Assembly (NCBI GenBank): GCA_030648295.1
Contig: JAUSID010000263.1
Location: 1 to 64,000 of the forward strand
DNA: 64,000 nt
Source of the DNA: Opitutaceae bacterium
GTDB taxonomy: Bacteria > Verrucomicrobiota > Verrucomicrobiia > Opitutales > Opitutaceae
Direction: 5' to 3'
The notes beneath the pieces were generated by a model. That model had not been told where the DNA came from. It made no database searches and saw only the letters and a list, made by a program, of their open reading frames with translations. Both the position numbers and the translations under genes were made by a program. Below are positions 1 to 64,000 of the stretch, piece by piece. The number at the start of each line of letters is the position of its first letter. Position 1 is the stretch's first letter.

Positions 1-157
1 GGCGCAGGCGGCAAACAGGCAGGTCTCGAACGCGTCGCGGGTCCGCGGCGCGCCGAACGGCCCGACGCGGCGATTGCCCCGATTGATCACATGGTAAATC
101 GCGCCGGGAAATGGCTGATGTCGCTGCGCTCGGTACGAGTCACAGTTTGCGCGCCAT
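1..157 (-). pseudogene. Disrupted REP-associated tyrosine transposase (RAYT), 5' part
   Basis: Reading leftwards, an ATG at 157-155 starts MARKL and meets a TGA at 142-140. From 117 to the window edge another frame reads QPFPGAIYHVINRGN followed by RRVG, the N-terminal signature of the Y1-type transposases that process REP palindromes (family knowledge). About 31 bases between the two pieces replace the roughly 9 expected and shift the frame. The rest of the gene lies beyond the left edge. This is either a dead gene or one restarted downstream. The many palindromes elsewhere in the window are the kind of elements such proteins mobilise, but no direct link is shown. Confidence 0.6.
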
Positions 158-480
158 ACCGTGGACCCACACGCCGCACTTGCCCTGAGGTCAAGTGAAA
201 GATTAGCAACCTGACCCCGTCGTTTTGCCCGCCGATCTCGGGCAGAAGCTCGGGAAACCGGAACCCAAGGCCGTGACCGCTCCCACCGTGGCGGAGGACC
301 CGTCGTTGCCGATGAATCTCCGCTGATTTGCCCACGGCCGGAACCATTCAATCCAAGGTGGCGTGCGTTGACCTCAACGCGTTCTTGCGAACGGAAATCC
401 AACAGCGCGTTGGGTCAACGCGCTCCACCTTTCCGTGATCACGTAAATCAAATAACGAACAGGCCCCTGCGTCGTTCTGG
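158..480. other. Intergenic region between RAYT remnant and gmk end
   Basis: No convincing gene was seen in these 323 bases. The right half holds an imperfect palindrome (357-430, listed separately) of the GGTGGAGCGCGTTG family. The left half (about 180-345) has no recognisable feature. Confidence 0.5.
357..430. repeat. Dispersed palindrome, GGTGGAGCGCG family, copy A
   Basis: GGTGGCGTGCGTTGACCTCA on the left faces GGGTCAACGCGCTCCACC on the right, giving an imperfect inverted repeat. The outer ends match those of the copies at 7584-7733 and 53715-53812. It sits just downstream of gmk. Confidence 0.65.
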
Positions 481-1104
481 CTAAGCGCCACCGGCCGCCC
501 GCGCGCGCGCTTTTTCCAGGATCGCCAGCAAGGCGGCGAAATCCTCCTCCCGGGTCCGGCTTTCGATCCGGAAATCGAATTTTGGCGCTTCGCGCAACTC
601 CGCCTCCGCCGTCGCCATTCGCCGTTCGATTTCGTCCTCGTGGTCCATGGCCCGCGCGCGCATCCGCGCCACGAGCCGCTCGCGATCAACCACAATGAAC
701 ACGCTCGTCATCGATCGTTTCAGCAGCGGGTTTGACTGCGCGACGCGCCGGAGCGTTTCCACGCCCTGCACGTCGATGCTCATGATCAGGCTGCGGCCCG
801 CCGTGAGCGGTTCGAGGATGCTCGTTTTGAGCGTGCCGTAGAGCCGCTGGCGGTTGTCGCCGTGGACCTGCGCCCACTCGATGAACTCTCCCGCCGCGAT
901 CTTGCGCTCGAATTCCTCCGGCGAGAAAAAATGATAGTGCAGGCCGTCGATTTCACCGGCGCGCGGCGGCCGCGTGGTCGTCGTCACCACGCGCGCAAAC
1001 CCGGGCACCTCAGTCACAAGTCGATCGCACAGGGTGCTTTTCCCCGAGCCAGCCGGGCCGGCAATGACGAGCAACACAGGCGCGGCAGTCGGGTTCGCGG
1101 GCAT
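481..1104 (-). CDS. gmk: Guanylate kinase
   Basis: Phosphorylates GMP to GDP with ATP in the cytosol. The 207-residue product has the usual guanylate kinase length. Near the N-terminus is a P-loop GPAGSGKS at residues 16-23, followed by TTTTRPPRAGEIDGLHYHF (GMP-binding region), FIEWAQVHGDNRQRLYGT and IDVQGVETLRR, all typical of the family. The start at 1104 (MPANPT) gives the canonical N-terminus; longer readings in the same frame only add low-complexity Arg/Ala sequence. It lies 11 bases after the upstream membrane-protein gene and is probably co-transcribed with it and with miaB. Confidence 0.95.
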   Translation of the reverse strand: MPANPTAAPVLLVIAGPAGSGKSTLCDRLVTEVPGFARVVTTTTRPPRAGEIDGLHYHFFSPEEFERKIAAGEFIEWAQVHGDNRQRLYGTLKTSILEPLTAGRSLIMSIDVQGVETLRRVAQSNPLLKRSMTSVFIVVDRERLVARMRARAMDHEDEIERRMATAEAELREAPKFDFRIESRTREEDFAALLAILEKARARAAGGA

Positions 1105-1115
1105 TCGCGGCCGAT

Positions 1116-1655
1116 TCAGTAGGTGAACGCGACGAGCGCGAGCAGCAATCCATAGCCGGCGAGCGCTCCGCCCAACCCGCGGGTCCGCCCCGGCCGCGCG
1201 AAGAGCCAGCCGAAGAAATCGCGCAGCCGCCACGGTTGCGCGCCGAGCCAGATGGCGGACGCAAGCGCGAGATAAACGGCGCTCACCATCAGCAACCGCT
1301 GCGGTTTGTCGTATTCCATGTAAGCCGCGTCCAGCAGCGGCATCGCGCCCATCAGCACGACCACGCACAATCCCCGCACGGCGAGGAAATCGGGCACGCA
1401 TTTGAACGACAACACCGCCACGATCGCAAATCCGGCAAAGAGCCAGAAGCGATATTCACCGAAATCCGCCGGCGAGAGATGCCAGATGGCGTAAAGGAAC
1501 CATGCCGCCCCCGCCGTGAAAATGACGTACGCCGCCGACTGCGACCGCGGGAACGACTTGAGCATCGCCACGAAGCCAACGCTGTTCATCAGCAACAAGA
1601 CCCCGAGCACGATCAGCAACAAAGCGGGGATGAGGGTGGCGAGGGTGAGGGACAT
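1116..1655 (-). CDS. Small multi-pass membrane protein, unknown function
   Basis: Encodes 179 residues starting MSLTLATLIPALLLIVLGVL. About five hydrophobic segments are visible: an N-terminal helix, AAYVIFTAGAAWFLYAIW, FWLFAGFAIVAVLSF, a segment near LCVVVLMGAMPLL, and a C-terminal GYGLLLALVAF. No family is recognised. Starts further upstream would read through the GTGACGAGT repeat array, so the ATG at 1655, just beyond the array, was chosen. It lies between miaB and gmk on the same strand with an 11-base gap to gmk, suggesting one operon. Confidence 0.75.
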   Translation of the reverse strand: MSLTLATLIPALLLIVLGVLLLMNSVGFVAMLKSFPRSQSAAYVIFTAGAAWFLYAIWHLSPADFGEYRFWLFAGFAIVAVLSFKCVPDFLAVRGLCVVVLMGAMPLLDAAYMEYDKPQRLLMVSAVYLALASAIWLGAQPWRLRDFFGWLFARPGRTRGLGGALAGYGLLLALVAFTY

Positions 1656-1660
1656 TGCGG

Positions 1661-1794
1661 AAGTGACGGGTGACGAGTGACGAGTGACGAGTGACGAGTG
1701 ACCAGTGATGAGTGGTGAGATGCGGTGATAGTGGGCTGGTGGATTTCGTCGGCGATCAGACCTCGTCACTTGTCACACGTCACTCGTCACTCCC
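1661..1794. repeat. Paired-arm short tandem repeat array (GTGACGA unit)
   Basis: The left arm (1661-1719) repeats GTGACGA with drift (GTGACCA, GTGATGA). The right arm (about 1761-1794) is its reverse complement, CGTCACT/TGTCAC repeats. They can fold into a long imperfect hairpin around a 40-base loop. The miaB stop codon (1773-1775) lies inside the right arm. A related one-armed array is at 62197-62265. Confidence 0.85.
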
Positions 1795-3179
1795 AGTAAC
1801 ACCAACTCCCCGTACAGCGTGCTCACGGTCGCGCGCTCGATTTTCAGGGGGACGATTTGTCCGATCAACCGCGGCTCGGCGTCGAAGACGCACACGCGGT
1901 TGCCGCGCGTCCGGCCGCTGAACCGCTGGCCGCTTTTGTCGCGGCCGTCCACCAGCACGTCCTCGACCGTGCCGATGAGTTCCGCTGTCCGTCGCAGTGA
2001 ATTCTTCTGGAGGATATCGAGGAGAACCTGGTTGCGATGCTCCTTCACCTCCTCCGGAACCTGATCCGGCAACTCCGCTGCGGGCGTGCCGGTCCGAATG
2101 GAATACTTGAAGACATACGCCATGTCGTAGTTGCAGGCCTCGAACAGCTCGCGCGTCTGCTCGAAGTCCTCGTCGGTCTCGCCCGGAAATCCCACGATCA
2201 CGTCGGTCGAAAAATACATCGCCGGCTGAACCGCGCGCAGCGCCGCGACGATTTCCAGATAGCGCTCGCGCGTATACGGCCGGTTCATCGCGCGCAGGAT
2301 CCGGTTGCTGCCGCTCTGCATCGGCAGGTGGACGTAACCGCACAATTTCGGCAGCCGGCCGTAGGCCGCCACGAGATCGTCCTTGAATCCACGCGGATGC
2401 GGCGACGTGAAACGAATCCGCTCGATGCCCTCGATCGCGTGCACGCGCTCGAGCAGCTGCACGAACGGCGTGACGCCGCCGGTGTGCGCATAATCCCGCC
2501 GGCCATAACTCGTCACGATCTGGCCGAGCAGCGTGATTTCGCGCACGCCGCGCTCCGCAAGCATGTGACACTCGGCCACGATGTCGTCCATCGGCCGCGA
2601 CCGCTCGTCACCGCGCGTCTTGGGCACGATGCAGAATGAGCAGTCCATGTTGCAGCCCTGCTGGATGGAAACAAACGCCGTCACCTGGCGGTCCGGCGCG
2701 GCGCCGACCGCATCTCCGTCCACCCGCAACTCCGGCAGGAGATGATCCTTGATCGTGTTTTGCGAACCCACCTCGTCCGCGATATCGACGATCGTGGTTC
2801 CGACGGGCAGCCCGGCCTCGCGCGCCGCGCGCAGGTTGTCGAGGTAGCCGGGCACCTGGTGAAACTTCTGCGTGCCGATGATGAGGTCGACGTCCGGCAA
2901 TTGCTCGAGCAACGTCGCACCGCGGTTCTGCGCCATGCAGCCGAGAATCCCGAGGACGAACTCGGGCTGCTTCTTCTTCCGCTGCTGGAGGTAACCCGCC
3001 TTGCCGATGGCCTTCTGCTCCGCGGCGTCGCGTACGCTGCACGTGTTGAGCAACAGGATGTCGCAGTCGTCCTCATCGACGACGATCCGATACCCGCGGG
3101 CACGCAGCATCGCCGCGACAGCCTCGCTGTCGCGCTCGTTCATCTGGCACCCGTAGGTCTTGATGTGAACGCGGTTCAA
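1773..3179 (-). CDS. miaB: tRNA-2-methylthio-N6-dimethylallyladenosine synthase
   Basis: Radical-SAM methylthiotransferase that adds a methylthio group to isopentenyladenosine at tRNA position 37. The order is the family's own: an N-terminal UPF0004 domain (HIKTYGCQMNERDSE, LLNTCSVRDAAEQKA, GILGCMAQ), a radical-SAM CxxxCxxC in GCNMDCSFCIVPKTRG, and a C-terminal TRAM domain (GTVEDVLVDG). A TTG start at 3179 gives the conserved N-terminus directly; an ATG at 3299 would add 40 unrelated residues and overlap the divergent protease gene. The last residues (LLGVTSDV) are encoded by the neighbouring tandem repeat, so the C-terminus has been reshaped by it. Confidence 0.95.
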   Translation of the reverse strand: MNRVHIKTYGCQMNERDSEAVAAMLRARGYRIVVDEDDCDILLLNTCSVRDAAEQKAIGKAGYLQQRKKKQPEFVLGILGCMAQNRGATLLEQLPDVDLIIGTQKFHQVPGYLDNLRAAREAGLPVGTTIVDIADEVGSQNTIKDHLLPELRVDGDAVGAAPDRQVTAFVSIQQGCNMDCSFCIVPKTRGDERSRPMDDIVAECHMLAERGVREITLLGQIVTSYGRRDYAHTGGVTPFVQLLERVHAIEGIERIRFTSPHPRGFKDDLVAAYGRLPKLCGYVHLPMQSGSNRILRAMNRPYTRERYLEIVAALRAVQPAMYFSTDVIVGFPGETDEDFEQTRELFEACNYDMAYVFKYSIRTGTPAAELPDQVPEEVKEHRNQVLLDILQKNSLRRTAELIGTVEDVLVDGRDKSGQRFSGRTRGNRVCVFDAEPRLIGQIVPLKIERATVSTLYGELVLLGVTSDV

Positions 3180-3293
3180 AAGTGAAAGGGTTCTAGGTAG
3201 CCGGCCCACGGAAGGGGTCAAACGGGAAACCGGCCGGGTTTGCACTTGTGGGCCGAATGGGCGCCGGCATAAGTCCATCACCCCCTCCTCCAC

Positions 3294-6200
3294 ATGCACA
3301 AGTCCAGCGTCCGTTTGGTGCTGGCAACGCTCGCGGCTGCCGCGGCTTTGCTGTTCGCCTTCCGTTATTTGTCTGTTCCCACCGAATCGGTGAGAACATC
3401 GGAAGCTCCACGGCCGGCATCTGCATCAGCAACGGTCGCCGCGGGCGTTCCCGCCCCTTCCCAGCCCAATCCCGTGCCGCCGGCGGCCAATGCCGAGGCC
3501 GTGCGCGCCGCGGGAATCGCCCGCGATGATGCTGTGGCCAAACTGATTGCCTTCGACAAGTGGCTGTCGGACTGGCGCCGCGCCAGCGATCCGGGATCGG
3601 CTCTGCTCATCGCCGCGGGGCGCGATCTTGCCGTGGCACGCCGCGCCGCGCTGAAGTTCCTGATCGAGATCGACCCCCGCGAAGCGCTGGCCCACGCCGT
3701 GTCGCGTCGCGATCGCAACCAGCTTCCGGCGGAAATCACCGCCGCACTCGAACAACCCATCGATGCGTTCGCGGACTTCGAGTTGATCGCGATTTGCGAC
3801 GAGCGCGGCAACCATTACGACCGCTGGTCGGTGATTGGCGGCAGGCGTTATGCGACCTACACCTTTGGCCGCCGGCTCGAAACCATCAGCAAGAACCGGC
3901 TGCCGATCCATGGCATTGCGGTGGATGATCGGCTGGCGATGGCGGACGAGCCCTGTCGCGCGCTCGACGATGACGAGCTCGCGCTGCGCCGCGATGGCAG
4001 CGAGGCGGTGCAGGTGGCCGTCGGCGATACGGTGCAGTCGTTCGCCTCGGCCGCCGAACTGGCGGCGTGGATCGACCGGACCATCGAGGCGGAAACACGG
4101 ATAGATCCGGTTCCATCCAACCCGGCCACCGCGGCGGCACCCGCCGGCTGGACAGTCGGAGAAAAAACGGTGCTTTGGATCCGCGCCGAATTTCCGGACG
4201 ATCCCGGCTCACCGGTGACGAATGACGAGATCAACTCGGCGATGGGGTTCGTCGATGCCTACTACAAGGACAACTCGCACGGCACGTGCTGGTTCAAGCC
4301 GACGATCGTTCCCGGAACGGTCATGCTCAACACGACGAAGGCGATCTACGGCGCCACATCCGACGGTTATGTGACCCTTCGCAACGATGCGCTGCAGCTC
4401 GCGCGGAACTACGACGCCGCCAATGGCGGCACGGGCCAGTATAATCCCGACCGATACGAGCGCCACGTCGTGATCTTCAAGAAGATTTCCGCGTATAGCT
4501 GGGCGGGAATCGCCAGCGTGGGCGCCAAGGGGTTGTGCCTGAACGGGAACATCACCGGCTGCGTTTCCGCGCACGAGCTTGGTCACAACCACGGTCTCCG
4601 CCATTCGCATGGCTGGTTGCCCGCGGCGGGATCGGCCACCGGCGCCGGCACGCACCTCGAATACGGCGACGCGTTCGACGACATGGGCAGCGCGCAGGCC
4701 GGCAACTCCGGCGGCCACTTCAACGCCGTGCAAAAGTTCAACCTGGGCTATCTCGCGTCCGAGGCGATCACCACCGTCACGAAAACCGGCGTGTATCGGA
4801 TTTTCCGGCACGACGACCGGAATGCCGAAGGGGTGCAGGCGTTGAAGATCGCGACCAGCAATGTCGGCACCAATTACTGGTTCGAATACCGGCGGGCGGA
4901 ACCGTACAACGGTTTCGCGTATACCAGTGGCCAGCCGCAGCTGCCGCGGCTGCAGAACGGCCTCGTCGTGCACTGGGACCGGGGCCCGACGTTCGCGAAC
5001 GGACCGGGAACCTACCTCCTCGACATGACGCCCGGCACCACCAGCGGCGTCTCGCCGCCGACGGACACGGGCAGAATCACGCACGTGCTCAACGATGCGG
5101 CGCTGGCGTTCGGCGAAAGCTTCACCGATGGCGCAACGGAATTGACGGTCACGCCATTCAACGCCGGCGGCACCGCGCCGAACGAATGGATTGACGTGTT
5201 CATCTCGCTCGGCCCGGTGACCACCAATCGCGCCCCCACCGTGGCCGCATCCGCCCCGGCGGGGGTCCTGTCCGCTCGCACGGAGATTGCGCTGACGGCC
5301 ACCGGCGCCGATCCGGATGGCGACACGGTTTACTACCGGTGGGACTTCGGCGACCAGACGATCGCGCCGGCGACCGCCAGTGTCACGCATCGCTGGCTGA
5401 AGGGCGGCACCTACGCCGTGCGATGCACGGCGCTCGATGGCCGCGGCGGCCAGACCACCACGAGCTTCAATATCACGGTCACCGATCCGCTCCTCACGTG
5501 GACCCGTCGCGCCGAGGGTCTCACGACCAATTGGTTCTACGACGTCGTCTTCGGCGGCGGCAAGTTCGTGGCCGTTGGCTCCTATGTTGCCGCGACGTCG
5601 ACCGACGGTGCGACCTGGACCCGCGCGCAAGGGCTGAATAACAGCTACAACTACGCCGTCGCTTACGGCAGCTCGCTCTATGTCGCCGTGGGCTACCGGC
5701 TCAACGGCACCGGTCAGCCGAATTCCACCGGCATCATGACGTCCGCCGATGGGTTGACGTGGCAGAACCGCTCGCCGGCCGAGTCGTCCCCCGATTTGAA
5801 GAGCATCTGCTACGCCGCGGGCCGCTTTGTCGCCGTCGGGAAAAGCGGTATCATCTTTTCCTCTACGGACGGTGCGACCTGGACGGCGGCGAGCTCGGGC
5901 ACCACGAATGACCTCAACGCCGTCCGCTACGGCGGCGGCCGCTTCGTCGCCGCGGGCGTGGCCGCGACCTACCTGACGTCGGCCGACGGTGTCACCTGGC
6001 AAAATGTGTCGCCCGCCGGTGAAGCCAGCACAGCCTACGGGCTCGTTCATTATCAGGGGTCGTGGCTGGCGGTCACCGGCTCGTCCCTGGTTGCGGATTC
6101 GACCAAGCGCGTGGCCTTCACCTCGCCGGACGGACAAAGGTGGACCAAGGTTTACATCGATGCGGGGGTGTCGTTCACGAGCAGCATCATTCCGGTCGCA

Positions 6201-7502
6201 AATTCCAGCCTGTTGCTCGCGGTCAGCCGGGCGAACGCCGGCCAAATCTTCCTCTCCGAAAGTCCGCTGCATTGGGAATCGGCACCGGTGTTTCCCGCCT
6301 CGGCCGCCGGCACCAGCACAAACCTGCAAGCCGCCGCCGAAGGCAACGGAACGATCGTCGTCGTCGGCCTGAGTTCCCAAATCTACACGCCGGCCGGCGC
6401 ACCGATCCTCGCGGGACAACCCATTGCGCAGACCGTCACGGCCGGGTCGCCGGTGACGCTTTCCGCCGGCGCGTATGCTTCGGGGCCGTTCACCTATCAG
6501 TGGTATCGCAACGGCGGCGCGATTACCGGCGCCACCGGCGCCACGCTCGCCATCCCGTCGGCTTCGAGCAGCGATGCCGGCAGCTATACTGTGGTGGTAA
6601 CCAACGCCGCAGGCTCCGTAACCACCACCGCGGCTCAAATCACCGTCACCGGTGCCGCCCCCGTCGCGAACGTCGGCCGGTTGACGAACCTCTCCATCCG
6701 TTCACAAGCCGGCACGGGAGCGGAGACGCTCATCGTCGGCGTCACCGTCGGCGGGGCCGGCACCATTGGTCAGAAGCCGGTGCTCGTCCGCGCCATCGGG
6801 CCGACGCTGGCGCGGTTTGGCGTCGCGGACGCGATCGCCGATCCCGTGCTCACCGTGTTCCAAGACGGCGCCATCACAGGCTCGAACGACAATTGGAGCG
6901 GTGATACACAGGTGTCGAACGCCGGCACGACGTTGGGCGCGTTTCCGTTTGACTCGCCGACGAGCAAAGACGCCGGACTCTACCGCCAGCTCAATGCCGG
7001 CGGTTACAGCATCCAGATCACGGGCAACGGCGGCACCGGCATTGCGCTCGCGGAAATCTACGATGCCACGCCGGGCACGAGTTTCACCACGACCACGCCC
7101 CGGCTCGTCAACGTGTCCGCCCGCTCACAGGTGGGGACCGGCGGCAACATTCTCATCGCGGGGTTCGTGGTCGGTGGTTCCACGTCAAAAAACGTATTAA
7201 TCCGCGCCATCGGTCCAACCCTCGCCGGTTTCGGCGTCAGCGGCGCGATCGTGGATCCAAAGCTCGAGCTGTTCCGCAGTGATACTGCCGCGGCCATCGC
7301 CACGAGCGACAACTGGGGCTCGGCGGCCAACGCGTCGCAAGTCGCCGCCGCCGCCGCGAGCGTTGGCGCATTCCCGCTCGCGACTGACACCAAGGACGCC
7401 GTGCTCCTCTTTTCCCTGCCACCAGGCACCTACACCGCGCAGGTAAGCGGCGTGAATGGCACGATCGGCGTGGCGCTGGTCGAACTTTACGAACTGCCCT
7501 GA
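3294..7502 (+). CDS. Secreted metzincin (M11-like) protease with PKD, BNR-like, Ig-like and repeated C-terminal domains
   Basis: Encodes 1402 residues. A hydrophobic N-terminus (LVLATLAAAAALLFAFRYL) is a signal peptide or anchor. The protease domain (about 280-640) carries HELGHNHGLRH at 427-437, the metzincin zinc site HExxHxxGxxH, and a later DAFDDMGS with the Met-turn methionine, resembling gametolysin-type M11 peptidases. Then come a PKD domain (about 646-733), a sialidase/BNR-like stretch with STDGATWTRA-type repeats (735-1035), an Ig-like domain (1040-1120) and two copies of a 135-residue domain (about 1129-1262 and 1268-1402) containing RAIGPTLA and ending ELYELP. The same C-terminal set occurs in the gene at 62264. 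Probably an extracellular protease; its substrate cannot be inferred. It is divergent from miaB. Confidence 0.85.
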   Translation: MHKSSVRLVLATLAAAAALLFAFRYLSVPTESVRTSEAPRPASASATVAAGVPAPSQPNPVPPAANAEAVRAAGIARDDAVAKLIAFDKWLSDWRRASDPGSALLIAAGRDLAVARRAALKFLIEIDPREALAHAVSRRDRNQLPAEITAALEQPIDAFADFELIAICDERGNHYDRWSVIGGRRYATYTFGRRLETISKNRLPIHGIAVDDRLAMADEPCRALDDDELALRRDGSEAVQVAVGDTVQSFASAAELAAWIDRTIEAETRIDPVPSNPATAAAPAGWTVGEKTVLWIRAEFPDDPGSPVTNDEINSAMGFVDAYYKDNSHGTCWFKPTIVPGTVMLNTTKAIYGATSDGYVTLRNDALQLARNYDAANGGTGQYNPDRYERHVVIFKKISAYSWAGIASVGAKGLCLNGNITGCVSAHELGHNHGLRHSHGWLPAAGSATGAGTHLEYGDAFDDMGSAQAGNSGGHFNAVQKFNLGYLASEAITTVTKTGVYRIFRHDDRNAEGVQALKIATSNVGTNYWFEYRRAEPYNGFAYTSGQPQLPRLQNGLVVHWDRGPTFANGPGTYLLDMTPGTTSGVSPPTDTGRITHVLNDAALAFGESFTDGATELTVTPFNAGGTAPNEWIDVFISLGPVTTNRAPTVAASAPAGVLSARTEIALTATGADPDGDTVYYRWDFGDQTIAPATASVTHRWLKGGTYAVRCTALDGRGGQTTTSFNITVTDPLLTWTRRAEGLTTNWFYDVVFGGGKFVAVGSYVAATSTDGATWTRAQGLNNSYNYAVAYGSSLYVAVGYRLNGTGQPNSTGIMTSADGLTWQNRSPAESSPDLKSICYAAGRFVAVGKSGIIFSSTDGATWTAASSGTTNDLNAVRYGGGRFVAAGVAATYLTSADGVTWQNVSPAGEASTAYGLVHYQGSWLAVTGSSLVADSTKRVAFTSPDGQRWTKVYIDAGVSFTSSIIPVANSSLLLAVSRANAGQIFLSESPLHWESAPVFPASAAGTSTNLQAAAEGNGTIVVVGLSSQIYTPAGAPILAGQPIAQTVTAGSPVTLSAGAYASGPFTYQWYRNGGAITGATGATLAIPSASSSDAGSYTVVVTNAAGSVTTTAAQITVTGAAPVANVGRLTNLSIRSQAGTGAETLIVGVTVGGAGTIGQKPVLVRAIGPTLARFGVADAIADPVLTVFQDGAITGSNDNWSGDTQVSNAGTTLGAFPFDSPTSKDAGLYRQLNAGGYSIQITGNGGTGIALAEIYDATPGTSFTTTTPRLVNVSARSQVGTGGNILIAGFVVGGSTSKNVLIRAIGPTLAGFGVSGAIVDPKLELFRSDTAAAIATSDNWGSAANASQVAAAAASVGAFPLATDTKDAVLLFSLPPGTYTAQVSGVNGTIGVALVELYELP

Positions 7503-7806
7503 TGAAAGGCATGGAGCGGCTGGTCGCTAACCCGGAACGATGCAGTCGGAGTGCCTTCTCGCTGTGAGATCGGATCCACTGAAAGGTGGAGCGCGTTGCT
7601 CCTCAACGCGCTTGAACCGTTCACTCGAAAAAAGCGGCTTGGGGAGCCTCTCGACCAGCTCGAGGCCTCGTCATTGTAGCGAGCTGGCCGTGAGCCTGTC
7701 GAACGGCAAGCCGCTCCACCTCGACTGCATGATTCCGGCTAAGTCGGGGCGATGCGATCCCGGGGCAGAATGCGCGACCGCCAGTGTTTCGCGCGCTCGT
7801 TCCGCC
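7503..7806. other. Intergenic region filled by a nested dispersed repeat
   Basis: The space between the protease and the transglycosylase start is mostly occupied by repeat copy B (7584-7733). An open frame runs through it into the transglycosylase, but the translated repeat (SLSNG and similar) is not protein-like. Confidence 0.6.
7584..7733. repeat. Dispersed palindrome, GGTGGAGCGCG family, copy B, with nested insert
   Basis: Starts AAAGGTGGAGCGCGTTGCTC and ends AGCCGCTCCACCTCGACTGC. It matches, in reverse orientation, the copy at 53715-53812 almost base for base, except for about 60 extra bases (about 7648-7707) containing GTGAGCCTGTCGAACGGC, itself a separate repeat seen at 11536-11570 and near 53600. 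Confidence 0.8.
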
Positions 7807-8784
7807 GTGCGTGTCTTTTTGTTCAACGTGGGGCTCCTCGCGCTGGCGCCGACGTCTGCGCTCGCGGCGGACGCGCCCGCGCCAACCGCGGCGCCTCCGG
7901 CATCCGCAGCCGGGGCGAACGAGTTGTACGAGGCGGGCAAGCAGCTCTTCGACCAACTCGCCCCGCCGGAGATCAAAGCCCGGTACGAGTTCCCGACGAA
8001 GGAGCAATGGGAAGCCTTCGCGACGAGGCTCCAGCACGCGCTTGAAGGTGAATCGCTGGACGAACTCGCAGCGTATGCCGCCGAAGTGCGCGCGGCCCTC
8101 GTCGCGCTGCGGATGGTGGGGATCGACGAGAATCTCGCGGACTGGCTTGAACAACGGCTCGATGAAATCGACGGCGCCCAACAAGCCGTGGCGCCGCGCC
8201 AGCCGCCAGTGCCGCAGCGGCCCACTCGCCCCGGCGTGCCGCCGACGACGGCTGCGGTTCAACCGGTGCCGCATTACAATCTCTGGCTCGCGCGGGTTCG
8301 TAATCGGCCGGTGCCCTCACGCGCCGCGAGCCTGCTGCCGAGAGTTCAGCCGGCGTTCGTCGCCGAAGGCGTACCGCCGGAACTCGCGTGGCTCGCCGAA
8401 GCCGAAAGTTCCTTCAACCCGTCCGCCCGCAGCCCGGTCGGCGCCAAGGGGCTGTTTCAATTCATGCCGGAGACGGCGAAGGCGCAGGGATTGAGCACAT
8501 TCATGCCCGATGACCGGATTGATCCCGAGAAGTCAGCGCGGGCGGCGGCGCGTTATCTCCGCGCCTTGCACGGCCGGTTCGGAAACTGGGCGCTCGCGCT
8601 GGCAGCCTACAACGCCGGCGAAGGCCGCGTCAGCCGGGCCCTGGCGGCGCAAAAGGCAACGACGTTCACCGCCATCGCGAACAGCCTGCCGGCTGAAACG
8701 AGGATGTACGTGCCGAAAGTGTGCGCGTTGATTGCGATTCGTACGGGAGTAACGCCCGAGAATATTGGCCGGCGCGCGCGCTGA
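7807..8784 (+). CDS. Lytic transglycosylase (SLT domain), exported
   Basis: Murein lytic transglycosylase of the Slt/MltD type, cleaving between MurNAc and GlcNAc in the periplasm. The catalytic motif AEAESSFNPSARSPVGAKGLFQFMP contains the expected Glu (residue 200 from the chosen start), followed by AARYLRALHGRFGNWALALAAYNAGEGRV, all standard for the fold. A GTG start at 7807 is chosen because it puts a signal peptide (RVFLFNVGLLALAPTSALAA) at the N-terminus; an ATG at 7729 is possible, and anything earlier would translate the repeat. The middle is helical with a proline-rich linker (about residues 125-150). Confidence 0.88.
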   Translation: MRVFLFNVGLLALAPTSALAADAPAPTAAPPASAAGANELYEAGKQLFDQLAPPEIKARYEFPTKEQWEAFATRLQHALEGESLDELAAYAAEVRAALVALRMVGIDENLADWLEQRLDEIDGAQQAVAPRQPPVPQRPTRPGVPPTTAAVQPVPHYNLWLARVRNRPVPSRAASLLPRVQPAFVAEGVPPELAWLAEAESSFNPSARSPVGAKGLFQFMPETAKAQGLSTFMPDDRIDPEKSARAAARYLRALHGRFGNWALALAAYNAGEGRVSRALAAQKATTFTAIANSLPAETRMYVPKVCALIAIRTGVTPENIGRRAR

Positions 8785-8896
8785 GCTTGATACTTGGAGG
8801 GCACGCCTCCGCGCGGGCCGGGAACGCCGGGTAGATCGTGGGGCGGCGGCAATAAAAGTTGTTCGCCAGCGGCGCGGGGGGCGTTTTCCTCGCCGC

Positions 8897-10285
8897 ATGG
8901 GATTTTTCGACCGGTTCACCGCGAAAAAGCCGGCGCCACGTGCCGTCAGCGAGCCGACGCCGGCGCGGACCGAGCCGGCGAACGATGCTGCCGCGGCGCC
9001 GGCCGTGCCGGCCGCTGCTCCGGCGGTTGGCAGCGTAAAGTCGCGGCTCGCGGCGGCCAGCGAGCGACTTGACGCGGCGGACTTACCGGGCGCGGTTGCC
9101 ATTTACGAAGAGGTTCTGGCCATGGCAGGTGATCGCGCCGACGTACTAGTGGCGATCTCGGGCGACCTGGGCTCACACGGGCACGTCGCACAAATCGTCG
9201 AGCTCGTCGCGCCACGCTACGATGCCGACCGGCATGGTCCGGCGACCGGGCTCAACCTGTTGCAGGCCTATCTCGCCATGCGCGAACCGGACGCGGCGCA
9301 ACACGTGCTCGACATCCTCTTCGCGCTGAGGCGGCCGGAGCTGGAGGATCGGCTGCACGGATTCTCGAATGCGATTGCGGAAATGATCGCGACGCCGGAC
9401 AAGGGCCCGGCCGTGCCGGTCCCGGGCGGCGGACCGGGCGAGCCGCCGAAGGTCGGTCTCATCACCGTCAGCAAACCGATTTGGTTCTACGGGCTCGAGC
9501 CGCTGGCCGCGCAGATTCTGCCGCCGAAGGAGTCGCGGCTGCGCCGGATCGCGTTCGCCCAGCTCGCGGTGCCGGGCCACACCGACAACGCCGATGCGAA
9601 AAAGCAGCCGGAGGACGAACTCGGCCGGCTGTCGCGCGCGATTCCGCTGTGGCTGGCCGAGACGTTTTATTTTTCGCCGATTTATTCCGCGGTTGCGGCC
9701 ATCGGGGTGATGACGCCGCCGGAGGGCTCGAGCCATTTTGTGCCGTTTCTCACCGAGTGGACGACCGACAACCTGCGCCAGCTCGTGGAGACGTCGGCCG
9801 ACGGACTGGACTACATTTTCACCGGCGCGCTGAAAGTGACGGCGGGCGATTACGAGTTGGTGCTGCGGGCGTGGGACGTGAAATCGTATCGCGAGCGGAA
9901 GGCGTTCACCGCGCGGTGGACGCCGGCCACCGCCGACGCCGCACTCGTGCAACTCCACGCGCAGGTCCGCGGCTACATGGAGTGGTCGCCCTCGAGCGCG
10001 GCGTTTGCGTACACGATTCCGGCGCAGCCGCGCGCGTGGCTCGAAACGCTGGGGGCATCGCTCGGGCTTTTTCTGGCCGAGAAATCGATTGCGCCGCGCG
10101 AACTGCTGCGACCCGTGGCAGACGATCTCGCGGCCGCCGCGAGGCTCGCGGCCACCGGCGAGGCCGCGTCGTTCGCGTTCCTGACCATGAGGGCTCGCGC
10201 GCAACGGCTGGGACTCGGCGATGCGCCACCAGACGCGACCCTGGCCCGCTCACCGCTGGTGAACCAGGCCGCCAAGCTGCCGTAA
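8897..10285 (+). CDS. Cytosolic protein of unknown function, TPR-like N-terminal part
   Basis: Encodes 462 residues starting MGFFDRFTAKKP. A Pro/Ala-rich linker (about 12-45) is followed by helical repeats of TPR character (SERLDAADLPGAVAIYEEVLAMAGDRADVLVAISGDL) and then a globular domain starting near VGLITVSKPIWFYGL. No signal peptide or membrane segment was seen and no family is recognised. It lies 112 bases after the transglycosylase and 4 bases before the DAHP synthase gene, so it is probably co-transcribed with the latter. The start was set at the ATG giving a plain N-terminus; the same frame is open upstream to 8765. Confidence 0.8.
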   Translation: MGFFDRFTAKKPAPRAVSEPTPARTEPANDAAAAPAVPAAAPAVGSVKSRLAAASERLDAADLPGAVAIYEEVLAMAGDRADVLVAISGDLGSHGHVAQIVELVAPRYDADRHGPATGLNLLQAYLAMREPDAAQHVLDILFALRRPELEDRLHGFSNAIAEMIATPDKGPAVPVPGGGPGEPPKVGLITVSKPIWFYGLEPLAAQILPPKESRLRRIAFAQLAVPGHTDNADAKKQPEDELGRLSRAIPLWLAETFYFSPIYSAVAAIGVMTPPEGSSHFVPFLTEWTTDNLRQLVETSADGLDYIFTGALKVTAGDYELVLRAWDVKSYRERKAFTARWTPATADAALVQLHAQVRGYMEWSPSSAAFAYTIPAQPRAWLETLGASLGLFLAEKSIAPRELLRPVADDLAAAARLAATGEAASFAFLTMRARAQRLGLGDAPPDATLARSPLVNQAAKLP

Positions 10286-10289
10286 CCGC

Positions 10290-11345
10290 ATGCACCCGCC
10301 GACCTCCGACCTGCGCATCCGCGCGCAAAAGCCGCTGATCGCGCCGGCCGTCCTCGAGGACGAGCTGCCGCTGTCCGATGCGGGCGCCGAACTCGTGACG
10401 CGCACGCGCCGCGACGCCGCGACGATCCTGACCGGCGGCGATGCCCGCCTGCTGGTCGTGGTCGGCCCGTGCTCGATCCACGATCCCGCCGCGGCCTTCG
10501 AGTATGCCGAGCGGCTGCGGGACGCGGCGGCGCTCTACCGGGACGAACTGCTGCTGGTGATGCGCGTGTATTTCGAGAAACCGCGCACCGTCTTCGGCTG
10601 GAAGGGACTGATCAACGATCCGTTCCTCGACGACAGCTTCCAAATCAACGCCGGGCTGCGGATGGCGCGGAAGCTGATGGTGCAAATCGTGGCCGCCGGC
10701 GTGCCGGTCGCGACTGAGTTTCTGGATACAACGCTCGGCCAGTATTATGCCGACCTCGTGACCTGGGGCGCGATCGGGGCCCGCACGGTGGAGAGTCAGA
10801 TCCACCGCGAGCTCGCATCGGGGCTGTCGATGCCCGTCGGGTTCAAGAATCGCCCCGATGGTGACGTGCAGGTCGCCGTCGACGCGATTCGCGCGGCGCG
10901 GCATCCGCACTGGTTTCCATCGCTGACGCGCGAAGGCGCGCCTGCGATCATGGGCACAGCCGGCAACGAACATGCGCACCTCGTGCTGCGCGGCGGGTCG
11001 CGCGGCACGAATTTTTCCGGCGAGAGCATTCGCACGGTTACGGATCTGCTGCGCAAGACGGCGCTGCCGCCCTACCTCATGGTGGACTTCAGCCATGGCA
11101 ACAGCGGCAAGGACCCGACGCGGCAGCCGGTCGTGGCCGCCGATATCGCCGGACAAATCTCCGGCGGCGAACGTGCCATCGCCGCGGTCATGATTGAAAG
11201 CAACCTGCTCGGCGGCTCGCAGGAATACCGCGCGAAACCGCTCGTGTATGGCCGCAGCATCACCGACGCCTGCCTCGTCTGGGAACAGACGCTGCCCGTA
11301 CTCGCGCTGCTCGCCGGCGCGATGCGCGCGCGGCGGAAAAAGTGA
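10290..11345 (+). CDS. 3-deoxy-7-phosphoheptulonate (DAHP) synthase, class I
   Basis: Condenses phosphoenolpyruvate with erythrose 4-phosphate, the first step of the shikimate pathway. The 351-residue protein has the class I (AroF/G/H) motifs: VVVGPCSIHD, RVYFEKPRT, GARTVESQIHRELASGLSMP, VGFKNRPDG and DFSHGNSGKDP. Which AroF/G/H feedback type it represents cannot be told from sequence alone, so no symbol is given. The start lies 4 bases after the previous gene. A strong hairpin begins 10 bases past the stop and could end the transcript. Confidence 0.95.
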   Translation: MHPPTSDLRIRAQKPLIAPAVLEDELPLSDAGAELVTRTRRDAATILTGGDARLLVVVGPCSIHDPAAAFEYAERLRDAAALYRDELLLVMRVYFEKPRTVFGWKGLINDPFLDDSFQINAGLRMARKLMVQIVAAGVPVATEFLDTTLGQYYADLVTWGAIGARTVESQIHRELASGLSMPVGFKNRPDGDVQVAVDAIRAARHPHWFPSLTREGAPAIMGTAGNEHAHLVLRGGSRGTNFSGESIRTVTDLLRKTALPPYLMVDFSHGNSGKDPTRQPVVAADIAGQISGGERAIAAVMIESNLLGGSQEYRAKPLVYGRSITDACLVWEQTLPVLALLAGAMRARRKK

Positions 11346-11354
11346 TGATCGCCT

Positions 11355-11413
11355 GGGAGCGCGACCGCCCTCGGGCGCAATGATTAAAAGCGACCGGGGG
11401 CGGTCGCGCTCCC
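11355..11413. repeat. Palindromic repeat (GGGAGCGCGACCGCCC), possible terminator of the DAHP synthase gene
   Basis: GGGAGCGCGACCGCCC (11355-11370) is exactly inverted at 11398-11413 across a loop rich in A and T. It begins 10 bases after the stop codon. It shares the GGGAGCGCG edge with the 56646-56744 element, so it is more likely a dispersed repeat recruited as a terminator than an ordinary intrinsic terminator; no T-run follows. Confidence 0.7.
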
Positions 11414-11643
11414 ATTCAATCCAATCGTCCGCAAGCGGGCTCCTACATCCAGCCTTATTCCGCAGCGGTACGAGCGAAGACTCGTAGGGCGTCCGCTTGC
11501 GGACGCCGCATCCGAGATTCCGATTTGCACCACGGCGGCTGCCGTTCGACAGGCTCACGGTCCTCGACAAGCAGACGCACTGCAATAGAGGTCTCGGCGC
11601 GCCAGACGGCCGGACATCCCACGTTGTTGCGCCGCTGCGCCGC
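11414..11643. repeat. Repeat-rich intergenic segment between DAHP synthase gene and rlmN
   Basis: No gene was seen. A hairpin GGCGTCCGC-TT-GCGGACGCC lies at 11488-11507, with a related AGCGGGCTCC piece nearby. At 11536-11570 is a copy of the GTTCGACAGGCTCAC repeat, the reverse complement of the piece nested at about 7690-7710. Both flanking genes end here. Confidence 0.6.
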
Positions 11644-12729
11644 TCAGCCGGCCGCCACGGCGAGCTGCCCACAACCCGCGGCAATATCGATCCCGCGCCG
11701 CTGCCGGACCGTGCTCGGCAGCTTGAATTCGTCCGCGAGGATTTTCTGAAAATGTTTCGCCGCCTCGGTCCGCGTGGGCGCGCCATCGTATCCGGTCGTA
11801 GGATTCAGCGGGATCAGGTTCACCTGGGCGGGAAGCCCATGCAGCAGCCGGCCGACGGCGCGCGCATGGGCGGGCGTGTCATTCGTCCCCTCGATCAAAG
11901 TCCACTCGTAGAAGATCCTCCGGCCCGTGGCCTCGCTGTACGTCCGGCACGCCGCCATCAGCTCATCCAGCGGCCATTTTTTCGCGACGGGCACGAGCGC
12001 GGCCCGTTCCTCCTGGGTCGCCGCGTGAAGCGACACGGCGAGGTGCAGCGGTGGCTTCTCCCGCGCCAGCCGCAGGATCCCCGGCACGACTCCCACCGTG
12101 CTCAACGTGATCCGCTCGCCGGCGAGGGCGAGTCCGTTGGGGTCGCGGAGAATTTCGATCGCCCGCATCACGGCGTCGTAATTGTGCAGCGGTTCACCCA
12201 TCCCCATCAGCACGACGTTCCGGAGCCGCTCGGCCACTCCTGCGCCACCATTCGCGGCGGCGGCGCGGCGTCCGCTCGTGCGCAGGACCCGCGCGATGTG
12301 CACCGCCTGGGCGACGATTTCTCCGGGCGTGAGATGCCGCGTGTAGCCCATCTGCCCGGTGGCGCAAAAGACGCAGCCCATCGCACAGCCGACCTGCGAG
12401 CTGATGCAGGCCGTGACCCGCCCGGTGAATCGCATCAGCACGGTTTCGATCCGTTCGCCATCGCGCAGCCCGAGCAGATATTTCCGCGTGAATCCATCCG
12501 CCGAATCGGTTTCGAGCGCGATCGGAAGCACGCCGAGTCGCGTGTGGGCCGCGAGTCGTGAGCGCACCTTTGCCGGCAGCTCTGTCATGGCCTCGAGCGA
12601 ATCAACCATCTCGATATAGAGGTAATTCCAAAGCCGCGCCGCGTGCACCGGCGAAAAGCCCCAAGCCTCGAACCGCGCCCGCAATTCGTCGCGGGTGAGA
12701 TCGTGAAGGTTCGTGGCGGTGGCGGTCAT
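11644..12729 (-). CDS. rlmN: 23S rRNA (adenine-2503-C2)-methyltransferase
   Basis: Radical-SAM enzyme that methylates A2503 of 23S rRNA and A37 of some tRNAs. The 361-residue product starts MTATATNLHDLTRDEL. The cluster cysteines are C115, C119 and C122 in QVGCAMGCVFCATGQ. C108 and the C-terminal Cys in DIAAGCGQL match the two extra cysteines RlmN uses in its mechanism. Other signatures are GMGEPLHNYDAVMRAI and the SLHA motif. The chosen start gives the family's N-terminus; longer readings add Arg/Val-rich sequence without similarity. Confidence 0.95.
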   Translation of the reverse strand: MTATATNLHDLTRDELRARFEAWGFSPVHAARLWNYLYIEMVDSLEAMTELPAKVRSRLAAHTRLGVLPIALETDSADGFTRKYLLGLRDGERIETVLMRFTGRVTACISSQVGCAMGCVFCATGQMGYTRHLTPGEIVAQAVHIARVLRTSGRRAAAANGGAGVAERLRNVVLMGMGEPLHNYDAVMRAIEILRDPNGLALAGERITLSTVGVVPGILRLAREKPPLHLAVSLHAATQEERAALVPVAKKWPLDELMAACRTYSEATGRRIFYEWTLIEGTNDTPAHARAVGRLLHGLPAQVNLIPLNPTTGYDGAPTRTEAAKHFQKILADEFKLPSTVRQRRGIDIAAGCGQLAVAAG

Positions 12730-13122
12730 GCGAAGGGCCGCCACGCTACGCGCGACCGTTCGCACCGCAACCACCGGAATGCGTCCCACGCGCCCGCACA
12801 TGGCGGGCCGTTCACGTTGCGGAGATTAAATATCAGCACACTCCACTCTGCGCCGACAACACAGCCTTTTCGTGGGTAACACCCGCCGGTGGAGCCCTTG
12901 AGCATTTCCCGGCTAGCGCGTCAGCGACGCGTTGAGATAATGGATCGTGCATGCTTGAGACGATTTCATCGTTCTCTTTCTCTTAATCGTTCTCTTTCTC
13001 TTTCTCTTTCTCCCGGTTGGCCGAACGCGATCGGCGAGAAAGATAAAGATGAAGAGGAAAGAGAAAGAACCGGTGACGCTCCTTTGGTTGCGGCCACCGT
13101 GCCGTGTGGTGAAATTTCCCGG
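12730..13122. other. Intergenic region holding a paired-arm repeat flanked by a 13-bp direct repeat
   Basis: No gene was seen between rlmN and the small gene ending at 13123. ATTTCCCGGCTAG occurs at 12904-12916 and again at 13114-13126. Between the two copies lies the CTCTTT/AAAGAG array. A small hairpin CGCGTC-AGC-GACGCG starts right after the first copy. Confidence 0.65.
12968..13070. repeat. Paired-arm short tandem repeat array (CTCTTT unit)
   Basis: The left arm (12968-13013) is repeated TTCTCTTTCTC. The right arm (13035-13070) is GAGAAAGATAAAGATGAAGAG and similar, the approximate reverse complement. The loop is about 20 bases (GGTTGGCCGAACGCGATC region). Another array with the same unit is at 43097-43266. 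Confidence 0.85.
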
Positions 13123-13410
13123 CTAGGGCTTCGAGTCCGGCGCGAACAGCCGGCACGGCTCGGGCTCGTCGTCCGGCTTGCCTTCGTAAATGTGCACCGA
13201 CCACGCGGAGTCGCTCCACAGCGGCAGGTTCTGCTGCCGCCACGCGCGCGTTTCCAAAATATCCCGCGCAACCTCGGGCTTCTGCGATTCGAGCATCAGC
13301 CGATTGAGTGCGGCATACGCCACGTCCCCGAGCGAGACTCCGCTGGACTTGGCGAAACGTTCCACCGCGTCGTACTCCGCCCCTTCGAGATGAATTTTTA
13401 TCGTACTCAT
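13123..13410 (-). CDS. Small ribbon-helix-helix-like protein
   Basis: Encodes 95 residues. The N-terminus (MSTIKIHLEGAEYDAVERFAKSSGVSLGDVAYAALNRLML) has the strand-helix-helix spacing of Arc/CopG-type DNA-binding proteins and antitoxins. The C-terminal half (ARDILETRAWRQQNLPLWSDSAWSVHIYEG) is unassigned. No toxin partner is seen next to it, so an antitoxin role is unproven. The final stop overlaps one copy of the ATTTCCCGGCTAG direct repeat. A promoter would lie in 13411-13606, which holds no other gene. Confidence 0.65.
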   Translation of the reverse strand: MSTIKIHLEGAEYDAVERFAKSSGVSLGDVAYAALNRLMLESQKPEVARDILETRAWRQQNLPLWSDSAWSVHIYEGKPDDEPEPCRLFAPDSKP

Positions 13411-13606
13411 GCTGCGTCCTTGGTTGGCCGCAGTTTATTGTCCGCATCGACGAAACCAAGCGCCGCGGCGCGACGATTGGAATTCAGCGCGGCCGCTAAT
13501 CGATTCCACAAGATGCGCGCAGCGAAAACGACGCGCGCGCGCGTCGCCGGACAAAACACGAAGAGTCGTGAGCAAAATCTGCGGCAAAATTGATGGAACC
13601 TCGCCC

Positions 13607-15028
13607 TCAGAAGAACGTGTAGTACTTCCCGTCCGCCAGGCGGCGGATCAACAGCGCCAGCTCGAGCGCGTGGTAATCCCCCCACATGCTGGCTTCGCCG
13701 CACGGAATCTTGCGCCCCGGTGGGATGTGATCCCAGCCATTCGGCCGGTGGTAGACGCTGTGCAGCAGCAGGCCCTGGTGTTTCGCGCTCGTCGAAAGAT
13801 ACGGCTCGTCGAACAACGTGTCCGCAATGGTCAGCCCAGCCTGGAAATATTTTTTCCCCGCCGCTTTCTCTCCTTGCGCCGACAAATAGGTGCCGAGCCG
13901 AATCAATCCCTGCGCGGTGATCGCCGCAGCCGAGCTGTCGACCGGCTCGTGGTCGTTGAACGGATCGGCGTTCCTCTTCGTGGTGTCGCCGAGCCGGTGG
14001 GCATTCACTGCCATGCTGTCCCAATACGGCACGCCATCCTTCGCCGAATAGCCGTCGATGTAGTAGTCGCTCGCGGCGCGCGCCGCCTCGACGAAAAGAT
14101 CCGTGACGGCGCGGCGGCCGCCCGCGCCATCGAGGTCCGCGCCCTTCACCGTATCCAAAAACTCGAGCTGCTCCGCGTAGCCGCAGATGACCCAGGCCGC
14201 GCCGCGCGTCCACGTCGTGAACGGAGAGTATCCCTGCTGCGAACTCGGACACCGGAACTGCCCGTCGTTGCGGTTGAAGACGGATTCGTGCGCCACGCGT
14301 CCGCGCACGTCGTAGATGTCGCGGCCCACCCCGAAGAACAGGTTGAACCGCGCCGTCGTCGCCGCGTGCTCGATGGCCCGGTGCAGCAGGTTGATCGGTT
14401 TGTCGCCTTCGCCCATGAGCACATGTCCGAGCTGGTGCGCGACCACGAGCGAGCGGAGCGATCGAATCGTGTCGGAGAACAGCGACTGCGGACCGTTGAA
14501 CGAGTAGATGTAGCCGCCGGGCACGACGCCCGTGCCCGCCGCCGTGCCGGTGACGGGCGACCATGGCTGCTTGCAGGCCGTCGTGGCGTAGCGGGCCGCC
14601 TGTACCGCGCCCGACGCTTTCAGCGCCATCTCGGTGTAATCGAGCTCGTGCTGGTGATGCGGGATTTTGCCCTCGAGGATCAGCCGCCGGAGATTGCCGT
14701 AGGTCGAAATGTTGTTGAACCCGTGATCGTGCACCCCGACGTGCGAAACGTGCGACGCCATGAACCTGACCGTCTTCTCGCGACCCAGTCGGAGCATGTC
14801 GGCGTCGCCCGTGCCGTCGAAGTGAAGGAACGCCATTCCAAACTGGAAGCCCTGCGTCCACTCCGTCCAGCCGCGCGAGGTGTAGCGGCCCTTCACCGTG
14901 AACACGGGTGTTCCCTTGGTTGGATCCCACACCGCGTCAACGGCGCGAATCTTCTGTCCCGCGAGCTCGAACACGCGGGCGGTTTTCTTTTGCAGCCGTT
15001 GTGGCGTCAGGGTGGCGTTGATCTTCAT
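13607..15028 (-). CDS. Glycoside hydrolase, GH88/unsaturated glucuronyl hydrolase-like
   Basis: Encodes 473 residues with the alpha/alpha-barrel pattern of GH88. TPFT/WTRGAAWVICGYAEQLEFL resembles the family's WxRGQAW region, and HHQHELDYTEMALKASG and DGVPYWDSMAVNAH fit substrate-site segments with conserved acidic residues. Such enzymes release unsaturated uronic acid from lyase products of polysaccharides. No signal peptide is obvious, so it may act in the cytosol on imported oligosaccharides. The catalytic Asp pair cannot be assigned without an alignment. It is divergent from marC across a paired-arm repeat. Confidence 0.75.
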   Translation of the reverse strand: MKINATLTPQRLQKKTARVFELAGQKIRAVDAVWDPTKGTPVFTVKGRYTSRGWTEWTQGFQFGMAFLHFDGTGDADMLRLGREKTVRFMASHVSHVGVHDHGFNNISTYGNLRRLILEGKIPHHQHELDYTEMALKASGAVQAARYATTACKQPWSPVTGTAAGTGVVPGGYIYSFNGPQSLFSDTIRSLRSLVVAHQLGHVLMGEGDKPINLLHRAIEHAATTARFNLFFGVGRDIYDVRGRVAHESVFNRNDGQFRCPSSQQGYSPFTTWTRGAAWVICGYAEQLEFLDTVKGADLDGAGGRRAVTDLFVEAARAASDYYIDGYSAKDGVPYWDSMAVNAHRLGDTTKRNADPFNDHEPVDSSAAAITAQGLIRLGTYLSAQGEKAAGKKYFQAGLTIADTLFDEPYLSTSAKHQGLLLHSVYHRPNGWDHIPPGRKIPCGEASMWGDYHALELALLIRRLADGKYYTFF

Positions 15029-15048
15029 GGCAAGGGAGGACTAGGAAA

Positions 15049-15192
15049 AAAGACAAAGGGACTAAAAGACCAAGGGACTAAAGGCTAAAAACCGCATCGC
15101 CTTTGCGGCATTCCGTATCGTCTCCTTCGATCTCTTATCATATTCCGGTGCCGGTCCCTTAGTCCCTTAGTCCCTTAGTCCCTTCGTCCCTT
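15049..15192. repeat. Paired-arm short tandem repeat array (AGGGACTAA unit) between divergent genes
   Basis: The left arm (about 15049-15090) repeats AAGGGACTAAA; the right arm (15153-15192) is CCCTTAGTCCCTTAGTCC and continues, its reverse complement. About 65 bases separate them. Both neighbouring genes start here (minus start 15028, plus start 15195), so this copy is not at a 3' end. The right arm runs up to the MarC start codon. Confidence 0.85.
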
Positions 15193-15194
15193 TC

Positions 15195-15773
15195 ATGTCC
15201 GAATTCGCCGAACACTTCCTGCAGGCCTTCATCCCGCTGTTCGTCGCGATCGATCCCATCGGGCTGGCGGCGATCTTTCTCGGGCTCGGCCAGGGCGTGG
15301 CGCGAGCCCAGCGGCAGCGGATTGCGCGGCAGGCCACCGTCACCGGCGGCGCTGTGGCGCTGCTGTTCCTGTTTCTCGGCACCACGATTTTCCGCGCGCT
15401 GGGCATCACCACCGGAGACTTCCAGGTTGCCGGCGGGTTGATCCTCTTCCTGCTGGCCGCGCGCGATCTCATCCAATCCGCAGCGGTTCCGGAAAAACTG
15501 CCGCACGATTTCGGGGTCGTGCCGCTCGGCATGCCGCTCATCGCCGGTCCGGCGCTCATCGCGACGCTGCTGCTGCTGGCCCAAACCGTTGGCGTCATCG
15601 TCGCGCTAACCGCGCTTGTCGCCAACCTGATCCTCGTCGTCCTCGCCTTCGCCTACAGCGAAAAGATCGGCCAGCGCATCGGCGGCACCGGCATGCGCGC
15701 GATCTCGAAAATCATCTCAATGCTGCTCGCCGCGATCGCCGTCAGCATGATCCGCCGCGGCCTGAATCTCTGA
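15195..15773 (+). CDS. MarC family integral membrane protein
   Basis: Encodes 192 residues with about six membrane segments. Typical UPF0056/MarC motifs are present: PLFVAIDPIGLAA near the N-terminus, PLGMPLIAGPALIATLLLL in the middle and AISKIISMLLAAIAVSMIRRG at the end. The function of MarC proteins is not settled; they were once linked to antibiotic resistance in error. The ATG immediately follows the CCCTT repeat arm, which therefore replaces the usual Shine-Dalgarno region. Confidence 0.9.
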   Translation: MSEFAEHFLQAFIPLFVAIDPIGLAAIFLGLGQGVARAQRQRIARQATVTGGAVALLFLFLGTTIFRALGITTGDFQVAGGLILFLLAARDLIQSAAVPEKLPHDFGVVPLGMPLIAGPALIATLLLLAQTVGVIVALTALVANLILVVLAFAYSEKIGQRIGGTGMRAISKIISMLLAAIAVSMIRRGLNL

Positions 15774-15778
15774 AGGCA

Positions 15779-15890
15779 TAGGACGAATAAGACCCATACG
15801 ACGGATAGGCCCGATGGGTCGGATGGGCGCACTGACATCTGACATCTGACCTCTGACCTCTGACATCTGACATCTGGCTTCTGTCTTCAG
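15779..15890. repeat. Short tandem repeats (GATGGGTCG and TCTGACA units) between convergent genes
   Basis: First part: GACCCAT ... ATGGGTC inverted pair in a GGATGGGC-rich stretch (15788-15830). Second part (15833-15890): eight drifting copies of a 7-base unit, TCTGACA or TCTGACC. The last bases form the stop of the M20 peptidase gene. The TCTGAC unit recurs at 60257-60317. Confidence 0.8.
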
Positions 15891-17128
15891 CCGGAAAAAT
15901 TCGTCAGCAGCGAAGCATAGATTTTCGCGCTCGCGAGCAACTCCTTCACCTTCGCGCGCTCGTCGACGCCGTGATAATCCTCTCCGCCCGGTCCGTACCC
16001 GAGCGTCGGAATCTTCAGGTGGTGGGAGAAAAAGTGCATGTCGTTGAACCCGGTCGACACGTTGAAGGTCGTCTTCTGACGCCGCACGCGCGTGACACAA
16101 TCCGCCATCGCGGCGAAGAACGGATGCGTCGGTTCCGCGAAGCAGGAAAAATTTTCCGAAATCTTCCGCACCGTGATCCGGCACTGCGGGATCTTCCGCG
16201 CCGCCGCGGCCAGAAACGCGCGCAACTCGCGTTCGGCCTCGGCGTGGTTTTCGACCGCGAGCACGCGCCGGTCGATGGTGAAGCTCGCGTGCGCCGGCAC
16301 GGTGTTGATCTTGGCGCCCTCGCCGCAGTGAAACACGCCACCGAGGTTGACGCTCGGCCGCATCGTCTTGCCCTCGGGGGTGCGCCAGGTGCGCCGGCCG
16401 ATGTCGCGCTTGTAATCATTGAAGGAGAGCACCAGCGCGGCCATTTTCTCCAGCGCGTTTATGCCCCGTTCCGGCAGTGAGCCGTGGGCGGCGCGGCCGT
16501 GGACGTCGACCTCGAGCCAGATCGTGCCGTTGTGGCCGCAGCACACCATGCTGCCTTCGCCGCCCTCCATGACGACGGCGTAGTCGGGTTCGATGGGCGC
16601 GTGCTTCACCAGCCAGCCGGCGCCGAGCACGGAGTCGGTCTCCTCATCGGCCGTGAACGACACTTCGACATTGAGTCGCGGCGGGGTTCGCGTCGCCCGC
16701 AATGCGCGCAACGCCATCAGCAGGCTCGCGATCGAGCCCTTCATGTCGGCCGTGCCACGACCAAAGATCCAGCCGCGCTGGATTTCGCCGCTGAAGGGGC
16801 TGCCGTGTTTCCAGCGGCCCGACACCGGCACGACGTCGTAGTGGGCGTTGAAATGAATCGTCTTTTTCGCTCCGGGCGCGGCGAGCCGGGCCAGGACATT
16901 GAAACGTGGATACGCCTGCTGCGATGCCGGGAGCGCGCGCTTCATCAGCGCGGCCGAAATCGGATAGCGGCGTGAGCGCAGCCCGACGGCTTCGAGCTCG
17001 TGGGTCAGCCACCGCGTCTGGGCGTCGTAGTTCTCACCCGGGGGATTCACCGTCGCAACGCCGACCAGCTGCTGGAGCCGGCTCAACAGTTCCCCGGGGT
17101 TCTGGTCGATGAATTCAGTGGGAGTCAC
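15887..17128 (-). CDS. M20 family zinc metallopeptidase/deacylase (ArgE/DapE/ACY1 type)
   Basis: Encodes 413 residues from a GTG start. Metal-site motifs are in the family order: HFNAHYDVVPV (H96, D98), GRGTADMKG (D128), FTADEETDS (E162 catalytic, E163) and a C-terminal GPGGEDYHGVDE with the last His. A dimerisation (lid) domain lies between. Members hydrolyse N-acyl amino acids or dipeptides; the substrate here is undetermined. No signal peptide. It is convergent with marC and divergent from the hydrogenase operon. Confidence 0.9.
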   Translation of the reverse strand: MTPTEFIDQNPGELLSRLQQLVGVATVNPPGENYDAQTRWLTHELEAVGLRSRRYPISAALMKRALPASQQAYPRFNVLARLAAPGAKKTIHFNAHYDVVPVSGRWKHGSPFSGEIQRGWIFGRGTADMKGSIASLLMALRALRATRTPPRLNVEVSFTADEETDSVLGAGWLVKHAPIEPDYAVVMEGGEGSMVCCGHNGTIWLEVDVHGRAAHGSLPERGINALEKMAALVLSFNDYKRDIGRRTWRTPEGKTMRPSVNLGGVFHCGEGAKINTVPAHASFTIDRRVLAVENHAEAERELRAFLAAAARKIPQCRITVRKISENFSCFAEPTHPFFAAMADCVTRVRRQKTTFNVSTGFNDMHFFSHHLKIPTLGYGPGGEDYHGVDERAKVKELLASAKIYASLLTNFSG

Positions 17129-17182
17129 GGCCCGGCAACGTGTCGCGACCGCGCCCGAAAGACACGGAAATTCTGGCGAGCA

Positions 17183-17201
17183 AAGGGACCAAAAGTCCCT
17201 T
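17183..17201. repeat. Small hairpin AAGGGAC/GTCCCTT
   Basis: A perfect 7-bp stem with loop CAAAA lies in the divergent space between the M20 peptidase and the hydrogenase operon. It resembles one unit of each arm of the array at 15049-15192 (AAGGGAC and GTCCCTT). Confidence 0.6.
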
Positions 17202-17290
17202 GGTTCTTATCAGCAGAGTCAATCGGTGCGTGCCTTTCGCCAATCGAGGCGAAGTGCATTGCTGGTCACAGGCGTAATGTCGACCCTGCC

Positions 17291-17974
17291 ATGAAAAGCG
17301 CCGCATCCGTGCCGGAAGCGGAACAGTCGACCCGACCAGTCGAGCTTGCCCGCCATGACGAGGCGGCATTGCTCGAATTGCTCGAAACTCTCGTCCAGCG
17401 CCACGGCTACGTGCCGCGCGAATTCTCCGACGAGGTTTCCCGCCTGGTGGCGGTGAAGCTCGAACGACTGCGCCGGATCCAAGCCAAACTCGACTCCACC
17501 ATTCGCCGCGACGTCCAGCAGCATGTTGCCCGCTGGCGCAACGAGGAGGGCAACCTGATCATGATCCTCCATGCGATCCAGAACCAGCATGGTTACGTGC
17601 CGCGCGAGGTCGCGATGGAACTGTCGCGCGAACTCGGCGTGAAGCTGGCGCGGATCTACGAGGTCATCACCTTCTATCACTACTTCAAGCTGCAGCCGCC
17701 CGGGGCGCACAACGTGACCGTCTGCAACGGCACGGCGTGCTACCTCAAGGGTTCGACCGACCTGCTGAATGCATTGCGCACCGAGCTGGGTGTCGCGGAG
17801 GGTCAGACAACCGCCGACCGTCAGATCCATCTGGATACGGTCCGTTGCATCGGCTGCTGCGGCATGGCGCCCGCCGTCGTGATCGACGGGAAGACGCTCG
17901 GTCACGTGAAGGTTGCCGACGTCAGCGGGCATCTGGTCGCGCTGAAGCAGAGCAATCAGGAGGCCCGGCCATGA
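17291..17974 (+). CDS. hydC: NADH-linked [FeFe] hydrogenase, NuoE-like 2Fe-2S subunit
   Basis: Thioredoxin-fold 2Fe-2S subunit of the NuoE/HydC family; it relays electrons between the NADH subunit and the hydrogenase. The 227 residues carry the four ligands C145, C150 (VCNGTAC), C186 and C190 (RCIGCCGMAP). Unusually, the helical N-terminal motif appears twice: RHGYVPREFSDEVSRL (38-53) and QHGYVPREVAMELSRE (99-114), each followed by VKL. NuoE normally has it once. The ATG at 17291 was chosen because the upstream frame overlaps the divergent peptidase gene. It overlaps hydB by 4 bases (ATGA). Confidence 0.9.
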   Translation: MKSAASVPEAEQSTRPVELARHDEAALLELLETLVQRHGYVPREFSDEVSRLVAVKLERLRRIQAKLDSTIRRDVQQHVARWRNEEGNLIMILHAIQNQHGYVPREVAMELSRELGVKLARIYEVITFYHYFKLQPPGAHNVTVCNGTACYLKGSTDLLNALRTELGVAEGQTTADRQIHLDTVRCIGCCGMAPAVVIDGKTLGHVKVADVSGHLVALKQSNQEARP

Positions 17975-19989
17975 ACGCGCTGACGCCGGCCGACCTCGAG
18001 GCCATCGCCCGCACGCCGGTGGTCGATCCCCCCGAATGGGTGCGCGTGCAACTCGACACCGGCGGAATCGCCGCCGGCGCGGAACTGGTTTACGGGGCGC
18101 TCGCCGCCGCCCGCACCGAGCGCCAGCTCTCGTTCGCCCTGCTGCGCGCGGGCTCGGTCGGGTACTCGTTTGCGGATCCGGTGATCGAGGTACAGGACGC
18201 CGGGATGCCTCGCGTGCTGTACGGCCGGATGAACGCGGCGGTTGCCAGCCATCTGATTGACGAACACCTGCTCGCGCACCGGCTCCTCGACGATCACATC
18301 ATCGCAACCCGCCAGCGCGGCACGAGCCTCGACACCGCCGTCACGCATGTTCTCGTCCGCGACACGAGCGGGGAAGGCAGCCGCACCGAATCTCTCCAGT
18401 CCGCCTTCAACGCGGAATTGAAGCGCCAGGACCTCGGGGACCGCGTGCAGGTTGTGCGCGCGCTGGACGTCGGGATTTACGAGCAGGGCGCCGTGGTGCA
18501 GCTGCTCCCCGGCGCGGTGACCTACGCCAACATACAGGAGGCGGATATCGCGCTCATCGTGCGCGAGTCGATCGCCGGCGGTCGCGTGCTGGAGAATCTG
18601 CGGTGGCAGACGCCGGACCGGCAAAAGCGGATCGTCCTGCGCCATTGCGGCGAGGTCGATCCCGACAGCCTGGACGATTACCTGCGACGGGCCGCGGGTT
18701 ATCAGGCCCTGCGCCGCGCGCTCTTCGAATTCACCCCGGAGCAGGTCATTGCCGAAATGAAAACCGCGGCGCTCCGCGGCCGTGGTGGCGCGGGGTTTCC
18801 CACCGCGCTGAAATGGCAGCTGACGCGCGCGCAGCCAGCGCCGCAGCGTTACGTCATCTGCAACGGCGACGAGGGCGATCCGGGCGCCTTCATGGATCGC
18901 AGCGTCCTCGAGAGCGACCCGCACGTCGTGCTCGAGGGCATGCTGATCGCGGCGTACGCGATGGGCGCGAGCCGCGGATATTTTTATATCCGGGCCGAAT
19001 ACCCGAAGGCCGTCGAACGGATCGAACGCGCCATCGGTCAGGCGCGGGAGCGCGGGCTGCTCGGGGACAACATCCTTGGTCGCGGCTTTGCCTTCGACGC
19101 CAAGGTCCGTCTCGGTGCCGGCGCGTTCGTGTGCGGCGAGGAGACGGCTCTGATCGCCTCCATCGAGGGGCGGAGGGGGAGCCCGACCCCGCGGCCGCCC
19201 TATCCGTCCGTTCGCGGGCTGTGGGGCATGCCGACGGCAATCAACAACGTGGAGACGCTCGCATCCGTGCCACCGATACTGCGCCACGGCGGCGCGTGGT
19301 TCGCCGGCCACGGCACCCCCACGTCACGCGGCACGAAGGTCTTTGCCGTCACCGGCAAGGTGCGCAACGCCCAGCTGGTCGAGGTGCCGATGGGCACGAC
19401 CTTGCGCCAAATCATCACCGACGTGTGCGGCGGCGTGGCCGACGGTCGGGAGCTCAAGGCCGTCCAGACCGGCGGCCCCTCCGGCGGCGTCATCCCCGTC
19501 CAGCATCTGGATACGCCGGTGAGCTACGAGACGCTGCAGGAGCTCGGCTCGATCATGGGCTCGGGCGGCATGCTGGTGATGGACAAGACCGATTCGATGG
19601 TCGACGTGGCCAAATTCTACCTGCGTTTCTGCGTCGACGAGTCGTGCGGCAAATGCGCCCCGTGTCGAATCGGTGGATACCAGCTGCTCCAGATCCTGGA
19701 ACGCATCTCCCGCGGCCGCGGTTCCGCTTCCGACGTGGCGCAGATTCGCCGGATTTGCCTGGCGATGCAGCGCGCCTCGCTGTGCGGCTTGGGGCAGACG
19801 GCGCCGAACCCGGTGCTGTCGACGCTGCGCTACTTCAACGACGAGTATAAGGCCTTCATCGAAGGCGGCCCCGCCTACGTGCGCAAAATCAGCCGCACCG
19901 CCGCGCCGGCCGCCAAGTCAGCGGACGAAGCGCGCCGCGTGCCCGCCGCAGGCGAAACCGCGTCGGGCCTGCTGGCCGCCAAGTCCTGA
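17971..19989 (+). CDS. hydB: NADH-linked [FeFe] hydrogenase, NuoF-like flavoprotein subunit with degenerate N-terminus
   Basis: Binds NADH and FMN and passes electrons into the complex. The 672 residues include RGRGGAGFPTALKW (270-282), CNGDEGDPGAFMDR (297-310), GAFVCGEETALIASIEG (384-400) and a 4Fe-4S site C559, C562, C565 and C605. The first 225 residues look like two thioredoxin-like ferredoxin domains but contain no cysteine: DTGGIAAGA (29-37) and AGSVGYSFADP (60-70) match the cluster loops with ligands replaced (S62, S66). The C-terminal 2x4Fe-4S ferredoxin of bifurcating HydB proteins is absent. Family HydB subunits usually have both. Confidence 0.9.
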   Translation: MNALTPADLEAIARTPVVDPPEWVRVQLDTGGIAAGAELVYGALAAARTERQLSFALLRAGSVGYSFADPVIEVQDAGMPRVLYGRMNAAVASHLIDEHLLAHRLLDDHIIATRQRGTSLDTAVTHVLVRDTSGEGSRTESLQSAFNAELKRQDLGDRVQVVRALDVGIYEQGAVVQLLPGAVTYANIQEADIALIVRESIAGGRVLENLRWQTPDRQKRIVLRHCGEVDPDSLDDYLRRAAGYQALRRALFEFTPEQVIAEMKTAALRGRGGAGFPTALKWQLTRAQPAPQRYVICNGDEGDPGAFMDRSVLESDPHVVLEGMLIAAYAMGASRGYFYIRAEYPKAVERIERAIGQARERGLLGDNILGRGFAFDAKVRLGAGAFVCGEETALIASIEGRRGSPTPRPPYPSVRGLWGMPTAINNVETLASVPPILRHGGAWFAGHGTPTSRGTKVFAVTGKVRNAQLVEVPMGTTLRQIITDVCGGVADGRELKAVQTGGPSGGVIPVQHLDTPVSYETLQELGSIMGSGGMLVMDKTDSMVDVAKFYLRFCVDESCGKCAPCRIGGYQLLQILERISRGRGSASDVAQIRRICLAMQRASLCGLGQTAPNPVLSTLRYFNDEYKAFIEGGPAYVRKISRTAAPAAKSADEARRVPAAGETASGLLAAKS

Positions 19990-20017
19990 ACCACTGCCAA
20001 CGCAACCCTACCGCGAC

Positions 20018-21763
20018 ATGACCAGAGCCCGAATCAACCAGCTCGAAGTCGAGGTGCCCGAAGGCACGAGCATCCTCGATGCCGCCCGCAAGGTGCAGGT
20101 GAACATTCCCACCTTGTGCAAACACAAGGATCTGCTGCCGACCGCCGCGTGCGGGCTCTGCATCGTGCGCAACCAGGGCAGCAACAAGCTCATTCGGGCG
20201 TGTTGCACACCGCTGGAAAACAACATGCAGATCACGACCCACGATCGTGAGATCGTGGAGGTGCGGCGCTCCACGCTGGAGCTGATTCTCTCCAACCACC
20301 CCCAGGCCTGCCTCACCTGCGGCCGCAACGGCGAATGCGAACTCCAGGCGCGCGCGGCGGACTTCAACATTCCGCTCGAGGCGATCAAGCGCTACGTGAA
20401 GGACGTGCCGGCGGATCGTTCCACCGGCTCGATCATCCTCGAGTTCCAGAAGTGCATCAAATGCGGCCGGTGCATCCAGGTTTGCCAGGAGGTGCAGAAC
20501 GTCTGGGCGCTTTCCTTCCTCGATCGCGGGATCAACACCCGGATGGCGCCGGCCGGCGACATCACGCTCGCCGAATCGCCCTGCGTGAAATGCGGCCAGT
20601 GCTCCGCCCACTGCCCAACCGGTGCGATCGTCGAGAACGACGAAACGCCGCTCGTGTGGGAGGCGTTGCACGATCCGGAAAAGATCTGCGTCGTGCAAAT
20701 CGCGCCGTCCGTCCGCGTCACGGTGGGCGAGGCGTTCGGGCTGCCGCCGGGCGCCAATCTGACGCGAAAGCTCTACGCGGCACTGCGACGGCTCGGGTTC
20801 CGCGCCGTGTTCGACACCAACTTTTCCGCCGACCTCACGATCGTCGAGGAGGCGAGCGAGTTCATCCAGCGCTTCGTCCACCGCCGCGGCGCGCTGCCGC
20901 TGATCACCTCGTGCTGCCCGTCGTGGACGGACTTCATGGAGAAGCGGCACTACGACTTCATCGACAACTTCTCCACCGCGAAGTCGCCGCAACAGATGCT
21001 GGGCGTGCTGGCCAAGACCTACTACGCGCAAAAGCTCGGGCTCGATCCCGCGAAGATGTTCGTGGTTTCGATCATGCCCTGCACGGCGAAGAAGTACGAG
21101 CTGTCGCGCACGGAGGAGATGTATGCCTCCAGTTTCAAGGACGTGGACGTGGCGCTGACCACGCGCGAGCTCGCGCGAATGCTGAAACAATCCGGCATCG
21201 ATTTCCTGAACCTCGCCGACGGCAAGGCCGATTCGATGCTGGGCGACTACTCGGGCGCCGGCACCATTTTCGGCGTCACCGGCGGCGTGATGGAGGCCGC
21301 GTTGCGCACGGCCTGTTTCTACGCCACCGGCAAGAAGCTGGAGTCGCTCGAACTGGACTCCGTCCGCGGGCTCGAGGGCGTGAAGGAGGGCACCGTCATG
21401 GTCGATGGCACGGCTGTGCGCGTCGCCGTGGCGCATGGGCTCGCCAATGTCGAACAGGTGCTCGATCGCGTGCGGGCGGCGCGAAAGAACGGCCAGGAGC
21501 CGCCGTACCATTTTATCGAGGTCATGGCCTGCCCCGGCGGCTGCATCGGCGGCGGCGGCCAGCCTTACGGCGTGGACAATGAACGGCGGAAGCTTCGGAT
21601 CGCCGGGCTGTATCAGGATGATCGTGACGCGACCGTCCGCTATTCCCATGAAAATCCAGAGGTGGTTCGTGTGTATGAGGATTTCCTGGGCAAGCCGCTC
21701 GGCCCGCGGGCGCACGAGCTGCTGCACACCCAGTACACCGCCCGGCCATTGTACAAACGGTAG
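20018..21763 (+). CDS. hydA: [FeFe] hydrogenase catalytic subunit
   Basis: Produces or oxidises H2 at the H-cluster. The 581 residues contain, in order: a plant-type 2Fe-2S domain (C34, C45, C48 and C62 or C63), a His-Cys3 4Fe-4S site (H94, C98, C101, C107), two 4Fe-4S sites (C146/149/152/156 and C189/192/195/199), then the H-cluster motifs TSCCPSW (C299, C300), MPCTAKKYE (C355) and MACPGGCIGGGGQP (C505, C509), and a small-subunit-like tail. All ligands are intact, so it should be active if matured. No HydE, HydF or HydG maturase is in the window. Start follows hydB by 28 bases; the three genes form one operon. Confidence 0.96.
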   Translation: MTRARINQLEVEVPEGTSILDAARKVQVNIPTLCKHKDLLPTAACGLCIVRNQGSNKLIRACCTPLENNMQITTHDREIVEVRRSTLELILSNHPQACLTCGRNGECELQARAADFNIPLEAIKRYVKDVPADRSTGSIILEFQKCIKCGRCIQVCQEVQNVWALSFLDRGINTRMAPAGDITLAESPCVKCGQCSAHCPTGAIVENDETPLVWEALHDPEKICVVQIAPSVRVTVGEAFGLPPGANLTRKLYAALRRLGFRAVFDTNFSADLTIVEEASEFIQRFVHRRGALPLITSCCPSWTDFMEKRHYDFIDNFSTAKSPQQMLGVLAKTYYAQKLGLDPAKMFVVSIMPCTAKKYELSRTEEMYASSFKDVDVALTTRELARMLKQSGIDFLNLADGKADSMLGDYSGAGTIFGVTGGVMEAALRTACFYATGKKLESLELDSVRGLEGVKEGTVMVDGTAVRVAVAHGLANVEQVLDRVRAARKNGQEPPYHFIEVMACPGGCIGGGGQPYGVDNERRKLRIAGLYQDDRDATVRYSHENPEVVRVYEDFLGKPLGPRAHELLHTQYTARPLYKR

Positions 21764-21878
21764 GCCGGCCGGCGACCCTGCGCCGCGGGGTCTGGTTTGC
21801 TTCGATCCGGAAGCTCGGGTCGAAGCTCTGCGCCGCGGCCGGCATCTGCCGCGGCCCTCGATCCGGCGGCGACAGTCG

Positions 21879-23909
21879 GTGGGGAAAATCGCAGTCTTGT
21901 TCCCCGCGCTGCTCGGCGCACTCACGCACGCCGCGGGAATCGATGAGCCGACCGCCCTGCCGCCTTGGGTCGTGGCGGAATCGCGGCTTCCGCCCGATGC
22001 CGCGCCGGTACGGGCGAGCTCCGTGCTCACGAGCCAGGCGTGGTCCGGACGTTCGATTGGAACGCTCGCCGACGCCTTCCGGCAAATCCCCGGCGCGATC
22101 ATGCAGGAGAGCTTTGGCGGCATCGAGCCGCCGCGACTCTCGATCCGCGGCTCCGGCGTCCAAAGCGCGCCGACAAGTCGCGGTCTCGCGCTGCTGCTCG
22201 ACGAATTGCCGCTGGGGCTCGCCGATGGATCATTCAATACCACGTTGCTCGAGCCGATGCTCGGCGGAAGCGTCCAGGTGCAGCGCGGACTCGACGGCTG
22301 GCGGACGGCACCCGCGACCATGGGTGGCGCGCTGGACGTACGCACCGATGTAACGGGACGCGAACGGGAGGTCGTAAACCTCGAGGCCGGATCGTTTGGC
22401 GCGTTTCGTGCGCGCGCGAGTGCCGCCCGCGACCACGGCCGAACGGCGGCGGCCGCTGCGGTGGCGTTTTCACGGCAAGCGGGCTACCGCGCGCAAAGCG
22501 ATCAGGCACGCACCGCAGCGCACATGTCGCTTCGCCGCGCGCTCCGCCCGGAAGTGACGGTGTCGGCGGGCGTTTATCACGCCCATGCGCGTTATGCCGT
22601 CCCGGGACCGCTGACACTCGTGGCCGCCTCGATCGCACCACGCAGTGTTTCGAGCGACGTGCAGCGAGACCAACCGCGACGCGTCGCCGAAATCACGCGG
22701 CTCACCGCAAGGGCGGAGCAGCGGTCCGCCACCCGCGAGTTGCTCGCGGCCGCGAGCGTCGCGCGAACAGCGGATGATTTTCTTCAGCTTCAGCCCAATG
22801 GCGTCAGCCGATCGCGGAGTGACGACGCGAGTCTTCATCTGGCCTTTGCCGAGCGCTTCGTGGCCATCGGCATTCCGCACCAACTGCGAGTGGCTGCAAC
22901 CGCCACGCGAGGGTGGCGTGAACTTCAGCGGTTCACCAACGAGACTGGCCGGCTTGGGACGCAGTTCGCACGCGACGGGCTGTGCCCCACCACCGTCGCG
23001 GTGCAGATTGAAGAGGTGGCGGCGATCACCCGCACGGTCGTCGCGACGCTCGGCGTCGCGCGCGTATCGGCCCGCCGCGATGTCGTCGATCGGATCGCGC
23101 CGGGCCCGGCTCGCCGGCTTTCGTCGAGCGAGACGCTGCCGCAGGCGAGTCTCCGCTGGAGCGTGGCACGGGAGACGGCGCTATTTGCCACCGTGTCCGG
23201 TTCCGCCGAGCCGCCAACGTTCGACGATCTGATCGTGGTCACCAGCGTGCATCCTGTCCTTCAACGGCGGATGCAATCACTGGCTACGCAGCACGCGATC
23301 ACCACGGAGATCGGCGCCCGCGGCCGCGCGGGAGACCTCTCGTGGGATTTCGCGGCCTATCGCGCCCGTTGGCAGAACGAGATTCTGCGGCTGAGCGACT
23401 CCGCCGGTGTGCCGCGCGGAGTCGTCAACGCGTCGCCGACCACGCACGCCGGCATCGAGTCGGCCGCCCGCTGGGTGATCGTCGAGCGCGGCATGCGCGT
23501 GTCGCTCGCCGCGACTGCGACGTGGACCAACATTCGGTTCGAAGCCGATGCGGTCCATGGGCGCGGCCGGCTGGCCGGCTTGCCACCACACGTGGGCGCC
23601 GCCGAGGTACTCATTGAGTCACCGCGCGGGGTGTTCGCCGCCGCGGGCGCCGATTGGACCGCGGGTCACACCCGCGTCGATCATGCGGGTCGGCTCGGTT
23701 ACGGCGGACGAACGCTGGCACATGGGCGCGGCGGCTGGCGTTTCGCACGCGGCTTCGCCTGCTTTCTGGACGTGCGAAATGTGTTCGATCGCGCGAGCAT
23801 CGCGAGCACCGCCGGCGTGCTCGACCTGGCGCGCAGCCCGGCAGCAACCAGTATCTTCCTCCCCGCGCCCGGCCGCAGTTTCACCTTCGGCATCGAATGG
23901 AAACGCTAA
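21879..23909 (+). CDS. TonB-dependent outer-membrane receptor
   Basis: Encodes 676 residues from a GTG start that gives a signal peptide (KIAVLFPALLGALTHAAG). The plug domain includes IGTLADAFRQIPGAIMQESFGG, PRLSIRGSG and LLLDELPLGLADGSF; the rest is a beta-barrel with alternating aromatic strands ending FTFGIEWKR. It lacks the carboxypeptidase-like N-terminal domain of the two other receptors in the window, suggesting a metal-chelate or vitamin substrate rather than glycan (inference). It begins 116 bases after hydA on the same strand and might be co-transcribed. Confidence 0.8.
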   Translation: MGKIAVLFPALLGALTHAAGIDEPTALPPWVVAESRLPPDAAPVRASSVLTSQAWSGRSIGTLADAFRQIPGAIMQESFGGIEPPRLSIRGSGVQSAPTSRGLALLLDELPLGLADGSFNTTLLEPMLGGSVQVQRGLDGWRTAPATMGGALDVRTDVTGREREVVNLEAGSFGAFRARASAARDHGRTAAAAAVAFSRQAGYRAQSDQARTAAHMSLRRALRPEVTVSAGVYHAHARYAVPGPLTLVAASIAPRSVSSDVQRDQPRRVAEITRLTARAEQRSATRELLAAASVARTADDFLQLQPNGVSRSRSDDASLHLAFAERFVAIGIPHQLRVAATATRGWRELQRFTNETGRLGTQFARDGLCPTTVAVQIEEVAAITRTVVATLGVARVSARRDVVDRIAPGPARRLSSSETLPQASLRWSVARETALFATVSGSAEPPTFDDLIVVTSVHPVLQRRMQSLATQHAITTEIGARGRAGDLSWDFAAYRARWQNEILRLSDSAGVPRGVVNASPTTHAGIESAARWVIVERGMRVSLAATATWTNIRFEADAVHGRGRLAGLPPHVGAAEVLIESPRGVFAAAGADWTAGHTRVDHAGRLGYGGRTLAHGRGGWRFARGFACFLDVRNVFDRASIASTAGVLDLARSPAATSIFLPAPGRSFTFGIEWKR

Positions 23910-23936
23910 TCCCAACCGCGTCCGCGCCCTGCGCCA

Positions 23937-23957
23937 TTTTAACGTATTACGTTAAAA
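23937..23957. promoter_or_regulatory. 21-bp perfect palindrome, possible operator
   Basis: TTTTAACGTA and TACGTTAAAA flank a single T. It is AT-rich against a GC-rich background and lies 28 bases past the receptor stop and about 250 bases before the transporter start. The symmetry and size suit a dimeric repressor site or a short terminator stem. No other copy was noticed. Confidence 0.5.
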
Positions 23958-24204
23958 CCTCCAGGTGCGCGGCGCGGCAACATGTCGCGTACCCAGTGCG
24001 GCGCAGCCGCAATCAAAGTGATCGTTTTCGCCGATTGATGCGCCGCGGAGAACGGAGAAGGGAGCAAGGAGCAGGGCCAAACCATCGGATGGCTGAACCA
24101 GCAGCGATTTGCAGGCAGGCCGACACCATTTCAAAGGATATGTGTATTCCACGTAACGCTGGGATGAAGGGTCGGTATCCGGCAAACGCAGCGAGGTGCG
24201 CGCC

Positions 24205-25161
24205 ATGATCGCGCCGCTGGCGACGCTCGCCTTCTTTGCGGTTACGCCTGTGTTCGCAACGCGGGCGGCGCGGCTGCTCGGCAGCCTGCGGGCGAACTTC
24301 GGGCGGTTGTTGGTCGCACTGGTCGCACTTGGCGCGTGGGCCCACCTTTTCGGCCAAGGGCTGGAGGGCGCGGCGCTGCCGTGGTTCGTCGCCGGCGGCG
24401 TGATTGGCTTCGGTGTCGGCGGGATCGCGATGTTTCAATCGCTGCCGCGGATCGGGTCGACGCTCTCCACGTTGATCGTGCAATGCCTGTCGGCCGTCAC
24501 CGCCGTGGTGGTGGAATGGATGTGGCTGGGCACGACGCTGACGCCGCTCCAACTCACGTGCGCCGCGACGACGCTGGCGGGCGTGGTGCTGGGGCTCGCA
24601 CCGCGGAGCCTGGCGCGGCCGAACCCGGCCGAATGGCGCGCGGGCGTGGCGTGGGCGATCCTCTCGGCGCTTGGACAGGGAGTTGGCGCCGTGATCAGCC
24701 GGAAGGCGTTCCTCGTCACGGCGCTCGCGCGCGATCCAATCGATCCCGGAACGGCGACGTATCAACGCGTGCTCGGTGGCATTTTTATTGCCGGACTCGT
24801 GCTCGTGTTCTGTCGGAAAGATGCCACGCGAGCCGCACCACGCGATTTGTTTCGAAACGAAACGAAAACCGGTCTCCCGCCAGATATTGCGGGCGGGACG
24901 CCCGCGCTCCCAGGGGCGTGGACACGGGCGTGGTGGTGGGTCGCGGCCAACGCGGCGACCGGGCCAATCCTCGGCGTCACGTGTTACCAATGGGCGCTGC
25001 GCAGCACGCCGGCGGGAATCGTGCAACCCATCGTTGCCGCCGCACCGCTGCTGACGATCCCATTGGCGGCGTGGCTCGAGGGCACGCGGCCGCGCGGCAC
25101 GTATTATATCGGCGCAGTGCTGGCGGTGGCGGGTGTGAGTGGACTCATGGTGTCACGATAG
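24205..25161 (+). CDS. EamA/DMT-type permease
   Basis: Inner-membrane drug/metabolite transporter with about ten hydrophobic segments in two EamA halves; encodes 318 residues. The second half shows YQWALRSTPAGIVQPIVAAAPLLTIPLAAWLEG, typical of EamA. The loop between membrane segments 6 and 7 (DIAGGTPALPGA, about residues 229-240) is encoded by a copy of a dispersed palindrome (24889-24915) also present outside genes at 56716-56742. The ATG at 24205 has GCGAGG upstream; a GTG 9 bases earlier is possible. Substrate unknown. Confidence 0.85.
   Translation: MIAPLATLAFFAVTPVFATRAARLLGSLRANFGRLLVALVALGAWAHLFGQGLEGAALPWFVAGGVIGFGVGGIAMFQSLPRIGSTLSTLIVQCLSAVTAVVVEWMWLGTTLTPLQLTCAATTLAGVVLGLAPRSLARPNPAEWRAGVAWAILSALGQGVGAVISRKAFLVTALARDPIDPGTATYQRVLGGIFIAGLVLVFCRKDATRAAPRDLFRNETKTGLPPDIAGGTPALPGAWTRAWWWVAANAATGPILGVTCYQWALRSTPAGIVQPIVAAAPLLTIPLAAWLEGTRPRGTYYIGAVLAVAGVSGLMVSR
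24889..24915. repeat. Dispersed palindrome inside the EamA gene
   Basis: Twenty-seven bases beginning GCGGGCGGGACGCCCGCGCT are identical to 56716-56742, where they form the right arm of a full inverted repeat. Here the insertion keeps the reading frame. Confidence 0.8.
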
Positions 25162-25302
25162 CAGCCCGCATCGGTCCGTCATTCAATCAACGGAGCAGCG
25201 GAATTGCCGCGCGTATTTTGTCTGCGCTCGCGGACAATACGTGCGCAGCAATGGCCCTTTACCCGACCGGACCGGTGCGCACGATCGCGCGAACAGCTCG
25301 CG

Positions 25303-25956
25303 ATGAAATCCGGCCCTTCCCTCCGCGGCGCAGAACAGGCGGTGTCACTCGCCGCATCGGTGTCTCGTCGCGACTTTCTGCGCGGCCTCGGAACCACCGC
25401 GATCTCGACCGCGACGCTCGGCGCCGAAAGCGTGGCCGCGGAACTGCGGCAGGCGAACAGCGAAAAGCCGCAGGGCCCGGGCGGCGCCGCGATCACCCTG
25501 TCGATCAACGGCGAGCGGCGCGCGCTGATGCTCGAGCCGCGCGTCACCCTGCTCGAGGCGCTGCGTATCCACGCCGGCCTCACGGGTCCCAAGGAGGTGT
25601 GCGACCGCGCCACCTGCGGCGCATGCACGGTGCTGCTCGACGGCGTGCCGGTTTACGCCTGCATGATCCTCGCGATCGAGGCGCAGGGCCGCGAAATCAC
25701 CACGATCGAGGGCATCTCGAAACGCGGGCTCACCCCGGTCCAGCAGGCGGTGGTCGAGCACGACGGGCTGCAATGCGGCTACTGCACCCCGGGGTTCGTC
25801 ATGAGCCTGACCGCGTTGCTCAAACGCAACCCGCAGCCGACCGAGGCCGACGTGCGCAAAGCCTGCTCCGGCCACCTGTGCCGCTGCGGCTCGTACCCGC
25901 GGATATTCTCCGCGGCACTCGCGGCCAGCCGCGCGGCGGTCGCCGCGAAAATTTAA
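25303..25956 (+). CDS. Aldehyde oxidoreductase 2Fe-2S subunit, Tat-exported (PaoA/xanthine dehydrogenase small subunit type)
   Basis: Iron-sulphur subunit of a molybdenum hydroxylase. The 217 residues carry a Tat motif at 21-26 (SRRDFL), a plant-type 2Fe-2S site (C100, C105, C108, C120) and the second 2Fe-2S site of the family (C158, C161, C193, C195 in CGYCTPGF and HLCRCGSY). The Tat signal implies the folded enzyme is exported with its cofactors, as for E. coli PaoABC. The ATG at 25303 gives the Tat signal close to the N-terminus. The next gene starts 12 bases downstream. Confidence 0.92.
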   Translation: MKSGPSLRGAEQAVSLAASVSRRDFLRGLGTTAISTATLGAESVAAELRQANSEKPQGPGGAAITLSINGERRALMLEPRVTLLEALRIHAGLTGPKEVCDRATCGACTVLLDGVPVYACMILAIEAQGREITTIEGISKRGLTPVQQAVVEHDGLQCGYCTPGFVMSLTALLKRNPQPTEADVRKACSGHLCRCGSYPRIFSAALAASRAAVAAKI

Positions 25957-25968
25957 TCCCATTCCGCC

Positions 25969-28131
25969 ATGCCGTGGCCCAAAGAAACGCGTTACCTTGG
26001 CAAGTCGGCCCCGCGCGTTGACGCGCCGGCGAAGGTCACCGGCCGCGCGAAGTTCACCAGCGACATGGTCCCCGCCGGCCTGCTCTACGGCGCGATCCTC
26101 CGCTCGCGGTGGCCGGCGGCGCGAATCAAGTCAGTCGATTTGTCGAAGGCGAAATCAGCGCCCGGAATCAAGGCGGCGATTCTCGCGAAGGAAGGCGAGT
26201 TCGACATCAATTATTACGGCCAGGAAATCGCGGCCGTCGCGGGGGCGAGCCGGCAGGCGGTGCTCGACGCGCTGGCGCTCATCGTGGTGAACGCGACCCC
26301 GCGCCCCTTCGTGGTCAAGGAACTCGACGCGATCAAACCCGATGCGCCGTCGGTGAGCGCGGGCAAGCCGAACCTCGGGTTCGGGCAGGCGAAGAATTCC
26401 GGCGACGTCGATGCTGCCTTTGCCTCTGCCGCCGCGGTGATCGAGGGAAACTACAGCACGCCGATCGAATTCCACCACCCGCTCGAATCGCACGGTCACA
26501 CCGTGGCGTGGGAGGGCGACGAGATGACGGCGTGGTCGTCCACCCAGGCGGTGTTCGGGTGCCGCACCGCGTTTTCCGGGGCGCTCGGCGTGCCGCAAAA
26601 CAAGATTCGCGTGATTTGCGAACACATGGGCGGCGGGTTCGGCTCGAAATTCAATCCGGGAGCCGAGGGAATCCTCTGCGCTCGACTGGCCCAAGCCGCG
26701 GGTGCGCCCGTGAAACTGATGCTGACGCGGTTCGAGCAGGCGCTCGCGGTGGGCAACCGGCCATCCTCGTATCAGAAAATCAAGCTCGCGGCCGATGCCA
26801 GCGGCAAACTCACCGCCTTCCAGCTCGAATCGTTTGGCACCCCGGGCTTCAGCTCGGGCGTCAGCAACGCTGGTGGCAGCGGCGGCGCCAGTTTCCCCGC
26901 CCCTTATATCTACAAGCCCGAGGCAACGCGGATAAAGCAGGGCAGTGTCGCGGTGAATGCGGGCCAGTCGTGCGCGATGCGCGCGCCGGGACATCCCGTG
27001 GCTTCGGCCGGGATCGAGGCCGCGCTGGACGATCTGGCCGCCAAGCTCGGGATGGATCCGGTGGAAATCCGGCTGAAGAACGATCCGTCGGAAATCCGCC
27101 GGCGCGAATACGAGCTTGGCCGCGAGCGGTTCGACTGGAAACAGAAGTACCATAAACCCGGCGCCACGCCCGGCCCGATCAAGGTTGGGATCGGCTGCGC
27201 CGGTGCCGCGTGGATGAATGGCAACCGGCCCAGCCAGTGCGAACTTCAAGCGAACCCTGATGGCACGGTGGAGGTACGGATCGGCACCCAGGATCTCGGT
27301 ACCGGATCGCGCACCGTCGTGCAGGTCGTCGCCGCCGAAATGCTCGGACTTGAGCTCAGCGCGATCGACGTGCAGGTCGGCGACACCAGTTTCCCGTTCT
27401 CCGGGCCGAGCGGCGGCAGCACGACCACGGTGTCGATCACGCCGGCGGTGTATGACGCGTGCGAGAACGTCCTCGCCGAGTTGAAGAAGGCCAGCGGCAT
27501 CGACGATCCCCGGGGCGCGAAGTGGAAGGAGGCGTGCGGCAAATTGCGCAACATGCCGCTGCGCGTCATCGGCCGCTGGCGCGAGGGGCTTTCCACCGGC
27601 GGCGCATGCGGCGTCCAGTTCGCGGAGGTCGAGGTCGACACAGAGACCGGGTTCGTGAAGCTGCGGAAGATTCTCGTCGTGCAGGACTGCGGTCTCGTCG
27701 TGAACAAGCTGACGTGCGAGAGCCAGATCAATGGCGGCGTGATCATGGGGATCGGCTACGCGCTCTATGAATCACGCGTGATGGATCGCGCAAGTGGCGT
27801 GGTGCTGAACCCGAACTTCGAAACCTACAAGCTTCCCGGCGCGGCGGACATTCCGCCGATCGACATCCTGCTGCTCGACATGCCGGAGCGCGGTGTCATC
27901 GGCGTCGGCGAGCCGTGCACGATCCCGACCGCGTCCGCGATCGCCAACGCGGTGGCGAACGCGATCGGCGTCCGCGTCGGCAGCCTGCCGATCACGCCCG
28001 ACAAGGTGCTCGCCGCGCTCGGCAAGGTGCCGCCCGCGGTGCGCGATGCCACGGCCACGCTGGAGCTCTCGAACGCGTTCGCCACCGTGGCCGCGCTGCC
28101 CGCGGTCGCGCGCAACACCACGCTCTCATGA
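25969..28131 (+). CDS. Aldehyde oxidoreductase molybdopterin-binding subunit
   Basis: Catalytic subunit of the xanthine dehydrogenase family; 720 residues. Molybdopterin motifs include CEHMGGGFGSKFNPGAEG, CAMRAPGHP, GTQDLGTGSRTV and GVIGVGEPCTIP, the last containing the catalytic base E648. It starts KETRYLGKSAPRVDAPAKVTGRAKFTSD, the usual N-terminus. It oxidises aldehydes or N-heterocycles; the true substrate is open. No signal peptide of its own, so it would be co-exported with the small subunit. Stop and start of the next gene overlap (ATGA). Confidence 0.93.
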   Translation: MPWPKETRYLGKSAPRVDAPAKVTGRAKFTSDMVPAGLLYGAILRSRWPAARIKSVDLSKAKSAPGIKAAILAKEGEFDINYYGQEIAAVAGASRQAVLDALALIVVNATPRPFVVKELDAIKPDAPSVSAGKPNLGFGQAKNSGDVDAAFASAAAVIEGNYSTPIEFHHPLESHGHTVAWEGDEMTAWSSTQAVFGCRTAFSGALGVPQNKIRVICEHMGGGFGSKFNPGAEGILCARLAQAAGAPVKLMLTRFEQALAVGNRPSSYQKIKLAADASGKLTAFQLESFGTPGFSSGVSNAGGSGGASFPAPYIYKPEATRIKQGSVAVNAGQSCAMRAPGHPVASAGIEAALDDLAAKLGMDPVEIRLKNDPSEIRRREYELGRERFDWKQKYHKPGATPGPIKVGIGCAGAAWMNGNRPSQCELQANPDGTVEVRIGTQDLGTGSRTVVQVVAAEMLGLELSAIDVQVGDTSFPFSGPSGGSTTTVSITPAVYDACENVLAELKKASGIDDPRGAKWKEACGKLRNMPLRVIGRWREGLSTGGACGVQFAEVEVDTETGFVKLRKILVVQDCGLVVNKLTCESQINGGVIMGIGYALYESRVMDRASGVVLNPNFETYKLPGAADIPPIDILLLDMPERGVIGVGEPCTIPTASAIANAVANAIGVRVGSLPITPDKVLAALGKVPPAVRDATATLELSNAFATVAALPAVARNTTLS

Positions 28132-29093
28132 ACGCCTTCGCCTACGTTACGGCGCAAACGCCCGAATCCGCCGTGCAACTCGTACGGCAGGACGGCCGCT
28201 TCCTCGCGGGCGGCATGGATTTGCTCGGTGAGCTGAAGGAGTCGCTCGCCACCCCCAAAACCCTCGTGAACGTGAAGGCGTTGCCGGGCACCAACGACCT
28301 ACGCACGACCGGCACCATGTGGACGATCGGCGCAAACGTCACGCTCGCGATGCTGGCCGCGAATTCGGAAGTACGACGGGCGCTCCCCGGCCTGGCGACG
28401 GCCGCGCTCGAGGTGGGTTCGCCGCAGATTCGCAACGTCGGCACGGTGGGCGGCAATCTCGCGCAGCATTCCCGCTGCTGGTATTACCGGCACCGCGACA
28501 TCGAGTGCCGCAAGAAGGGTGGCACCGCGTGCTTCGCGCGCCAGGGCGAGAGCAAGTACCATTCGCTCTTTACCGGCAGCATGTGCATCAGCCCGTTGAT
28601 GTCGAACCTCGCCATCGCGTTCGCCGCGCTCGATGCCCGCGTTGTCGTGCAGCGCGGTCGAAAACCCGAGACGCTGACGCTCGCGGATCTTTACGCGTCG
28701 GCGTGGAAGACACCGGCGGCGCACAATTCGCTCCGGCCCGACGATCTGATCCTGCGCGTCGAGGTCCCGATCGCGTCGGATCGCCGCAGCGCGTATTTGC
28801 AGGTGGCGGAGAAGAGCGATTTCGACTGGGCGATCGTCAGCTGCGCGGCGGCCGCGAAGGTGAACGGCTCCACGCTGCGCGCGACGCGACTCGTGCTCGG
28901 CGCGATCGCGCCGATTCCGTGGCAGGCAGACGCAGCCAATGCTTTTCTCGAGGGGAAAAACGTGACGACCGAGACGGCCGAACGCGCCGCCGACCTGTTG
29001 CTGCGCGATGCACGCCCATTTGGTGACAACGCCTACAAGCTTCCGATCGCGAAGGCACTGGTCCGCCGGACGCTGATGCAGTTGGTGGTGTAG
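28128..29093 (+). CDS. Aldehyde oxidoreductase FAD-binding subunit with 4Fe-4S insert (PaoB type)
   Basis: Passes electrons from the iron-sulphur subunit through FAD. The 321 residues have the FAD motifs FLAGGMDLLGE and QIRNVGTVGGNLAQ. Directly after comes RCWYYRHRDIECRKKGG, then TACFARQGE and FTGSMC, four cysteines spaced like those that bind an extra 4Fe-4S cluster in E. coli PaoB. This supports a periplasmic PaoABC-like enzyme, although the gene order here is small-large-FAD rather than A-B-C. No dedicated PaoD or XdhC chaperone lies beside it. Confidence 0.92.
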   Translation: MNAFAYVTAQTPESAVQLVRQDGRFLAGGMDLLGELKESLATPKTLVNVKALPGTNDLRTTGTMWTIGANVTLAMLAANSEVRRALPGLATAALEVGSPQIRNVGTVGGNLAQHSRCWYYRHRDIECRKKGGTACFARQGESKYHSLFTGSMCISPLMSNLAIAFAALDARVVVQRGRKPETLTLADLYASAWKTPAAHNSLRPDDLILRVEVPIASDRRSAYLQVAEKSDFDWAIVSCAAAAKVNGSTLRATRLVLGAIAPIPWQADAANAFLEGKNVTTETAERAADLLLRDARPFGDNAYKLPIAKALVRRTLMQLVV

Positions 29094-29160
29094 CCCGCAT
29101 TTTTATTAACGCGGCAAGGCGGCCGCACCCAAGTGCCGTCAACCTCGGAAATCTTGAAAT

Positions 29161-29240
29161 CGGGCATCTGGCATCGGGCATCTGGCAATTTCAATCTGTC
29201 CGTTTTTCCCAATGACAGATTTCAGATGCCGGATGACCGA
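29161..29240. repeat. Facing-arm short repeat array (GGCATCTG unit)
   Basis: GGGCATCTGGCATC repeats on the left (29161-29200) face GACAGATTTCAGATGCC on the right (29214-29230). Exact stems are GGCATCTG/CAGATGCC and AATCTGTC/GACAGATT with a loop CGTTTTTCCCAAT. Confidence 0.75.
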
Positions 29241-29326
29241 TTGGCTGATGTCGCTTCGCTAGAGTCCTTCAATTGCCAGCCTGGTTGTGAACAGGTCAAG
29301 TTTTGAAATAGGACTTATCGCTCAAC

Positions 29327-29412
29327 TGTCATTCTGAGGGCTGCCGAAGAATCCAAGGGCGTTTCCGGCTGCGCGCATGGTGCTGGATTCTTCGCCAAGC
29401 CTCAGAATGACA
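29327..29412. repeat. Dispersed palindrome, TGTCATTCTGAG family, copy 1
   Basis: TGTCATTCTGAG (29327-29338) is inverted at 29401-29412, with an inner GAAGAATCC/GGATTCTTC pair. A second copy with the same outer and inner arms is at 60717-60800. Confidence 0.8.
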
Positions 29413-29600
29413 AAAAAAGGAGTAGGACAACGTCCTGCAGTCCGACGCGGCGAGGGCACCGCATCTCACTAAACGATCGTCTTGCGCCCCGTTGTTCCGC
29501 CGCAGCGGACCTTGGTAACGAGGCGCCCACCGCCACGCTTTTCGCTAATCCCGGATTGCCGATTCGCCACGTGGGTCGAGTGACCCGAGTCTGCGCCTCG

Positions 29601-31274
29601 TTACACGTAGTCCCGATACACCGGCTGGAACATGCAGCCGCGGATGTCCTCGACGATGTCACCGGGACGCGACCGGCGCGCGAGTCCGTTCTCATAGGCA
29701 ACCTTCGCAACCGCGGTCGCAATCTGGAGCGAGACATCGCGAATTCGCGTGAGCGACGGGAAGATCCGGCCGACTGCGAGATCGGCAGGCTCGACCAGGC
29801 TCGCGAGCGTTTGCGCGGCGGCGAGGAACATCGAATCCGTGACTTCGCGCGATTCGCTCGCCAGCACGCCGAGCCCGACGCCGGGGAAAATGTAGATGTT
29901 GTTCCCCTGCCCCGGCACGCGTTGCTGGCCGTTGATCTGCACCGGCGGGAACGGGCTGCCGCTCGCGAAAATCGCGCGGTTCTCGGACCAAGCGTACGCC
30001 TGCTCGGCCGTGCACTCGGCCTTCGAGGTCGGATTCGACAGCGCAAAAATAACCGGCTGCCGGTTCAGCGCCGCCATCAGCCCGACGACTTCCCGCGTGA
30101 AGGTCGCGGGCGTCCCCGAAACGCCGATGAGCGCGGTCGGTCGGATTTGCTGCACCGCGTCGTGCAGCGTCGGAATGAACGCGTGGTCGTGCGCATAGGG
30201 CAGCTTGTGCTCGGCGAGTTCCGCCACGCGGCTTTTCACCACGAGACCCTTGGAGTCGACAAACCAGCATTGCCGGCGCGCATCCGCCTCCGCCATCCCC
30301 TGGGCACACGCGGCGGAAACAAACAGATCCGCGATGCCGGTTCCGGCCTCGCCCGCACCGAGGAAAAGCAATCGCTGTTCGCGCAGCGTTCCGCCGGTGA
30401 GGCGCAGCGCCGCGAGCAACCCGGCCAGCGCCACGGCGGCCGTACCCTGAATGTCGTCGTTGAAGCTCGGCAGCCGTTTGCGATAGCGGTTGAGCAGCCG
30501 GAACGCGTTCGTATTGCCAAAGTCCTCCCATTGCACGAGCGCCTGCGGAAAGACGTTTTCGACCGCGGTCACGAACTCCTCGATGAACGCGTCGAACACC
30601 GCGCCGCGCGCCCGGCGTTCACGCAGCCCGATGTACATCGGACCGTCGAGCAACGCCTTGTTATCGGTGCCCACGTCGAGCGTGATCGGCAGCGTGTAAT
30701 AGGGATGCAGTCCGGCACACGCGGTATAGAGCGAGAGCTTGCCAATCGGGATGCCCATTCCGAGCGCGCCCAGATCGCCGAGCCCGAGAATCCGTTCGCC
30801 GTCGGTGACGACGATCAATCGCGCGCCTTCGTGCGGCCACTGGCGCAGGATTTCAGCAATCCGGCCGCGTTCCTTCAAGGTAATGAACATGCCGCGCGAC
30901 CGACGGAAAATGGAACCGTACTCCAGGCACGCCTGCCCCACGGTCGGCGTGTAGATCAGCGGCACCATTTCGTCGACGTAGTCGAGGATCAGCCGGTAGA
31001 AGAGGACCTCGTTTCGATTCTGGAGGTTCGTGAGGTAGATATATTTTTCCAGCGGTTCCGGGATGCGGCGCACGGCGGCCACGCTGCGCTGGACCTGCTC
31101 CTCCATGGTGAAGACCCGCGGCGGCAGCAGACCGCGCAACCCGAGCGCGTCGCGCTCGCGGTCGGTGAAGGCCGTGCCTTTGTTCAGCAGCGGGTCGATG
31201 AGCAGTGAGGCACCGCGCTGCTGAAATGGAGCGCCCCAGGGTGATAGTGCTGGCGCCGTGCGAGGATACATCAT
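29601..31274 (-). CDS. maeA: NAD-dependent malic enzyme
   Basis: Oxidative decarboxylation of malate to pyruvate. The 557 residues match the large (SfcA/MaeA) form: IYTPTVGQACLEYG, RGMFITLKERGRI, VTDGERILGLGDLGALGMGIPIGKL, FNDDIQGTAAVALAGLL, the dinucleotide motif LGAGEAGTGIADL and FALSNPTSKAECTAEQAY. Cofactor choice (NAD versus NADP) is inferred from subfamily, not proven. Divergent from the propeller-cytochrome gene; a dispersed repeat lies in the shared upstream region. Confidence 0.95.
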   Translation of the reverse strand: MMYPRTAPALSPWGAPFQQRGASLLIDPLLNKGTAFTDRERDALGLRGLLPPRVFTMEEQVQRSVAAVRRIPEPLEKYIYLTNLQNRNEVLFYRLILDYVDEMVPLIYTPTVGQACLEYGSIFRRSRGMFITLKERGRIAEILRQWPHEGARLIVVTDGERILGLGDLGALGMGIPIGKLSLYTACAGLHPYYTLPITLDVGTDNKALLDGPMYIGLRERRARGAVFDAFIEEFVTAVENVFPQALVQWEDFGNTNAFRLLNRYRKRLPSFNDDIQGTAAVALAGLLAALRLTGGTLREQRLLFLGAGEAGTGIADLFVSAACAQGMAEADARRQCWFVDSKGLVVKSRVAELAEHKLPYAHDHAFIPTLHDAVQQIRPTALIGVSGTPATFTREVVGLMAALNRQPVIFALSNPTSKAECTAEQAYAWSENRAIFASGSPFPPVQINGQQRVPGQGNNIYIFPGVGLGVLASESREVTDSMFLAAAQTLASLVEPADLAVGRIFPSLTRIRDVSLQIATAVAKVAYENGLARRSRPGDIVEDIRGCMFQPVYRDYV

Positions 31275-31302
31275 GCGGCGAGTGTACTCCTCGGCCGCCG
31301 GG

Positions 31303-31350
31303 CCGCCTTCTCACATCTTGGCCTTTGCTACGCCGCGTTTGGCGACTCAC
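31303..31350. repeat. Dispersed repeat, CGCCTTCTCACATCTTG family, copy 1
   Basis: CGCCTTCTCACATCTTGGCC followed by GCGTTTGGC resembles CGCCTTCGCACATCTTGTCG with CCGTTTGGC at 39768-39812. Both copies lie just upstream of a gene running leftwards. Confidence 0.6.
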
Positions 31351-31494
31351 CCAAAAAACTCGCCGCTCATGACGTTATCAATTTCCCGCACGAAAATGCC
31401 AAAAAATGCGCTGGAAATTGGGCGGACATTCCGGCCGCTGCACGTCTACTTGCCGCGTGCCTAAAACAGCCGCCGCCGCCACGCGTCGGCCGGC

Positions 31495-33441
31495 TTGAAC
31501 CCCGTGCGACACCAGCGAAATCCCGACGCTAGCTCCGCCGCGCCCGATGTGCGCTTTCCGAACGTGCGCGGCCGTCAACCTTGGCGCGTAACCATTCGCC
31601 ACATTGCCACTGCAATCGCGATCGCAGCCGCCAGCGGGCAGGCCGCCGAAACGACCGCGCCGGCATCGCCGTTGGCGATCGTCGCATCCCGCGATGGGGG
31701 AAAGTTGTTCGTTGCCTGCGCCACGCGCGGCGAAGTCGCCGTCCTCGATTCCGCCGGGAACCTCACGCAAACGCTCAAGGTGCCGGGCTCGCCCTCGGGT
31801 CTCGCGGTCTCACCAGACGGCACGCGGATGGCCATCACCTGCGCCGCGCCCCAAAGCACCGTGTGCATCGTCGACCTCGCGCGCCTGGAAATCGTGGCGC
31901 GACTGCCCGCCGGGCACAGCACGTTCGCGCCGGTGTTCAGCTCGGACGGGCGGACGCTCTACGCCTGCAACCGCTTCAATCACGAGGTGGCCGTTTTCGA
32001 CCTGAATGCTCGAAAACAGGTCGCCCGGATCGCGGTGGAGCGGGAACCCATCGCCGCCGCGCTCACTCCTGACGGCCGGCTGCTCTTCGTCGCGAATCAC
32101 CTCCACAACGGTCCTGCCAGCGCGGAACAGGTGGCGGCTGGCGTGAGCGTGATCGACACCGGCACGCGGCGCGTGGTGAAAACCATCCGGCTGCCGAACG
32201 GCAGCGGGCTGCTGCTTGGCGTCGCCATCACTCCGGACGGACGTCACGCCGCCATCACGCACAACCTTTCGCGTTTCAACCTGCCCACGACGCAGGTCGA
32301 GCGCGGATGGATGAACACCGCGGCGCTGACGCTGATCGACGTGGCGAAGCTTGGCGTGATCAACACCGTGCTCCTCGACAACGTCGAATCCGGCGCCGCC
32401 AATCCATGGGCGGCGGCGTTCACGGCCGACGCGAAGCGGCTGCTCATCACGCACGCGGGGACGCACGAGCTGAGTGTCATCGATTACCCCGCGCTCGTCG
32501 CGAAATTGAGCCAGCTGCCTGACGCACTCGCGGCGGGGCAGACGCCTGATTACACCCGCGTTTCAAATGTCCGCGCCGATGTACCCAACGACCTCGCGTT
32601 CCTGGTCGGGCTGCGGCAGCGAATCAAACTGAACGGCAATGGACCGCGGTCGCTGGCGATTAGCGGCGAAACCGCGTGGGTTCCGGGCTACTTTTCCGAC
32701 TCGATCGACAAGGTGGATTTGTCGGCGCCGGGCTGCCGGCCGGAGTCGATTGCGGTCGGGCCGCGCGTGCCGATGTCGGCGATTCGCCGGGGCGAAATGG
32801 CGTTCAACGATGCGACCCTCTGCTTCCAGACCTGGCAGAGTTGCGCCACCTGCCATTCCTACGATGCACGCGTGGACGCCTTGAATTGGGATCTGCTGAA
32901 CGACGGCATCGGCAGCCCGAAGAATGCGAAAAGCCTGCTCTGGTCGCACCGGACGCCGCCGGCGATGAGCACGGGCGTCCGGGACAGGGCCGAGACGGCG
33001 GTGCGCTCCGGCATCCGCTACATTTTGTTCGCCGTGCTGCCGCCGGAAATACCCTCCGCGCTCGACGCGTACCTGGGGTCGTTGATGCCGGCGCCCAGCC
33101 CGTATCTGGAAAAAGGCGCGCTGTCGAAATCGGCGCTGCGCGGGAAACAACTCTTCGAGGACACGGCGGTCGGCTGCGCGAAATGCCACCCGCCGGGACT
33201 CTTCACCGACCTCCAGTCCTACGACGTGGGGACGCGGCAGCGAGCCGACGGCGCGGGCACCAATTTCGACACACCGACGCTGGTGGAACTCTGGCGGTCC
33301 GGGCCGTTCCTGCACGACGGTTCGGCCGCGACGATCCGCGACGTATTCCGCCCGCACAACCGGCAGGACAAACACGGGGCGACGTCCCAACTCACCGAAC
33401 AACAAATCGACGACCTCGCCACCTACGTGCTCTCGTTGTGA
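31495..33441 (+). CDS. Secreted YVTN-like beta-propeller with dihaem cytochrome c domain
   Basis: Encodes up to 648 residues. A seven-bladed-type propeller (about 60-430) has repeated blades such as VSPDGTRMAITC, FSSDGRTLYACN and LTPDGRLLFVAN. The C-terminal part binds two c-type haems, CATCH at 450-454 and CAKCH at 561-565, in a cytochrome c peroxidase-like arrangement (FEDTAVGCAKCHPPGLFTD, GPFLHDGSAATIRDVF). The N-terminus is uncertain: a TTG at 31495 is given, but GTG codons at 31549 or 31564 would place the signal peptide (IATAIAIAAASGQA) nearer the start. It lies 22 bases before the next haem protein gene; likely one operon and a periplasmic redox pair. Confidence 0.8.
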   Translation: MNPVRHQRNPDASSAAPDVRFPNVRGRQPWRVTIRHIATAIAIAAASGQAAETTAPASPLAIVASRDGGKLFVACATRGEVAVLDSAGNLTQTLKVPGSPSGLAVSPDGTRMAITCAAPQSTVCIVDLARLEIVARLPAGHSTFAPVFSSDGRTLYACNRFNHEVAVFDLNARKQVARIAVEREPIAAALTPDGRLLFVANHLHNGPASAEQVAAGVSVIDTGTRRVVKTIRLPNGSGLLLGVAITPDGRHAAITHNLSRFNLPTTQVERGWMNTAALTLIDVAKLGVINTVLLDNVESGAANPWAAAFTADAKRLLITHAGTHELSVIDYPALVAKLSQLPDALAAGQTPDYTRVSNVRADVPNDLAFLVGLRQRIKLNGNGPRSLAISGETAWVPGYFSDSIDKVDLSAPGCRPESIAVGPRVPMSAIRRGEMAFNDATLCFQTWQSCATCHSYDARVDALNWDLLNDGIGSPKNAKSLLWSHRTPPAMSTGVRDRAETAVRSGIRYILFAVLPPEIPSALDAYLGSLMPAPSPYLEKGALSKSALRGKQLFEDTAVGCAKCHPPGLFTDLQSYDVGTRQRADGAGTNFDTPTLVELWRSGPFLHDGSAATIRDVFRPHNRQDKHGATSQLTEQQIDDLATYVLSL

Positions 33442-33463
33442 GCGGGTCGTCAGGAGGAAAAGC

Positions 33464-35989
33464 ATGAAGCCACGATTCTGCAACGGTGCGGCCGCGCCGG
33501 GATGGGCGGCACTTCTCGCCCTGCTGCTGGCCACAACGGCGCAGGGTGCCGCGGTGGCCAAGCCGACGCTGCTCCAGCAATTCCGCGCGGGCCCGATGGC
33601 GGGAATCGACGACTACATCTTCGCCGCCCGGAGGTTGAATGACACCGATGGCCACTGGTACGCGAACATCGGATACTACGCGCACGATCCGAACCGCAAG
33701 GCATGGCGGGAAGGCAGCAAGCTCTATCGCTGGAACATGACGACGGGCCAGCTCCGGGTACTGCTCGACGATCCGCGAGGCGGAATTCGGGATCCGCAGG
33801 TCCACTACGACGGCCAGCGCATCCTGTTCAGCTACCGGCGCGGCGGCACCGAGCAGTACCATCTTTTCGAGATCAACGCCGACGGCAGCGGGCTGCGCCA
33901 GCTGACCGATGGTGACTACGACGATTTCGAACCGACCTACCTGCCCGACGGCGGGATCGCGTTCGTCTCCACCCGCTGCAAGCGGTGGGTCAATTGCTGG
34001 CTGACGCAGGTCGCCGTGTTGTACCGTTGCGATCAAAACGGCCGCAACCTCCGGCCGCTCTCGAGCAACAACGAGCAGGACAACACGCCGTGGCCGATGC
34101 TGGACGGCCGGCTGCTGTATACGCGTTGGGAGTACGTCGATCGCAGCCAGGTGGACTATCACCATCTCTGGGCCGCAAACCCGGATGGCACGGCCCAGAT
34201 CAACTGGTATGGCAACCTGCATCCGAAAATCGTGATGATCGACGCGAAGCCGATCCCGGGCACCGACAAGATCGTCGCGAGCTTCTCGCCCGGACACGGC
34301 CAACGCGAACACGCGGGCCAGATCACCATCGTCGATCCGAGCGCCGGTCCGGATAACAAGGCGTTCGCCCGTCCGGTGAGCAAGGGCAACAAATTCCGCG
34401 ACCCGTGGGCGTTTTCCGAGAACTGTTTCATGGTGGCGGCGGATGCGAGCGTCCTGGTGATGGACGCGACCGGCGCGCAACAGGAGATTTTCAAGCTGCC
34501 ACCGGAGGACGTGGCTGCCGGCATGCATCTGCACGAGCCGCGGCCGCTCATGGCCCGCGCGCGGGAACGCGTGATTCCCGATCGGATCAAGCCAACGCAG
34601 GCCACCGGCCGGCTCGTGCTCGCCGATGTTTACGACGGCCGGAACATGGCGGGCGTTCGGCGCGGCGAGATCAAGAAACTGCTCGTGCTCGAATCACTGC
34701 CGATGCCGATTCACTACACCGGCGGCATGGACCCCATCAGCTACGGCGGGACGTTCACGCTCGAGCGAATCGTCGGCACGGTGCCGGTGGAGCCCGATGG
34801 CTCGGCGCACATCGAACTGCCCGCGCTGCGCAGCTTCATCCTCGTGGCCCTCGACGAAAACGATCTCGCGGTGAAACGGATGCAGAGCTTTCTCACCGTG
34901 CAGCCGGGCGAAACGACGAGCTGCCTGGGCTGCCACGAGCAGCGCACCAAGAGCCCGCCCCTCGCCAATACCCGGCTGCTCGCCACGCGTCGCGCTGCCA
35001 GCCCGGTCGAACGGATCGAAGGCGTGCCGGAAATCATGGACTTTCCGCGCGACATCCAGCCGATCCTCGATCGATTGTGCGTGGACTGCCACGGCTATGA
35101 AAAAACTCCCGCGGGCGGGCCGCGGGCCGGGCAGTTGCTGCTGACGGCGGATCGGGGGCCCATGTTCAGCCACAGTTACTACATGATGACGATCGCCCGT
35201 CTGTTCTCCGACGGGCGCAACCAGCCGAAGAGCAACTACGCGCCGCGAACGCTTGGCTCATCCGCCAGCCGGATCCTGAAGCTCGTCGACGGGTCGCATT
35301 ACGGCGTCAAGGCGACTCCCGCCCAAACCCGGATCCTGCGGCTGTGGATCGAATCCGGCGCGGCGTATCCAGGAACCTATGCCGCGCTCGGCACCGGGAT
35401 GATCGGCGGCTATGCCGAAAACAAACAGGTCGAGACGGATGTGGATTGGCCCACGACGAAGGCGGCGGGCGAAGTCATGACGCAGCGCTGTACGGGATGT
35501 CACGACAAGGCCCCGCGGCTGCTTCCGCGCAGCCTGTCCGACGAGCGCGGGCTTTCGTTCTGGCGGCCGGATCCCGACGATCCCCGGCTCAACACGAGCC
35601 GGCACATCGTGTTCAACCTGTCGCGCCCGGAGAAATCGCTCCTGCTGCTCGCGCCCCTCGCCGCCTCGGCGGGCGGCTGGGAGTTGTGCCGGGAGTCCAA
35701 AGCCGGCGCGCCCGTCCAGGTGTTCACCAGCACGGACGATCCGGATTACCGGACGCTCCACGCGTTTCTCGCCGCCGGAAAAGAACGACTGGAAAAAATC
35801 AAGCGTTTCGACATGCCGGGATTCCGCCCCCGGCCCGACTGGGTCCGGGAAATGAAACGTTATGGCATCCTGCCCGTGGATGCGGATCCCGCAGCACCGC
35901 TCGATCCGTACGCGGTCGAGCGAAGTTATTGGGAGTCACTTTGGTATCAGCCCATGCCCGAGGTCCTGGCGAAGAGCGGGCAAGAGTAG
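33464..35989 (+). CDS. HzsA-related triheme cytochrome protein with TolB-like propeller
   Basis: Encodes 841 residues with a signal peptide (WAALLALLLATTAQGAA). The first half is a TolB-like propeller (GGIRDPQVHYDGQRILFSY, LPDGGIAFVSTRC). The middle and end resemble the alpha subunit of hydrazine synthase (GSAHIELPALRSFILVALDEN followed by the first haem). CxxCH motifs are CLGCH at 487, CVDCH at 539 and CTGCH at 676. HzsA proper belongs to anammox bacteria; relatives of this kind in Verrucomicrobia and Planctomycetes have no known reaction, and hydrazine chemistry is not claimed. Its stop codon overlaps a perfect hairpin. Confidence 0.82.
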   Translation: MKPRFCNGAAAPGWAALLALLLATTAQGAAVAKPTLLQQFRAGPMAGIDDYIFAARRLNDTDGHWYANIGYYAHDPNRKAWREGSKLYRWNMTTGQLRVLLDDPRGGIRDPQVHYDGQRILFSYRRGGTEQYHLFEINADGSGLRQLTDGDYDDFEPTYLPDGGIAFVSTRCKRWVNCWLTQVAVLYRCDQNGRNLRPLSSNNEQDNTPWPMLDGRLLYTRWEYVDRSQVDYHHLWAANPDGTAQINWYGNLHPKIVMIDAKPIPGTDKIVASFSPGHGQREHAGQITIVDPSAGPDNKAFARPVSKGNKFRDPWAFSENCFMVAADASVLVMDATGAQQEIFKLPPEDVAAGMHLHEPRPLMARARERVIPDRIKPTQATGRLVLADVYDGRNMAGVRRGEIKKLLVLESLPMPIHYTGGMDPISYGGTFTLERIVGTVPVEPDGSAHIELPALRSFILVALDENDLAVKRMQSFLTVQPGETTSCLGCHEQRTKSPPLANTRLLATRRAASPVERIEGVPEIMDFPRDIQPILDRLCVDCHGYEKTPAGGPRAGQLLLTADRGPMFSHSYYMMTIARLFSDGRNQPKSNYAPRTLGSSASRILKLVDGSHYGVKATPAQTRILRLWIESGAAYPGTYAALGTGMIGGYAENKQVETDVDWPTTKAAGEVMTQRCTGCHDKAPRLLPRSLSDERGLSFWRPDPDDPRLNTSRHIVFNLSRPEKSLLLLAPLAASAGGWELCRESKAGAPVQVFTSTDDPDYRTLHAFLAAGKERLEKIKRFDMPGFRPRPDWVREMKRYGILPVDADPAAPLDPYAVERSYWESLWYQPMPEVLAKSGQE

Positions 35990-36011
35990 GTTTTCGCTGC
36001 TGCGAAAACCT
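35988..36011. terminator. Perfect hairpin AGGTTTTCGC/GCGAAAACCT, dispersed element copy 1
   Basis: A 10-bp stem with loop TGCT starts inside the stop codon of the haem protein gene. An identical 24-base element ends 35 bases after the Gfo/Idh gene at 47137-47160, both followed by GGG. It may end transcripts, but no T-run follows, so it could equally be a REP-type element. Confidence 0.65.
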
Positions 36012-36050
36012 GGGATACAAGGCGAGTGGCTGGAGTACGCTGCGGCTCGT

Positions 36051-36160
36051 CGGGCGGGATGCGGGATGCGGGATTCGAAATCCCGGTATCCGGTATCCGG
36101 TTTCCGGTTTCCGGCATCCGGTTTCCGAAATCCGCAATCCGCGATCCGCGATCCGAAATT
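36051..36160. repeat. Paired-arm short tandem repeat array (GGGATGC / ATCCGGT units)
   Basis: GGGATGCGGGATGCGGGATT (from about 36056) meets ATCCCGGTATCCGGTATCCG directly; the centre GGGATT-CGA-AATCCC is a perfect hairpin. The right arm then drifts to TTTCCGGCATCC and CGATCCGCGATCC up to 36160. It lies between convergent genes and ends 2 bases before the stop of the minus-strand gene. Related CATCCCGTATCCCGTATC repeats occur at 62131-62165. Confidence 0.85.
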
Positions 36161-36161
36161 G

Positions 36162-39100
36162 CTACCGCCGTCCCGCCACCCGGGTCGGCCCTGCGGGCTC
36201 GACCTCGGCCACGACGCGAAAGCCGACATTGTACACCCGCTGCCATTCCGGGTAATCGAGCCGCACGCCCGAGCCGGCGCGCCTTGGCCGGTCGTACCAC
36301 GAGCCGCCACGCACCACCCTGCGGCTGGGCACCGTGACCTCGTTTCGTCCGTCGTTGTCGACGTAGGGATATTGGCGATACCCCGAACGCGTCCACTCCG
36401 CGGCATTGCCGTGCAGATCGTGCAGTCCCCAGGGATTCGGGAGGAAGCGTCCGACGGTGGTGGTCACCAGCGCCTGGTCGAACGAGCGGTTGTCACGCAA
36501 CACCCAGTCCGGATGGTCGCGGTACAGCATGCCGGGACGGCGTCGCGCCATCTCCTCCAGACTGCGATCCGCCAGGTTGCCAAAACCGTTGAAGATGACG
36601 TTCTCGCCCCCATACCAAAGCGGCGTCGCGGCGCCGGCCCGGCACGCATGCTCCCACTGCGCCTCGGACGGCAGCGAAAATACCATCCCGGTCTGCTTTG
36701 AAAGCCAGGCGCAGAACGCCATCGCGTCGCGCCACGACACGCGCACGACCGGCTGATCGTCCGCATTTACCGGATACCCGCGGGACTCGACGGCGGTGCC
36801 GAGCTGGCTGATGTAGCCACTGTCGTGCCGCGGATCGAACAGCCGGTACTCGCGATTACGCACCTCGAATCGTCCCATCCAGAACGGACGGGGAATCGAA
36901 ACGCGGTGCAACGGCCGCTCGTCGTTGGCGCCCTGGGCATTGCCCATGACAAATTCGCCCGCGGGCACGAGCACGAGCGTGAGGGCGACGCCCGCCGCCA
37001 GCTCGATGGTGCGTTCCGGCGGCAGGGCATGGAGCGCGGCCGCCGCAACCTGCCGCTCGCGCGCCTCGTGCGCGTCAAAGGGGAAGCCCGCGACCTTCAC
37101 CGGCGGCACGGTCGTGCCCGCCGTCTTCACGCCGGCACCGACCTGCGCCGCCGGCCGGTTGTAGCCCGCCAGTTGCGGAATCGCTTCGTAGTCCTCCTCG
37201 ATTCCGCCGTAGAGCTTGAGATATTCGAGCCGCCGCTCGCGGCCGCCGAACGGAATCGGGTACACTTCGTGCCAGGTTCCATGATACGGGACGTTGAGAT
37301 CGATCCAGGTGATCAACCGATCCCACGCCTCCGGATCGAGCTGCACGTCGTGGTGCCCCTTGCGCAGCATCTGCACCAGTCCGCTCGTGTCGGCGTGAAA
37401 CTCGCCCGGCGTGAGCAGCAACGCGTCGCTCTCGGTTCCGCCGCGCCGGACGTGCGGATGCAGTGCTTCGTAGGCCGGCGAAAACTTGATCCGCTGCTGA
37501 TGCCGCTCGGACAGCGGGCTGGTTTCAACCCCCACGTCGTCGATCGTGACATTCGACGCGAGCTGGCCGTTGGTGATCACCTGGGGAATCGGCGCGATCG
37601 TGCCCTCGTATTTCGGGAAGAATTTTCGCGCGCGCAGATCAACCAGGGTGCGGCCGTCGCGCTGCGGCTTGCCGTCATGGCAACGCACGCAATGCACTTC
37701 GAGCACCGGCTGGACCTCGCGCTCAAAGCTGAAGCCACGCGGCGGCCCGAACCACGGTTCAATTTCGGCCGGCGGCCGGCTGAGCGCGAGCGTTCGCTGA
37801 TTGGCGGAGGTTCGCGCATGGCCTTCGTGGCAGCCGGTGCACGACTTGACCTCGCCGCGCATGCCGGTGAACCAGCTCCGCATCAGCTGCACGGCCTTTC
37901 CCTCGGCATCGAGCGGCTGCACGCTGATCGGCGTGTTCGCCGGCACGCGGAAATACGCCGAGCCGTCCGGCTGCACCGGCACCGTGCCGAGGATGCGCTG
38001 CACGTCCCACGGTCCGTCGATTCCGATGTTCAACCAGCCCGCGTTGCCGAAGTACCCGTAGTGCGGCGAAATCACCCGCAGCCTGCTGATCGTCCCGCGT
38101 GGCACGTCCTTGAGCCCGGGGCCTTCGTAGACGTCCACCATGTAGACGAGCGCATCGTTGCGTTTCGGGTCGACGCGATCGGGGATCACCGGCGCAGGCG
38201 CCGTCTTTCGCCACGGCACGGGTTCGAGCAGCGCGTGCCCGGGGCTCTCGCAAAGCAGGAGCAGATTGTCGAACACGTCCGCAAGATAGATGCCCCACTC
38301 GGCGCGGCGGCCCGGCTTGCACGCGACGAGGAAATATTTTTCCGAGAGCGGCCAGGGGTGCATGAACTTCGGCCAGCTCTCGTTCACCAGCGTGTCCTTG
38401 ATCACCGGCAGCACCGGCCGCCCGCGCCCCGGGATCCGCTGCACCACGCCGGCGGTTTCCTGGCGGCCCTTCGCGGCGTCGAACAGCACGAGCTCGCCCA
38501 TCCGGCGATCGCCGTGATGACCGGACACGATGCCAATGAACTGGCTCGCGTGCCCGGGAATCGCCCGCGCCCCGTAGATGGCGTTCGGCCAGTATGAATT
38601 GCTGCCATACAGCTCCTCCTGGCCGGTCCCGTCGGGGTTCATCTGGAAAACAAGCCGCGTGAAAAAATGGGGCGTGCCGGCGTATTCCCAGCGCGTGAAC
38701 ATCACGCGGCCGTTGTTCATCACCGTCGGATACGAATTGTCGTCCTGATCGAAGGTGAGCTGGCGAACGGTACCTGTCTTCGGATCCATGAGGTAGATTC
38801 CGCCCACGCGACGCGTGCCATTGTAACACGGCACCGACTGGCCGTTCGCGGTCGAGCAGAAGAGGATGCTGCCATTCGGCAGATAGCACGGATCGAAATG
38901 ATCGACGTCGTCATGCGCACTGCGGGTGACCTGGCGCAGCCCCATGCCGTCGCCGTTGAGTTCAAAGACCTGCCAGCGGTTCGCGCCCGGCATGGTGAAG
39001 AGCAGTTTGTCGGCCTCGAAGTTCAGCTCGACGTCGGCGAGGTATTTTCCGCCCGGCGGCTTGAACAGCGTCGTCAGCCTGCCCGTCGGGGCCACCGGGG

Positions 39101-39686
39101 AGAGGATGCTGATTTCACAGTCGTAGCCGTGCTGCGGGATGCTCGAGTAGCACGCGTCGTTGCGCGGCAGCCGCAGCTTCTCGGCGTCGTGTTTCACCAG
39201 CAGCAACCGATCGAACTTCAGCAGCGGGTTGCCGAGCAGCGCCTCCTCACGCAACGCGCGAAGCTCGGACGCGAGCGCGATGACCTGCCGCGCCAACGCC
39301 GGATCCGTGGCATCGAACGCCGTCATGAGCGGCCGCGCGCGGGCTTCAAGCGCATCGAGCCGGCGCGCGTGGACAGGGCCGTTGATGTATTCAGGCGGAA
39401 ATGACGTGGAGAGATCCGCGACCGCCAGCCGCAGCGATTGAAAATTGAATCCGCGAAGAGTTCGGACGGCTTCATCCAGCGCCGAGCGCGGCTCCGTCGC
39501 GCTGGCCGCCCGCATGCCGGCCGGGCGGGCCGGCGACGCCGCCGGCACCGCGGTGGCGAATGCCAGCGCCATCCCGATGACCACCATGCGGCGCGCGAAA
39601 GCCTGGCCGGCGGCAGGCAGGAGATGCGACCGAGGCGCGGTCGAGGATCGGCGGGCGCGGAAAATGGGTGGCACGGTGCAGGCCAC
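36162..39686 (-). CDS. HzsA-related dihaem protein fused to an SUMF1-like (FGE-fold) domain
   Basis: Encodes up to 1174 residues. A signal peptide (MVVIGMALAFATAVPAASPA) begins at residue 34, so the true start may be the ATG at 39587. A TolB-like propeller follows (LPNGSILFCSTANGQ, QDDNSYPTVMNNGRVMFTRWEY), then an HzsA-like region with CTGCH at 616-620 and CVRCH at 666-670. The last 270 residues are an SUMF1/formylglycine-generating-enzyme fold (LVLVPAGEFVMGNAQG, LPSEAQWEHACRAG, GLHDLHGNAAEWT, RRVVRGGSW). The pair of active-site cysteines expected after RGGS is missing, so it is probably a binding domain rather than a sulfatase-activating enzyme. It is convergent with the gene ending at 35989. 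Confidence 0.82.
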   Translation of the reverse strand: MACTVPPIFRARRSSTAPRSHLLPAAGQAFARRMVVIGMALAFATAVPAASPARPAGMRAASATEPRSALDEAVRTLRGFNFQSLRLAVADLSTSFPPEYINGPVHARRLDALEARARPLMTAFDATDPALARQVIALASELRALREEALLGNPLLKFDRLLLVKHDAEKLRLPRNDACYSSIPQHGYDCEISILSPVAPTGRLTTLFKPPGGKYLADVELNFEADKLLFTMPGANRWQVFELNGDGMGLRQVTRSAHDDVDHFDPCYLPNGSILFCSTANGQSVPCYNGTRRVGGIYLMDPKTGTVRQLTFDQDDNSYPTVMNNGRVMFTRWEYAGTPHFFTRLVFQMNPDGTGQEELYGSNSYWPNAIYGARAIPGHASQFIGIVSGHHGDRRMGELVLFDAAKGRQETAGVVQRIPGRGRPVLPVIKDTLVNESWPKFMHPWPLSEKYFLVACKPGRRAEWGIYLADVFDNLLLLCESPGHALLEPVPWRKTAPAPVIPDRVDPKRNDALVYMVDVYEGPGLKDVPRGTISRLRVISPHYGYFGNAGWLNIGIDGPWDVQRILGTVPVQPDGSAYFRVPANTPISVQPLDAEGKAVQLMRSWFTGMRGEVKSCTGCHEGHARTSANQRTLALSRPPAEIEPWFGPPRGFSFEREVQPVLEVHCVRCHDGKPQRDGRTLVDLRARKFFPKYEGTIAPIPQVITNGQLASNVTIDDVGVETSPLSERHQQRIKFSPAYEALHPHVRRGGTESDALLLTPGEFHADTSGLVQMLRKGHHDVQLDPEAWDRLITWIDLNVPYHGTWHEVYPIPFGGRERRLEYLKLYGGIEEDYEAIPQLAGYNRPAAQVGAGVKTAGTTVPPVKVAGFPFDAHEARERQVAAAALHALPPERTIELAAGVALTLVLVPAGEFVMGNAQGANDERPLHRVSIPRPFWMGRFEVRNREYRLFDPRHDSGYISQLGTAVESRGYPVNADDQPVVRVSWRDAMAFCAWLSKQTGMVFSLPSEAQWEHACRAGAATPLWYGGENVIFNGFGNLADRSLEEMARRRPGMLYRDHPDWVLRDNRSFDQALVTTTVGRFLPNPWGLHDLHGNAAEWTRSGYRQYPYVDNDGRNEVTVPSRRVVRGGSWYDRPRRAGSGVRLDYPEWQRVYNVGFRVVAEVEPAGPTRVAGRR

Positions 39687-40097
39687 AGCTGGCAGCGCGA
39701 AGGAGGGGACGCGCCGAGTGGCCGTGACGCCAGTAGCCTACCCGCAGGCCTACGCCCCGCCTTCGCACATCTTGTCGTTTGATGCGCTCCGTTTGGCATC
39801 GATCACGCCCATACGGTCTTAACCGCGGTCGAACGCGGTTGGACGCGAATGATGACAAACCATCAACGAGAACGCGGACGAATGTCCGAGGGGTGAGCCG
39901 GAATCGCGGCCATGGTCCCAACGACGGCCGCCAGTTCTGTCCTGCGCCCGGAATGATGGCTCGATCTCGAAACTCGACTTCGATGGCGACGCGGGATTCG
40001 TTCTCCCCGAAGCCAATCGAGCTGTGCCCGCGGCCTGACGGGCTCTCACCCAAACCTACCCCCACGTCGCCCCACTGGAGCGGGCGGCGAAGCCACC
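39687..40097. other. Divergent intergenic region
   Basis: No gene was seen in 411 bases. A copy of the CGCCTTCNCACATCTTG repeat lies at 39768-39812. CGCGGTCGAACGCGGTTGG with local symmetry is at about 39823-39842. The promoter of the downstream receptor should be here but no clear -35/-10 pair was found. Confidence 0.5.
39768..39812. repeat. Dispersed repeat, CGCCTTCGCACATCTTG family, copy 2
   Basis: Matches 31303-31350 over the CGCCTTC-CACATCTTG core and the CCGTTTGGC/GCGTTTGGC end. Confidence 0.55.
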
Positions 40098-43031
40098 ATG
40101 AAACGAACCCAACCGTTTTTCCTGTACTGCGTCGGTCTCGTCCTGGTTGCATCCACTTCCATGATACTCGCGGCCGAGTCCACGGCCGCTGCCGCGACCA
40201 ACGGCACCATCGCAGGCCGCGTGCGCAATGTCGCGACCGGCGCCTATCTCGAAGGCGCATCGGTGCTCCTCGAACCGGGACATCAAGCGACCCTCACCGC
40301 ACGCGATGGCAACTTCGATTTTTCCCCGCTGCCGCCGGGCGAATACCGGGTTTCGATTTCGTACACCGGACTCGATCCGCAAACCGTGTCGTTGACCGTG
40401 GGTCCGGGTCAGTCCGTGACGCGTGAATTCGAACTCACCTCGCAGGTCTACGCCATGGAGGCGTTCACCGTCGCGGGCGAACGCGAGGGCAATGCCCTTG
40501 CGATCACGCAGCAGCGCAACGCGCCCAACGTCAAGAACGTCATCTCCGCCGATGCCTTCGGCAACATCGCCGACCAGAACCTGGGCAACCTGCTGATGCG
40601 GCTGCCGGGCGTCGCGGAGGAAATCCTCGAGGGCGAGGTCGCCTCGGTCGCGGTGCGCGGCATTTCGGCCGACATGAATGCGGTGACGGTCGACGGCACC
40701 CGCGGCGCCAGCGGCAACACCGGCGCCCTCAGCCGCGGTTTCGCCATCGACCGCATACCGGCTGACTTCGTCGAGCGGATCGAGGTGACGAAGGCGCTCA
40801 CCCCGGACATGGACGGCGATTCCATTGGCGGCGCGGTCAATCTCCGGACGAAATCACCGCTCGATCGCAAGGGCCGGTTCATTTCCTACATGGGCGGCAC
40901 GTCGTGGAACCTGGACCGCGACACCTTCGAGCCCATCGGCTCGTTCTTCTACTCGGACACGTTCGGGCCCGAGCAAAAGGTGGGGGCCCTTTTCACGTCG
41001 AGCTACAACAAGACGCACAAGCCGCGCGACTCGGTCTACCAGAACTGGCAGCAGACCGCGGTCACGGACGTGCCGGCGTATTTCTTCATGAGCAACCTCG
41101 GCGAGGACCGGCTCCAGCACGAGCGGATCGGGATCGGCGCGCGGGTGGATTACAAGCTCAGTTCGACCCATCGCGTGTTCCTGAACACGATGTATTCGGA
41201 TTACAAAGACCGGCTCGATCGCCGGCACATCACGATGACGCCGACGGCCGCGCAGATCCGGCCGGGCTGGACATCAACGGTCACGGAGACGACGAACCAT
41301 CCGATCAACTTCACGCAACTCCACCGCGCCCGTGGCGCGGACACGATCAACGTCGTGTTCGGCGGCGAGAAGCGACTGCCCCGCGCATTCCTCGATTACG
41401 GCACGAATTTTTCCACCTCCAGCGGCGATGAACAGCGAATCCTGCCGACCGTGCAGGTGGCGGGCGTCGGCTTCCGGTTTGACCGCGCCAATCCGCTCTA
41501 CCCGAAGATGACGCAAATCAGCGGGCCGGACATCAACGATCGCACGGAACACCGGATCACGCAGGTGAATTTCCAGGACTATCACGACAAGGACGTCATC
41601 CGTGGTGCGCACGTGAATTGGAAGCAGCGGCTGCCCACCACTCTGACCGTGAGTCTCAAGACGGGACTGAGGTGGCGGGGCCAGCAGCGAGATCGCCTCC
41701 AGGAACGGCCCGCGTACGCGTACGTGGGTCCCGATGGCGTGAATGGGCGCAACCCGGCCACTGGAATCAACGACGACAACGTCGCGCAATTCGCCGACAC
41801 GAATTATCGCTATGGCGCCGCGCGCGGACGTTACGTTCCCGTACCCGCGCTGGATCCCGGGTTGCTGGTCCAGCACCTGCGCACGCACCCGCAGGAATTC
41901 GTCGAGAACGTCGCGACCACCGCGCGCGATGCGCTCCAGTTCAACGGCCGGGTCACGGAGAATGTTTACGCCGCCTATTTGATGGGCGACGTGCGGCTGG
42001 GACGGCTCGACGTCACGACGGGTGTGCGCGTCGAGGAAACGCGGCTCACCGGCCGCGGCGTCCGCCAGGAAATCACGCCGGCCGAGCGAGCGCGCCGCGC
42101 GGCCTGGGTCGGGCCGGTCACTTCGGACGAACTCCGGCGGCGGACGATTGCGGAATGGAGCAACATCCGCGAGGACGACGGGCAGTATCGCAGCGTGCTT
42201 CCGAGCGTGCACTTGAAGTACAACATGTCGCCGAACCTGCTCGCGCGCGCGAGTTACTCCACCGGGATCGGCCGGCCGAATTTTTCCAACCTGCTTCGGA
42301 CCACGACGGTCAATCACGACACCATGCGCGTGGTGGCAGCCAACCCCGATTTGCGGCCGCAGACCGCGGAAAATTTCGATCTGGCGCTCGAGTATTATTT
42401 CGAACCGTCGGGCTATTTTTCCGCCGGGGTGTTCCTGAAGGAGATCAAGGATTTCATCTATGGTGACACGGGTGCGGTCATTGACGCGGGGCCCGACAAC
42501 GGGTTTGAGGGCGACTACGAGGGTTACAACCTGGTCCGTAACTTGAACGGCGGCTCCGGTCGCGTGCGTGGTTACGAGCTCGCGTACAACCAGCGGTTCA
42601 CGCGACTACCGGGCCCGTGGAAGGGGTTGGGCGTGATGGCCAACTACACGAAGTTGACGAGTCGCGGCAACTACACCTCATCCGGCGGCGTGATGACGGG
42701 GGCGCAGCTGGCCGGGTTCATGCCCGAGACCTTCAACGCCGGGATTTCGTACACGCTGCGGGCCTGGGATCTCCAGCTGAAATACACGCACCGCTCCGAG
42801 AACCTGCGCGATTACAACGCGAACCCGCTGCTGCGGGTTTATTACTACTCGAAGAAGAACGTGGATTTTAACCTCAAGTACAAGTGGCACCCGCGGCTCA
42901 CGGTGTTCGTGGATGTGATCAACATCTTCGACGATCCCATCGCCAACGCCTTCATCTACGTGAACAGCCGCACGCGGTATAACCAGGTGTTCACGCCGGC
43001 GATCAAGGCGGGGATCTCGGGGCGGTTCTAG
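40098..43031 (+). CDS. TonB-dependent receptor with carboxypeptidase-like N-terminal domain
   Basis: Outer-membrane receptor of 977 residues. Signal peptide (FFLYCVGLVLVASTSMILAA); carboxypeptidase-regulatory-like domain (GTIAGRVRNVATGAYLEGASV, about 35-110); plug (NVISADAFGNIADQNLGNLLMRLPGV, VRGISADMNAVTVDG); long barrel ending AIKAGISGRF. The layout matches SusC-like and other glycan or polyphenol receptors of this phylum. It is a paralogue of the receptor at 50186. The next gene is a xylose-isomerase-like protein, hinting at sugar uptake. Confidence 0.92.
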   Translation: MKRTQPFFLYCVGLVLVASTSMILAAESTAAAATNGTIAGRVRNVATGAYLEGASVLLEPGHQATLTARDGNFDFSPLPPGEYRVSISYTGLDPQTVSLTVGPGQSVTREFELTSQVYAMEAFTVAGEREGNALAITQQRNAPNVKNVISADAFGNIADQNLGNLLMRLPGVAEEILEGEVASVAVRGISADMNAVTVDGTRGASGNTGALSRGFAIDRIPADFVERIEVTKALTPDMDGDSIGGAVNLRTKSPLDRKGRFISYMGGTSWNLDRDTFEPIGSFFYSDTFGPEQKVGALFTSSYNKTHKPRDSVYQNWQQTAVTDVPAYFFMSNLGEDRLQHERIGIGARVDYKLSSTHRVFLNTMYSDYKDRLDRRHITMTPTAAQIRPGWTSTVTETTNHPINFTQLHRARGADTINVVFGGEKRLPRAFLDYGTNFSTSSGDEQRILPTVQVAGVGFRFDRANPLYPKMTQISGPDINDRTEHRITQVNFQDYHDKDVIRGAHVNWKQRLPTTLTVSLKTGLRWRGQQRDRLQERPAYAYVGPDGVNGRNPATGINDDNVAQFADTNYRYGAARGRYVPVPALDPGLLVQHLRTHPQEFVENVATTARDALQFNGRVTENVYAAYLMGDVRLGRLDVTTGVRVEETRLTGRGVRQEITPAERARRAAWVGPVTSDELRRRTIAEWSNIREDDGQYRSVLPSVHLKYNMSPNLLARASYSTGIGRPNFSNLLRTTTVNHDTMRVVAANPDLRPQTAENFDLALEYYFEPSGYFSAGVFLKEIKDFIYGDTGAVIDAGPDNGFEGDYEGYNLVRNLNGGSGRVRGYELAYNQRFTRLPGPWKGLGVMANYTKLTSRGNYTSSGGVMTGAQLAGFMPETFNAGISYTLRAWDLQLKYTHRSENLRDYNANPLLRVYYYSKKNVDFNLKYKWHPRLTVFVDVINIFDDPIANAFIYVNSRTRYNQVFTPAIKAGISGRF

Positions 43032-43096
43032 CCGCGCGACTGTCGTCTCCGATACGAGGGCATCGCGGCCGCGCCCCGCGGGTGAGAACCCGACTC

Positions 43097-43266
43097 GTTC
43101 TCTTTCCTCTTTCTCGTTATCTTTCTCCCTGCATCGTATTCCGGCGGCCGAGTGTCATCCATTACATGACACTCCCGCTGCGCTTCCTCGGAGAAGCAGA
43201 ATGCCAGTGTCATCTAATGGCTGACACTTCGGGCCCGGGAGAGAGAAAAAGAAAACGGGAGAGAGA
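43097..43266. repeat. Paired-arm tandem repeat array (CTCTTT unit) with two nested hairpins
   Basis: The left arm CTCTTTCCTCTTTCTC (43099-43129) faces GAGAGAGAAAAAGAAAACGG (43239-43258). Inside the loop are two more inverted repeats sharing the half-site AGTGTCA: AGTGTCAT...ATGACACT at 43151-43173 and AGTGTCA...TGACACT at 43206-43228. It lies between the receptor and the isomerase-like gene, both plus strand. Confidence 0.85.
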
Positions 43267-43327
43267 TCCGATTTGAGCTTGGACGCGCGCGGCCGGGGTC
43301 GTAACCAGATCAGTCCTCACGAACATT

Positions 43328-44368
43328 ATGGCCATCAACCATCGATTCTCCTTTGGTCCCTGGAACATCAGCGAAGGCGCCGACCCGTTCGGTCCCGAGG
43401 TGCGCCGGGCTTTTGCCCACGACGAGAAATGGGCGCTCTACAAGAAACTCGGCTTCGATGGTGTGCAGTTTCACGACGATGACGTGGTGCCGAATCTCGG
43501 CGGCTTGTCGCCGGCGCAAATCGCGGCCAAGGCCGGCCAGATTTCGACGATGCTCCGGAACGAGGGGCTCGTTCCCGAATTTGTCGCGCCGCGGCTCTGG
43601 TTCGCCGAGCAGACGATCGATGGTGGCTACACGTCGAACCGCGAGAGCGACCGAAAGTACGCGTGGGAGCGCACGCAACGCTGCGTCGACATTGCGCGCG
43701 CCATCAACTGCAAGGCGATCGTCCTGTGGCTGGCGCGCGAAGGAACGTACATCCGCGAGGCCAAGAACGCGCGTGTCGCGTACGAGCGGCTGCTGGCATT
43801 GATCAACCAGACGCTCGACTACGATCGGGAGATCGAAATCTGGATCGAACCAAAACCGAACGAGCCGACCGATCTCGCTTATGTGCCCACCGCGGGACAT
43901 GCCGTCGCCCTCGCCTACGCTTCGAAGGATCACCAGCGCGTCAAGACGGTCATCGAGAGCGCGCACGCGATTCTCGCGAACCTCGATCCAAGCGACGAAA
44001 TGGCGTTCGCACTCGCGCACCAAAAACTGGGCAGCGTCCACCTCAACGATCAGAACGGGCTGAAGTATGATCAGGACAAGAATTTCGGCTCGGTGAACCT
44101 GCGCGCCGCCTTCAACCAGGTGCTGGTGCTGGAGGAAAATGGCTACGGCACGAAGGGCGAGTTCATCGGGCTGGACGTGAAGGCCATGCGCACGCAGGCG
44201 GGCTGCCCCGTGGTCGATCACCTGAAGGCGAGCCGCGCGATGTTTCTCCACCTGGTCGAAAAAGCGCGCACCTACGATCGCGCACTGGTTGAGAAATTCC
44301 GGGTGCAGCGTGATTACGAGGCGCTGGAGCTCTATACGCTCCGGCACTTGATGGGCGTGAAGGATTGA
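43328..44368 (+). CDS. Xylose isomerase-like sugar isomerase (class I fold) with an altered metal ligand
   Basis: TIM-barrel aldose-ketose isomerase, cytosolic; 346 residues. Similar to actinobacterial-type XylA: FHDDD (H49, catalytic), IEPKPNEPTD (E174, K176), E210 and H213, and GLKYDQD (D248, D250) correspond to the metal and catalytic residues. At the place of the aspartate in XylA HIDLNGQ this protein reads SVHLNDQ, so a metal ligand is replaced by H238. It may therefore use another aldose. The start has no other in-frame ATG upstream. Receptor upstream and secreted TIM-barrel downstream are on the same strand. Confidence 0.8.
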   Translation: MAINHRFSFGPWNISEGADPFGPEVRRAFAHDEKWALYKKLGFDGVQFHDDDVVPNLGGLSPAQIAAKAGQISTMLRNEGLVPEFVAPRLWFAEQTIDGGYTSNRESDRKYAWERTQRCVDIARAINCKAIVLWLAREGTYIREAKNARVAYERLLALINQTLDYDREIEIWIEPKPNEPTDLAYVPTAGHAVALAYASKDHQRVKTVIESAHAILANLDPSDEMAFALAHQKLGSVHLNDQNGLKYDQDKNFGSVNLRAAFNQVLVLEENGYGTKGEFIGLDVKAMRTQAGCPVVDHLKASRAMFLHLVEKARTYDRALVEKFRVQRDYEALELYTLRHLMGVKD

Positions 44369-44832
44369 CGCGCGCGGCTCGAGTGGCTGCGGCTTCCAGC
44401 CGCAGATCATTGGCTGGAAGCCGATGCCACTGTTTCTTTGCTGCGCTCGGGAGAGTTTCGATCGGCGTAGCAGCCGACGTGAGGAGGCTGGGCGATCGGA
44501 CGATCACAACGTCCAGCCTCGTTACCTCGGCTGCTACGGACACGGAGTGTTCAACGACATGAGCCGCGGTCAGCTGTAATCCTCGCGGCGCGATCGGATC
44601 ATGTCGCTTCGATCCAGTGCGGGCTAAAGCTCCGCCCTACGGCCGGGACTGCGACTCCACGATCCGTCCGCCACCGAAGCTGATTGCGGATTCACGGGTC
44701 CGCCGCGCACCCCAAAAACCGCGACGGTTCGGGCAAGAAGTGCGCAAGAAACGCCGTCGCGGATCAGGAAGCGATCGCCAAGCATCACGGCCCGAACCCC
44801 GCAGTCGCTTGCCCGTGTTTCCGTTCGTCGCG
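44369..44832. other. Intergenic region with two palindromes
   Basis: No gene was seen. GTGGCTGCGGCTTCCAGCC (from 44383) is inverted to 44430 (GGCTGGAAGCCGATGCCAC). The GTAGCAGCCGA palindrome is at 44467-44537. The remaining 44538-44832 contains an open frame running into the next gene but no domain or start signal. Confidence 0.55.
44467..44537. repeat. Dispersed palindrome, GTAGCAGCCGA family, copy 1
   Basis: GTAGCAGCCGACGTGAGGAG and GGCTGG face CCAGCC and TACCTCGGCTGCTAC. A single arm with GTAGCAGCCGAGGTGACGAG occurs at 60626-60650. Confidence 0.75.
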
Positions 44833-45753
44833 ATGAAAACCCCCGGCCTGTTTCGCCTCTCCCGTTCCGCCGCAGCGGTCGCGCTGGTGCTCTGTCTGTC
44901 GAGTTCGACGCGGGCCGAATCTCCGCGCGCCGCGGCGCCGCGGATCGGATCGGTCACTGAGAGTCCGTTCTTCCCATTCTGCATCGACTGGCACGACGCG
45001 AAGAAACGCTCCTTCGCCGAACAGGCCACGATGCTAAGAGAGCTTGGCTATCCAGGTGTCGGGCACATCTGGCTCGACAAGGTCGAGGAGCGGCTCGCCA
45101 CGCTCGACGCCGCGGGACTGCGGCTCTTTCAAATCACGATGACAGTCGATGTCGCGCCGGGGAAACCGCCCTACGATATACCACGATTCAAGGAAGTGCT
45201 CGCGCTCATCGCCGGCCGGCAGGTGCAATTCTGCCTGCTCTGCAAAGGCGCGAATCCCTCCGATGTCCCGGCCGACAGCCATGCGGTCGAAGTCCTGCGC
45301 ACGATGTCCGATCTCGCCCGCGCGTCCGGCGCACAATTGCTGTTGTATCCGCACCAGAAGAACTGGATCGAGCGGATCGAGGATGCCGTTCGCGTCGCCG
45401 ACAAGGTCGATCGCCCAAATGTCGGCGTGATGTTCAATCTCTGCCACTGGTTGCGGGTCGACACCGGTCGCGATTATGCGCGTCTGCTCCGGCAGGCCAT
45501 GCCGCGGCTTTGGGCCGTGTCGATCAATGGCGCCGATGAACGCGACGAGCAGCCGGGCTGGAAACGCTACATCCAACCGCTGGACCAGGGGTCGTTCGAT
45601 GTCGGCGCGCTGCTCCACGCGCTCGACGAACTCGGTTATCGCGGGCCCGTCGGCCTCCAATGCTTCGGCCTCGGTGGCGACACGCGCGAGCACCTCGTGC
45701 GTTCCATGGCCAAATGGCGTGAACTCGGACGAGTGCGCACGGCAACCAAGTAA
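44833..45753 (+). CDS. Secreted sugar phosphate isomerase/epimerase-like TIM-barrel protein
   Basis: Encodes 306 residues with a signal peptide (FRLSRSAAAVALVLCLSSSTRA). The AP-endonuclease-2/hydroxypyruvate-isomerase fold is suggested by MLRELGYPGVGHIW, AQLLLYPHQKNWIERIEDAVRVADKV, NVGVMFNLCHWLRV and GSFDVGALLHALDELGYRGPVGLQCFG. It sits one base before a Tat-exported oxidoreductase, a pairing common in this phylum where both may act on periplasmic sugars. Substrate unknown. The ATG at 44833 places the signal peptide at the N-terminus. Confidence 0.82.
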   Translation: MKTPGLFRLSRSAAAVALVLCLSSSTRAESPRAAAPRIGSVTESPFFPFCIDWHDAKKRSFAEQATMLRELGYPGVGHIWLDKVEERLATLDAAGLRLFQITMTVDVAPGKPPYDIPRFKEVLALIAGRQVQFCLLCKGANPSDVPADSHAVEVLRTMSDLARASGAQLLLYPHQKNWIERIEDAVRVADKVDRPNVGVMFNLCHWLRVDTGRDYARLLRQAMPRLWAVSINGADERDEQPGWKRYIQPLDQGSFDVGALLHALDELGYRGPVGLQCFGLGGDTREHLVRSMAKWRELGRVRTATK

Positions 45754-45754
45754 C

Positions 45755-47125
45755 ATGAACTCCCCCGCTCGCGTCGTCGGTGCTCGGTCATCAGCCAACG
45801 GTGGACCAAGGTCGCTGAGTCGCCGGCAGTTTCTCTCCCGCGCGGCGAAGGCCGGCGCGATTCTCGGCGCCCCCCTGATCGTCCCCGCCTCCGTCCTGGG
45901 CCGCGGCGGCGCGGTCGCGCCGAGCGAACGAATCGTGATGGGTGGCATCGGCATTGGCGGCCGCGGTGGTTACGACCTCGGCATCCTGTTGCAGGAACCC
46001 GGCGTACAGTTTGTCGCCGTGTGCGACGTCCGGAAAACCCGCCGTGACGCCGTGAAGCGGCAGGTGGACGATGCGTATCATAACCGCGACTGCGCCACCT
46101 TCCGCGATCTGCGCGAACTGATCGCCACCCGGACCGATCTCGACGCGGTGCTGATTGCCACGGGCGATCGCTGGCACGCGCCCGCGGCGATCATGGCGAT
46201 GCGGGCCGGCCTGGACGTGTTCTGCGAAAAACCGTCGACCATGTCGGTCACCCAGGGCCAGGAGCTCGTGGCGACGGCGCGGCGCTACGGCCGGATTTTC
46301 CAGACCGGCATGCAGCGGTTGAGCGAGGCGAATTTTGTCTTCGCCGACGAGCTCGCGCGCAGCGGCCGGCTCGGCAAGCTGCACACGGTCCACGCCCACC
46401 AGCTGAAGTTCCAGATGAAGACCGAGTGGCTGCCGCCGGAGCGGGAGCCGGAGCCGGCGGAGTGCGACTGGGACATGTGGCTCGGGCCCGCGCCACGCCG
46501 GCCCTACAACGCCGCCTATCTGCGCGGCTGCGGGGCGTGGCTGGATTATTACGATTTCGGCACTGGGATCGCCGCGTGGGGCAGCCACACGATTGGACAG
46601 TGCCAGTCAGCCGCCGGCGTGCCCGACACTTCGGCGATCGAATACGTGTATCCGGGCACCGATGACGCCAACGGACTTGTCTGCCGGTACGCCAATGGCG
46701 TGAAGATGGTCTGCAACGCGCAGGGCTGGCCGCAGCCGGGCGACAAGGGCATGTGGCGCGGCTCGTGCGGCGTGCGTTACGAGGGCTCCGAAGGCTGGGT
46801 CGCCGTGGCCGACGGCTACGCGCGACCGGATGTTTCTTCACCGTCGCTCCTGCAGGAGTTCGATCCGGTCATGCGCGAGTACGCGGCGCGAACGAATCGA
46901 GGCATGCATCACATTCGCGATTTCCTCGACGGCGTGCGCAGCCGGCGCCCCTGCGTCGCAAATGAAACCGTGATGCACCGTGCGATGAGCACGAATCACG
47001 TCGCGAACATTTGCATGCTGCTGAAGCGAAATGTCCGCTGGGATCCGGTGAAGGAGGAATTCCCCGGCGACCCGGAGGCGAACCGGATGCGCTCCCGCGC
47101 CATGCGCGAGCCGTGGCGGGGGTGA
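45755..47125 (+). CDS. Gfo/Idh/MocA oxidoreductase, Tat-exported (1)
   Basis: Predicted NAD(P)-dependent sugar oxidoreductase of 456 residues. Tat signal SRRQFLSRAAKAGAILGAP; Rossmann start IVMGGIGIGGRGGYDL; FCEKPSTMSVTQGQ gives the usual EKP lysine; GDRWHAPAAIMAM and the C-terminal Gfo/Idh bacterial-type domain follow. It starts one base after the TIM-barrel gene stop and is surely co-transcribed. A bound dinucleotide would have to be carried across with the folded protein (inference from the Tat signal). Confidence 0.9.
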   Translation: MNSPARVVGARSSANGGPRSLSRRQFLSRAAKAGAILGAPLIVPASVLGRGGAVAPSERIVMGGIGIGGRGGYDLGILLQEPGVQFVAVCDVRKTRRDAVKRQVDDAYHNRDCATFRDLRELIATRTDLDAVLIATGDRWHAPAAIMAMRAGLDVFCEKPSTMSVTQGQELVATARRYGRIFQTGMQRLSEANFVFADELARSGRLGKLHTVHAHQLKFQMKTEWLPPEREPEPAECDWDMWLGPAPRRPYNAAYLRGCGAWLDYYDFGTGIAAWGSHTIGQCQSAAGVPDTSAIEYVYPGTDDANGLVCRYANGVKMVCNAQGWPQPGDKGMWRGSCGVRYEGSEGWVAVADGYARPDVSSPSLLQEFDPVMREYAARTNRGMHHIRDFLDGVRSRRPCVANETVMHRAMSTNHVANICMLLKRNVRWDPVKEEFPGDPEANRMRSRAMREPWRG

Positions 47126-47469
47126 AGGTTTTCGCCAGGTTTTCGCTGCTGCGAAAACCTGGGGCGGAGGAAAATGCGCGTCGGGTCGGCGTCAGGCCCA
47201 TCGCGCCGCCCGCGTCGATGGGCAGCGACGTGCGCGCGTTGCTCATCACCTGGCCGAACCGCACGTTCAGAGCTTGGGCAACCTGGCTCCAGCCTTGGCC
47301 CTGCGAGCGCAGCGTCAGGTTAACCAGGGGTTGCGACGATGAACTCGCAGCCGCCGGCGACACGAGTTCGCAACCTACAGCCGGGTTTCGTCACGACCGA
47401 CGTGTGGATCTCCCGCTCCAACACGCAGACGAAGTTGATACGGTGATCCGTTCCGCCGGCGAATTCCGC
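47126..47469. other. Intergenic region with hairpin element and a possible gene fragment
   Basis: Contains the AGGTTTTCGC hairpin at 47137-47160. On the minus strand, 47363-47215 reads LVNLTLRSQGQGWSQVAQAL and NVRFGQVMSNARTSLP, which looks like a helical protein fragment but has no proper start or end; it may be a gene remnant. Nothing else recognised. Confidence 0.45.
47137..47160. terminator. Perfect hairpin AGGTTTTCGC/GCGAAAACCT, dispersed element copy 2
   Basis: Identical in 24 bases to 35988-36011 and placed 11 bases after the Gfo/Idh stop. A partial extra AAGGTTTTCGCC precedes it at 47125-47136. Confidence 0.65.
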
Positions 47470-47595
47470 ATGAACAGGAAACCCATGATCAGCTGCGTCA
47501 CACTTATCGCCCTGCTCTCGCTGCTGATCGGAATCGATTCGTGCGATTCACCGGATCAATCGCCGACGGACGAGAAACCGTCGGGGGGAGAATAA
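47470..47595 (+). CDS. Possible small exported peptide (41 residues)
   Basis: MNRKPMISCVTLIALLSLLI followed by GIDSCDSPDQSPTDEKPSGGE: a positively charged start, one hydrophobic segment, then a short acidic tail with a cysteine at the end of the hydrophobic part. It could be a tiny lipoprotein, but GIDSC is a weak lipobox. No homologue is recognised and no good ribosome-binding site is seen, so it may be chance. Confidence 0.35.
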   Translation: MNRKPMISCVTLIALLSLLIGIDSCDSPDQSPTDEKPSGGE

Positions 47596-47702
47596 TCCCG
47601 GGCGCGGTTCCAGGTACCGATGGCATCCCCCCGCGCAGTTCCGCGTCGTCCGCGCCGCGACGGCGAAGGGCCGCAATGGTTCGCTCCGCCCTGCAGGGAC
47701 GT

Positions 47703-49088
47703 TCACAAGACAGCTCCAACCAATAGCACGAAACCGAGCCCAACGACTCCGATGATTGACTCGAGCACCGTCCAGGTGCGCAGCGTCTGGCCGACGGTGA
47801 GCCCGAGCGTATCCTTCACGATCCAGAATCCCCCGTCATTCAAGTGGGAGAGGAACAGCGAACCGAAGCCGAGCGAGAGCACGAGCAGCTCGCGGTTGAT
47901 TCCGGGATTCAAGGCGAGCATCGGCGCGAGCAATCCCGCGGCCGTCGTGATCGCAACGGTGGCCGAGCCGGTCGCAACGCGGATGAACGCGGCGACCAGC
48001 CACGCGTAGATCAGTGGCGGCAGGTGCAGGTTTCCCGCGAGTTTGCCGAGCGCGTCCGCGACGCCGGCTTCGCGCAACACGCGCGCGAACCCTCCGCCCG
48101 CGGCGACGACGAGCAGCGTCATGCCGATCGCCGCGACACTTTGCTCGGTGAATCCGAGCAGTTGGGCGCGGGTGAAATGACAGGCGCGGCCAAAAACCCA
48201 CAGCGCGGCGAACGTTGCCAGCGCCAGCGCAATCACGGGATGCCCGATGAATGCGAGCGCCACGCGCGCTCGGTGGCCGCTGGCAAACGCGAGCTCGCCG
48301 GCCGTCGCGAGCAGCATCAACGCGATCGGCATGATCATCACGAACGCGGTCGCGCCGACTCCCGGGCGCGGCCGCGCCGGTTGCGCGTTGCCGGCCCGCG
48401 GCGCATCGCCGCCGCCCGTGGAGGTTGCGGCCGGCGTGGCGACAATCACGCGCCGGGCGATCCACCGCGCAAACCACGGTCCGGCGATCCATGCGGTCGG
48501 AATTCCCGTGAGAAACGCGAGCGCGAGCACCTTGCCGTTGTTCGCCCCCAGCGCGTCGATCGCGACGACGGGCCCGGGATGAGGCGGCGTGAGCCCGTGC
48601 ATCACCGAGAGAAACGCCACCAGCGGAAGCGCGAGCAACAGGAACGGCCGCTTGGTTTCGTGCGTCAGCGAGATCACCACCGGCAGCAGCAGAAACAGCC
48701 CGACCGTGAACCACGTCAGCATGCCGACGAGCAGCGCCAGCGCCACGACGCAGGCCATCGCGCGCGCCGGGCCGAAGATCCGGCTGAACCGTTCGGCCAG
48801 CACGTCCGCGCCGCCTGACTCCGCGAGCAACTTGCCGAGCATCGCGCCGAGTGCGATCACCGCCGCGATCCCGCCGAAGGTCGCGCCCACGCCATCCTGA
48901 AACGCCTTCAACGCCGCCAGCGGTGCCAGCCCCGAGCCGAGCCCGACGATCATCGACGCGATGAACAGGGCGATGAACGCGTTCAGCTTCCGCCAGGTGA
49001 CGAGCGCAACCAGCACCGCGATCGCCGCGGCGGCAAGCAGCAGGAGCAGGGACGGTGAAGCGGCGATCGAGTCGTGGGGGAGCGACAC
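47703..49088 (-). CDS. Gluconate:H+ symporter family permease (GntP)
   Basis: Inner-membrane permease of 461 residues with about 12 hydrophobic segments. The family motif region GAMLGKLLAESGGADVLAERF, HGLTPPHPGPVVAIDALGAN and the C-terminal LGFGSLFLSHLNDGGFWIVKD are typical of GntP/GntT transporters for gluconate and similar sugar acids. An unusually Ala/Arg/Pro-rich cytoplasmic loop (residues about 215-245) joins the halves. No kinase or dehydratase of the gluconate pathway is next to it. Confidence 0.9.
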   Translation of the reverse strand: MSLPHDSIAASPSLLLLLAAAAIAVLVALVTWRKLNAFIALFIASMIVGLGSGLAPLAALKAFQDGVGATFGGIAAVIALGAMLGKLLAESGGADVLAERFSRIFGPARAMACVVALALLVGMLTWFTVGLFLLLPVVISLTHETKRPFLLLALPLVAFLSVMHGLTPPHPGPVVAIDALGANNGKVLALAFLTGIPTAWIAGPWFARWIARRVIVATPAATSTGGGDAPRAGNAQPARPRPGVGATAFVMIMPIALMLLATAGELAFASGHRARVALAFIGHPVIALALATFAALWVFGRACHFTRAQLLGFTEQSVAAIGMTLLVVAAGGGFARVLREAGVADALGKLAGNLHLPPLIYAWLVAAFIRVATGSATVAITTAAGLLAPMLALNPGINRELLVLSLGFGSLFLSHLNDGGFWIVKDTLGLTVGQTLRTWTVLESIIGVVGLGFVLLVGAVL

Positions 49089-49217
49089 TCGCGCCGACGA
49101 TGACCGAACTCAGGGCGAAGAGAAGCCCGGACCACGCCCAGCGCGGTGCATCCGGATTTCTGATTGCGACTTGTTTTGGCGGACACCCCCTGGGGCCGAT
49201 ACGCGGCGGGGGGCCGT

Positions 49218-49604
49218 TCAGATGCACTGCTGCCCGACATCATGCGTGAGCCGCACCTTCAGCTGGCGCAATTTCCACCACCCGGGACGCGCCCGCCGCC
49301 GTTGCTCGGCGGCCACGGCAATCTCGCCGCAGCGCGGGAACAGTCGGTACACCGCGTCGCTTTCTGCCGAAGTGAATGGTGCCCCCGCAACGCTGACGCC
49401 AAGAATCTCGGCGATCCAGCCGGGGGCGATACCGGCCGCGTGCGCGCGTCGCGCGAACAGAAAGATGGCGTCACGGAGTTTCTTTTCATCACCGGCCGCA
49501 CGCTTGAAGGCGGCCACGAGATCGGCCGTGAGGCGGGGGACGATCACGTCATGGTCGGTGGCAGGTGCCCCCGCCAGCGTCGGCGATTCAGGAAGCGTGA
49601 TCAT
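49218..49604 (-). CDS. Hypothetical protein, 128 residues
   Basis: Starts MITLPESPTLAGAPATDHDV. The core is helical: TADLVAAFKRAAGDEKKLRDAIFLFARRAHAAGIAPGWIAEIL, then a short basic C-terminus. It has no signal peptide, membrane segment or known domain. It lies 129 bases upstream of the permease gene on the same strand; the gap (49089-49217) holds nothing recognisable. The start was chosen as the first ATG of the protein-like part; upstream in-frame sequence is Arg/Pro-rich. Confidence 0.5.
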   Translation of the reverse strand: MITLPESPTLAGAPATDHDVIVPRLTADLVAAFKRAAGDEKKLRDAIFLFARRAHAAGIAPGWIAEILGVSVAGAPFTSAESDAVYRLFPRCGEIAVAAEQRRRARPGWWKLRQLKVRLTHDVGQQCI

Positions 49605-50185
49605 AAGGCATGCAGAATGAGCCCGCGATCCCGTATCCGACTGGTGGCGACGCAACCCGGGACAACGCCGGGTGCGCAGGGGAAAGGTAACCGTCCCGCC
49701 CGGCATCAAGCCGTCGGGGACTCTGCGGGGCGGTGAACGACATGCGAGCGAGAGATGCCCTCCCTTCAAGCGACCGCAGCTGACATTTCTGTCAGGACCC
49801 GTCGCTCACCGTCGCAAATCCAAAGCCGGCGGAATGGACGCCGCAATCCTCGCCACCGCCTTCGGGCAAGGCGGGAAAGAAGAAAAAAGGTTGAGGCCCG
49901 GCGGGGCATAGGCGTCCCGCCCATGTTGGATCGATCATCGTACGCTTAACCGGTCCCGCCATCACAGGCAGGATGCCCGTGCCACTTCGGAGGCATCCGC
50001 GCGCTTGCCACCAGCGCGAGTGCTTCACACCTTGGGTCACCCCTCACCCCATTGCCGCCGGCTTCCGCCGGTGAGCAACGTCGTAACGCCCGCGTCACCC
50101 CTCACCGCCGCATTGTACGAACCATTGTTCGCCCGTGGCTCCGTGCCCCCGAAACCAACTCTTCGTCCGAAACCCCTCGAAGACC
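49605..50185. other. Intergenic region upstream of TonB-dependent receptor
   Basis: No gene in 581 bases. A copy of the GGTCCCGCCATCAC repeat is at 49951-49990, with an accompanying GGCATAGGCGTCCCGCC at 49905-49921. The 50040-50185 part should contain the receptor promoter; none is clear. Confidence 0.5.
49905..49990. repeat. Dispersed repeat, GGTCCCGCCATCAC family, copy 1
   Basis: GGTCCCGCCATCACAGGCAG followed by GATGCCCGTGCCAC (49952-49985) matches 53404-53437 with one change. The neighbouring GGCATAGGCGTCCCGC recurs near 53457 in the same relative family but different order. Confidence 0.75.
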
Positions 50186-53100
50186 ATGAACACCAACAAA
50201 CGTCTCGCCCTAATCGCCAGATGGATCGCTCTTGCGCTCGCCGCATTCCCCTTCGCGCGCGCCGCCGACACCATTCCTGCTGCTTCCGTTTCGCCGACCG
50301 GCGTCATCACCGGCTCGGTCAGCAACTCCGCTACGCGAAATCTGCTCGAGGGCGCCCGGGTCGAGGTGCCCGCGCTCGGGCTCAGCGCGCTCTCCGACAA
50401 CACCGGCCGTTTCGTGCTGACCGGAGTGCCCGCGGGAGTTCATGACGTCGTCGTTTCCTATATTGGCCTCGACCCCACCCGTGCCCAGCTCGCGATCGCG
50501 GCCGGCCAGCGAACAGTGCGCGATTTCGAGCTCACCACGGGTATCTACAGGCTGGATGCGTTCAAGGTCACCGGAGAACGCGAAGGCGACGCGCTCGCGA
50601 TCACCGCGCAGCGCAACGCCGACAACGTGAAGAACATCGTCGCCACGGATTCGTTCGGCAACCTGCCGAACATGAGCGCGGGCGAGGTGGTCATGCGACT
50701 GCCGGGCGTGGCCGGCAGCCCCTCGGAGGAGGGGCATTTCAGCGGGTTCAGCATCCGCGGCATGGACAAGTCGCTCAACACGATCACCGTCGACGGCGGA
50801 CTGCTCGCGAGCATCGGCACGAACCGCTCCTTCGAGATGCAGAGCATCACCGGCACGATGTTCGAGCAGCTGGAGCTGATCAAGGGACACACGCCCGACA
50901 AGGGCGCCAATTCGCTGGGCGGCACGATCAACATGAAGACGCGCTCGCCGCTGAACATGCGCGAAAAGCGCCGGCTCACGTACAGCGCGACGGTGCGAAT
51001 GGCACCGCCATTCTTCGAGCAGGTGCCGGTGCGGGAGGAACACCGCGCCCACCCATTGATCACGCTCGGTTACCAGGAGGTGTTCAGCGTCTTTGGCGGC
51101 GAACGCAATCTCGGCATCGCGGCCAATCTTTTCTACCACGAGAATTCCGTCGGGGCATACCGGATCACGCACCAGTATCAGAACACCCTGAACACGCCGG
51201 CGTTCGTCTGGAGCAGCGACGTGAAGGAGAATTACAACAACCGGAAGCAGCGCAGCCTGAACGTCAAAACAGACTACCGCTACTCGTTCAACAGCAAGTT
51301 TACACTCAACACGACGATCAACGACAACATCGAGCGATTCCGCCGCTCGTACAACACACGGGCGTATACCGGAAACCAGAACACGGTGCCGAATGCGACG
51401 ACGTCGGGCGTGATTCCCGGCTTCACCGAAAAAGTCACGCAGGTGAGAGCGGTGCCCGCCTCGATGATCGACATCCTGACCAACGGGCCGAACAGCTACG
51501 TGGTCGAGACCTACCTGATCGATTTTGGCGCCGAGCACGAGTTCGGTCCGCTCCAGCTTGATTACAACGCCGGGTTCAGCCGCAACCACCAGGCGTCGGG
51601 CCACCACCGCGAAGGCGGCCAGCTCGCGCTCACCCACCGGCTCGCCAATGTTGGATGGATCTTCGACCGCACCAATTCAGACACCTACCCGCGGCTCATC
51701 CAGACCGCGGGTCCGGATTGGAGCGACCCGAACAATTACCGGCCGATCACGAATGGACTCGTGAAAACGAGCTCGGAACAGCCGCAGAACGTCACGCAGG
51801 TCCGGGGCAACGCGCGTTACACGCTGCCGATCGCGGTGCGGGCCCACCTCAAGGCAGGCTTTTCCTGGCGCGAGCAGTCGGTGAAGGCGCGGAACGCCTC
51901 CCGCCGCTGGAGCTATATTGGTACGAGCGCGCTGCCGGTGTTCGCCGCCTCCCCGGTTCCTTTCACCTTTGAAAAGGCCGGGATCAATCTACCGCGCTGG
52001 CAGGTTTCCGATTTCATGACCGGGGGTTCCGCGGGCAGGGAGCCGGTTGACGCGTCGTTGTGGCAGGAGGATCGCTTTTACCACGAAGAGAACAAATTCA
52101 CCGGCAACCGCAACGCGACCGAGGAGGTGACCGCCGGCTATATCATGGCGCAGGGCAAGCTTGGTCGCGACGGTTTGCTCGGCCGGACCGGCTATCTCAC
52201 TGGCGTGCGAACGGAGCGGACCGAAACGGAAGGCAGGGGATGGGTGCGCGCCCGATTTGCCAGCACGACGGCGCAACGCGTCGCTGACCCGGTCGGCTCA
52301 GCGCAGCGCGACTACGCCAATACGTTTCGCGAGACCAAGGGGGATTACACGAAATCGTTCCCCAGCGTTCATCTGACCCACGATTTCACGTCGAATCTCA
52401 AGGCTCGCGTCAGCTGGTCCACGAGCTTTGGCCGGCCAGCCATGTCGAATTTCCTGCCGAACGAGTCGGTGAGCGAGACGAACCAGACCGTTACGATTAA
52501 CAATCCGAGCATTCAGCCGCAGACGGCGAGCAACTGGGACGCGACGCTCGATTATTATTTCGAGCCCGTGGGCGCGCTTTCGGTCGGCTGGTTCCACAAG
52601 ACGATCAACGATTATATAGTAAGCGGCACCATCGCCGGCATCGTCGAAGGCGGGACGGACAACGGATACAATGGAGAATTCGAGGGGTTCACGCGGCTGA
52701 TGAGCAGCAACGCCGGCACGGCCACGGTCCAGGGATGGGAGTTCAGTTACCAGCAGCAGTTCACCTTCCTCCCCGGGCTGTTCAAGGGCTTCAGCGGAAA
52801 TGCGAACTACACGATGATCGATACCCATGGGGACTTCGGCGGCAGGGTCGCGCGAAAGACGGGAGAAGTGGCCGGGTTCATTCCGAAAGCCGCGAATGTC
52901 AGCCTCAGCTGGCGTTATCGCGGCTTCAGCACCCGGGTGCTTTATAATTTCGTGGGCGAGCACATCACGAGTTACTCGGCCGTCAACCCCGGACAGAATC
53001 TCTACCGCTTCGAGCGCGAGACCGTTCACCTCGGCCTGGCGTACCAGCTGCGACCCACGGTCAACCTCAACCTCGATATCGCGAACCTCTTCAACGAGCC

Positions 53101-53191
53101 GCAGCGCCTTTACTCCGGGACTCCCAATCGAGCGCAGGATGTCATGATCACCTTCGTCACCGTGACGGCTGGCATCAGCGGCCGATTCTAA
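50186..53191 (+). CDS. TonB-dependent receptor with carboxypeptidase-like N-terminal domain (paralogue)
   Basis: Outer-membrane receptor of 1001 residues. Signal peptide (LIARWIALALAAFPFARAAD), carboxypeptidase-like domain (GVITGSVSNSATRNLLEGARVEVP), plug (VATDSFGNLPNMSAGEVVMRLPGV, FSIRGMDKSLNTITVDGG) and barrel ending VTAGISGRF, the same terminus as the receptor at 40098. The shared EREGDALAITAQRNADNVKN-type hinge shows the two are close paralogues. It probably imports an oligosaccharide for the periplasmic enzymes encoded downstream. Confidence 0.92.
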   Translation: MNTNKRLALIARWIALALAAFPFARAADTIPAASVSPTGVITGSVSNSATRNLLEGARVEVPALGLSALSDNTGRFVLTGVPAGVHDVVVSYIGLDPTRAQLAIAAGQRTVRDFELTTGIYRLDAFKVTGEREGDALAITAQRNADNVKNIVATDSFGNLPNMSAGEVVMRLPGVAGSPSEEGHFSGFSIRGMDKSLNTITVDGGLLASIGTNRSFEMQSITGTMFEQLELIKGHTPDKGANSLGGTINMKTRSPLNMREKRRLTYSATVRMAPPFFEQVPVREEHRAHPLITLGYQEVFSVFGGERNLGIAANLFYHENSVGAYRITHQYQNTLNTPAFVWSSDVKENYNNRKQRSLNVKTDYRYSFNSKFTLNTTINDNIERFRRSYNTRAYTGNQNTVPNATTSGVIPGFTEKVTQVRAVPASMIDILTNGPNSYVVETYLIDFGAEHEFGPLQLDYNAGFSRNHQASGHHREGGQLALTHRLANVGWIFDRTNSDTYPRLIQTAGPDWSDPNNYRPITNGLVKTSSEQPQNVTQVRGNARYTLPIAVRAHLKAGFSWREQSVKARNASRRWSYIGTSALPVFAASPVPFTFEKAGINLPRWQVSDFMTGGSAGREPVDASLWQEDRFYHEENKFTGNRNATEEVTAGYIMAQGKLGRDGLLGRTGYLTGVRTERTETEGRGWVRARFASTTAQRVADPVGSAQRDYANTFRETKGDYTKSFPSVHLTHDFTSNLKARVSWSTSFGRPAMSNFLPNESVSETNQTVTINNPSIQPQTASNWDATLDYYFEPVGALSVGWFHKTINDYIVSGTIAGIVEGGTDNGYNGEFEGFTRLMSSNAGTATVQGWEFSYQQQFTFLPGLFKGFSGNANYTMIDTHGDFGGRVARKTGEVAGFIPKAANVSLSWRYRGFSTRVLYNFVGEHITSYSAVNPGQNLYRFERETVHLGLAYQLRPTVNLNLDIANLFNEPQRLYSGTPNRAQDVMITFVTVTAGISGRF

Positions 53192-53402
53192 CCAAGCCGG
53201 AACAATTCAGTTCAACCACGAATAGACGCCAATTCACGCGAGTGGAGAGGGGTCCTTGGGGAGCATGGAAACAAGCAACCAAACGGTGCCCATCGTTTCA
53301 CGTGGGCAATCCTCCCCCTCCTCCTCTGGAATTTGCGTTCATTCGCGTTCATTCGCGGTTGTTCATTGAATCGATACGGCTAAGCCGGCGAGGTCGCTCA
53401 AT

Positions 53403-53480
53403 CGGTCCCGCCATCACGGGCAGGATGCCCGTGCCACGTTCGGAGCTTCGGCCGTGGCATGGGCGTCCCGCTTGGGTTGG
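53403..53480. repeat. Dispersed repeat, GGTCCCGCCATCAC family, copy 2
   Basis: GGTCCCGCCATCACGGGCAG with GATGCCCGTGCCAC, then GGCATGGGCGTCCCGC, forming an inverted pair around the centre. Compare 49905-49990. Confidence 0.75.
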
Positions 53481-53641
53481 AAGTGGCTGCGGCATCCCTT
53501 CGACAAGCTCAGGGCAGGCTCTGCCGCAGATCCGTTCGAATGCGCTTTGAGAACATCTGCGGCTGCCCCTCGGCAGGCTCGGGGCCCTGAGCCGATTCGA
53601 CGAGCTCACGGCCATCGGCTGGTTCGACTGAAAGGCCTTGA

Positions 53642-53689
53642 GCTTGTCGAAAGGCTTGTCGAAAGGCTTGTCGAGAGGCTTGTCGAACG
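53642..53689. repeat. Four tandem copies of a 12-base unit
   Basis: GCTTGTCGAAAG twice, then GCTTGTCGAGAG and GCTTGTCGAACG. The unit GCTTGTCGA resembles the CTTCGACAAGCTCAGG repeat about 150 bases upstream in inverted form. In one frame it would encode (K)PFDKPFDKPFD, but no gene fits. Confidence 0.85.
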
Positions 53690-53714
53690 GGGAAGCCGCA
53701 GCCACTCCATCGGA

Positions 53715-53812
53715 GTATGCAGTCGAGGTGGAGCGGCTTGCCCCTCAAGCCGCTTTTTTCGATTGAACAGTTCAAGCGCGCTGAGGAGCAGCGCGCTCCA
53801 CCTTTGGTGACG
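53715..53812. repeat. Dispersed palindrome, GGTGGAGCGCG family, copy C (uninterrupted)
   Basis: In reverse complement it reads AAAGGTGGAGCGCGCTGCTC ... GAAAAAAGCGGCTTGAGGGG, then CAAGCCGCTCCACCTCGACT. It is the same element as 7584-7733 without the 60-base nested insert. Confidence 0.8.
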
Positions 53813-54036
53813 TTATTCCAATACGGAACGGCTTCCACTGCATTGTTACGGGTGAGTCGGCCCGTGCTCGCCGGCGATGTTTAGGATTGGTCTCACGCTC
53901 CCGCACGGATTGAATCCGGCCCACGCCAGCATCCAGCCATGGCGCATCCAGTCTTATCTCCGGCCAATTCTTATCGAATGCGCATCGCGTGCCGCGACCG
54001 CATGCCGTGCGCGCTCGCTGCGTCCTTGTCGCCGCC

Positions 54037-55062
54037 ATGATCTTTCGAATTGTTCGCTCGCTGTCGCGAATCCGGAAACGCCGTCGCATCATCACGCCCC
54101 GGCTCACCAGAGGTCCAGCGCTGCTTGGCTGCCTGCTGAGCGCGACCTCCGCGCTGGCAGCGATCGCGAATACGGCAGGCGCCGCGAACACCAAGATGCG
54201 CATGAAGATCAGCGCCGACGCGGTCGAGTTTCTCACGTCCGACGGCGCGCTCGCCGGCCGCTACAACTACACCGACGCCTTCAAGCCCTACGTACATCCG
54301 CTGCAATCGCCGAAAGGCCACTCCGTATCGCTGGTCTCCCCGCATGATCACCAGCATCACAAGGGGCTCATGTATGCCCTGCGCATCCCGGAGCTCAATT
54401 TCTGGGAGGAGCGTTCGACGCTTCCCGGCGAGGCGGTCGGGCGCCAGCGGCACCTCGCGTTTTCCGAGCAGCGCGAATCCGGCGGCGAAGCCGGCTTCAC
54501 CCAGACGCTGTCATGGGAGCCGGCTGGCGGCGGCGAGGCTGTATTCGAGGAAACACGACGCATCTCGTGCCGTCGGGACGGCGCTGCCTTTGTGTGGACA
54601 TGGGACACGACACTCAAATCCCGCCGTGCCACGCGACTGGTCCAGAGCCAGTGGAGCCACAAGAAACCGGACGGCGGAAAAATCAATTATCACGGCCTGG
54701 GGCTCCGGCTGCGCCGCGAATTCGGCGGAGGAACGCGCAACAATGGCCTGCAGCTCGATGATGCACCCATTCGATGGAACAAGGGTTCCGCGCGCTTCGA
54801 CTTCACCACCGCGATGGGCGCCACCCCCGCGCGGGCGACGTTCATCGGTTCCATCGATGGCATCTGGCCCACGCCCCAGGTCGCGGTCACACTCGCGCAA
54901 GGGCAGAGGAATGCGCTTTTCGTCATGGAGGAACCGTTCGCATTCTTCACCCTCGGCCCAAGCAATCTCGCCGAGCGGCCGCTCGCGGCCGGCGAAACCC
55001 TGCGCGAGCACTACACTGTCACCGTCGCCGATGTTGATCTGAAACCCAGGACCGCCCCATGA
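54037..55062 (+). CDS. PmoA-like secreted protein (DUF6807 type)
   Basis: Encodes 341 residues with an exported N-terminus (GPALLGCLLSATSALAAIA). The family pattern is clear: YTDAFKPYVHPLQSPKGHSV, SPHDHQHHKGLMYAL with clustered histidines, and FATPHS-like end strands (EEPFAFFTLGPSNLAERPL). Members are found beside Gfo/Idh genes in Verrucomicrobia and Planctomycetes; no reaction is established, and the name PmoA does not imply methane oxidation. It overlaps the next gene by 4 bases (ATGA), so the two products are translationally coupled. An ATG at 53989 is an alternative start. Confidence 0.82.
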   Translation: MIFRIVRSLSRIRKRRRIITPRLTRGPALLGCLLSATSALAAIANTAGAANTKMRMKISADAVEFLTSDGALAGRYNYTDAFKPYVHPLQSPKGHSVSLVSPHDHQHHKGLMYALRIPELNFWEERSTLPGEAVGRQRHLAFSEQRESGGEAGFTQTLSWEPAGGGEAVFEETRRISCRRDGAAFVWTWDTTLKSRRATRLVQSQWSHKKPDGGKINYHGLGLRLRREFGGGTRNNGLQLDDAPIRWNKGSARFDFTTAMGATPARATFIGSIDGIWPTPQVAVTLAQGQRNALFVMEEPFAFFTLGPSNLAERPLAAGETLREHYTVTVADVDLKPRTAP

Positions 55063-56444
55063 AAACTCCCTCGCGTGGGTCGACGACCCGTCGCCGTTTT
55101 CTCCAGCAATCCGCCACTGCGGCCGTCGCCGCCATGGCGTTTCCCCACCTCATCGCGTCGTCGGCACGCGGCGCGGCCGGTCAGGTCTCGCCCGGCAACA
55201 GAATCACCGTTGGCCTCATTGGCGCCGGCCCCCAGGGCGTCAGCGACATGAAGGGCTTTCTGGCCGATCCCGCCGCGCGGGTCGTGGCGGTATGCGACGT
55301 GAAAGACGATCGACTTGCCCTCGCCCAAAACGCCGTCAACGAGCACTACCAGAACCAGGACTGCGCCAAGTATCACGATTTCCGCGAGTTGATCGCGCGG
55401 AAGGACATCGATGCCGTGATCATCGCTACGCCCGATCACTGGCATGTGGTGGCTGCGCTCGCGGCGGTGCGCACGGGCAAGGATGTCTACGTCGAGAAAC
55501 CGCTCGGGCTGAGCATCGCGGAGACTCAGGCATTGCGGGCGGAATTGAGAAAGCGCCAGCGCGTTTTCCAGTTTGGCACCCAGCAGCGCTCGAGCGCGAA
55601 CTTCCGCCGCGCGTGCGAGCTCGTCCGCAACGGCCGGATCGGCCGCCTCAAGCACATCAACGTCTGGTGCATAGGCAGCGTTCCCGGCGGTTCCACCGCA
55701 CCGGCGCCCGTGCCGCCCGGTCTCGATTACGATTTCTGGCTCGGCCCGGCGCCCGCCAAGCCGTACCGCGAACGCCTCTGCGACGCCGCGGGCGACAGGA
55801 AAACCTGGTGGTTCAACTCCGACTACGCGCTCGGCTTCATCGCCGGCTGGGGCGTGCATCCGATCGACATCGCCTATTGGGGCTGTCCCGAGCTCATGGC
55901 GGGTCCGCTCGAGGTCCAGGGCACCGGCACGATTCCGACGGAAGGTGCGTGCGACACCGCGACCGAATGGGACATCAACTTCAAGAGCAGCGCCGGTGTG
56001 ACGCTCAATTTCCGCGGCCTGCCCATCGCGAATAACAACAACGCGGCGATCGGTCAGCATCATCCCCGGCAAGACAAATACGGCCGCACGCGCGATCACG
56101 GGACGGTGTTCGAGGGCACCGACGGCTGGGTGCTGGTCGATCGCAGTCACATCGCGGCGCATCCGGAGTCATTGTTGAAGGAGAACCCGGACGATTATCG
56201 GGTGAAGCTGCCGCGCAGCGCCTATCACGCGCAGAACTTCCTCGAAAGCATCCGCAGCCGGAAGGCCGCCATCGCGAATATCGACGAGGCGTTTCAATCC
56301 GATGCACTGTGCCACCTCAGTCATCTCGCGCTCAAGACCGGCCGGAAGCTGACGTGGGATCCACGCGCCGAACGCTTCGTGCGCGATCCCGCCGCCGACC
56401 GGCTGCTCGCCTGCCGCGCCATGCGGAAGCCCTGGACGCTGTAG
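55059..56444 (+). CDS. Gfo/Idh/MocA oxidoreductase, Tat-exported (2)
   Basis: Encodes 461 residues. Tat signal TTRRRFLQQSATAAVAAMAF; Rossmann fold ITVGLIGAGPQGVSDM; VEKPLGLSIAETQAL supplies the EKP motif; TPDHWHVVAALAA, WWFNSDYALGFIAGWGVHPIDIAYWG and the C-terminal domain follow. It is coupled to the PmoA-like gene by ATGA overlap. Substrate unknown; the family oxidises sugar hydroxyls with NAD(P). Confidence 0.92.
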   Translation: MKTPSRGSTTRRRFLQQSATAAVAAMAFPHLIASSARGAAGQVSPGNRITVGLIGAGPQGVSDMKGFLADPAARVVAVCDVKDDRLALAQNAVNEHYQNQDCAKYHDFRELIARKDIDAVIIATPDHWHVVAALAAVRTGKDVYVEKPLGLSIAETQALRAELRKRQRVFQFGTQQRSSANFRRACELVRNGRIGRLKHINVWCIGSVPGGSTAPAPVPPGLDYDFWLGPAPAKPYRERLCDAAGDRKTWWFNSDYALGFIAGWGVHPIDIAYWGCPELMAGPLEVQGTGTIPTEGACDTATEWDINFKSSAGVTLNFRGLPIANNNNAAIGQHHPRQDKYGRTRDHGTVFEGTDGWVLVDRSHIAAHPESLLKENPDDYRVKLPRSAYHAQNFLESIRSRKAAIANIDEAFQSDALCHLSHLALKTGRKLTWDPRAERFVRDPAADRLLACRAMRKPWTL

Positions 56445-56479
56445 TCCAAGCCGTGTTTTCAAACTTCGTTGCAGAAACT

Positions 56480-56544
56480 CGGTGTAGCGGAACGCGTGAG
56501 CGTTTCGTCGGCTTGGCGAAAGCCTCACGGCTTCCGCTACACCG
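56480..56544. repeat. Palindrome, CGGTGTAGCGGAA arms
   Basis: CGGTGTAGCGGAA (56480-56492) is exactly inverted at 56532-56544, with inner CGTGAG and CTCACG pairs. Confidence 0.75.
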
Positions 56545-56645
56545 GCCTCCAGGTTTGAAGACACGCCCTAAGAACTTCCCGTGGAGTGTCGCCGCCGATT
56601 ATCGCGCCGCCCGCGGCAGCCAATGAAAACTCCAGCGGCGAGGCC

Positions 56646-56744
56646 TTCCCTGGGAGCGCGGGCGTCTCGCCCGCATTGTATAATTGCGGGCGGGACCCTC
56701 CGTCGCGAGGCTATGGCGGGCGGGACGCCCGCGCTCCCAGGGAA
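56646..56744. repeat. Palindrome with perfect 21-bp arms (CTGGGAGCGCGGGCG)
   Basis: TTCCCTGGGAGCGCGGGCGT plus C (56646-56666) is perfectly inverted at 56724-56744. An inner CGCCCGCA/TGCGGGCG pair surrounds TTGTATAAT. Part of the right arm is duplicated in the EamA gene at 24889. Confidence 0.85.
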
Positions 56745-56779
56745 AGCGTCGAATGCATTTCTTAGCTTAGAATAACTCC

Positions 56780-57229
56780 ATGAACCAGTCTCGCGCCGAA
56801 TCCCTCCTCCGGTTTGTTCTTCGCGCCATCGGCGGTGTGTCGCTGCTGGCGTTGGTCGCCGTCGTGATGCCGTATTCGTGGATGGATGCCACGCATCGCT
56901 GGCTCGGGCTGGGGAAGCTGCCCTCGGAGCCGATCGTCGGATATCTCGCGCGGTCGCTCTCGGCTTTCTACGCGCTGTTAGGCGGACTCTTCTGGATGCT
57001 CTCCTTTGATCTCCCGCGCCACCGCCCTACGGTGTGTTTTCTCGGCGTCGCGACGATCGGGTTCGGCGCGATTCTCACCGGCATCGATTGGGCCGAGGGA
57101 CTCCCCCGCTATTGGAAGGTGTGGGAAGGACCGTGGGTGATGTTCATGGGCGCCGCCATCGCGTGGCTGGCGTTTCGAATCAAGCCGCGCGGAAACGAAG
57201 CTGGTGGACCGTCCGCGGATCGATCCTAG
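56780..57229 (+). CDS. Small membrane protein, unknown function
   Basis: Encodes 149 residues with four hydrophobic segments: FVLRAIGGVSLLALVAVVM, LSAFYALLGGLFWML, TVCFLGVATIGFGAILTGI and GPWVMFMGAAIAWLAF. The motif WMDATHRWLGLGKLPSEPIVGYLARSL lies between the first two. No family name can be given with confidence. It is flanked by repeats on both sides and shares strand with ThuA. Confidence 0.75.
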   Translation: MNQSRAESLLRFVLRAIGGVSLLALVAVVMPYSWMDATHRWLGLGKLPSEPIVGYLARSLSAFYALLGGLFWMLSFDLPRHRPTVCFLGVATIGFGAILTGIDWAEGLPRYWKVWEGPWVMFMGAAIAWLAFRIKPRGNEAGGPSADRS

Positions 57230-57246
57230 CCTCTCCCGGTCGGCCA

Positions 57247-57305
57247 ACCACGGATCTCACGGATCGCGCCGATCAGGGTTCGCTCCGATCCATGTGATCC
57301 GTGGT
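57247..57305. repeat. Inverted repeat ACCACGGATC with inner GGATC copies
   Basis: ACCACGGATC (57247-57256) is inverted at 57296-57305, with further CACGGATC and GATCCATG copies between. This is a short version of the facing-arm arrays, between two plus-strand genes. Confidence 0.7.
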
Positions 57306-57387
57306 CAGATTCACGGTTCGATTCGCGCCACACTTTTTCCGCGCCAACCGCGCCCTCCCCTGTATGCTTCGCCAACCGCTTCTCCCC

Positions 57388-58317
57388 ATGAAATTCCGCC
57401 GTGCGCTCTTCTGGTTCTCGTTCGCACTCGCCAGCCTCTCCCTTGGCGCCGCACCGACAACGGCGCCCGCTCGCGTTCTTATCATTGTTGGGCCGAGCAA
57501 TCATCCGCCCGGATCGCACGAAGTTGCGGCCAGCGGCCGGCTGCTGAAGCACTGCGTGGAGCACATGGACAACCTGCCCGGGGTTCAGGTGGATCTGGTC
57601 AACGAATGGCCGGTCGACAGATCCCGGCGCGACCGCGCTGCCACCGTCATCCTCCTCGGCGACACGTTTCCGGCGATGCGGCTGCCCAACGCGCAGCGCA
57701 ACCTCGCCGACCTCGCGGAGATGATGGCCCGCGGCTGCGGCATCGTGTGCGTACATTATTCGACCGGGCTGCGCGCGGAAGATGTCGCCGGGGACGGCGA
57801 GCATCCGCTCCTCCACTGGACCGGCGGCTACTTTGCCACCCGCTGCAAACACCACCAGTCGGTCGCGAAGATTTTTCCCTCGGTGACGATTTCGCCCGCC
57901 GCGGCCAACCATCCGGTTTCACGCGGCTGGCGCGAGTTCACCGTCAGCGAGGAGCCTTACTATAACAATTATTTCGGCCGCGACGGCAACCGGCTCGCGC
58001 CCGGCGTAACCGCGCTCGCGACCTCGATGCTGCCGCCCGAATCGCCGAAGCGTGAAATCGTGGCGTGGTCGATCGAGCGCCCCGATGGCGGCCGCGGTTT
58101 CGGCATCGTCATGCCGCATTTCTATCGCAACTGGAAAAACGAGGACCTGCGGCGGTTCATCCTCAATGGCGTCGCGTGGACCGCGAAGCTCGAGGTGCCG
58201 GCCACCGGCGTGCGAACGACGCTGCCGGATCTCGCCACGTTCGCGCCCGAGTCGATCGAGCCGAAGCCGCGCGAGACAAAGGCGAAGGCGAGCGCGGCGC
58301 AGCCGAAGCGGAAGTGA
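57388..58317 (+). CDS. ThuA-like domain protein, exported
   Basis: Encodes 309 residues with a signal peptide (FRRALFWFSFALASLSLGAA). The class I glutamine-amidotransferase-like ThuA fold is indicated by RVLIIVGPSNHPPGSHEV, RAATVILLGDTFPAMRL, GCGIVCVHYSTG and WSIERPDGGRGFGIVMPHFYRNW. ThuA proteins are tied to disaccharide (trehalose) use in rhizobia; in this phylum they sit beside Gfo/Idh genes, as here. The catalytic role is not established. An ATG at 57301 is possible but would place the signal peptide internally. Confidence 0.85.
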   Translation: MKFRRALFWFSFALASLSLGAAPTTAPARVLIIVGPSNHPPGSHEVAASGRLLKHCVEHMDNLPGVQVDLVNEWPVDRSRRDRAATVILLGDTFPAMRLPNAQRNLADLAEMMARGCGIVCVHYSTGLRAEDVAGDGEHPLLHWTGGYFATRCKHHQSVAKIFPSVTISPAAANHPVSRGWREFTVSEEPYYNNYFGRDGNRLAPGVTALATSMLPPESPKREIVAWSIERPDGGRGFGIVMPHFYRNWKNEDLRRFILNGVAWTAKLEVPATGVRTTLPDLATFAPESIEPKPRETKAKASAAQPKRK

Positions 58318-58746
58318 GCGGCTGCGCCGCCGGGGAGAAGGGAGAAAGGAGCAGGGAGCAGGAACAAACCGGCGAATTGCCGCTCAGGATCGCGAGCTGG
58401 CCGAAGCGGAGCCGCCGAATCGCACCCGCTAACCCGGACATTTCACAGGCTGAATGAAAAGAACTTTTTTGGTCACAGAGCGCACAGAGCTCCGACACAG
58501 TGTTCACAGAGGAAAACCCTTCAATCCAATTTGGTATGCCTGCCCATTCGCATCAGGCGCGTCCAAACACCTTGTGGCCTCCTGCTGTCTCTGTGTCCGA
58601 GCTCTGTGTCCTCTGTGACCCAGGCCTTGGTTCGTCTGGCTATGAAATAACCAGGCTAACTGCCGTCTGCCCTCTGTCGTCAGTCGTCTGAGTTCTGTCC
58701 GCGCTCGCCGAAACCCGCCCGGCGTGACAGCGTCACCGTTGTCTCA
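58318..58746. other. Intergenic region with a long paired-arm array
   Basis: No gene in 429 bases. The facing-arm array (58471-58620) fills the middle. From 58660 to 58700 CCGTCTGCCCTCTGTCGTCAG and similar drifting CTGTCGTC units continue towards the next start. Confidence 0.6.
58471..58620. repeat. Paired-arm short tandem repeat array (CACAGAG unit)
   Basis: GGTCACAGAGCGCACAGAGC (58471-58490) continues with GACACAGTGTTCACAGAGG. The right arm CTCTGTGTCCGAGCTCTGTG and TCCTCTGTGACC ends at 58620. The outermost 10 bases, GGTCACAGAG and CTCTGTGACC, are exact reverse complements. The loop is about 65 bases. Confidence 0.88.
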
Positions 58747-60111
58747 ATGATGAAAACCTCCGCGTCCGCCAAAATCCCCCTCACGCGTCGAGCCTTCCTG
58801 CGTGCGAGCACCAGCGCCGCCGCCGCGTTCACCATCCTGCCGGGCCGGATGCGCGGCGGAGTCCGGCAGCTATCGGCGAACGACAAGCTCAACATCGCCG
58901 GCATCGGCATCGGCGCGCAGGGCTCGGCGAACATTGCGACGCTCGCCTCGGAAAACATCGTCGCGCTCTGCGACGTCGACCACGGCTACACCGCCCGCAC
59001 GATCGCAAAATATCCCGACGCAAAATTGTACGTCGATTATCGCAAGATGCTGGAGAAGCAAAAGGACATCGACGCCGTCGTGGTCGCCACTCCCGATCAC
59101 ACCCACGCGGTGATCACGCTCGCCGCGATGCAGGCGGGCAAACACGTGTATTGCCAGAAGCCGCTGTGCCATGACGTGCACGAGGCGCGCACCCTCACGC
59201 AGGCGGCGCGCGAATCGAAGGTCTGCACCCAGATGGGCATCCAGGGCCACAGCGGCGAGGGGCTGCGGTTGATCACCGAATGGATCGCCGACGGCGCCAT
59301 CGGCGAGGTGCGCGAGGTCGACGCGTATTGCAGCCTGACGTATTACCCGTGGGGCCACGCCAGCTGGAGTTCGAAATGGGGTCGCCGTCCGGCGGATACA
59401 CCGCCGCTGCCGGACAAGTTGAACTGGGACTTGTGGCTCGGACCGGCGCCGGAACGGGCCTATCATCCGGCGTATCACCCGCGCGTCTGGCGCTGCTGGT
59501 GGGATTTTGGCAACGGCATGATGGGCGATCGCGGCGCCCACACGCTCGATTCCGCCGTCACGGCGCTGAAGCTTGGCCCGCCGACGAGCATCGAAGCAAC
59601 GTCCTCGGATCTGAATCCCGACACGCATCCGATTTCATCGGTCATCACGTTTCGGTTTCCGGCGCGCGGCAACCTGCCGCCGGTGAAGCTGACGTGGTAT
59701 GAGGGCACGCGCGCTCCGCGGCCGGTCGAGCTCGAGGACGGCCGGCGGATGCCGGAGCAGGGCGGAATTATTTTCAAGGGCAGCAAGGGCTGCCTCATGG
59801 CCGGCGTATATGGCGAGGGGGCGCGGTTGATTCCCGAGTCGAAGATGCAGGGCTACAACCGTCCGGAAAAATCGATGCCGCGCGTCGTCGGCACGCACGA
59901 AAAGGAGTGGGTCGATGCGGCCAAGGCCGGTCGCAAGGCAAACGCGGGTTTCGAATATTCCGGTCCGCTCACCGAAATCTGCCTGCTGGGCAACGTGGCC
60001 AAGCGCGTCGATGCGCGGATCGAGTGGGACGCCGCGAATCTCGCGATCACCAACCTGCCCGAGGCGAATCAATATATCCGACCCGAATATCGGAATGGCT
60101 GGACGATCTGA
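58747..60111 (+). CDS. Gfo/Idh/MocA oxidoreductase, Tat-exported (3)
   Basis: Encodes 454 residues. Tat signal LTRRAFLRASTSAAAAFTIL; Rossmann fold LNIAGIGIGAQGSANI; CQKPLCHDVHEARTL has QKP in place of the more usual EKP; TPDHTHAVITLAAMQ and CWWDFGNGMMGDRGAHTLDSAV follow. It is closer in layout to the glycoside-processing Gfo/Idh group with AEMGDRG-like motifs than the two other copies. Substrate unknown. Confidence 0.92.
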   Translation: MMKTSASAKIPLTRRAFLRASTSAAAAFTILPGRMRGGVRQLSANDKLNIAGIGIGAQGSANIATLASENIVALCDVDHGYTARTIAKYPDAKLYVDYRKMLEKQKDIDAVVVATPDHTHAVITLAAMQAGKHVYCQKPLCHDVHEARTLTQAARESKVCTQMGIQGHSGEGLRLITEWIADGAIGEVREVDAYCSLTYYPWGHASWSSKWGRRPADTPPLPDKLNWDLWLGPAPERAYHPAYHPRVWRCWWDFGNGMMGDRGAHTLDSAVTALKLGPPTSIEATSSDLNPDTHPISSVITFRFPARGNLPPVKLTWYEGTRAPRPVELEDGRRMPEQGGIIFKGSKGCLMAGVYGEGARLIPESKMQGYNRPEKSMPRVVGTHEKEWVDAAKAGRKANAGFEYSGPLTEICLLGNVAKRVDARIEWDAANLAITNLPEANQYIRPEYRNGWTI

Positions 60112-60256
60112 GTCGCGGCCGCCGCGACGTGGCGGCGGTTTCGCATTTCGGGTTTCGCATCTTGCCCCGTCTGCCGTCTGGCTTCTGCATTTCGGACTCG
60201 GTTGTCTCGCGTTCTCGCGTTCTTCGATGTCTCCCCCATCTTCGTCGTCTTGGCCC

Positions 60257-60317
60257 CTCTGACCTCTGACGTCTGACCTCTGACGTCTGACCTCTGACGT
60301 CTGGCCTCTGGCTTCTG
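60257..60317. repeat. One-armed short tandem repeat array (TCTGACC/TCTGACG unit)
   Basis: CTCTGACCTCTGACGTCTGA repeated about eight times with drift, ending TCTGGCCTCTGGCTTCTG, between convergent genes. The unit is shared with 15833-15890 and, inverted, with 61985-62012. Confidence 0.8.
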
Positions 60318-60338
60318 CTTCCGTCCCCCGTCCCCTGC

Positions 60339-60542
60339 TCACGTCCCGCCGCCGAGCAGCCGCGCGGGGAGGAACAGCAGCGCTTTCACGAAAGCGAGCA
60401 GCGCGCTTAACACGACCCCGACGATCCGAAACGGAATCGAGAGCAGCCAGAGCAGCGGCCACAGGACGAGGATGAGCAACGCGAGCGGCCAGCAGAGCAC
60501 GAGCAGGATCGACCAGAGCAGCAGCGTCACGACGAACTTCAT
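60339..60542 (-). CDS. Small membrane protein, 67 residues
   Basis: MKFVVTLLLWSILLVLCWPL followed by ALLILVLWPLLWLL and FRIVGVVLSALLAFVKALLF: two or three hydrophobic segments and a short GGGT tail. Such short hydrophobic proteins are common in this lineage, with no known role. The ATG at 60542 starts the hydrophobic part; the same frame is open upstream but reads through repeats. Confidence 0.7.
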   Translation of the reverse strand: MKFVVTLLLWSILLVLCWPLALLILVLWPLLWLLSIPFRIVGVVLSALLAFVKALLFLPARLLGGGT

Positions 60543-60625
60543 GTTCAGAGAACACCGCATCGCGTGGAAAGTTACGCTCAAAATTGCTGCCGGCTGACAT
60601 GCCAACGGTGCGCCGACCGTACCCC

Positions 60626-60650
60626 GTAGCAGCCGAGGTGACGAGGCTGG
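60626..60650. repeat. Dispersed palindrome arm, GTAGCAGCCGA family, copy 2
   Basis: GTAGCAGCCGAGGTGACGAG plus GCTGG; compare the two-armed copy at 44467-44537. Confidence 0.7.
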
Positions 60651-60716
60651 TTTTTCGCTCTGAATCGCACTCGTAGCGGCGAGCGCCAGCGAGCCGACAA
60701 CGACCACCTTCCCCTT

Positions 60717-60800
60717 TGTCATGCTGAGCGTAGCGAAGCATCCAGTAATGCGACCGGTTGTGGGCATAGGGCTGGATTCTTCGCTACGCTCAGAATGACA
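60717..60800. repeat. Dispersed palindrome, TGTCATnCTGAG family, copy 2
   Basis: TGTCATGCTGAGCGTAGCGA at the left and TCGCTACGCTCAGAATGACA at the right, with GCATCC/GGATTC inner parts. Same family as 29327-29412. Confidence 0.82.
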
Positions 60801-61128
60801 CGCAGGGGTGGTGTTGATGAGTTTTCAAACGGTCTGTCACGCCCGTAGCTACACCACGCAAGCCGCCTGGCCGATCCGTAGCTGGGCTACGCACTGGGCC
60901 ACTGAAAGTCGGTTCGCTCCACGCTCGCCGCTACGGTCCAGTCCACTCGCTCACGTTCGTAGTTACGGCCACGGCTGGCGCTCGTCGATAGCGGACAGAC
61001 GAGCGCTGTTTTGGTTGGAACGCGGAGCATGGGCCGGTTATCACATCGGCATCGCCCTGCTCGTTCCCCGGAGTCGAATCATCCGATCAACCTCATCCGC
61101 CGCCACCGGCATTGGTTGTCCCCCATCT

Positions 61129-61965
61129 ATGAGCGCCAACAAAGTTACGTTCGTCGCGCTTGCGCTGCTCGCGGTGATCGCCGCCGCCCTGTATGATCGC
61201 AACCGCACCCGCGAAATCCAGACCACCCTCGATTTGCTCAACAAGGATCGCGAATCGCTCAACCGGCAGGTGAAGAACCTCGCGCGACTCGTATCGGAGG
61301 CGCAGGCGCGCGAATCAACGCGTACTTCCACCGCCAATACGACCCGCGAGTCCGCGGCCGCGGCCGCAGCCGCAGCGGCGGCCATGCCCGCGCCGGTCGA
61401 GGAGCCGCTTCCAACCGGCGTCACGGCGACGGCCCCGGCCGGCTGGAACAAGAACGGCAGCAAGACCGACGCGTATGTCGTCGGGGTCGACCGGCTCAAT
61501 TCGTTTGGCGGCATGCCCAGCGCCTATGTGAAATCGAAAGCCGCGACCGTCGACGGATTCGGCGGAATGATGCAGACGATTTCCTCCGAGGACTTCACCG
61601 GCAAACGCGTGCGGCTCAGCGGCTGGGTCAAGACCGAGGACGCCAACCAGGGCGGCGGTCATCTCTGGCTTCGCGTCGACGGCCAGCAACAGGGAGTCTC
61701 GCTGCAATTCGACAACATGGACAATCGCCCCGTGAAAGGGACGGTCGACTGGCAGGAATGCTCCGTCGTTCTGGATGTGCCACCAGACTCGCGGGCGCTC
61801 GCCTATGGGTTCTTCGTGTCCGGCGGCGGAAAAATGTGGGTGAGCGGCACGAAGATCGAACCGGTCGGCCCCGAGGTCGCATCGACGAACATGATCAAAC
61901 CGCGCGCCGCGCTGCCCAAAACGCCGACGAACCTCGGTTTCGATCCCGATCGGCCGAAGGGGTAG
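61129..61965 (+). CDS. Membrane-anchored coiled-coil protein with C-terminal jelly-roll domain
   Basis: Encodes 278 residues. One membrane segment (VTFVALALLAVIAAALY, 6-22), a coiled coil (EIQTTLDLLNKDRESLNRQVKNLARLVSEAQ, about 28-60), an Ala-rich linker with a run of ten alanines near 80, then a beta-sandwich (about 105-255) with FTGKRVRLSGWVKTEDANQ, LWLRVDGQ, VKGTVDWQECSVVLDVP and GGGKMWVSG. The last part matches a jelly-roll module seen in many secreted or regulator proteins; ligand unknown. The ATG at 61129 gives a natural anchor at the N-terminus. Confidence 0.8.
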   Translation: MSANKVTFVALALLAVIAAALYDRNRTREIQTTLDLLNKDRESLNRQVKNLARLVSEAQARESTRTSTANTTRESAAAAAAAAAAMPAPVEEPLPTGVTATAPAGWNKNGSKTDAYVVGVDRLNSFGGMPSAYVKSKAATVDGFGGMMQTISSEDFTGKRVRLSGWVKTEDANQGGGHLWLRVDGQQQGVSLQFDNMDNRPVKGTVDWQECSVVLDVPPDSRALAYGFFVSGGGKMWVSGTKIEPVGPEVASTNMIKPRAALPKTPTNLGFDPDRPKG

Positions 61966-61984
61966 CGCGGCTACGCCGCGAAAT

Positions 61985-62265
61985 CAGACGTCAGAAGTCA
62001 GAGGTCAGCGACAAGAGCCGGAGGGCTGATGGCATACGCGGGATGCTTTCTCCCGCGTTGTGCGTGCACGTGAAAGCACCAGCAACCGGACCAACATACC
62101 TTTTACCGCAGCCCTTTGCCCGTCCCGCTTTTCGCATCCCGTATCCCGTATCTCGTATCTCACATCCGGCTCACGCGAAGGCGCGAAGCCATCTCCGGTC
62201 ACTCGTCACCTGTCACTCGTCACTTGTCACTCGTCACTTGTCCCCTGTCTCCTGTCCCCTGACTT
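61985..62265. repeat. Mixed short tandem repeat region between convergent genes
   Basis: From left: CAGACGTCAGAAGTCAGAGG (61985-62004), a hairpin CGCGGGA/TCCCGCG at 62037-62057, CATCCCGTATCCCGTATCTC (62131-62165) and then GTCACTCGTCACTTGTCAC repeats (62197-62247) passing into TGTCCCCTGTCTCC. Three repeat units used at other sites in the window occur here together. It ends at the stop of the minus-strand gene. Confidence 0.8.
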
Positions 62266-64000
62266 ACGGGAGTTCGTACAGCTCGAGCAGCACCACGCCG
62301 TTTCCGGTAAAAAAGCCGGCCACTCGCGCAGTGTATAATCCGCTCGGCAGGCTGAGCGTGAGCGCAGAGTCGGTACTCGTCGTCGGGAGTGGAAATGCCC
62401 CGGCGTCGAGAAACGCAGTCGAGAGCGTCGTCGTGCCCAGCCAGTCGTCATTCACCGCGATCCGCGTCGCGCCGCGATAGATCTCCAGGAACGGATCCGT
62501 CAGCGCGCCCGTGACGCCGAATCCCGCCAGCGTGGGACCGATCGCACGCACCAGGATTCTCTTCGGCACGTTGCCCAGAATCGCGAACCCCGCGATCAAC
62601 ACGTTGTCGCCGGTGCCAACTTGCGCGCGCGCGGACAAACTCGTCAGCAGGCTCATCCCCGTCGCTCCCGCGACCGCCGGCTCGGTGTCGTAGATTTCCG
62701 CCATCGCGACTCCGGTGGTGTTGTTCGTCTCCAGGACCTGCATCGAATAGGAACCGGGATTCAACGTCCGCACCAGGGCGGCGTCCCGCGCCCCCGTGCC
62801 GAGCGGAAACGCGCCGACCCGCGGAGAAACAGCCAGCACCCCGGCGTCCCCGCCCCAGTTGTCATTGCTGGCGACAAGCGTCGACCCGGAGAAAAGCTGC
62901 AGCTGCGGATCAACCAGCGTCCCGGCGACGCCGAAACTCCCGAGCGCCGGCCCAATCGCCCGCGCCAGCACGGGCTTCGTGCTGCCCGGGCTGACCCTGA
63001 ACCCCACAATCATCGTTTGCGTTCCGAGGCCCGCGGTGGCGCGCGCCGAAAAGTTCGCGATCCGGCTCACGACCAGCGGCTCCAACGTCACCGTGACCGC
63101 ACTGCTGGTGACCGTTTGTCCGCCACTCGTCACCGCCACCGTGTAGCTGCCCGCATCACCCGGCGCGGAGCGCGTGACGATGTGCGTCGCCGACGTTGCG
63201 CCGGCAATCGCCACGCCATCCCGGCTCCACTGGAACGAAAACGGTTCGGAACCCGTGGCCGCGACAGACAGCGTATAGGGCAGGCTCACGGTCGTGGAAA
63301 CGGGCTTCGGCGCGAGCGTTACTTCGAGCGGGCCCGCGCTGTAGCGGCCGGTGCGGCGGCCATTTTGCCGATACTGCGTCCAGACCCCCGACGCCGCGTC
63401 CGCCCCGATATCGAAAGCGTACAGTTTCCCATCGCCGCTGCCGATGTACAGCGTCCGTCCGGCAATCGTGGCGCTCGAACGCACGGGTTGCGCCGTGTCC
63501 CACGTGCGCTTGATGGTGCCCGTCGGATTCAACGCGTACACGCGGTTGTCATAGCAGCCCACGTAAATGGTTCCGTTGGCATCGGAGGCCGCCGAACTCA
63601 CGAGGATGGAGTTCGGCAGTGCCGTCCGCCAGCGCTGCGATCCATCGCTGGTGTTGACGGCATAGAAGTTCCGGTCGTTGGCGCCAAAGTAAGCCACGGT
63701 CCCGTCGCCGCTCAGCGTCGGCGATGAAGAACTCAATGCCGGACTCGCGCCGGAAAAGATCCACCGCAGCGTGCCGTCCGGCGTGACGCTGAACAACCGG
63801 CCTGATGTATAAGTGGTAACGTATATATTTCCCGCCGCGTCGATCGCCGGCGTGGCAAACGTGTCGTTCGCCGTCGTGAACCGCCACTTCAACGTGCCGT
63901 CCGGACGAATCGCGTAGAGGTAGCCGACATCCGACGGCTGGTAAATGGTGCCATCGGGTCCGATGGCGGCGCTCGCAAACGTCAGGGCCGCCACAAACGC
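62264..64000 (-). CDS. PQQ-type propeller protein with Ig-like and repeated C-terminal domains (5' truncated by window)
   Basis: The visible 578 residues run off the right edge, so the N-terminus and any signal peptide are unseen. About 1-215 is a PQQ-like propeller (LYAIRPDGTLKWRF, IYVTTYTSGRLFSVTPDGTLRW, VYALNPTGTIKR). An Ig-like domain follows (PFSFQWSRDGVAIAGATSA, about 225-305), then two copies of the 135-residue domain with VLARAIGPALGSFGV and ILVRAIGPTLAGFGV, ending VLLELYELP. The same Ig-domain-domain-ELYELP order closes the protease at 3294-7502. Probably secreted or surface-bound. Confidence 0.85.
   Translation of the reverse strand, partial: AFVAALTFASAAIGPDGTIYQPSDVGYLYAIRPDGTLKWRFTTANDTFATPAIDAAGNIYVTTYTSGRLFSVTPDGTLRWIFSGASPALSSSSPTLSGDGTVAYFGANDRNFYAVNTSDGSQRWRTALPNSILVSSAASDANGTIYVGCYDNRVYALNPTGTIKRTWDTAQPVRSSATIAGRTLYIGSGDGKLYAFDIGADAASGVWTQYRQNGRRTGRYSAGPLEVTLAPKPVSTTVSLPYTLSVAATGSEPFSFQWSRDGVAIAGATSATHIVTRSAPGDAGSYTVAVTSGGQTVTSSAVTVTLEPLVVSRIANFSARATAGLGTQTMIVGFRVSPGSTKPVLARAIGPALGSFGVAGTLVDPQLQLFSGSTLVASNDNWGGDAGVLAVSPRVGAFPLGTGARDAALVRTLNPGSYSMQVLETNNTTGVAMAEIYDTEPAVAGATGMSLLTSLSARAQVGTGDNVLIAGFAILGNVPKRILVRAIGPTLAGFGVTGALTDPFLEIYRGATRIAVNDDWLGTTTLSTAFLDAGAFPLPTTSTDSALTLSLPSGLYTARVAGFFTGNGVVLLELYELP

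Follow-up and report, generated by a model that had tools for sequence, protein, structure and literature searches.

A locus in an Opitutaceae bacterium encodes a hydrazine synthase-like subunit set with a different conserved active site

Introduction

Hydrazine synthase (HZS) is the key, hallmark enzyme of anammox bacteria. The enzyme of Kuenenia stuttgartiensis (PDB 5c2v) combines an alpha subunit, made of a propeller, a middle domain and the haem motifs alpha-I and alpha-II, with a beta propeller and a di-haem gamma part. In Scalindua the beta and gamma parts are fused, and HZS has been hypothesised to have arisen de novo, as homologues were lacking (PMC12758564). Recently, alpha/beta-gamma pairs outside anammox bacteria were reported in four clades (I-IV), in which alpha and a fused beta-gamma are co-located and the alpha Tyr591 is absent; the report describes Opitutus terrae (clade I) with a six-haem beta-gamma protein and places homologues from Anaerohalosphaera, Aquisphaera, Thermogutta and Novipirellula in clade IV (Hagglund et al, 2025; PMC12758564). 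Here, we show using profile searches, structure models, alignments and genome surveys that three genes of an Opitutaceae bacterium, related to these pairs, encode a system that is HZS-like in build and is not an HZS. The window, the whole stretch of DNA analysed, comprises 64,000 nucleotides (GCA_030648295.1, contig JAUSID010000263.1, positions 1 to 64,000).

Results

The gene for protein A (31495..33441, plus strand, 648 aa) is followed after 22 bp on the same strand by that for protein B (33464..35989, 841 aa), and the gene for protein C (36162..39686, minus strand, 1174 aa) is convergent to both. Third-position GC is high in all three open reading frames, as expected of coding sequence, and they hold two (residues 450 and 561), three (487, 539 and 676) and two (616 and 666) CxxCH motifs in A, B and C, respectively, just as the original prediction had counted. 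Promoter- and terminator-like sites occur no more often than at chance level. The N-terminus of A has a stretch that appears signal-like. C is listed with a GTG start; its codon 34, immediately ahead of a signal-like stretch, is an in-frame Met and from the sequence may be the true start.

Judged by sequence comparison, A is homologous to fused HZS beta-gamma and is not HzsA-like. It matches the profile NF052342 (1.4e-49, 168.9 bits) as well as chains C (4e-28) and B (6.4e-27) of 5c2v, which in phmmer cover residues 428-647 and 116-335, respectively, and its layout is a beta propeller followed by a di-haem CCP/MauG-type domain (residues about 428-648). The two haem motifs, both aligned to HZS, are gamma-I (CATCH, C450-H454, 32842..32856, plus strand), which corresponds to HZS gamma Cys102-His106, and gamma-II (CAKCH, C561-H565, 33175..33189, plus strand), found by motif scan. 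CCP, MauG and MbnH proteins likewise carry two CxxCH motifs in a CCP_MauG-type region, and A differs from them by the fusion to a beta propeller and by the lack of a Trp described below. The CCP_MauG domain of A scores above the Pfam cut-off (5.4e-9), whereas the matches to the MbnH and MauG families (3.1e-10 and 1e-9) both lie far under theirs. A match to lactonase-type NosZ is weak (60.8 bits, where the cut-off is 700), and that reading was dropped. With A as the beta-gamma homologue, a point that the original prediction had missed, and B and C as alpha homologues, the locus encodes a whole HZS-like subunit set.

Two HzsA-like proteins had been expected, and these are B and C: both match the Pfam family HZS_alpha (PF18582; B 4.4e-20, 72.5 bits; C 1.5e-27, 96.5 bits; cut-off 26.6), and a profile built from 33 alpha proteins finds 5c2v_A at 2.8e-39. 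The predicted architecture of HzsA outside anammox bacteria is borne out by the models, which show the alpha fold of propeller, middle and haem domains and superpose on 5c2v_D over 558 residues for B (Z 34.5, 3.0 A) and 543 residues for C (Z 31.8, 3.1 A). A TolB-type reading was dropped, as its matches are weak or restricted to the propeller. Motif scan and alignment place alpha-I at CLGCH in B (C487-H491, 34922..34936, plus strand) and at CTGCH in C (C616-H620, 37827..37841, minus strand), and alpha-II at CVDCH in B (C539-H543, 35078..35092, plus strand; proposed distal ligand H612) and at CVRCH in C (C666-H670, 37677..37691, minus strand; proposed distal ligand H778). Anammox-type alphas have two CxxCH motifs, whereas B has a third (CTGCH, C676-H680, 35489..35503, plus strand) in an extra C-terminal stretch and C has a SUMF1-like domain.

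This C-terminal domain (residues 904-1159, 36210..36977, minus strand) matches FGE-sulfatase PF03781 at 9e-44, and its nearest folds are Treponema denticola variable protein 1 (2y3c; Z 26.2, 228 residues) and PvdO (5hha; Z 26.1, 230 residues), followed by PorK (Z 23.5) and formylglycine-generating enzymes (FGEs; Z 21-22). The fold is thus that of the FGE/SUMF1 family, but the catalytic cysteine pair, at positions matching C 1132 and 1137, is missing: this region reads GGSWYDRPRRAGSG in C and GGSYLCHASYCNRY in L163, a protein of the FGE family that is encoded by the genome of the window and has the canonical pair. In an alignment (A2) of 29 of the 30 alpha-SUMF1 fusion proteins, one sequence being identical to another (L038 and L063), the first position is Asp or Glu in 29/29, the second is Cys in 9/29 and Ala in C, and the pair is complete in 0/29. 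The SUMF1-like ending without the expected cysteines is hence as originally described. Going by the fold, the domain may serve in binding or oxidation. The genome of the window has eight PF18582 matches and at least three alpha-SUMF1 fusions, C being one of them; two further beta-gamma genes adjoin alpha-SUMF1 genes there (C290, C64). The E-values and the conservation rule out chance as the source of the matches of A, B and C to HZS and FGE families.

Which residues of the HZS active sites are retained? We compared seven anammox-type alphas with 76 homologues, namely all 30 alpha-SUMF1 proteins (L038 and L063 both counted), all 25 alphas with three CxxCH motifs and 21 of 37 others, chosen for a length over 820 aa and exactly two CxxCH motifs; a smaller alignment (A3) holds 22 of the 25, 10 of the 37 and one more alpha from the genome of the window. 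Tyr591 is present in 7/7 anammox-type proteins and 0/76 homologues, and none of the 76 has a Tyr within eight residues after the alpha-I motif. The zinc-site Cys303 is found in 6/7 and 0/76, respectively, and is missing in some anammox bacteria too, according to PMC12758564. At haem gamma-I, position 165 is Gly in 91/91 rows and the third thioether Cys165 occurs in none of these, while the His144 column (residue 492 of A, a Ser) contains His in 0/84. A Trp at this position is described as important in CCP/MauG proteins (PMC12758564); it is present in 17 of 91 rows and absent from 74, A among them. In place of the HZS residues, the alpha family conserves a propeller signature of its own, consisting of R332 and Y335, together with W333, C287 and H391, which are mostly kept (C numbering).

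The haem motifs themselves are kept. Both alpha-I and alpha-II are present in 76/76 alpha rows, of which the B-type and other rows had been preselected for three or two CxxCH motifs, and among 93 alpha-cluster open reading frames six have one CxxCH and four have none; gamma-I is present in 91/91 and gamma-II in 84/84 rows. A His stands one residue ahead of the alpha-II distal ligand His772 in 73/76 homologues and at 772 itself in 29/76, so from the alignment a bis-His site at haem alpha-II is likely. Of the features behind the predicted HzsA haem geometry, the motif positions are conserved and a His lies one residue away from the alpha-II distal ligand, but the residues specific to HZS at alpha-I and at gamma-I are not conserved. 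As the haem sites are conserved, the redox reaction that had been proposed is implied.

HZS models of NCBIfam match A, B and C far under their equivalog cut-offs. An anammox-type protein with eight CxxCH motifs, by our reading of its sequence HAO-type, replaced PF13447 as query, since the latter matched no genome; it found no match (E up to 0.001) in the genome of the window or in four other carriers, and two anammox-type genomes used as controls gave 13 and 16. Since the residues behind the chemistry of HZS are replaced, the system is not a hydrazine synthase; hydrazine synthesis is rejected on these residues together with the lack of HAO-type matches, and the different active site implies that the reaction is probably another one.

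The two kinds of subunit closely co-occur. In a phylum sample of 288 genomes, alpha (PF18582, E up to 0.001) is present in 61 and beta-gamma (E up to 1e-60, a count that takes in a more distant six-haem type, G029 and G191) in 61, with both in 57 and either one without the other in four each; by genus (n = 151) the counts are 28, 28 and 25. Across several phyla, 55 of 80 beta-gamma loci (the best 80 of 204 relatives) have an alpha gene and 25 have none on the stretch, and among the 31 of these loci that span at least 20 kb the numbers are 24 and seven. Within the same best 80 of 204, an alpha-SUMF1 fusion is found in 28, a B-type alpha in 21 and both in only five, so that the predicted co-occurrence, a test set beforehand, stands for alpha with beta-gamma, and the two alpha types are rarely found together. 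These 80 loci partly repeat genes of an earlier set of relatives (L034/L049, L035/L050, L036/L051, L037/L052, L038/L063), and simple ORF calling yielded no beta-gamma gene in L056 and antisense frames over beta-gamma in L130 and L131. In one locus (L038 = L063) beta-gamma, alpha-SUMF1 and B-type alpha lie head to tail on one strand. Four relatives have A-B pairs (A identity 61-65% in three and 60% in the fourth; B 74-76%) with no C-type gene on stretches of 5.7 to 19 kb. A genome taken as that of Akkermansia muciniphila ATCC BAA-835, a gut bacterium available in culture, has a run of alpha-SUMF1, beta-gamma and then an FkbO/Rid-like gene (a weak match, 58 bits).

In a tree of 52 of 105 beta-gamma rows, the six-haem proteins, which by haem count match Opitutus terrae (clade I) as described, fall away from A, and their joining with HZS may be a long-branch artefact. 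No FG-GAP/CRTAC1 gene was recognised among the annotated neighbours in the course of general annotation. With beta-gamma as the first gene, this would fit clade IV as described by Hagglund et al (2025).

Among the neighbours in the best 80 of 204 loci are DhaK (8), DhaL (8), a cupin (8), LsrF (7) and the FkbO/Rid-like gene (20); one LsrF scores above its curated cut-off (L085) and one cupin matches D-lyxose isomerases at 1e-19 (L103). Of the 288 genomes, 34 have Dak1, and 20 of these carry beta-gamma (p 3e-7, with carriers that are related lineages and not independent trials); by genus this is 10/20 (p 5e-4). Since several lineages have DhaKL, an LsrF-type aldolase and a D-lyxose-isomerase-like cupin beside these genes, a carbohydrate-derived substrate is our leading but weak guess. 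Only a minority of cases show this link to sugars, as Dak1 has no match in the genome of the window and DhaK is not seen in 72 of the best 80 of 204 loci. Gfo/Idh/MocA and sugar-isomerase genes lie near the window; such genes are common in genomes of this kind and carry little weight. No nitrogen-oxide or peroxide genes were recognised among neighbour families present in at least five loci, several of which were named from one representative.

Discussion

What does a complete HZS-like subunit set do in a bacterium of this kind? We give about an even chance to the reading that A, B and C form the subunit set of a periplasmic multi-haem oxidoreductase on the HZS plan, acting on a small organic, perhaps sugar-derived, substrate. 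A would be the fused beta-gamma subunit and B and C two versions of alpha, assembled into a haem-protein complex in the periplasm. The substrate would bind next to haem alpha-I on the propeller face of alpha, the presumed place of R332, Y335 and, in most proteins of the family, W333, C287 and H391 (C numbering), and the SUMF1-like domain of C might assist in its binding or positioning. The second half-reaction could then be performed by the di-haem gamma part, or this part could relay electrons for it, with a soluble cytochrome c as partner in electron exchange. As C is convergent to A-B and both alpha types are found in only five of the best 80 of 204 loci, B and C may belong to separate complexes.

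The same arrangement allows another partition, in which A pairs with B as a two-subunit enzyme and the paralogue C is separate from it, adjoining them by chance. The single strand and 22-bp spacing of A and B, the A-B pairs without a C-type gene in four relatives (5.7 to 19 kb), the convergent direction of C and the rarity of loci with both alpha types (five of those 80) favour it. It appears possible but rather doubtful, however, as L038 = L063 has all three types, in the order A, C, B, in a single same-strand run, two more beta-gamma genes adjoin alpha-SUMF1 genes in the genome of the window (C290, C64) and the fusion is present in 28 of the best 80 of 204 beta-gamma loci. FGE itself modifies proteins, and the di-haem part of A might similarly be of the MauG/MbnH type and oxidise residues of its alpha partner, for example in the propeller or the SUMF1-like domain, to mature it. 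The matches to the MbnH and MauG families, far under cut-offs as they are (3.1e-10, 1e-9), and the close co-occurrence of A-type and alpha proteins agree with such a role, which we nevertheless deem unlikely: the alpha partners retain two haem motifs of their own, pointing to a catalytic partner, and the CCP/MauG Trp position (PMC12758564) holds a Ser in A, with Trp found there in only 17 of the 91 rows that include A.

A detoxifying peroxidase or NO/N2O-handling enzyme would explain the CCP_MauG domain of A (5.4e-9, above the Pfam cut-off) and the weak lactonase-type NosZ match (60.8 bits, cut-off 700), but none of the NCBIfam models for NosZ or CCP is matched at its cut-off and, as a weaker point, no nitrogen-oxide or peroxide family was recognised among neighbours in at least five loci; we hold this to be quite improbable. 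That the host is an unrecognised anammox-like bacterium with a true hydrazine synthase is scarcely credible. Homologues of alpha, beta and gamma are all present, and the order of beta-gamma then alpha is that of anammox bacteria (PMC12758564); against this stand the residues (Tyr591 0/76, Cys303 0/76, gamma Cys165 0/91, gamma His144 0/84), the HZS models far under their cut-offs and the HAO-type query, with no match in this genome and 13 and 16 in anammox-type genomes.

The terms SUMF1, formylglycine and Akkermansia have zero occurrences in a term search of the main text of PMC12758564. Our literature searches returned no paper joining HZS with formylglycine-generating enzyme or with Akkermansia, and none joining Akkermansia, cytochrome c peroxidase and formylglycine. 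Extending the oxidoreductase reading, we tentatively suggest, while considering it somewhat unlikely, an enzyme class that is widespread among Verrucomicrobiota, Planctomycetota and further phyla, with Akkermansia muciniphila as one of its carriers. It would use the HZS scaffold for the periplasmic oxidation of compounds derived from carbohydrates, its alpha subunit having gained a PvdO-like domain; HZS would then be a specialised offshoot of a larger organic-substrate family.

In conclusion, a complete set of homologous subunits that strongly co-occur, and whose conserved active site differs from that of HZS, shows that the scaffold reaches beyond the single reaction known for it, which bears on the origin of anammox. 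With a cultivated carrier in Akkermansia, the function of these proteins is directly testable.

Results

The locus comprises two plus-strand genes 22 bp apart, encoding A (648 residues; 31495-33441, two CxxCH motifs) and B (841 residues; 33464-35989, three), and a minus-strand gene encoding C (1174 residues; 36162-39686, two); the layout and the motif counts agree with the original prediction. It was also right that two of the proteins are like hydrazine synthase (HZS) alpha, as B and C both carry the HZS_alpha middle domain, and that C has a SUMF1-type domain (FGE-sulfatase match). Short tandem repeats with 7-bp and 14-bp units (GCGGGAT, CCGGTAT, CCGGTATCCGGTTT) occupy 36054-36159, between convergent B and C. 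The main correction concerns A, which by its sequence is an HZS beta-gamma homologue: it matches the NCBIfam HZS beta-gamma fusion model (1.4e-49, 168.9 bits) and phmmer aligns it with the gamma and beta chains (C and B) of the HZS structure 5c2v. Because its score falls well short of the curated 1250-bit cut-off, A is a homologue and not a member of that model; the HZS alpha model matches B (1e-18) and C (3.8e-9), both far below its cut-off.

That the HZS alpha architecture extends beyond anammox bacteria is borne out by structure prediction, with both alpha models superposing on 5c2v_D. This chain is the best PDB match of the B model (33 aligned alphas; mean pLDDT 82.3, pTM 0.85), with Z 34.5 over 558 residues at 3.0 A, above TolB (Z about 25-26), whose matches are confined to residues 21-365. 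The C model (29 sequences; pLDDT 76.3, pTM 0.76) matches the same chain with Z 31.8 (543 residues, 3.1 A), and its C-terminal domain is closest to Treponema variable protein 1 (2y3c, Z 26.2) and PvdO (5hha, Z 26.1), followed by PorK (23.5) and FGEs (21-22). Elsewhere, this genome also encodes an FGE-family member that has the canonical pair of cysteines (L163, contig C293). A, B and C very probably represent an HZS-like subunit set and fold, and A probably forms one complex with B and/or C.

Do these genes travel together? In an even draw of 288 Verrucomicrobiota genomes from 151 genera, beta-gamma (E up to 1e-60) and alpha (PF18582) are each present in 61 genomes and shared by 57 (Fisher 3e-50), and each in 28 genera with 25 shared (4e-22), p-values that are indicative only, given the kinship among genomes. 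A contig scan with A and six relatives as queries yielded 204 relatives, and the best 80 are labelled Verrucomicrobia, Planctomycetota, Hydrogenedentes, Lentisphaerae, Kiritimatiellae, Acidobacteria and others. Among these best 80 loci, 55 include an alpha and 25 have none on the examined stretch; SUMF1-fused (C-type) alphas occur at 28, B-type alphas at 21 and both at five. The expected co-occurrence holds for alpha with beta-gamma; the two alpha types are seldom found at one locus. Four relatives have window-type A-B pairs, and in a different cluster (L038 = L063) the A, C and B types form a single run. Four beta-gamma homologues without alpha on the examined stretch (L080, L104, L096, L111) have a related gene upstream, at L111 a sugar-isomerase-type AP_endonuc_2, and possibly serve a separate role.

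A genome that is probably that of Akkermansia muciniphila ATCC BAA-835 carries an HZS-like locus in the order alpha-SUMF1 (two CxxCH), beta-gamma (three CxxCH; 44% identical to A, residues 83-569 matched) and an FkbO/Rid-like gene (58 bits). Among the matches listed for its genus, the 13 genomes with beta-gamma are the same 13 with alpha.

A branch of the beta-gamma tree (85/92) separates A and its relatives from HZS, the six-haem proteins and the five rows of L158-L160. HZS is joined with the six-haem proteins (97/92) via long branches, and this join may be false. Two six-CxxCH homologues from the window's own family (L134:9615-12173 in G029; L137:8314-10776 in G191) group on long branches with HZS, not A, and are like that of Opitutus terrae as described in PMC12758564.

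As HZS reference we used seven loci from Planctomycetota genomes, called anammox-type because genes of these genomes hit the HZS beta-gamma model with E-values as strong as 4.8e-201 and because the published residues (alpha H587, alpha Y591, gamma C102) are recovered by their numbering; HZS haem ligands are given in PMC12607021. Tyr591 and Cys303 are found in 0/76 alpha homologues, none of which has a Tyr within eight residues after the alpha-I motif. The gamma Cys165 position is Gly in 91/91 beta-gamma rows, and 88/91 have Ser, Trp, Ile, Val or Ala at the His144 position, where His occurs in 0/84 rows. The distal His of haem alpha-II is reported absent in clade I (PMC12758564); a conserved His one residue before that position in 73/76 homologues (C H778, B H612) makes a bis-His haem likely. 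Absent from the seven HZS are R332 and Y335 (C numbering; 76/76 homologues), W333 (72/76), C287 (69/76) and H391 (66/76). Two pairs are subfamily-specific: each of the 30 C-type proteins has H340/R344, and each of the 20 B-type proteins has Q229/H233.

Discussion

A 2025 study (PMC12758564) reports pairs of alpha and beta-gamma homologues in clades I-IV, describing clades I-III, in which HZS residues are not conserved. SUMF1, formylglycine and Akkermansia are absent from its main text. New here are the SUMF1-fused alpha, the tri-haem alpha, the family-specific propeller signature and the Akkermansia representative.

What might the substrate be? Neighbours among the best 80 of 204 loci include FkbO/Rid-like genes (20/80), Gfo/Idh/MocA (12/80), DhaK, DhaL and cupin (8/80 each) and LsrF-type aldolase (7/80); tested examples add an aldo/keto reductase (one protein), redoxin-type proteins (three) and a sugar-isomerase-type gene (one). 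L085 has, in this order and on a single strand, DhaK, DhaL, LsrF, cupin, alpha-SUMF1, alpha, beta-gamma and FkbO/Rid. The L103 cupin matches D-lyxose isomerases, and those of L085 and L098 have, by eye, a twin-arginine-like start. Dak1 is rare (34/288 Verrucomicrobiota genomes) and enriched in beta-gamma carriers (20 of the 34), but has no match in the window genome. The nearest sugar genes in the window, xylose-isomerase-like (43328 and 44617) and Gfo/Idh/MocA (45476), are of common types, so a carbohydrate-derived substrate is only a lead. We give a small organic substrate an even chance, and a sugar-derived one seems rather doubtful.

Further genes surround the locus. Between TonB-dependent receptors with carboxypeptidase-like N-terminal domains (40098-43031 and 50135-53191) lies a block that includes xylose-isomerase-like, Gfo/Idh/MocA and GntP permease genes. 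Upstream, at 25204-29093, a three-gene molybdopterin xanthine/aldehyde-dehydrogenase-type set adjoins an opposite-strand malic enzyme gene. NuoF-like (Complex1_51K) and iron-only hydrogenase genes (Fe_hyd_lg_C, Fe_hyd_SSU) at 17737-21763 suggest a fermentative or anaerobic host.

The window system is almost certainly not an HZS. A broader family with other substrates has been proposed (PMC10732223). From the residue patterns we infer that the homologues would perform a specific chemistry different from that of HZS, in what the subfamily-specific pairs suggest may be two role variants.
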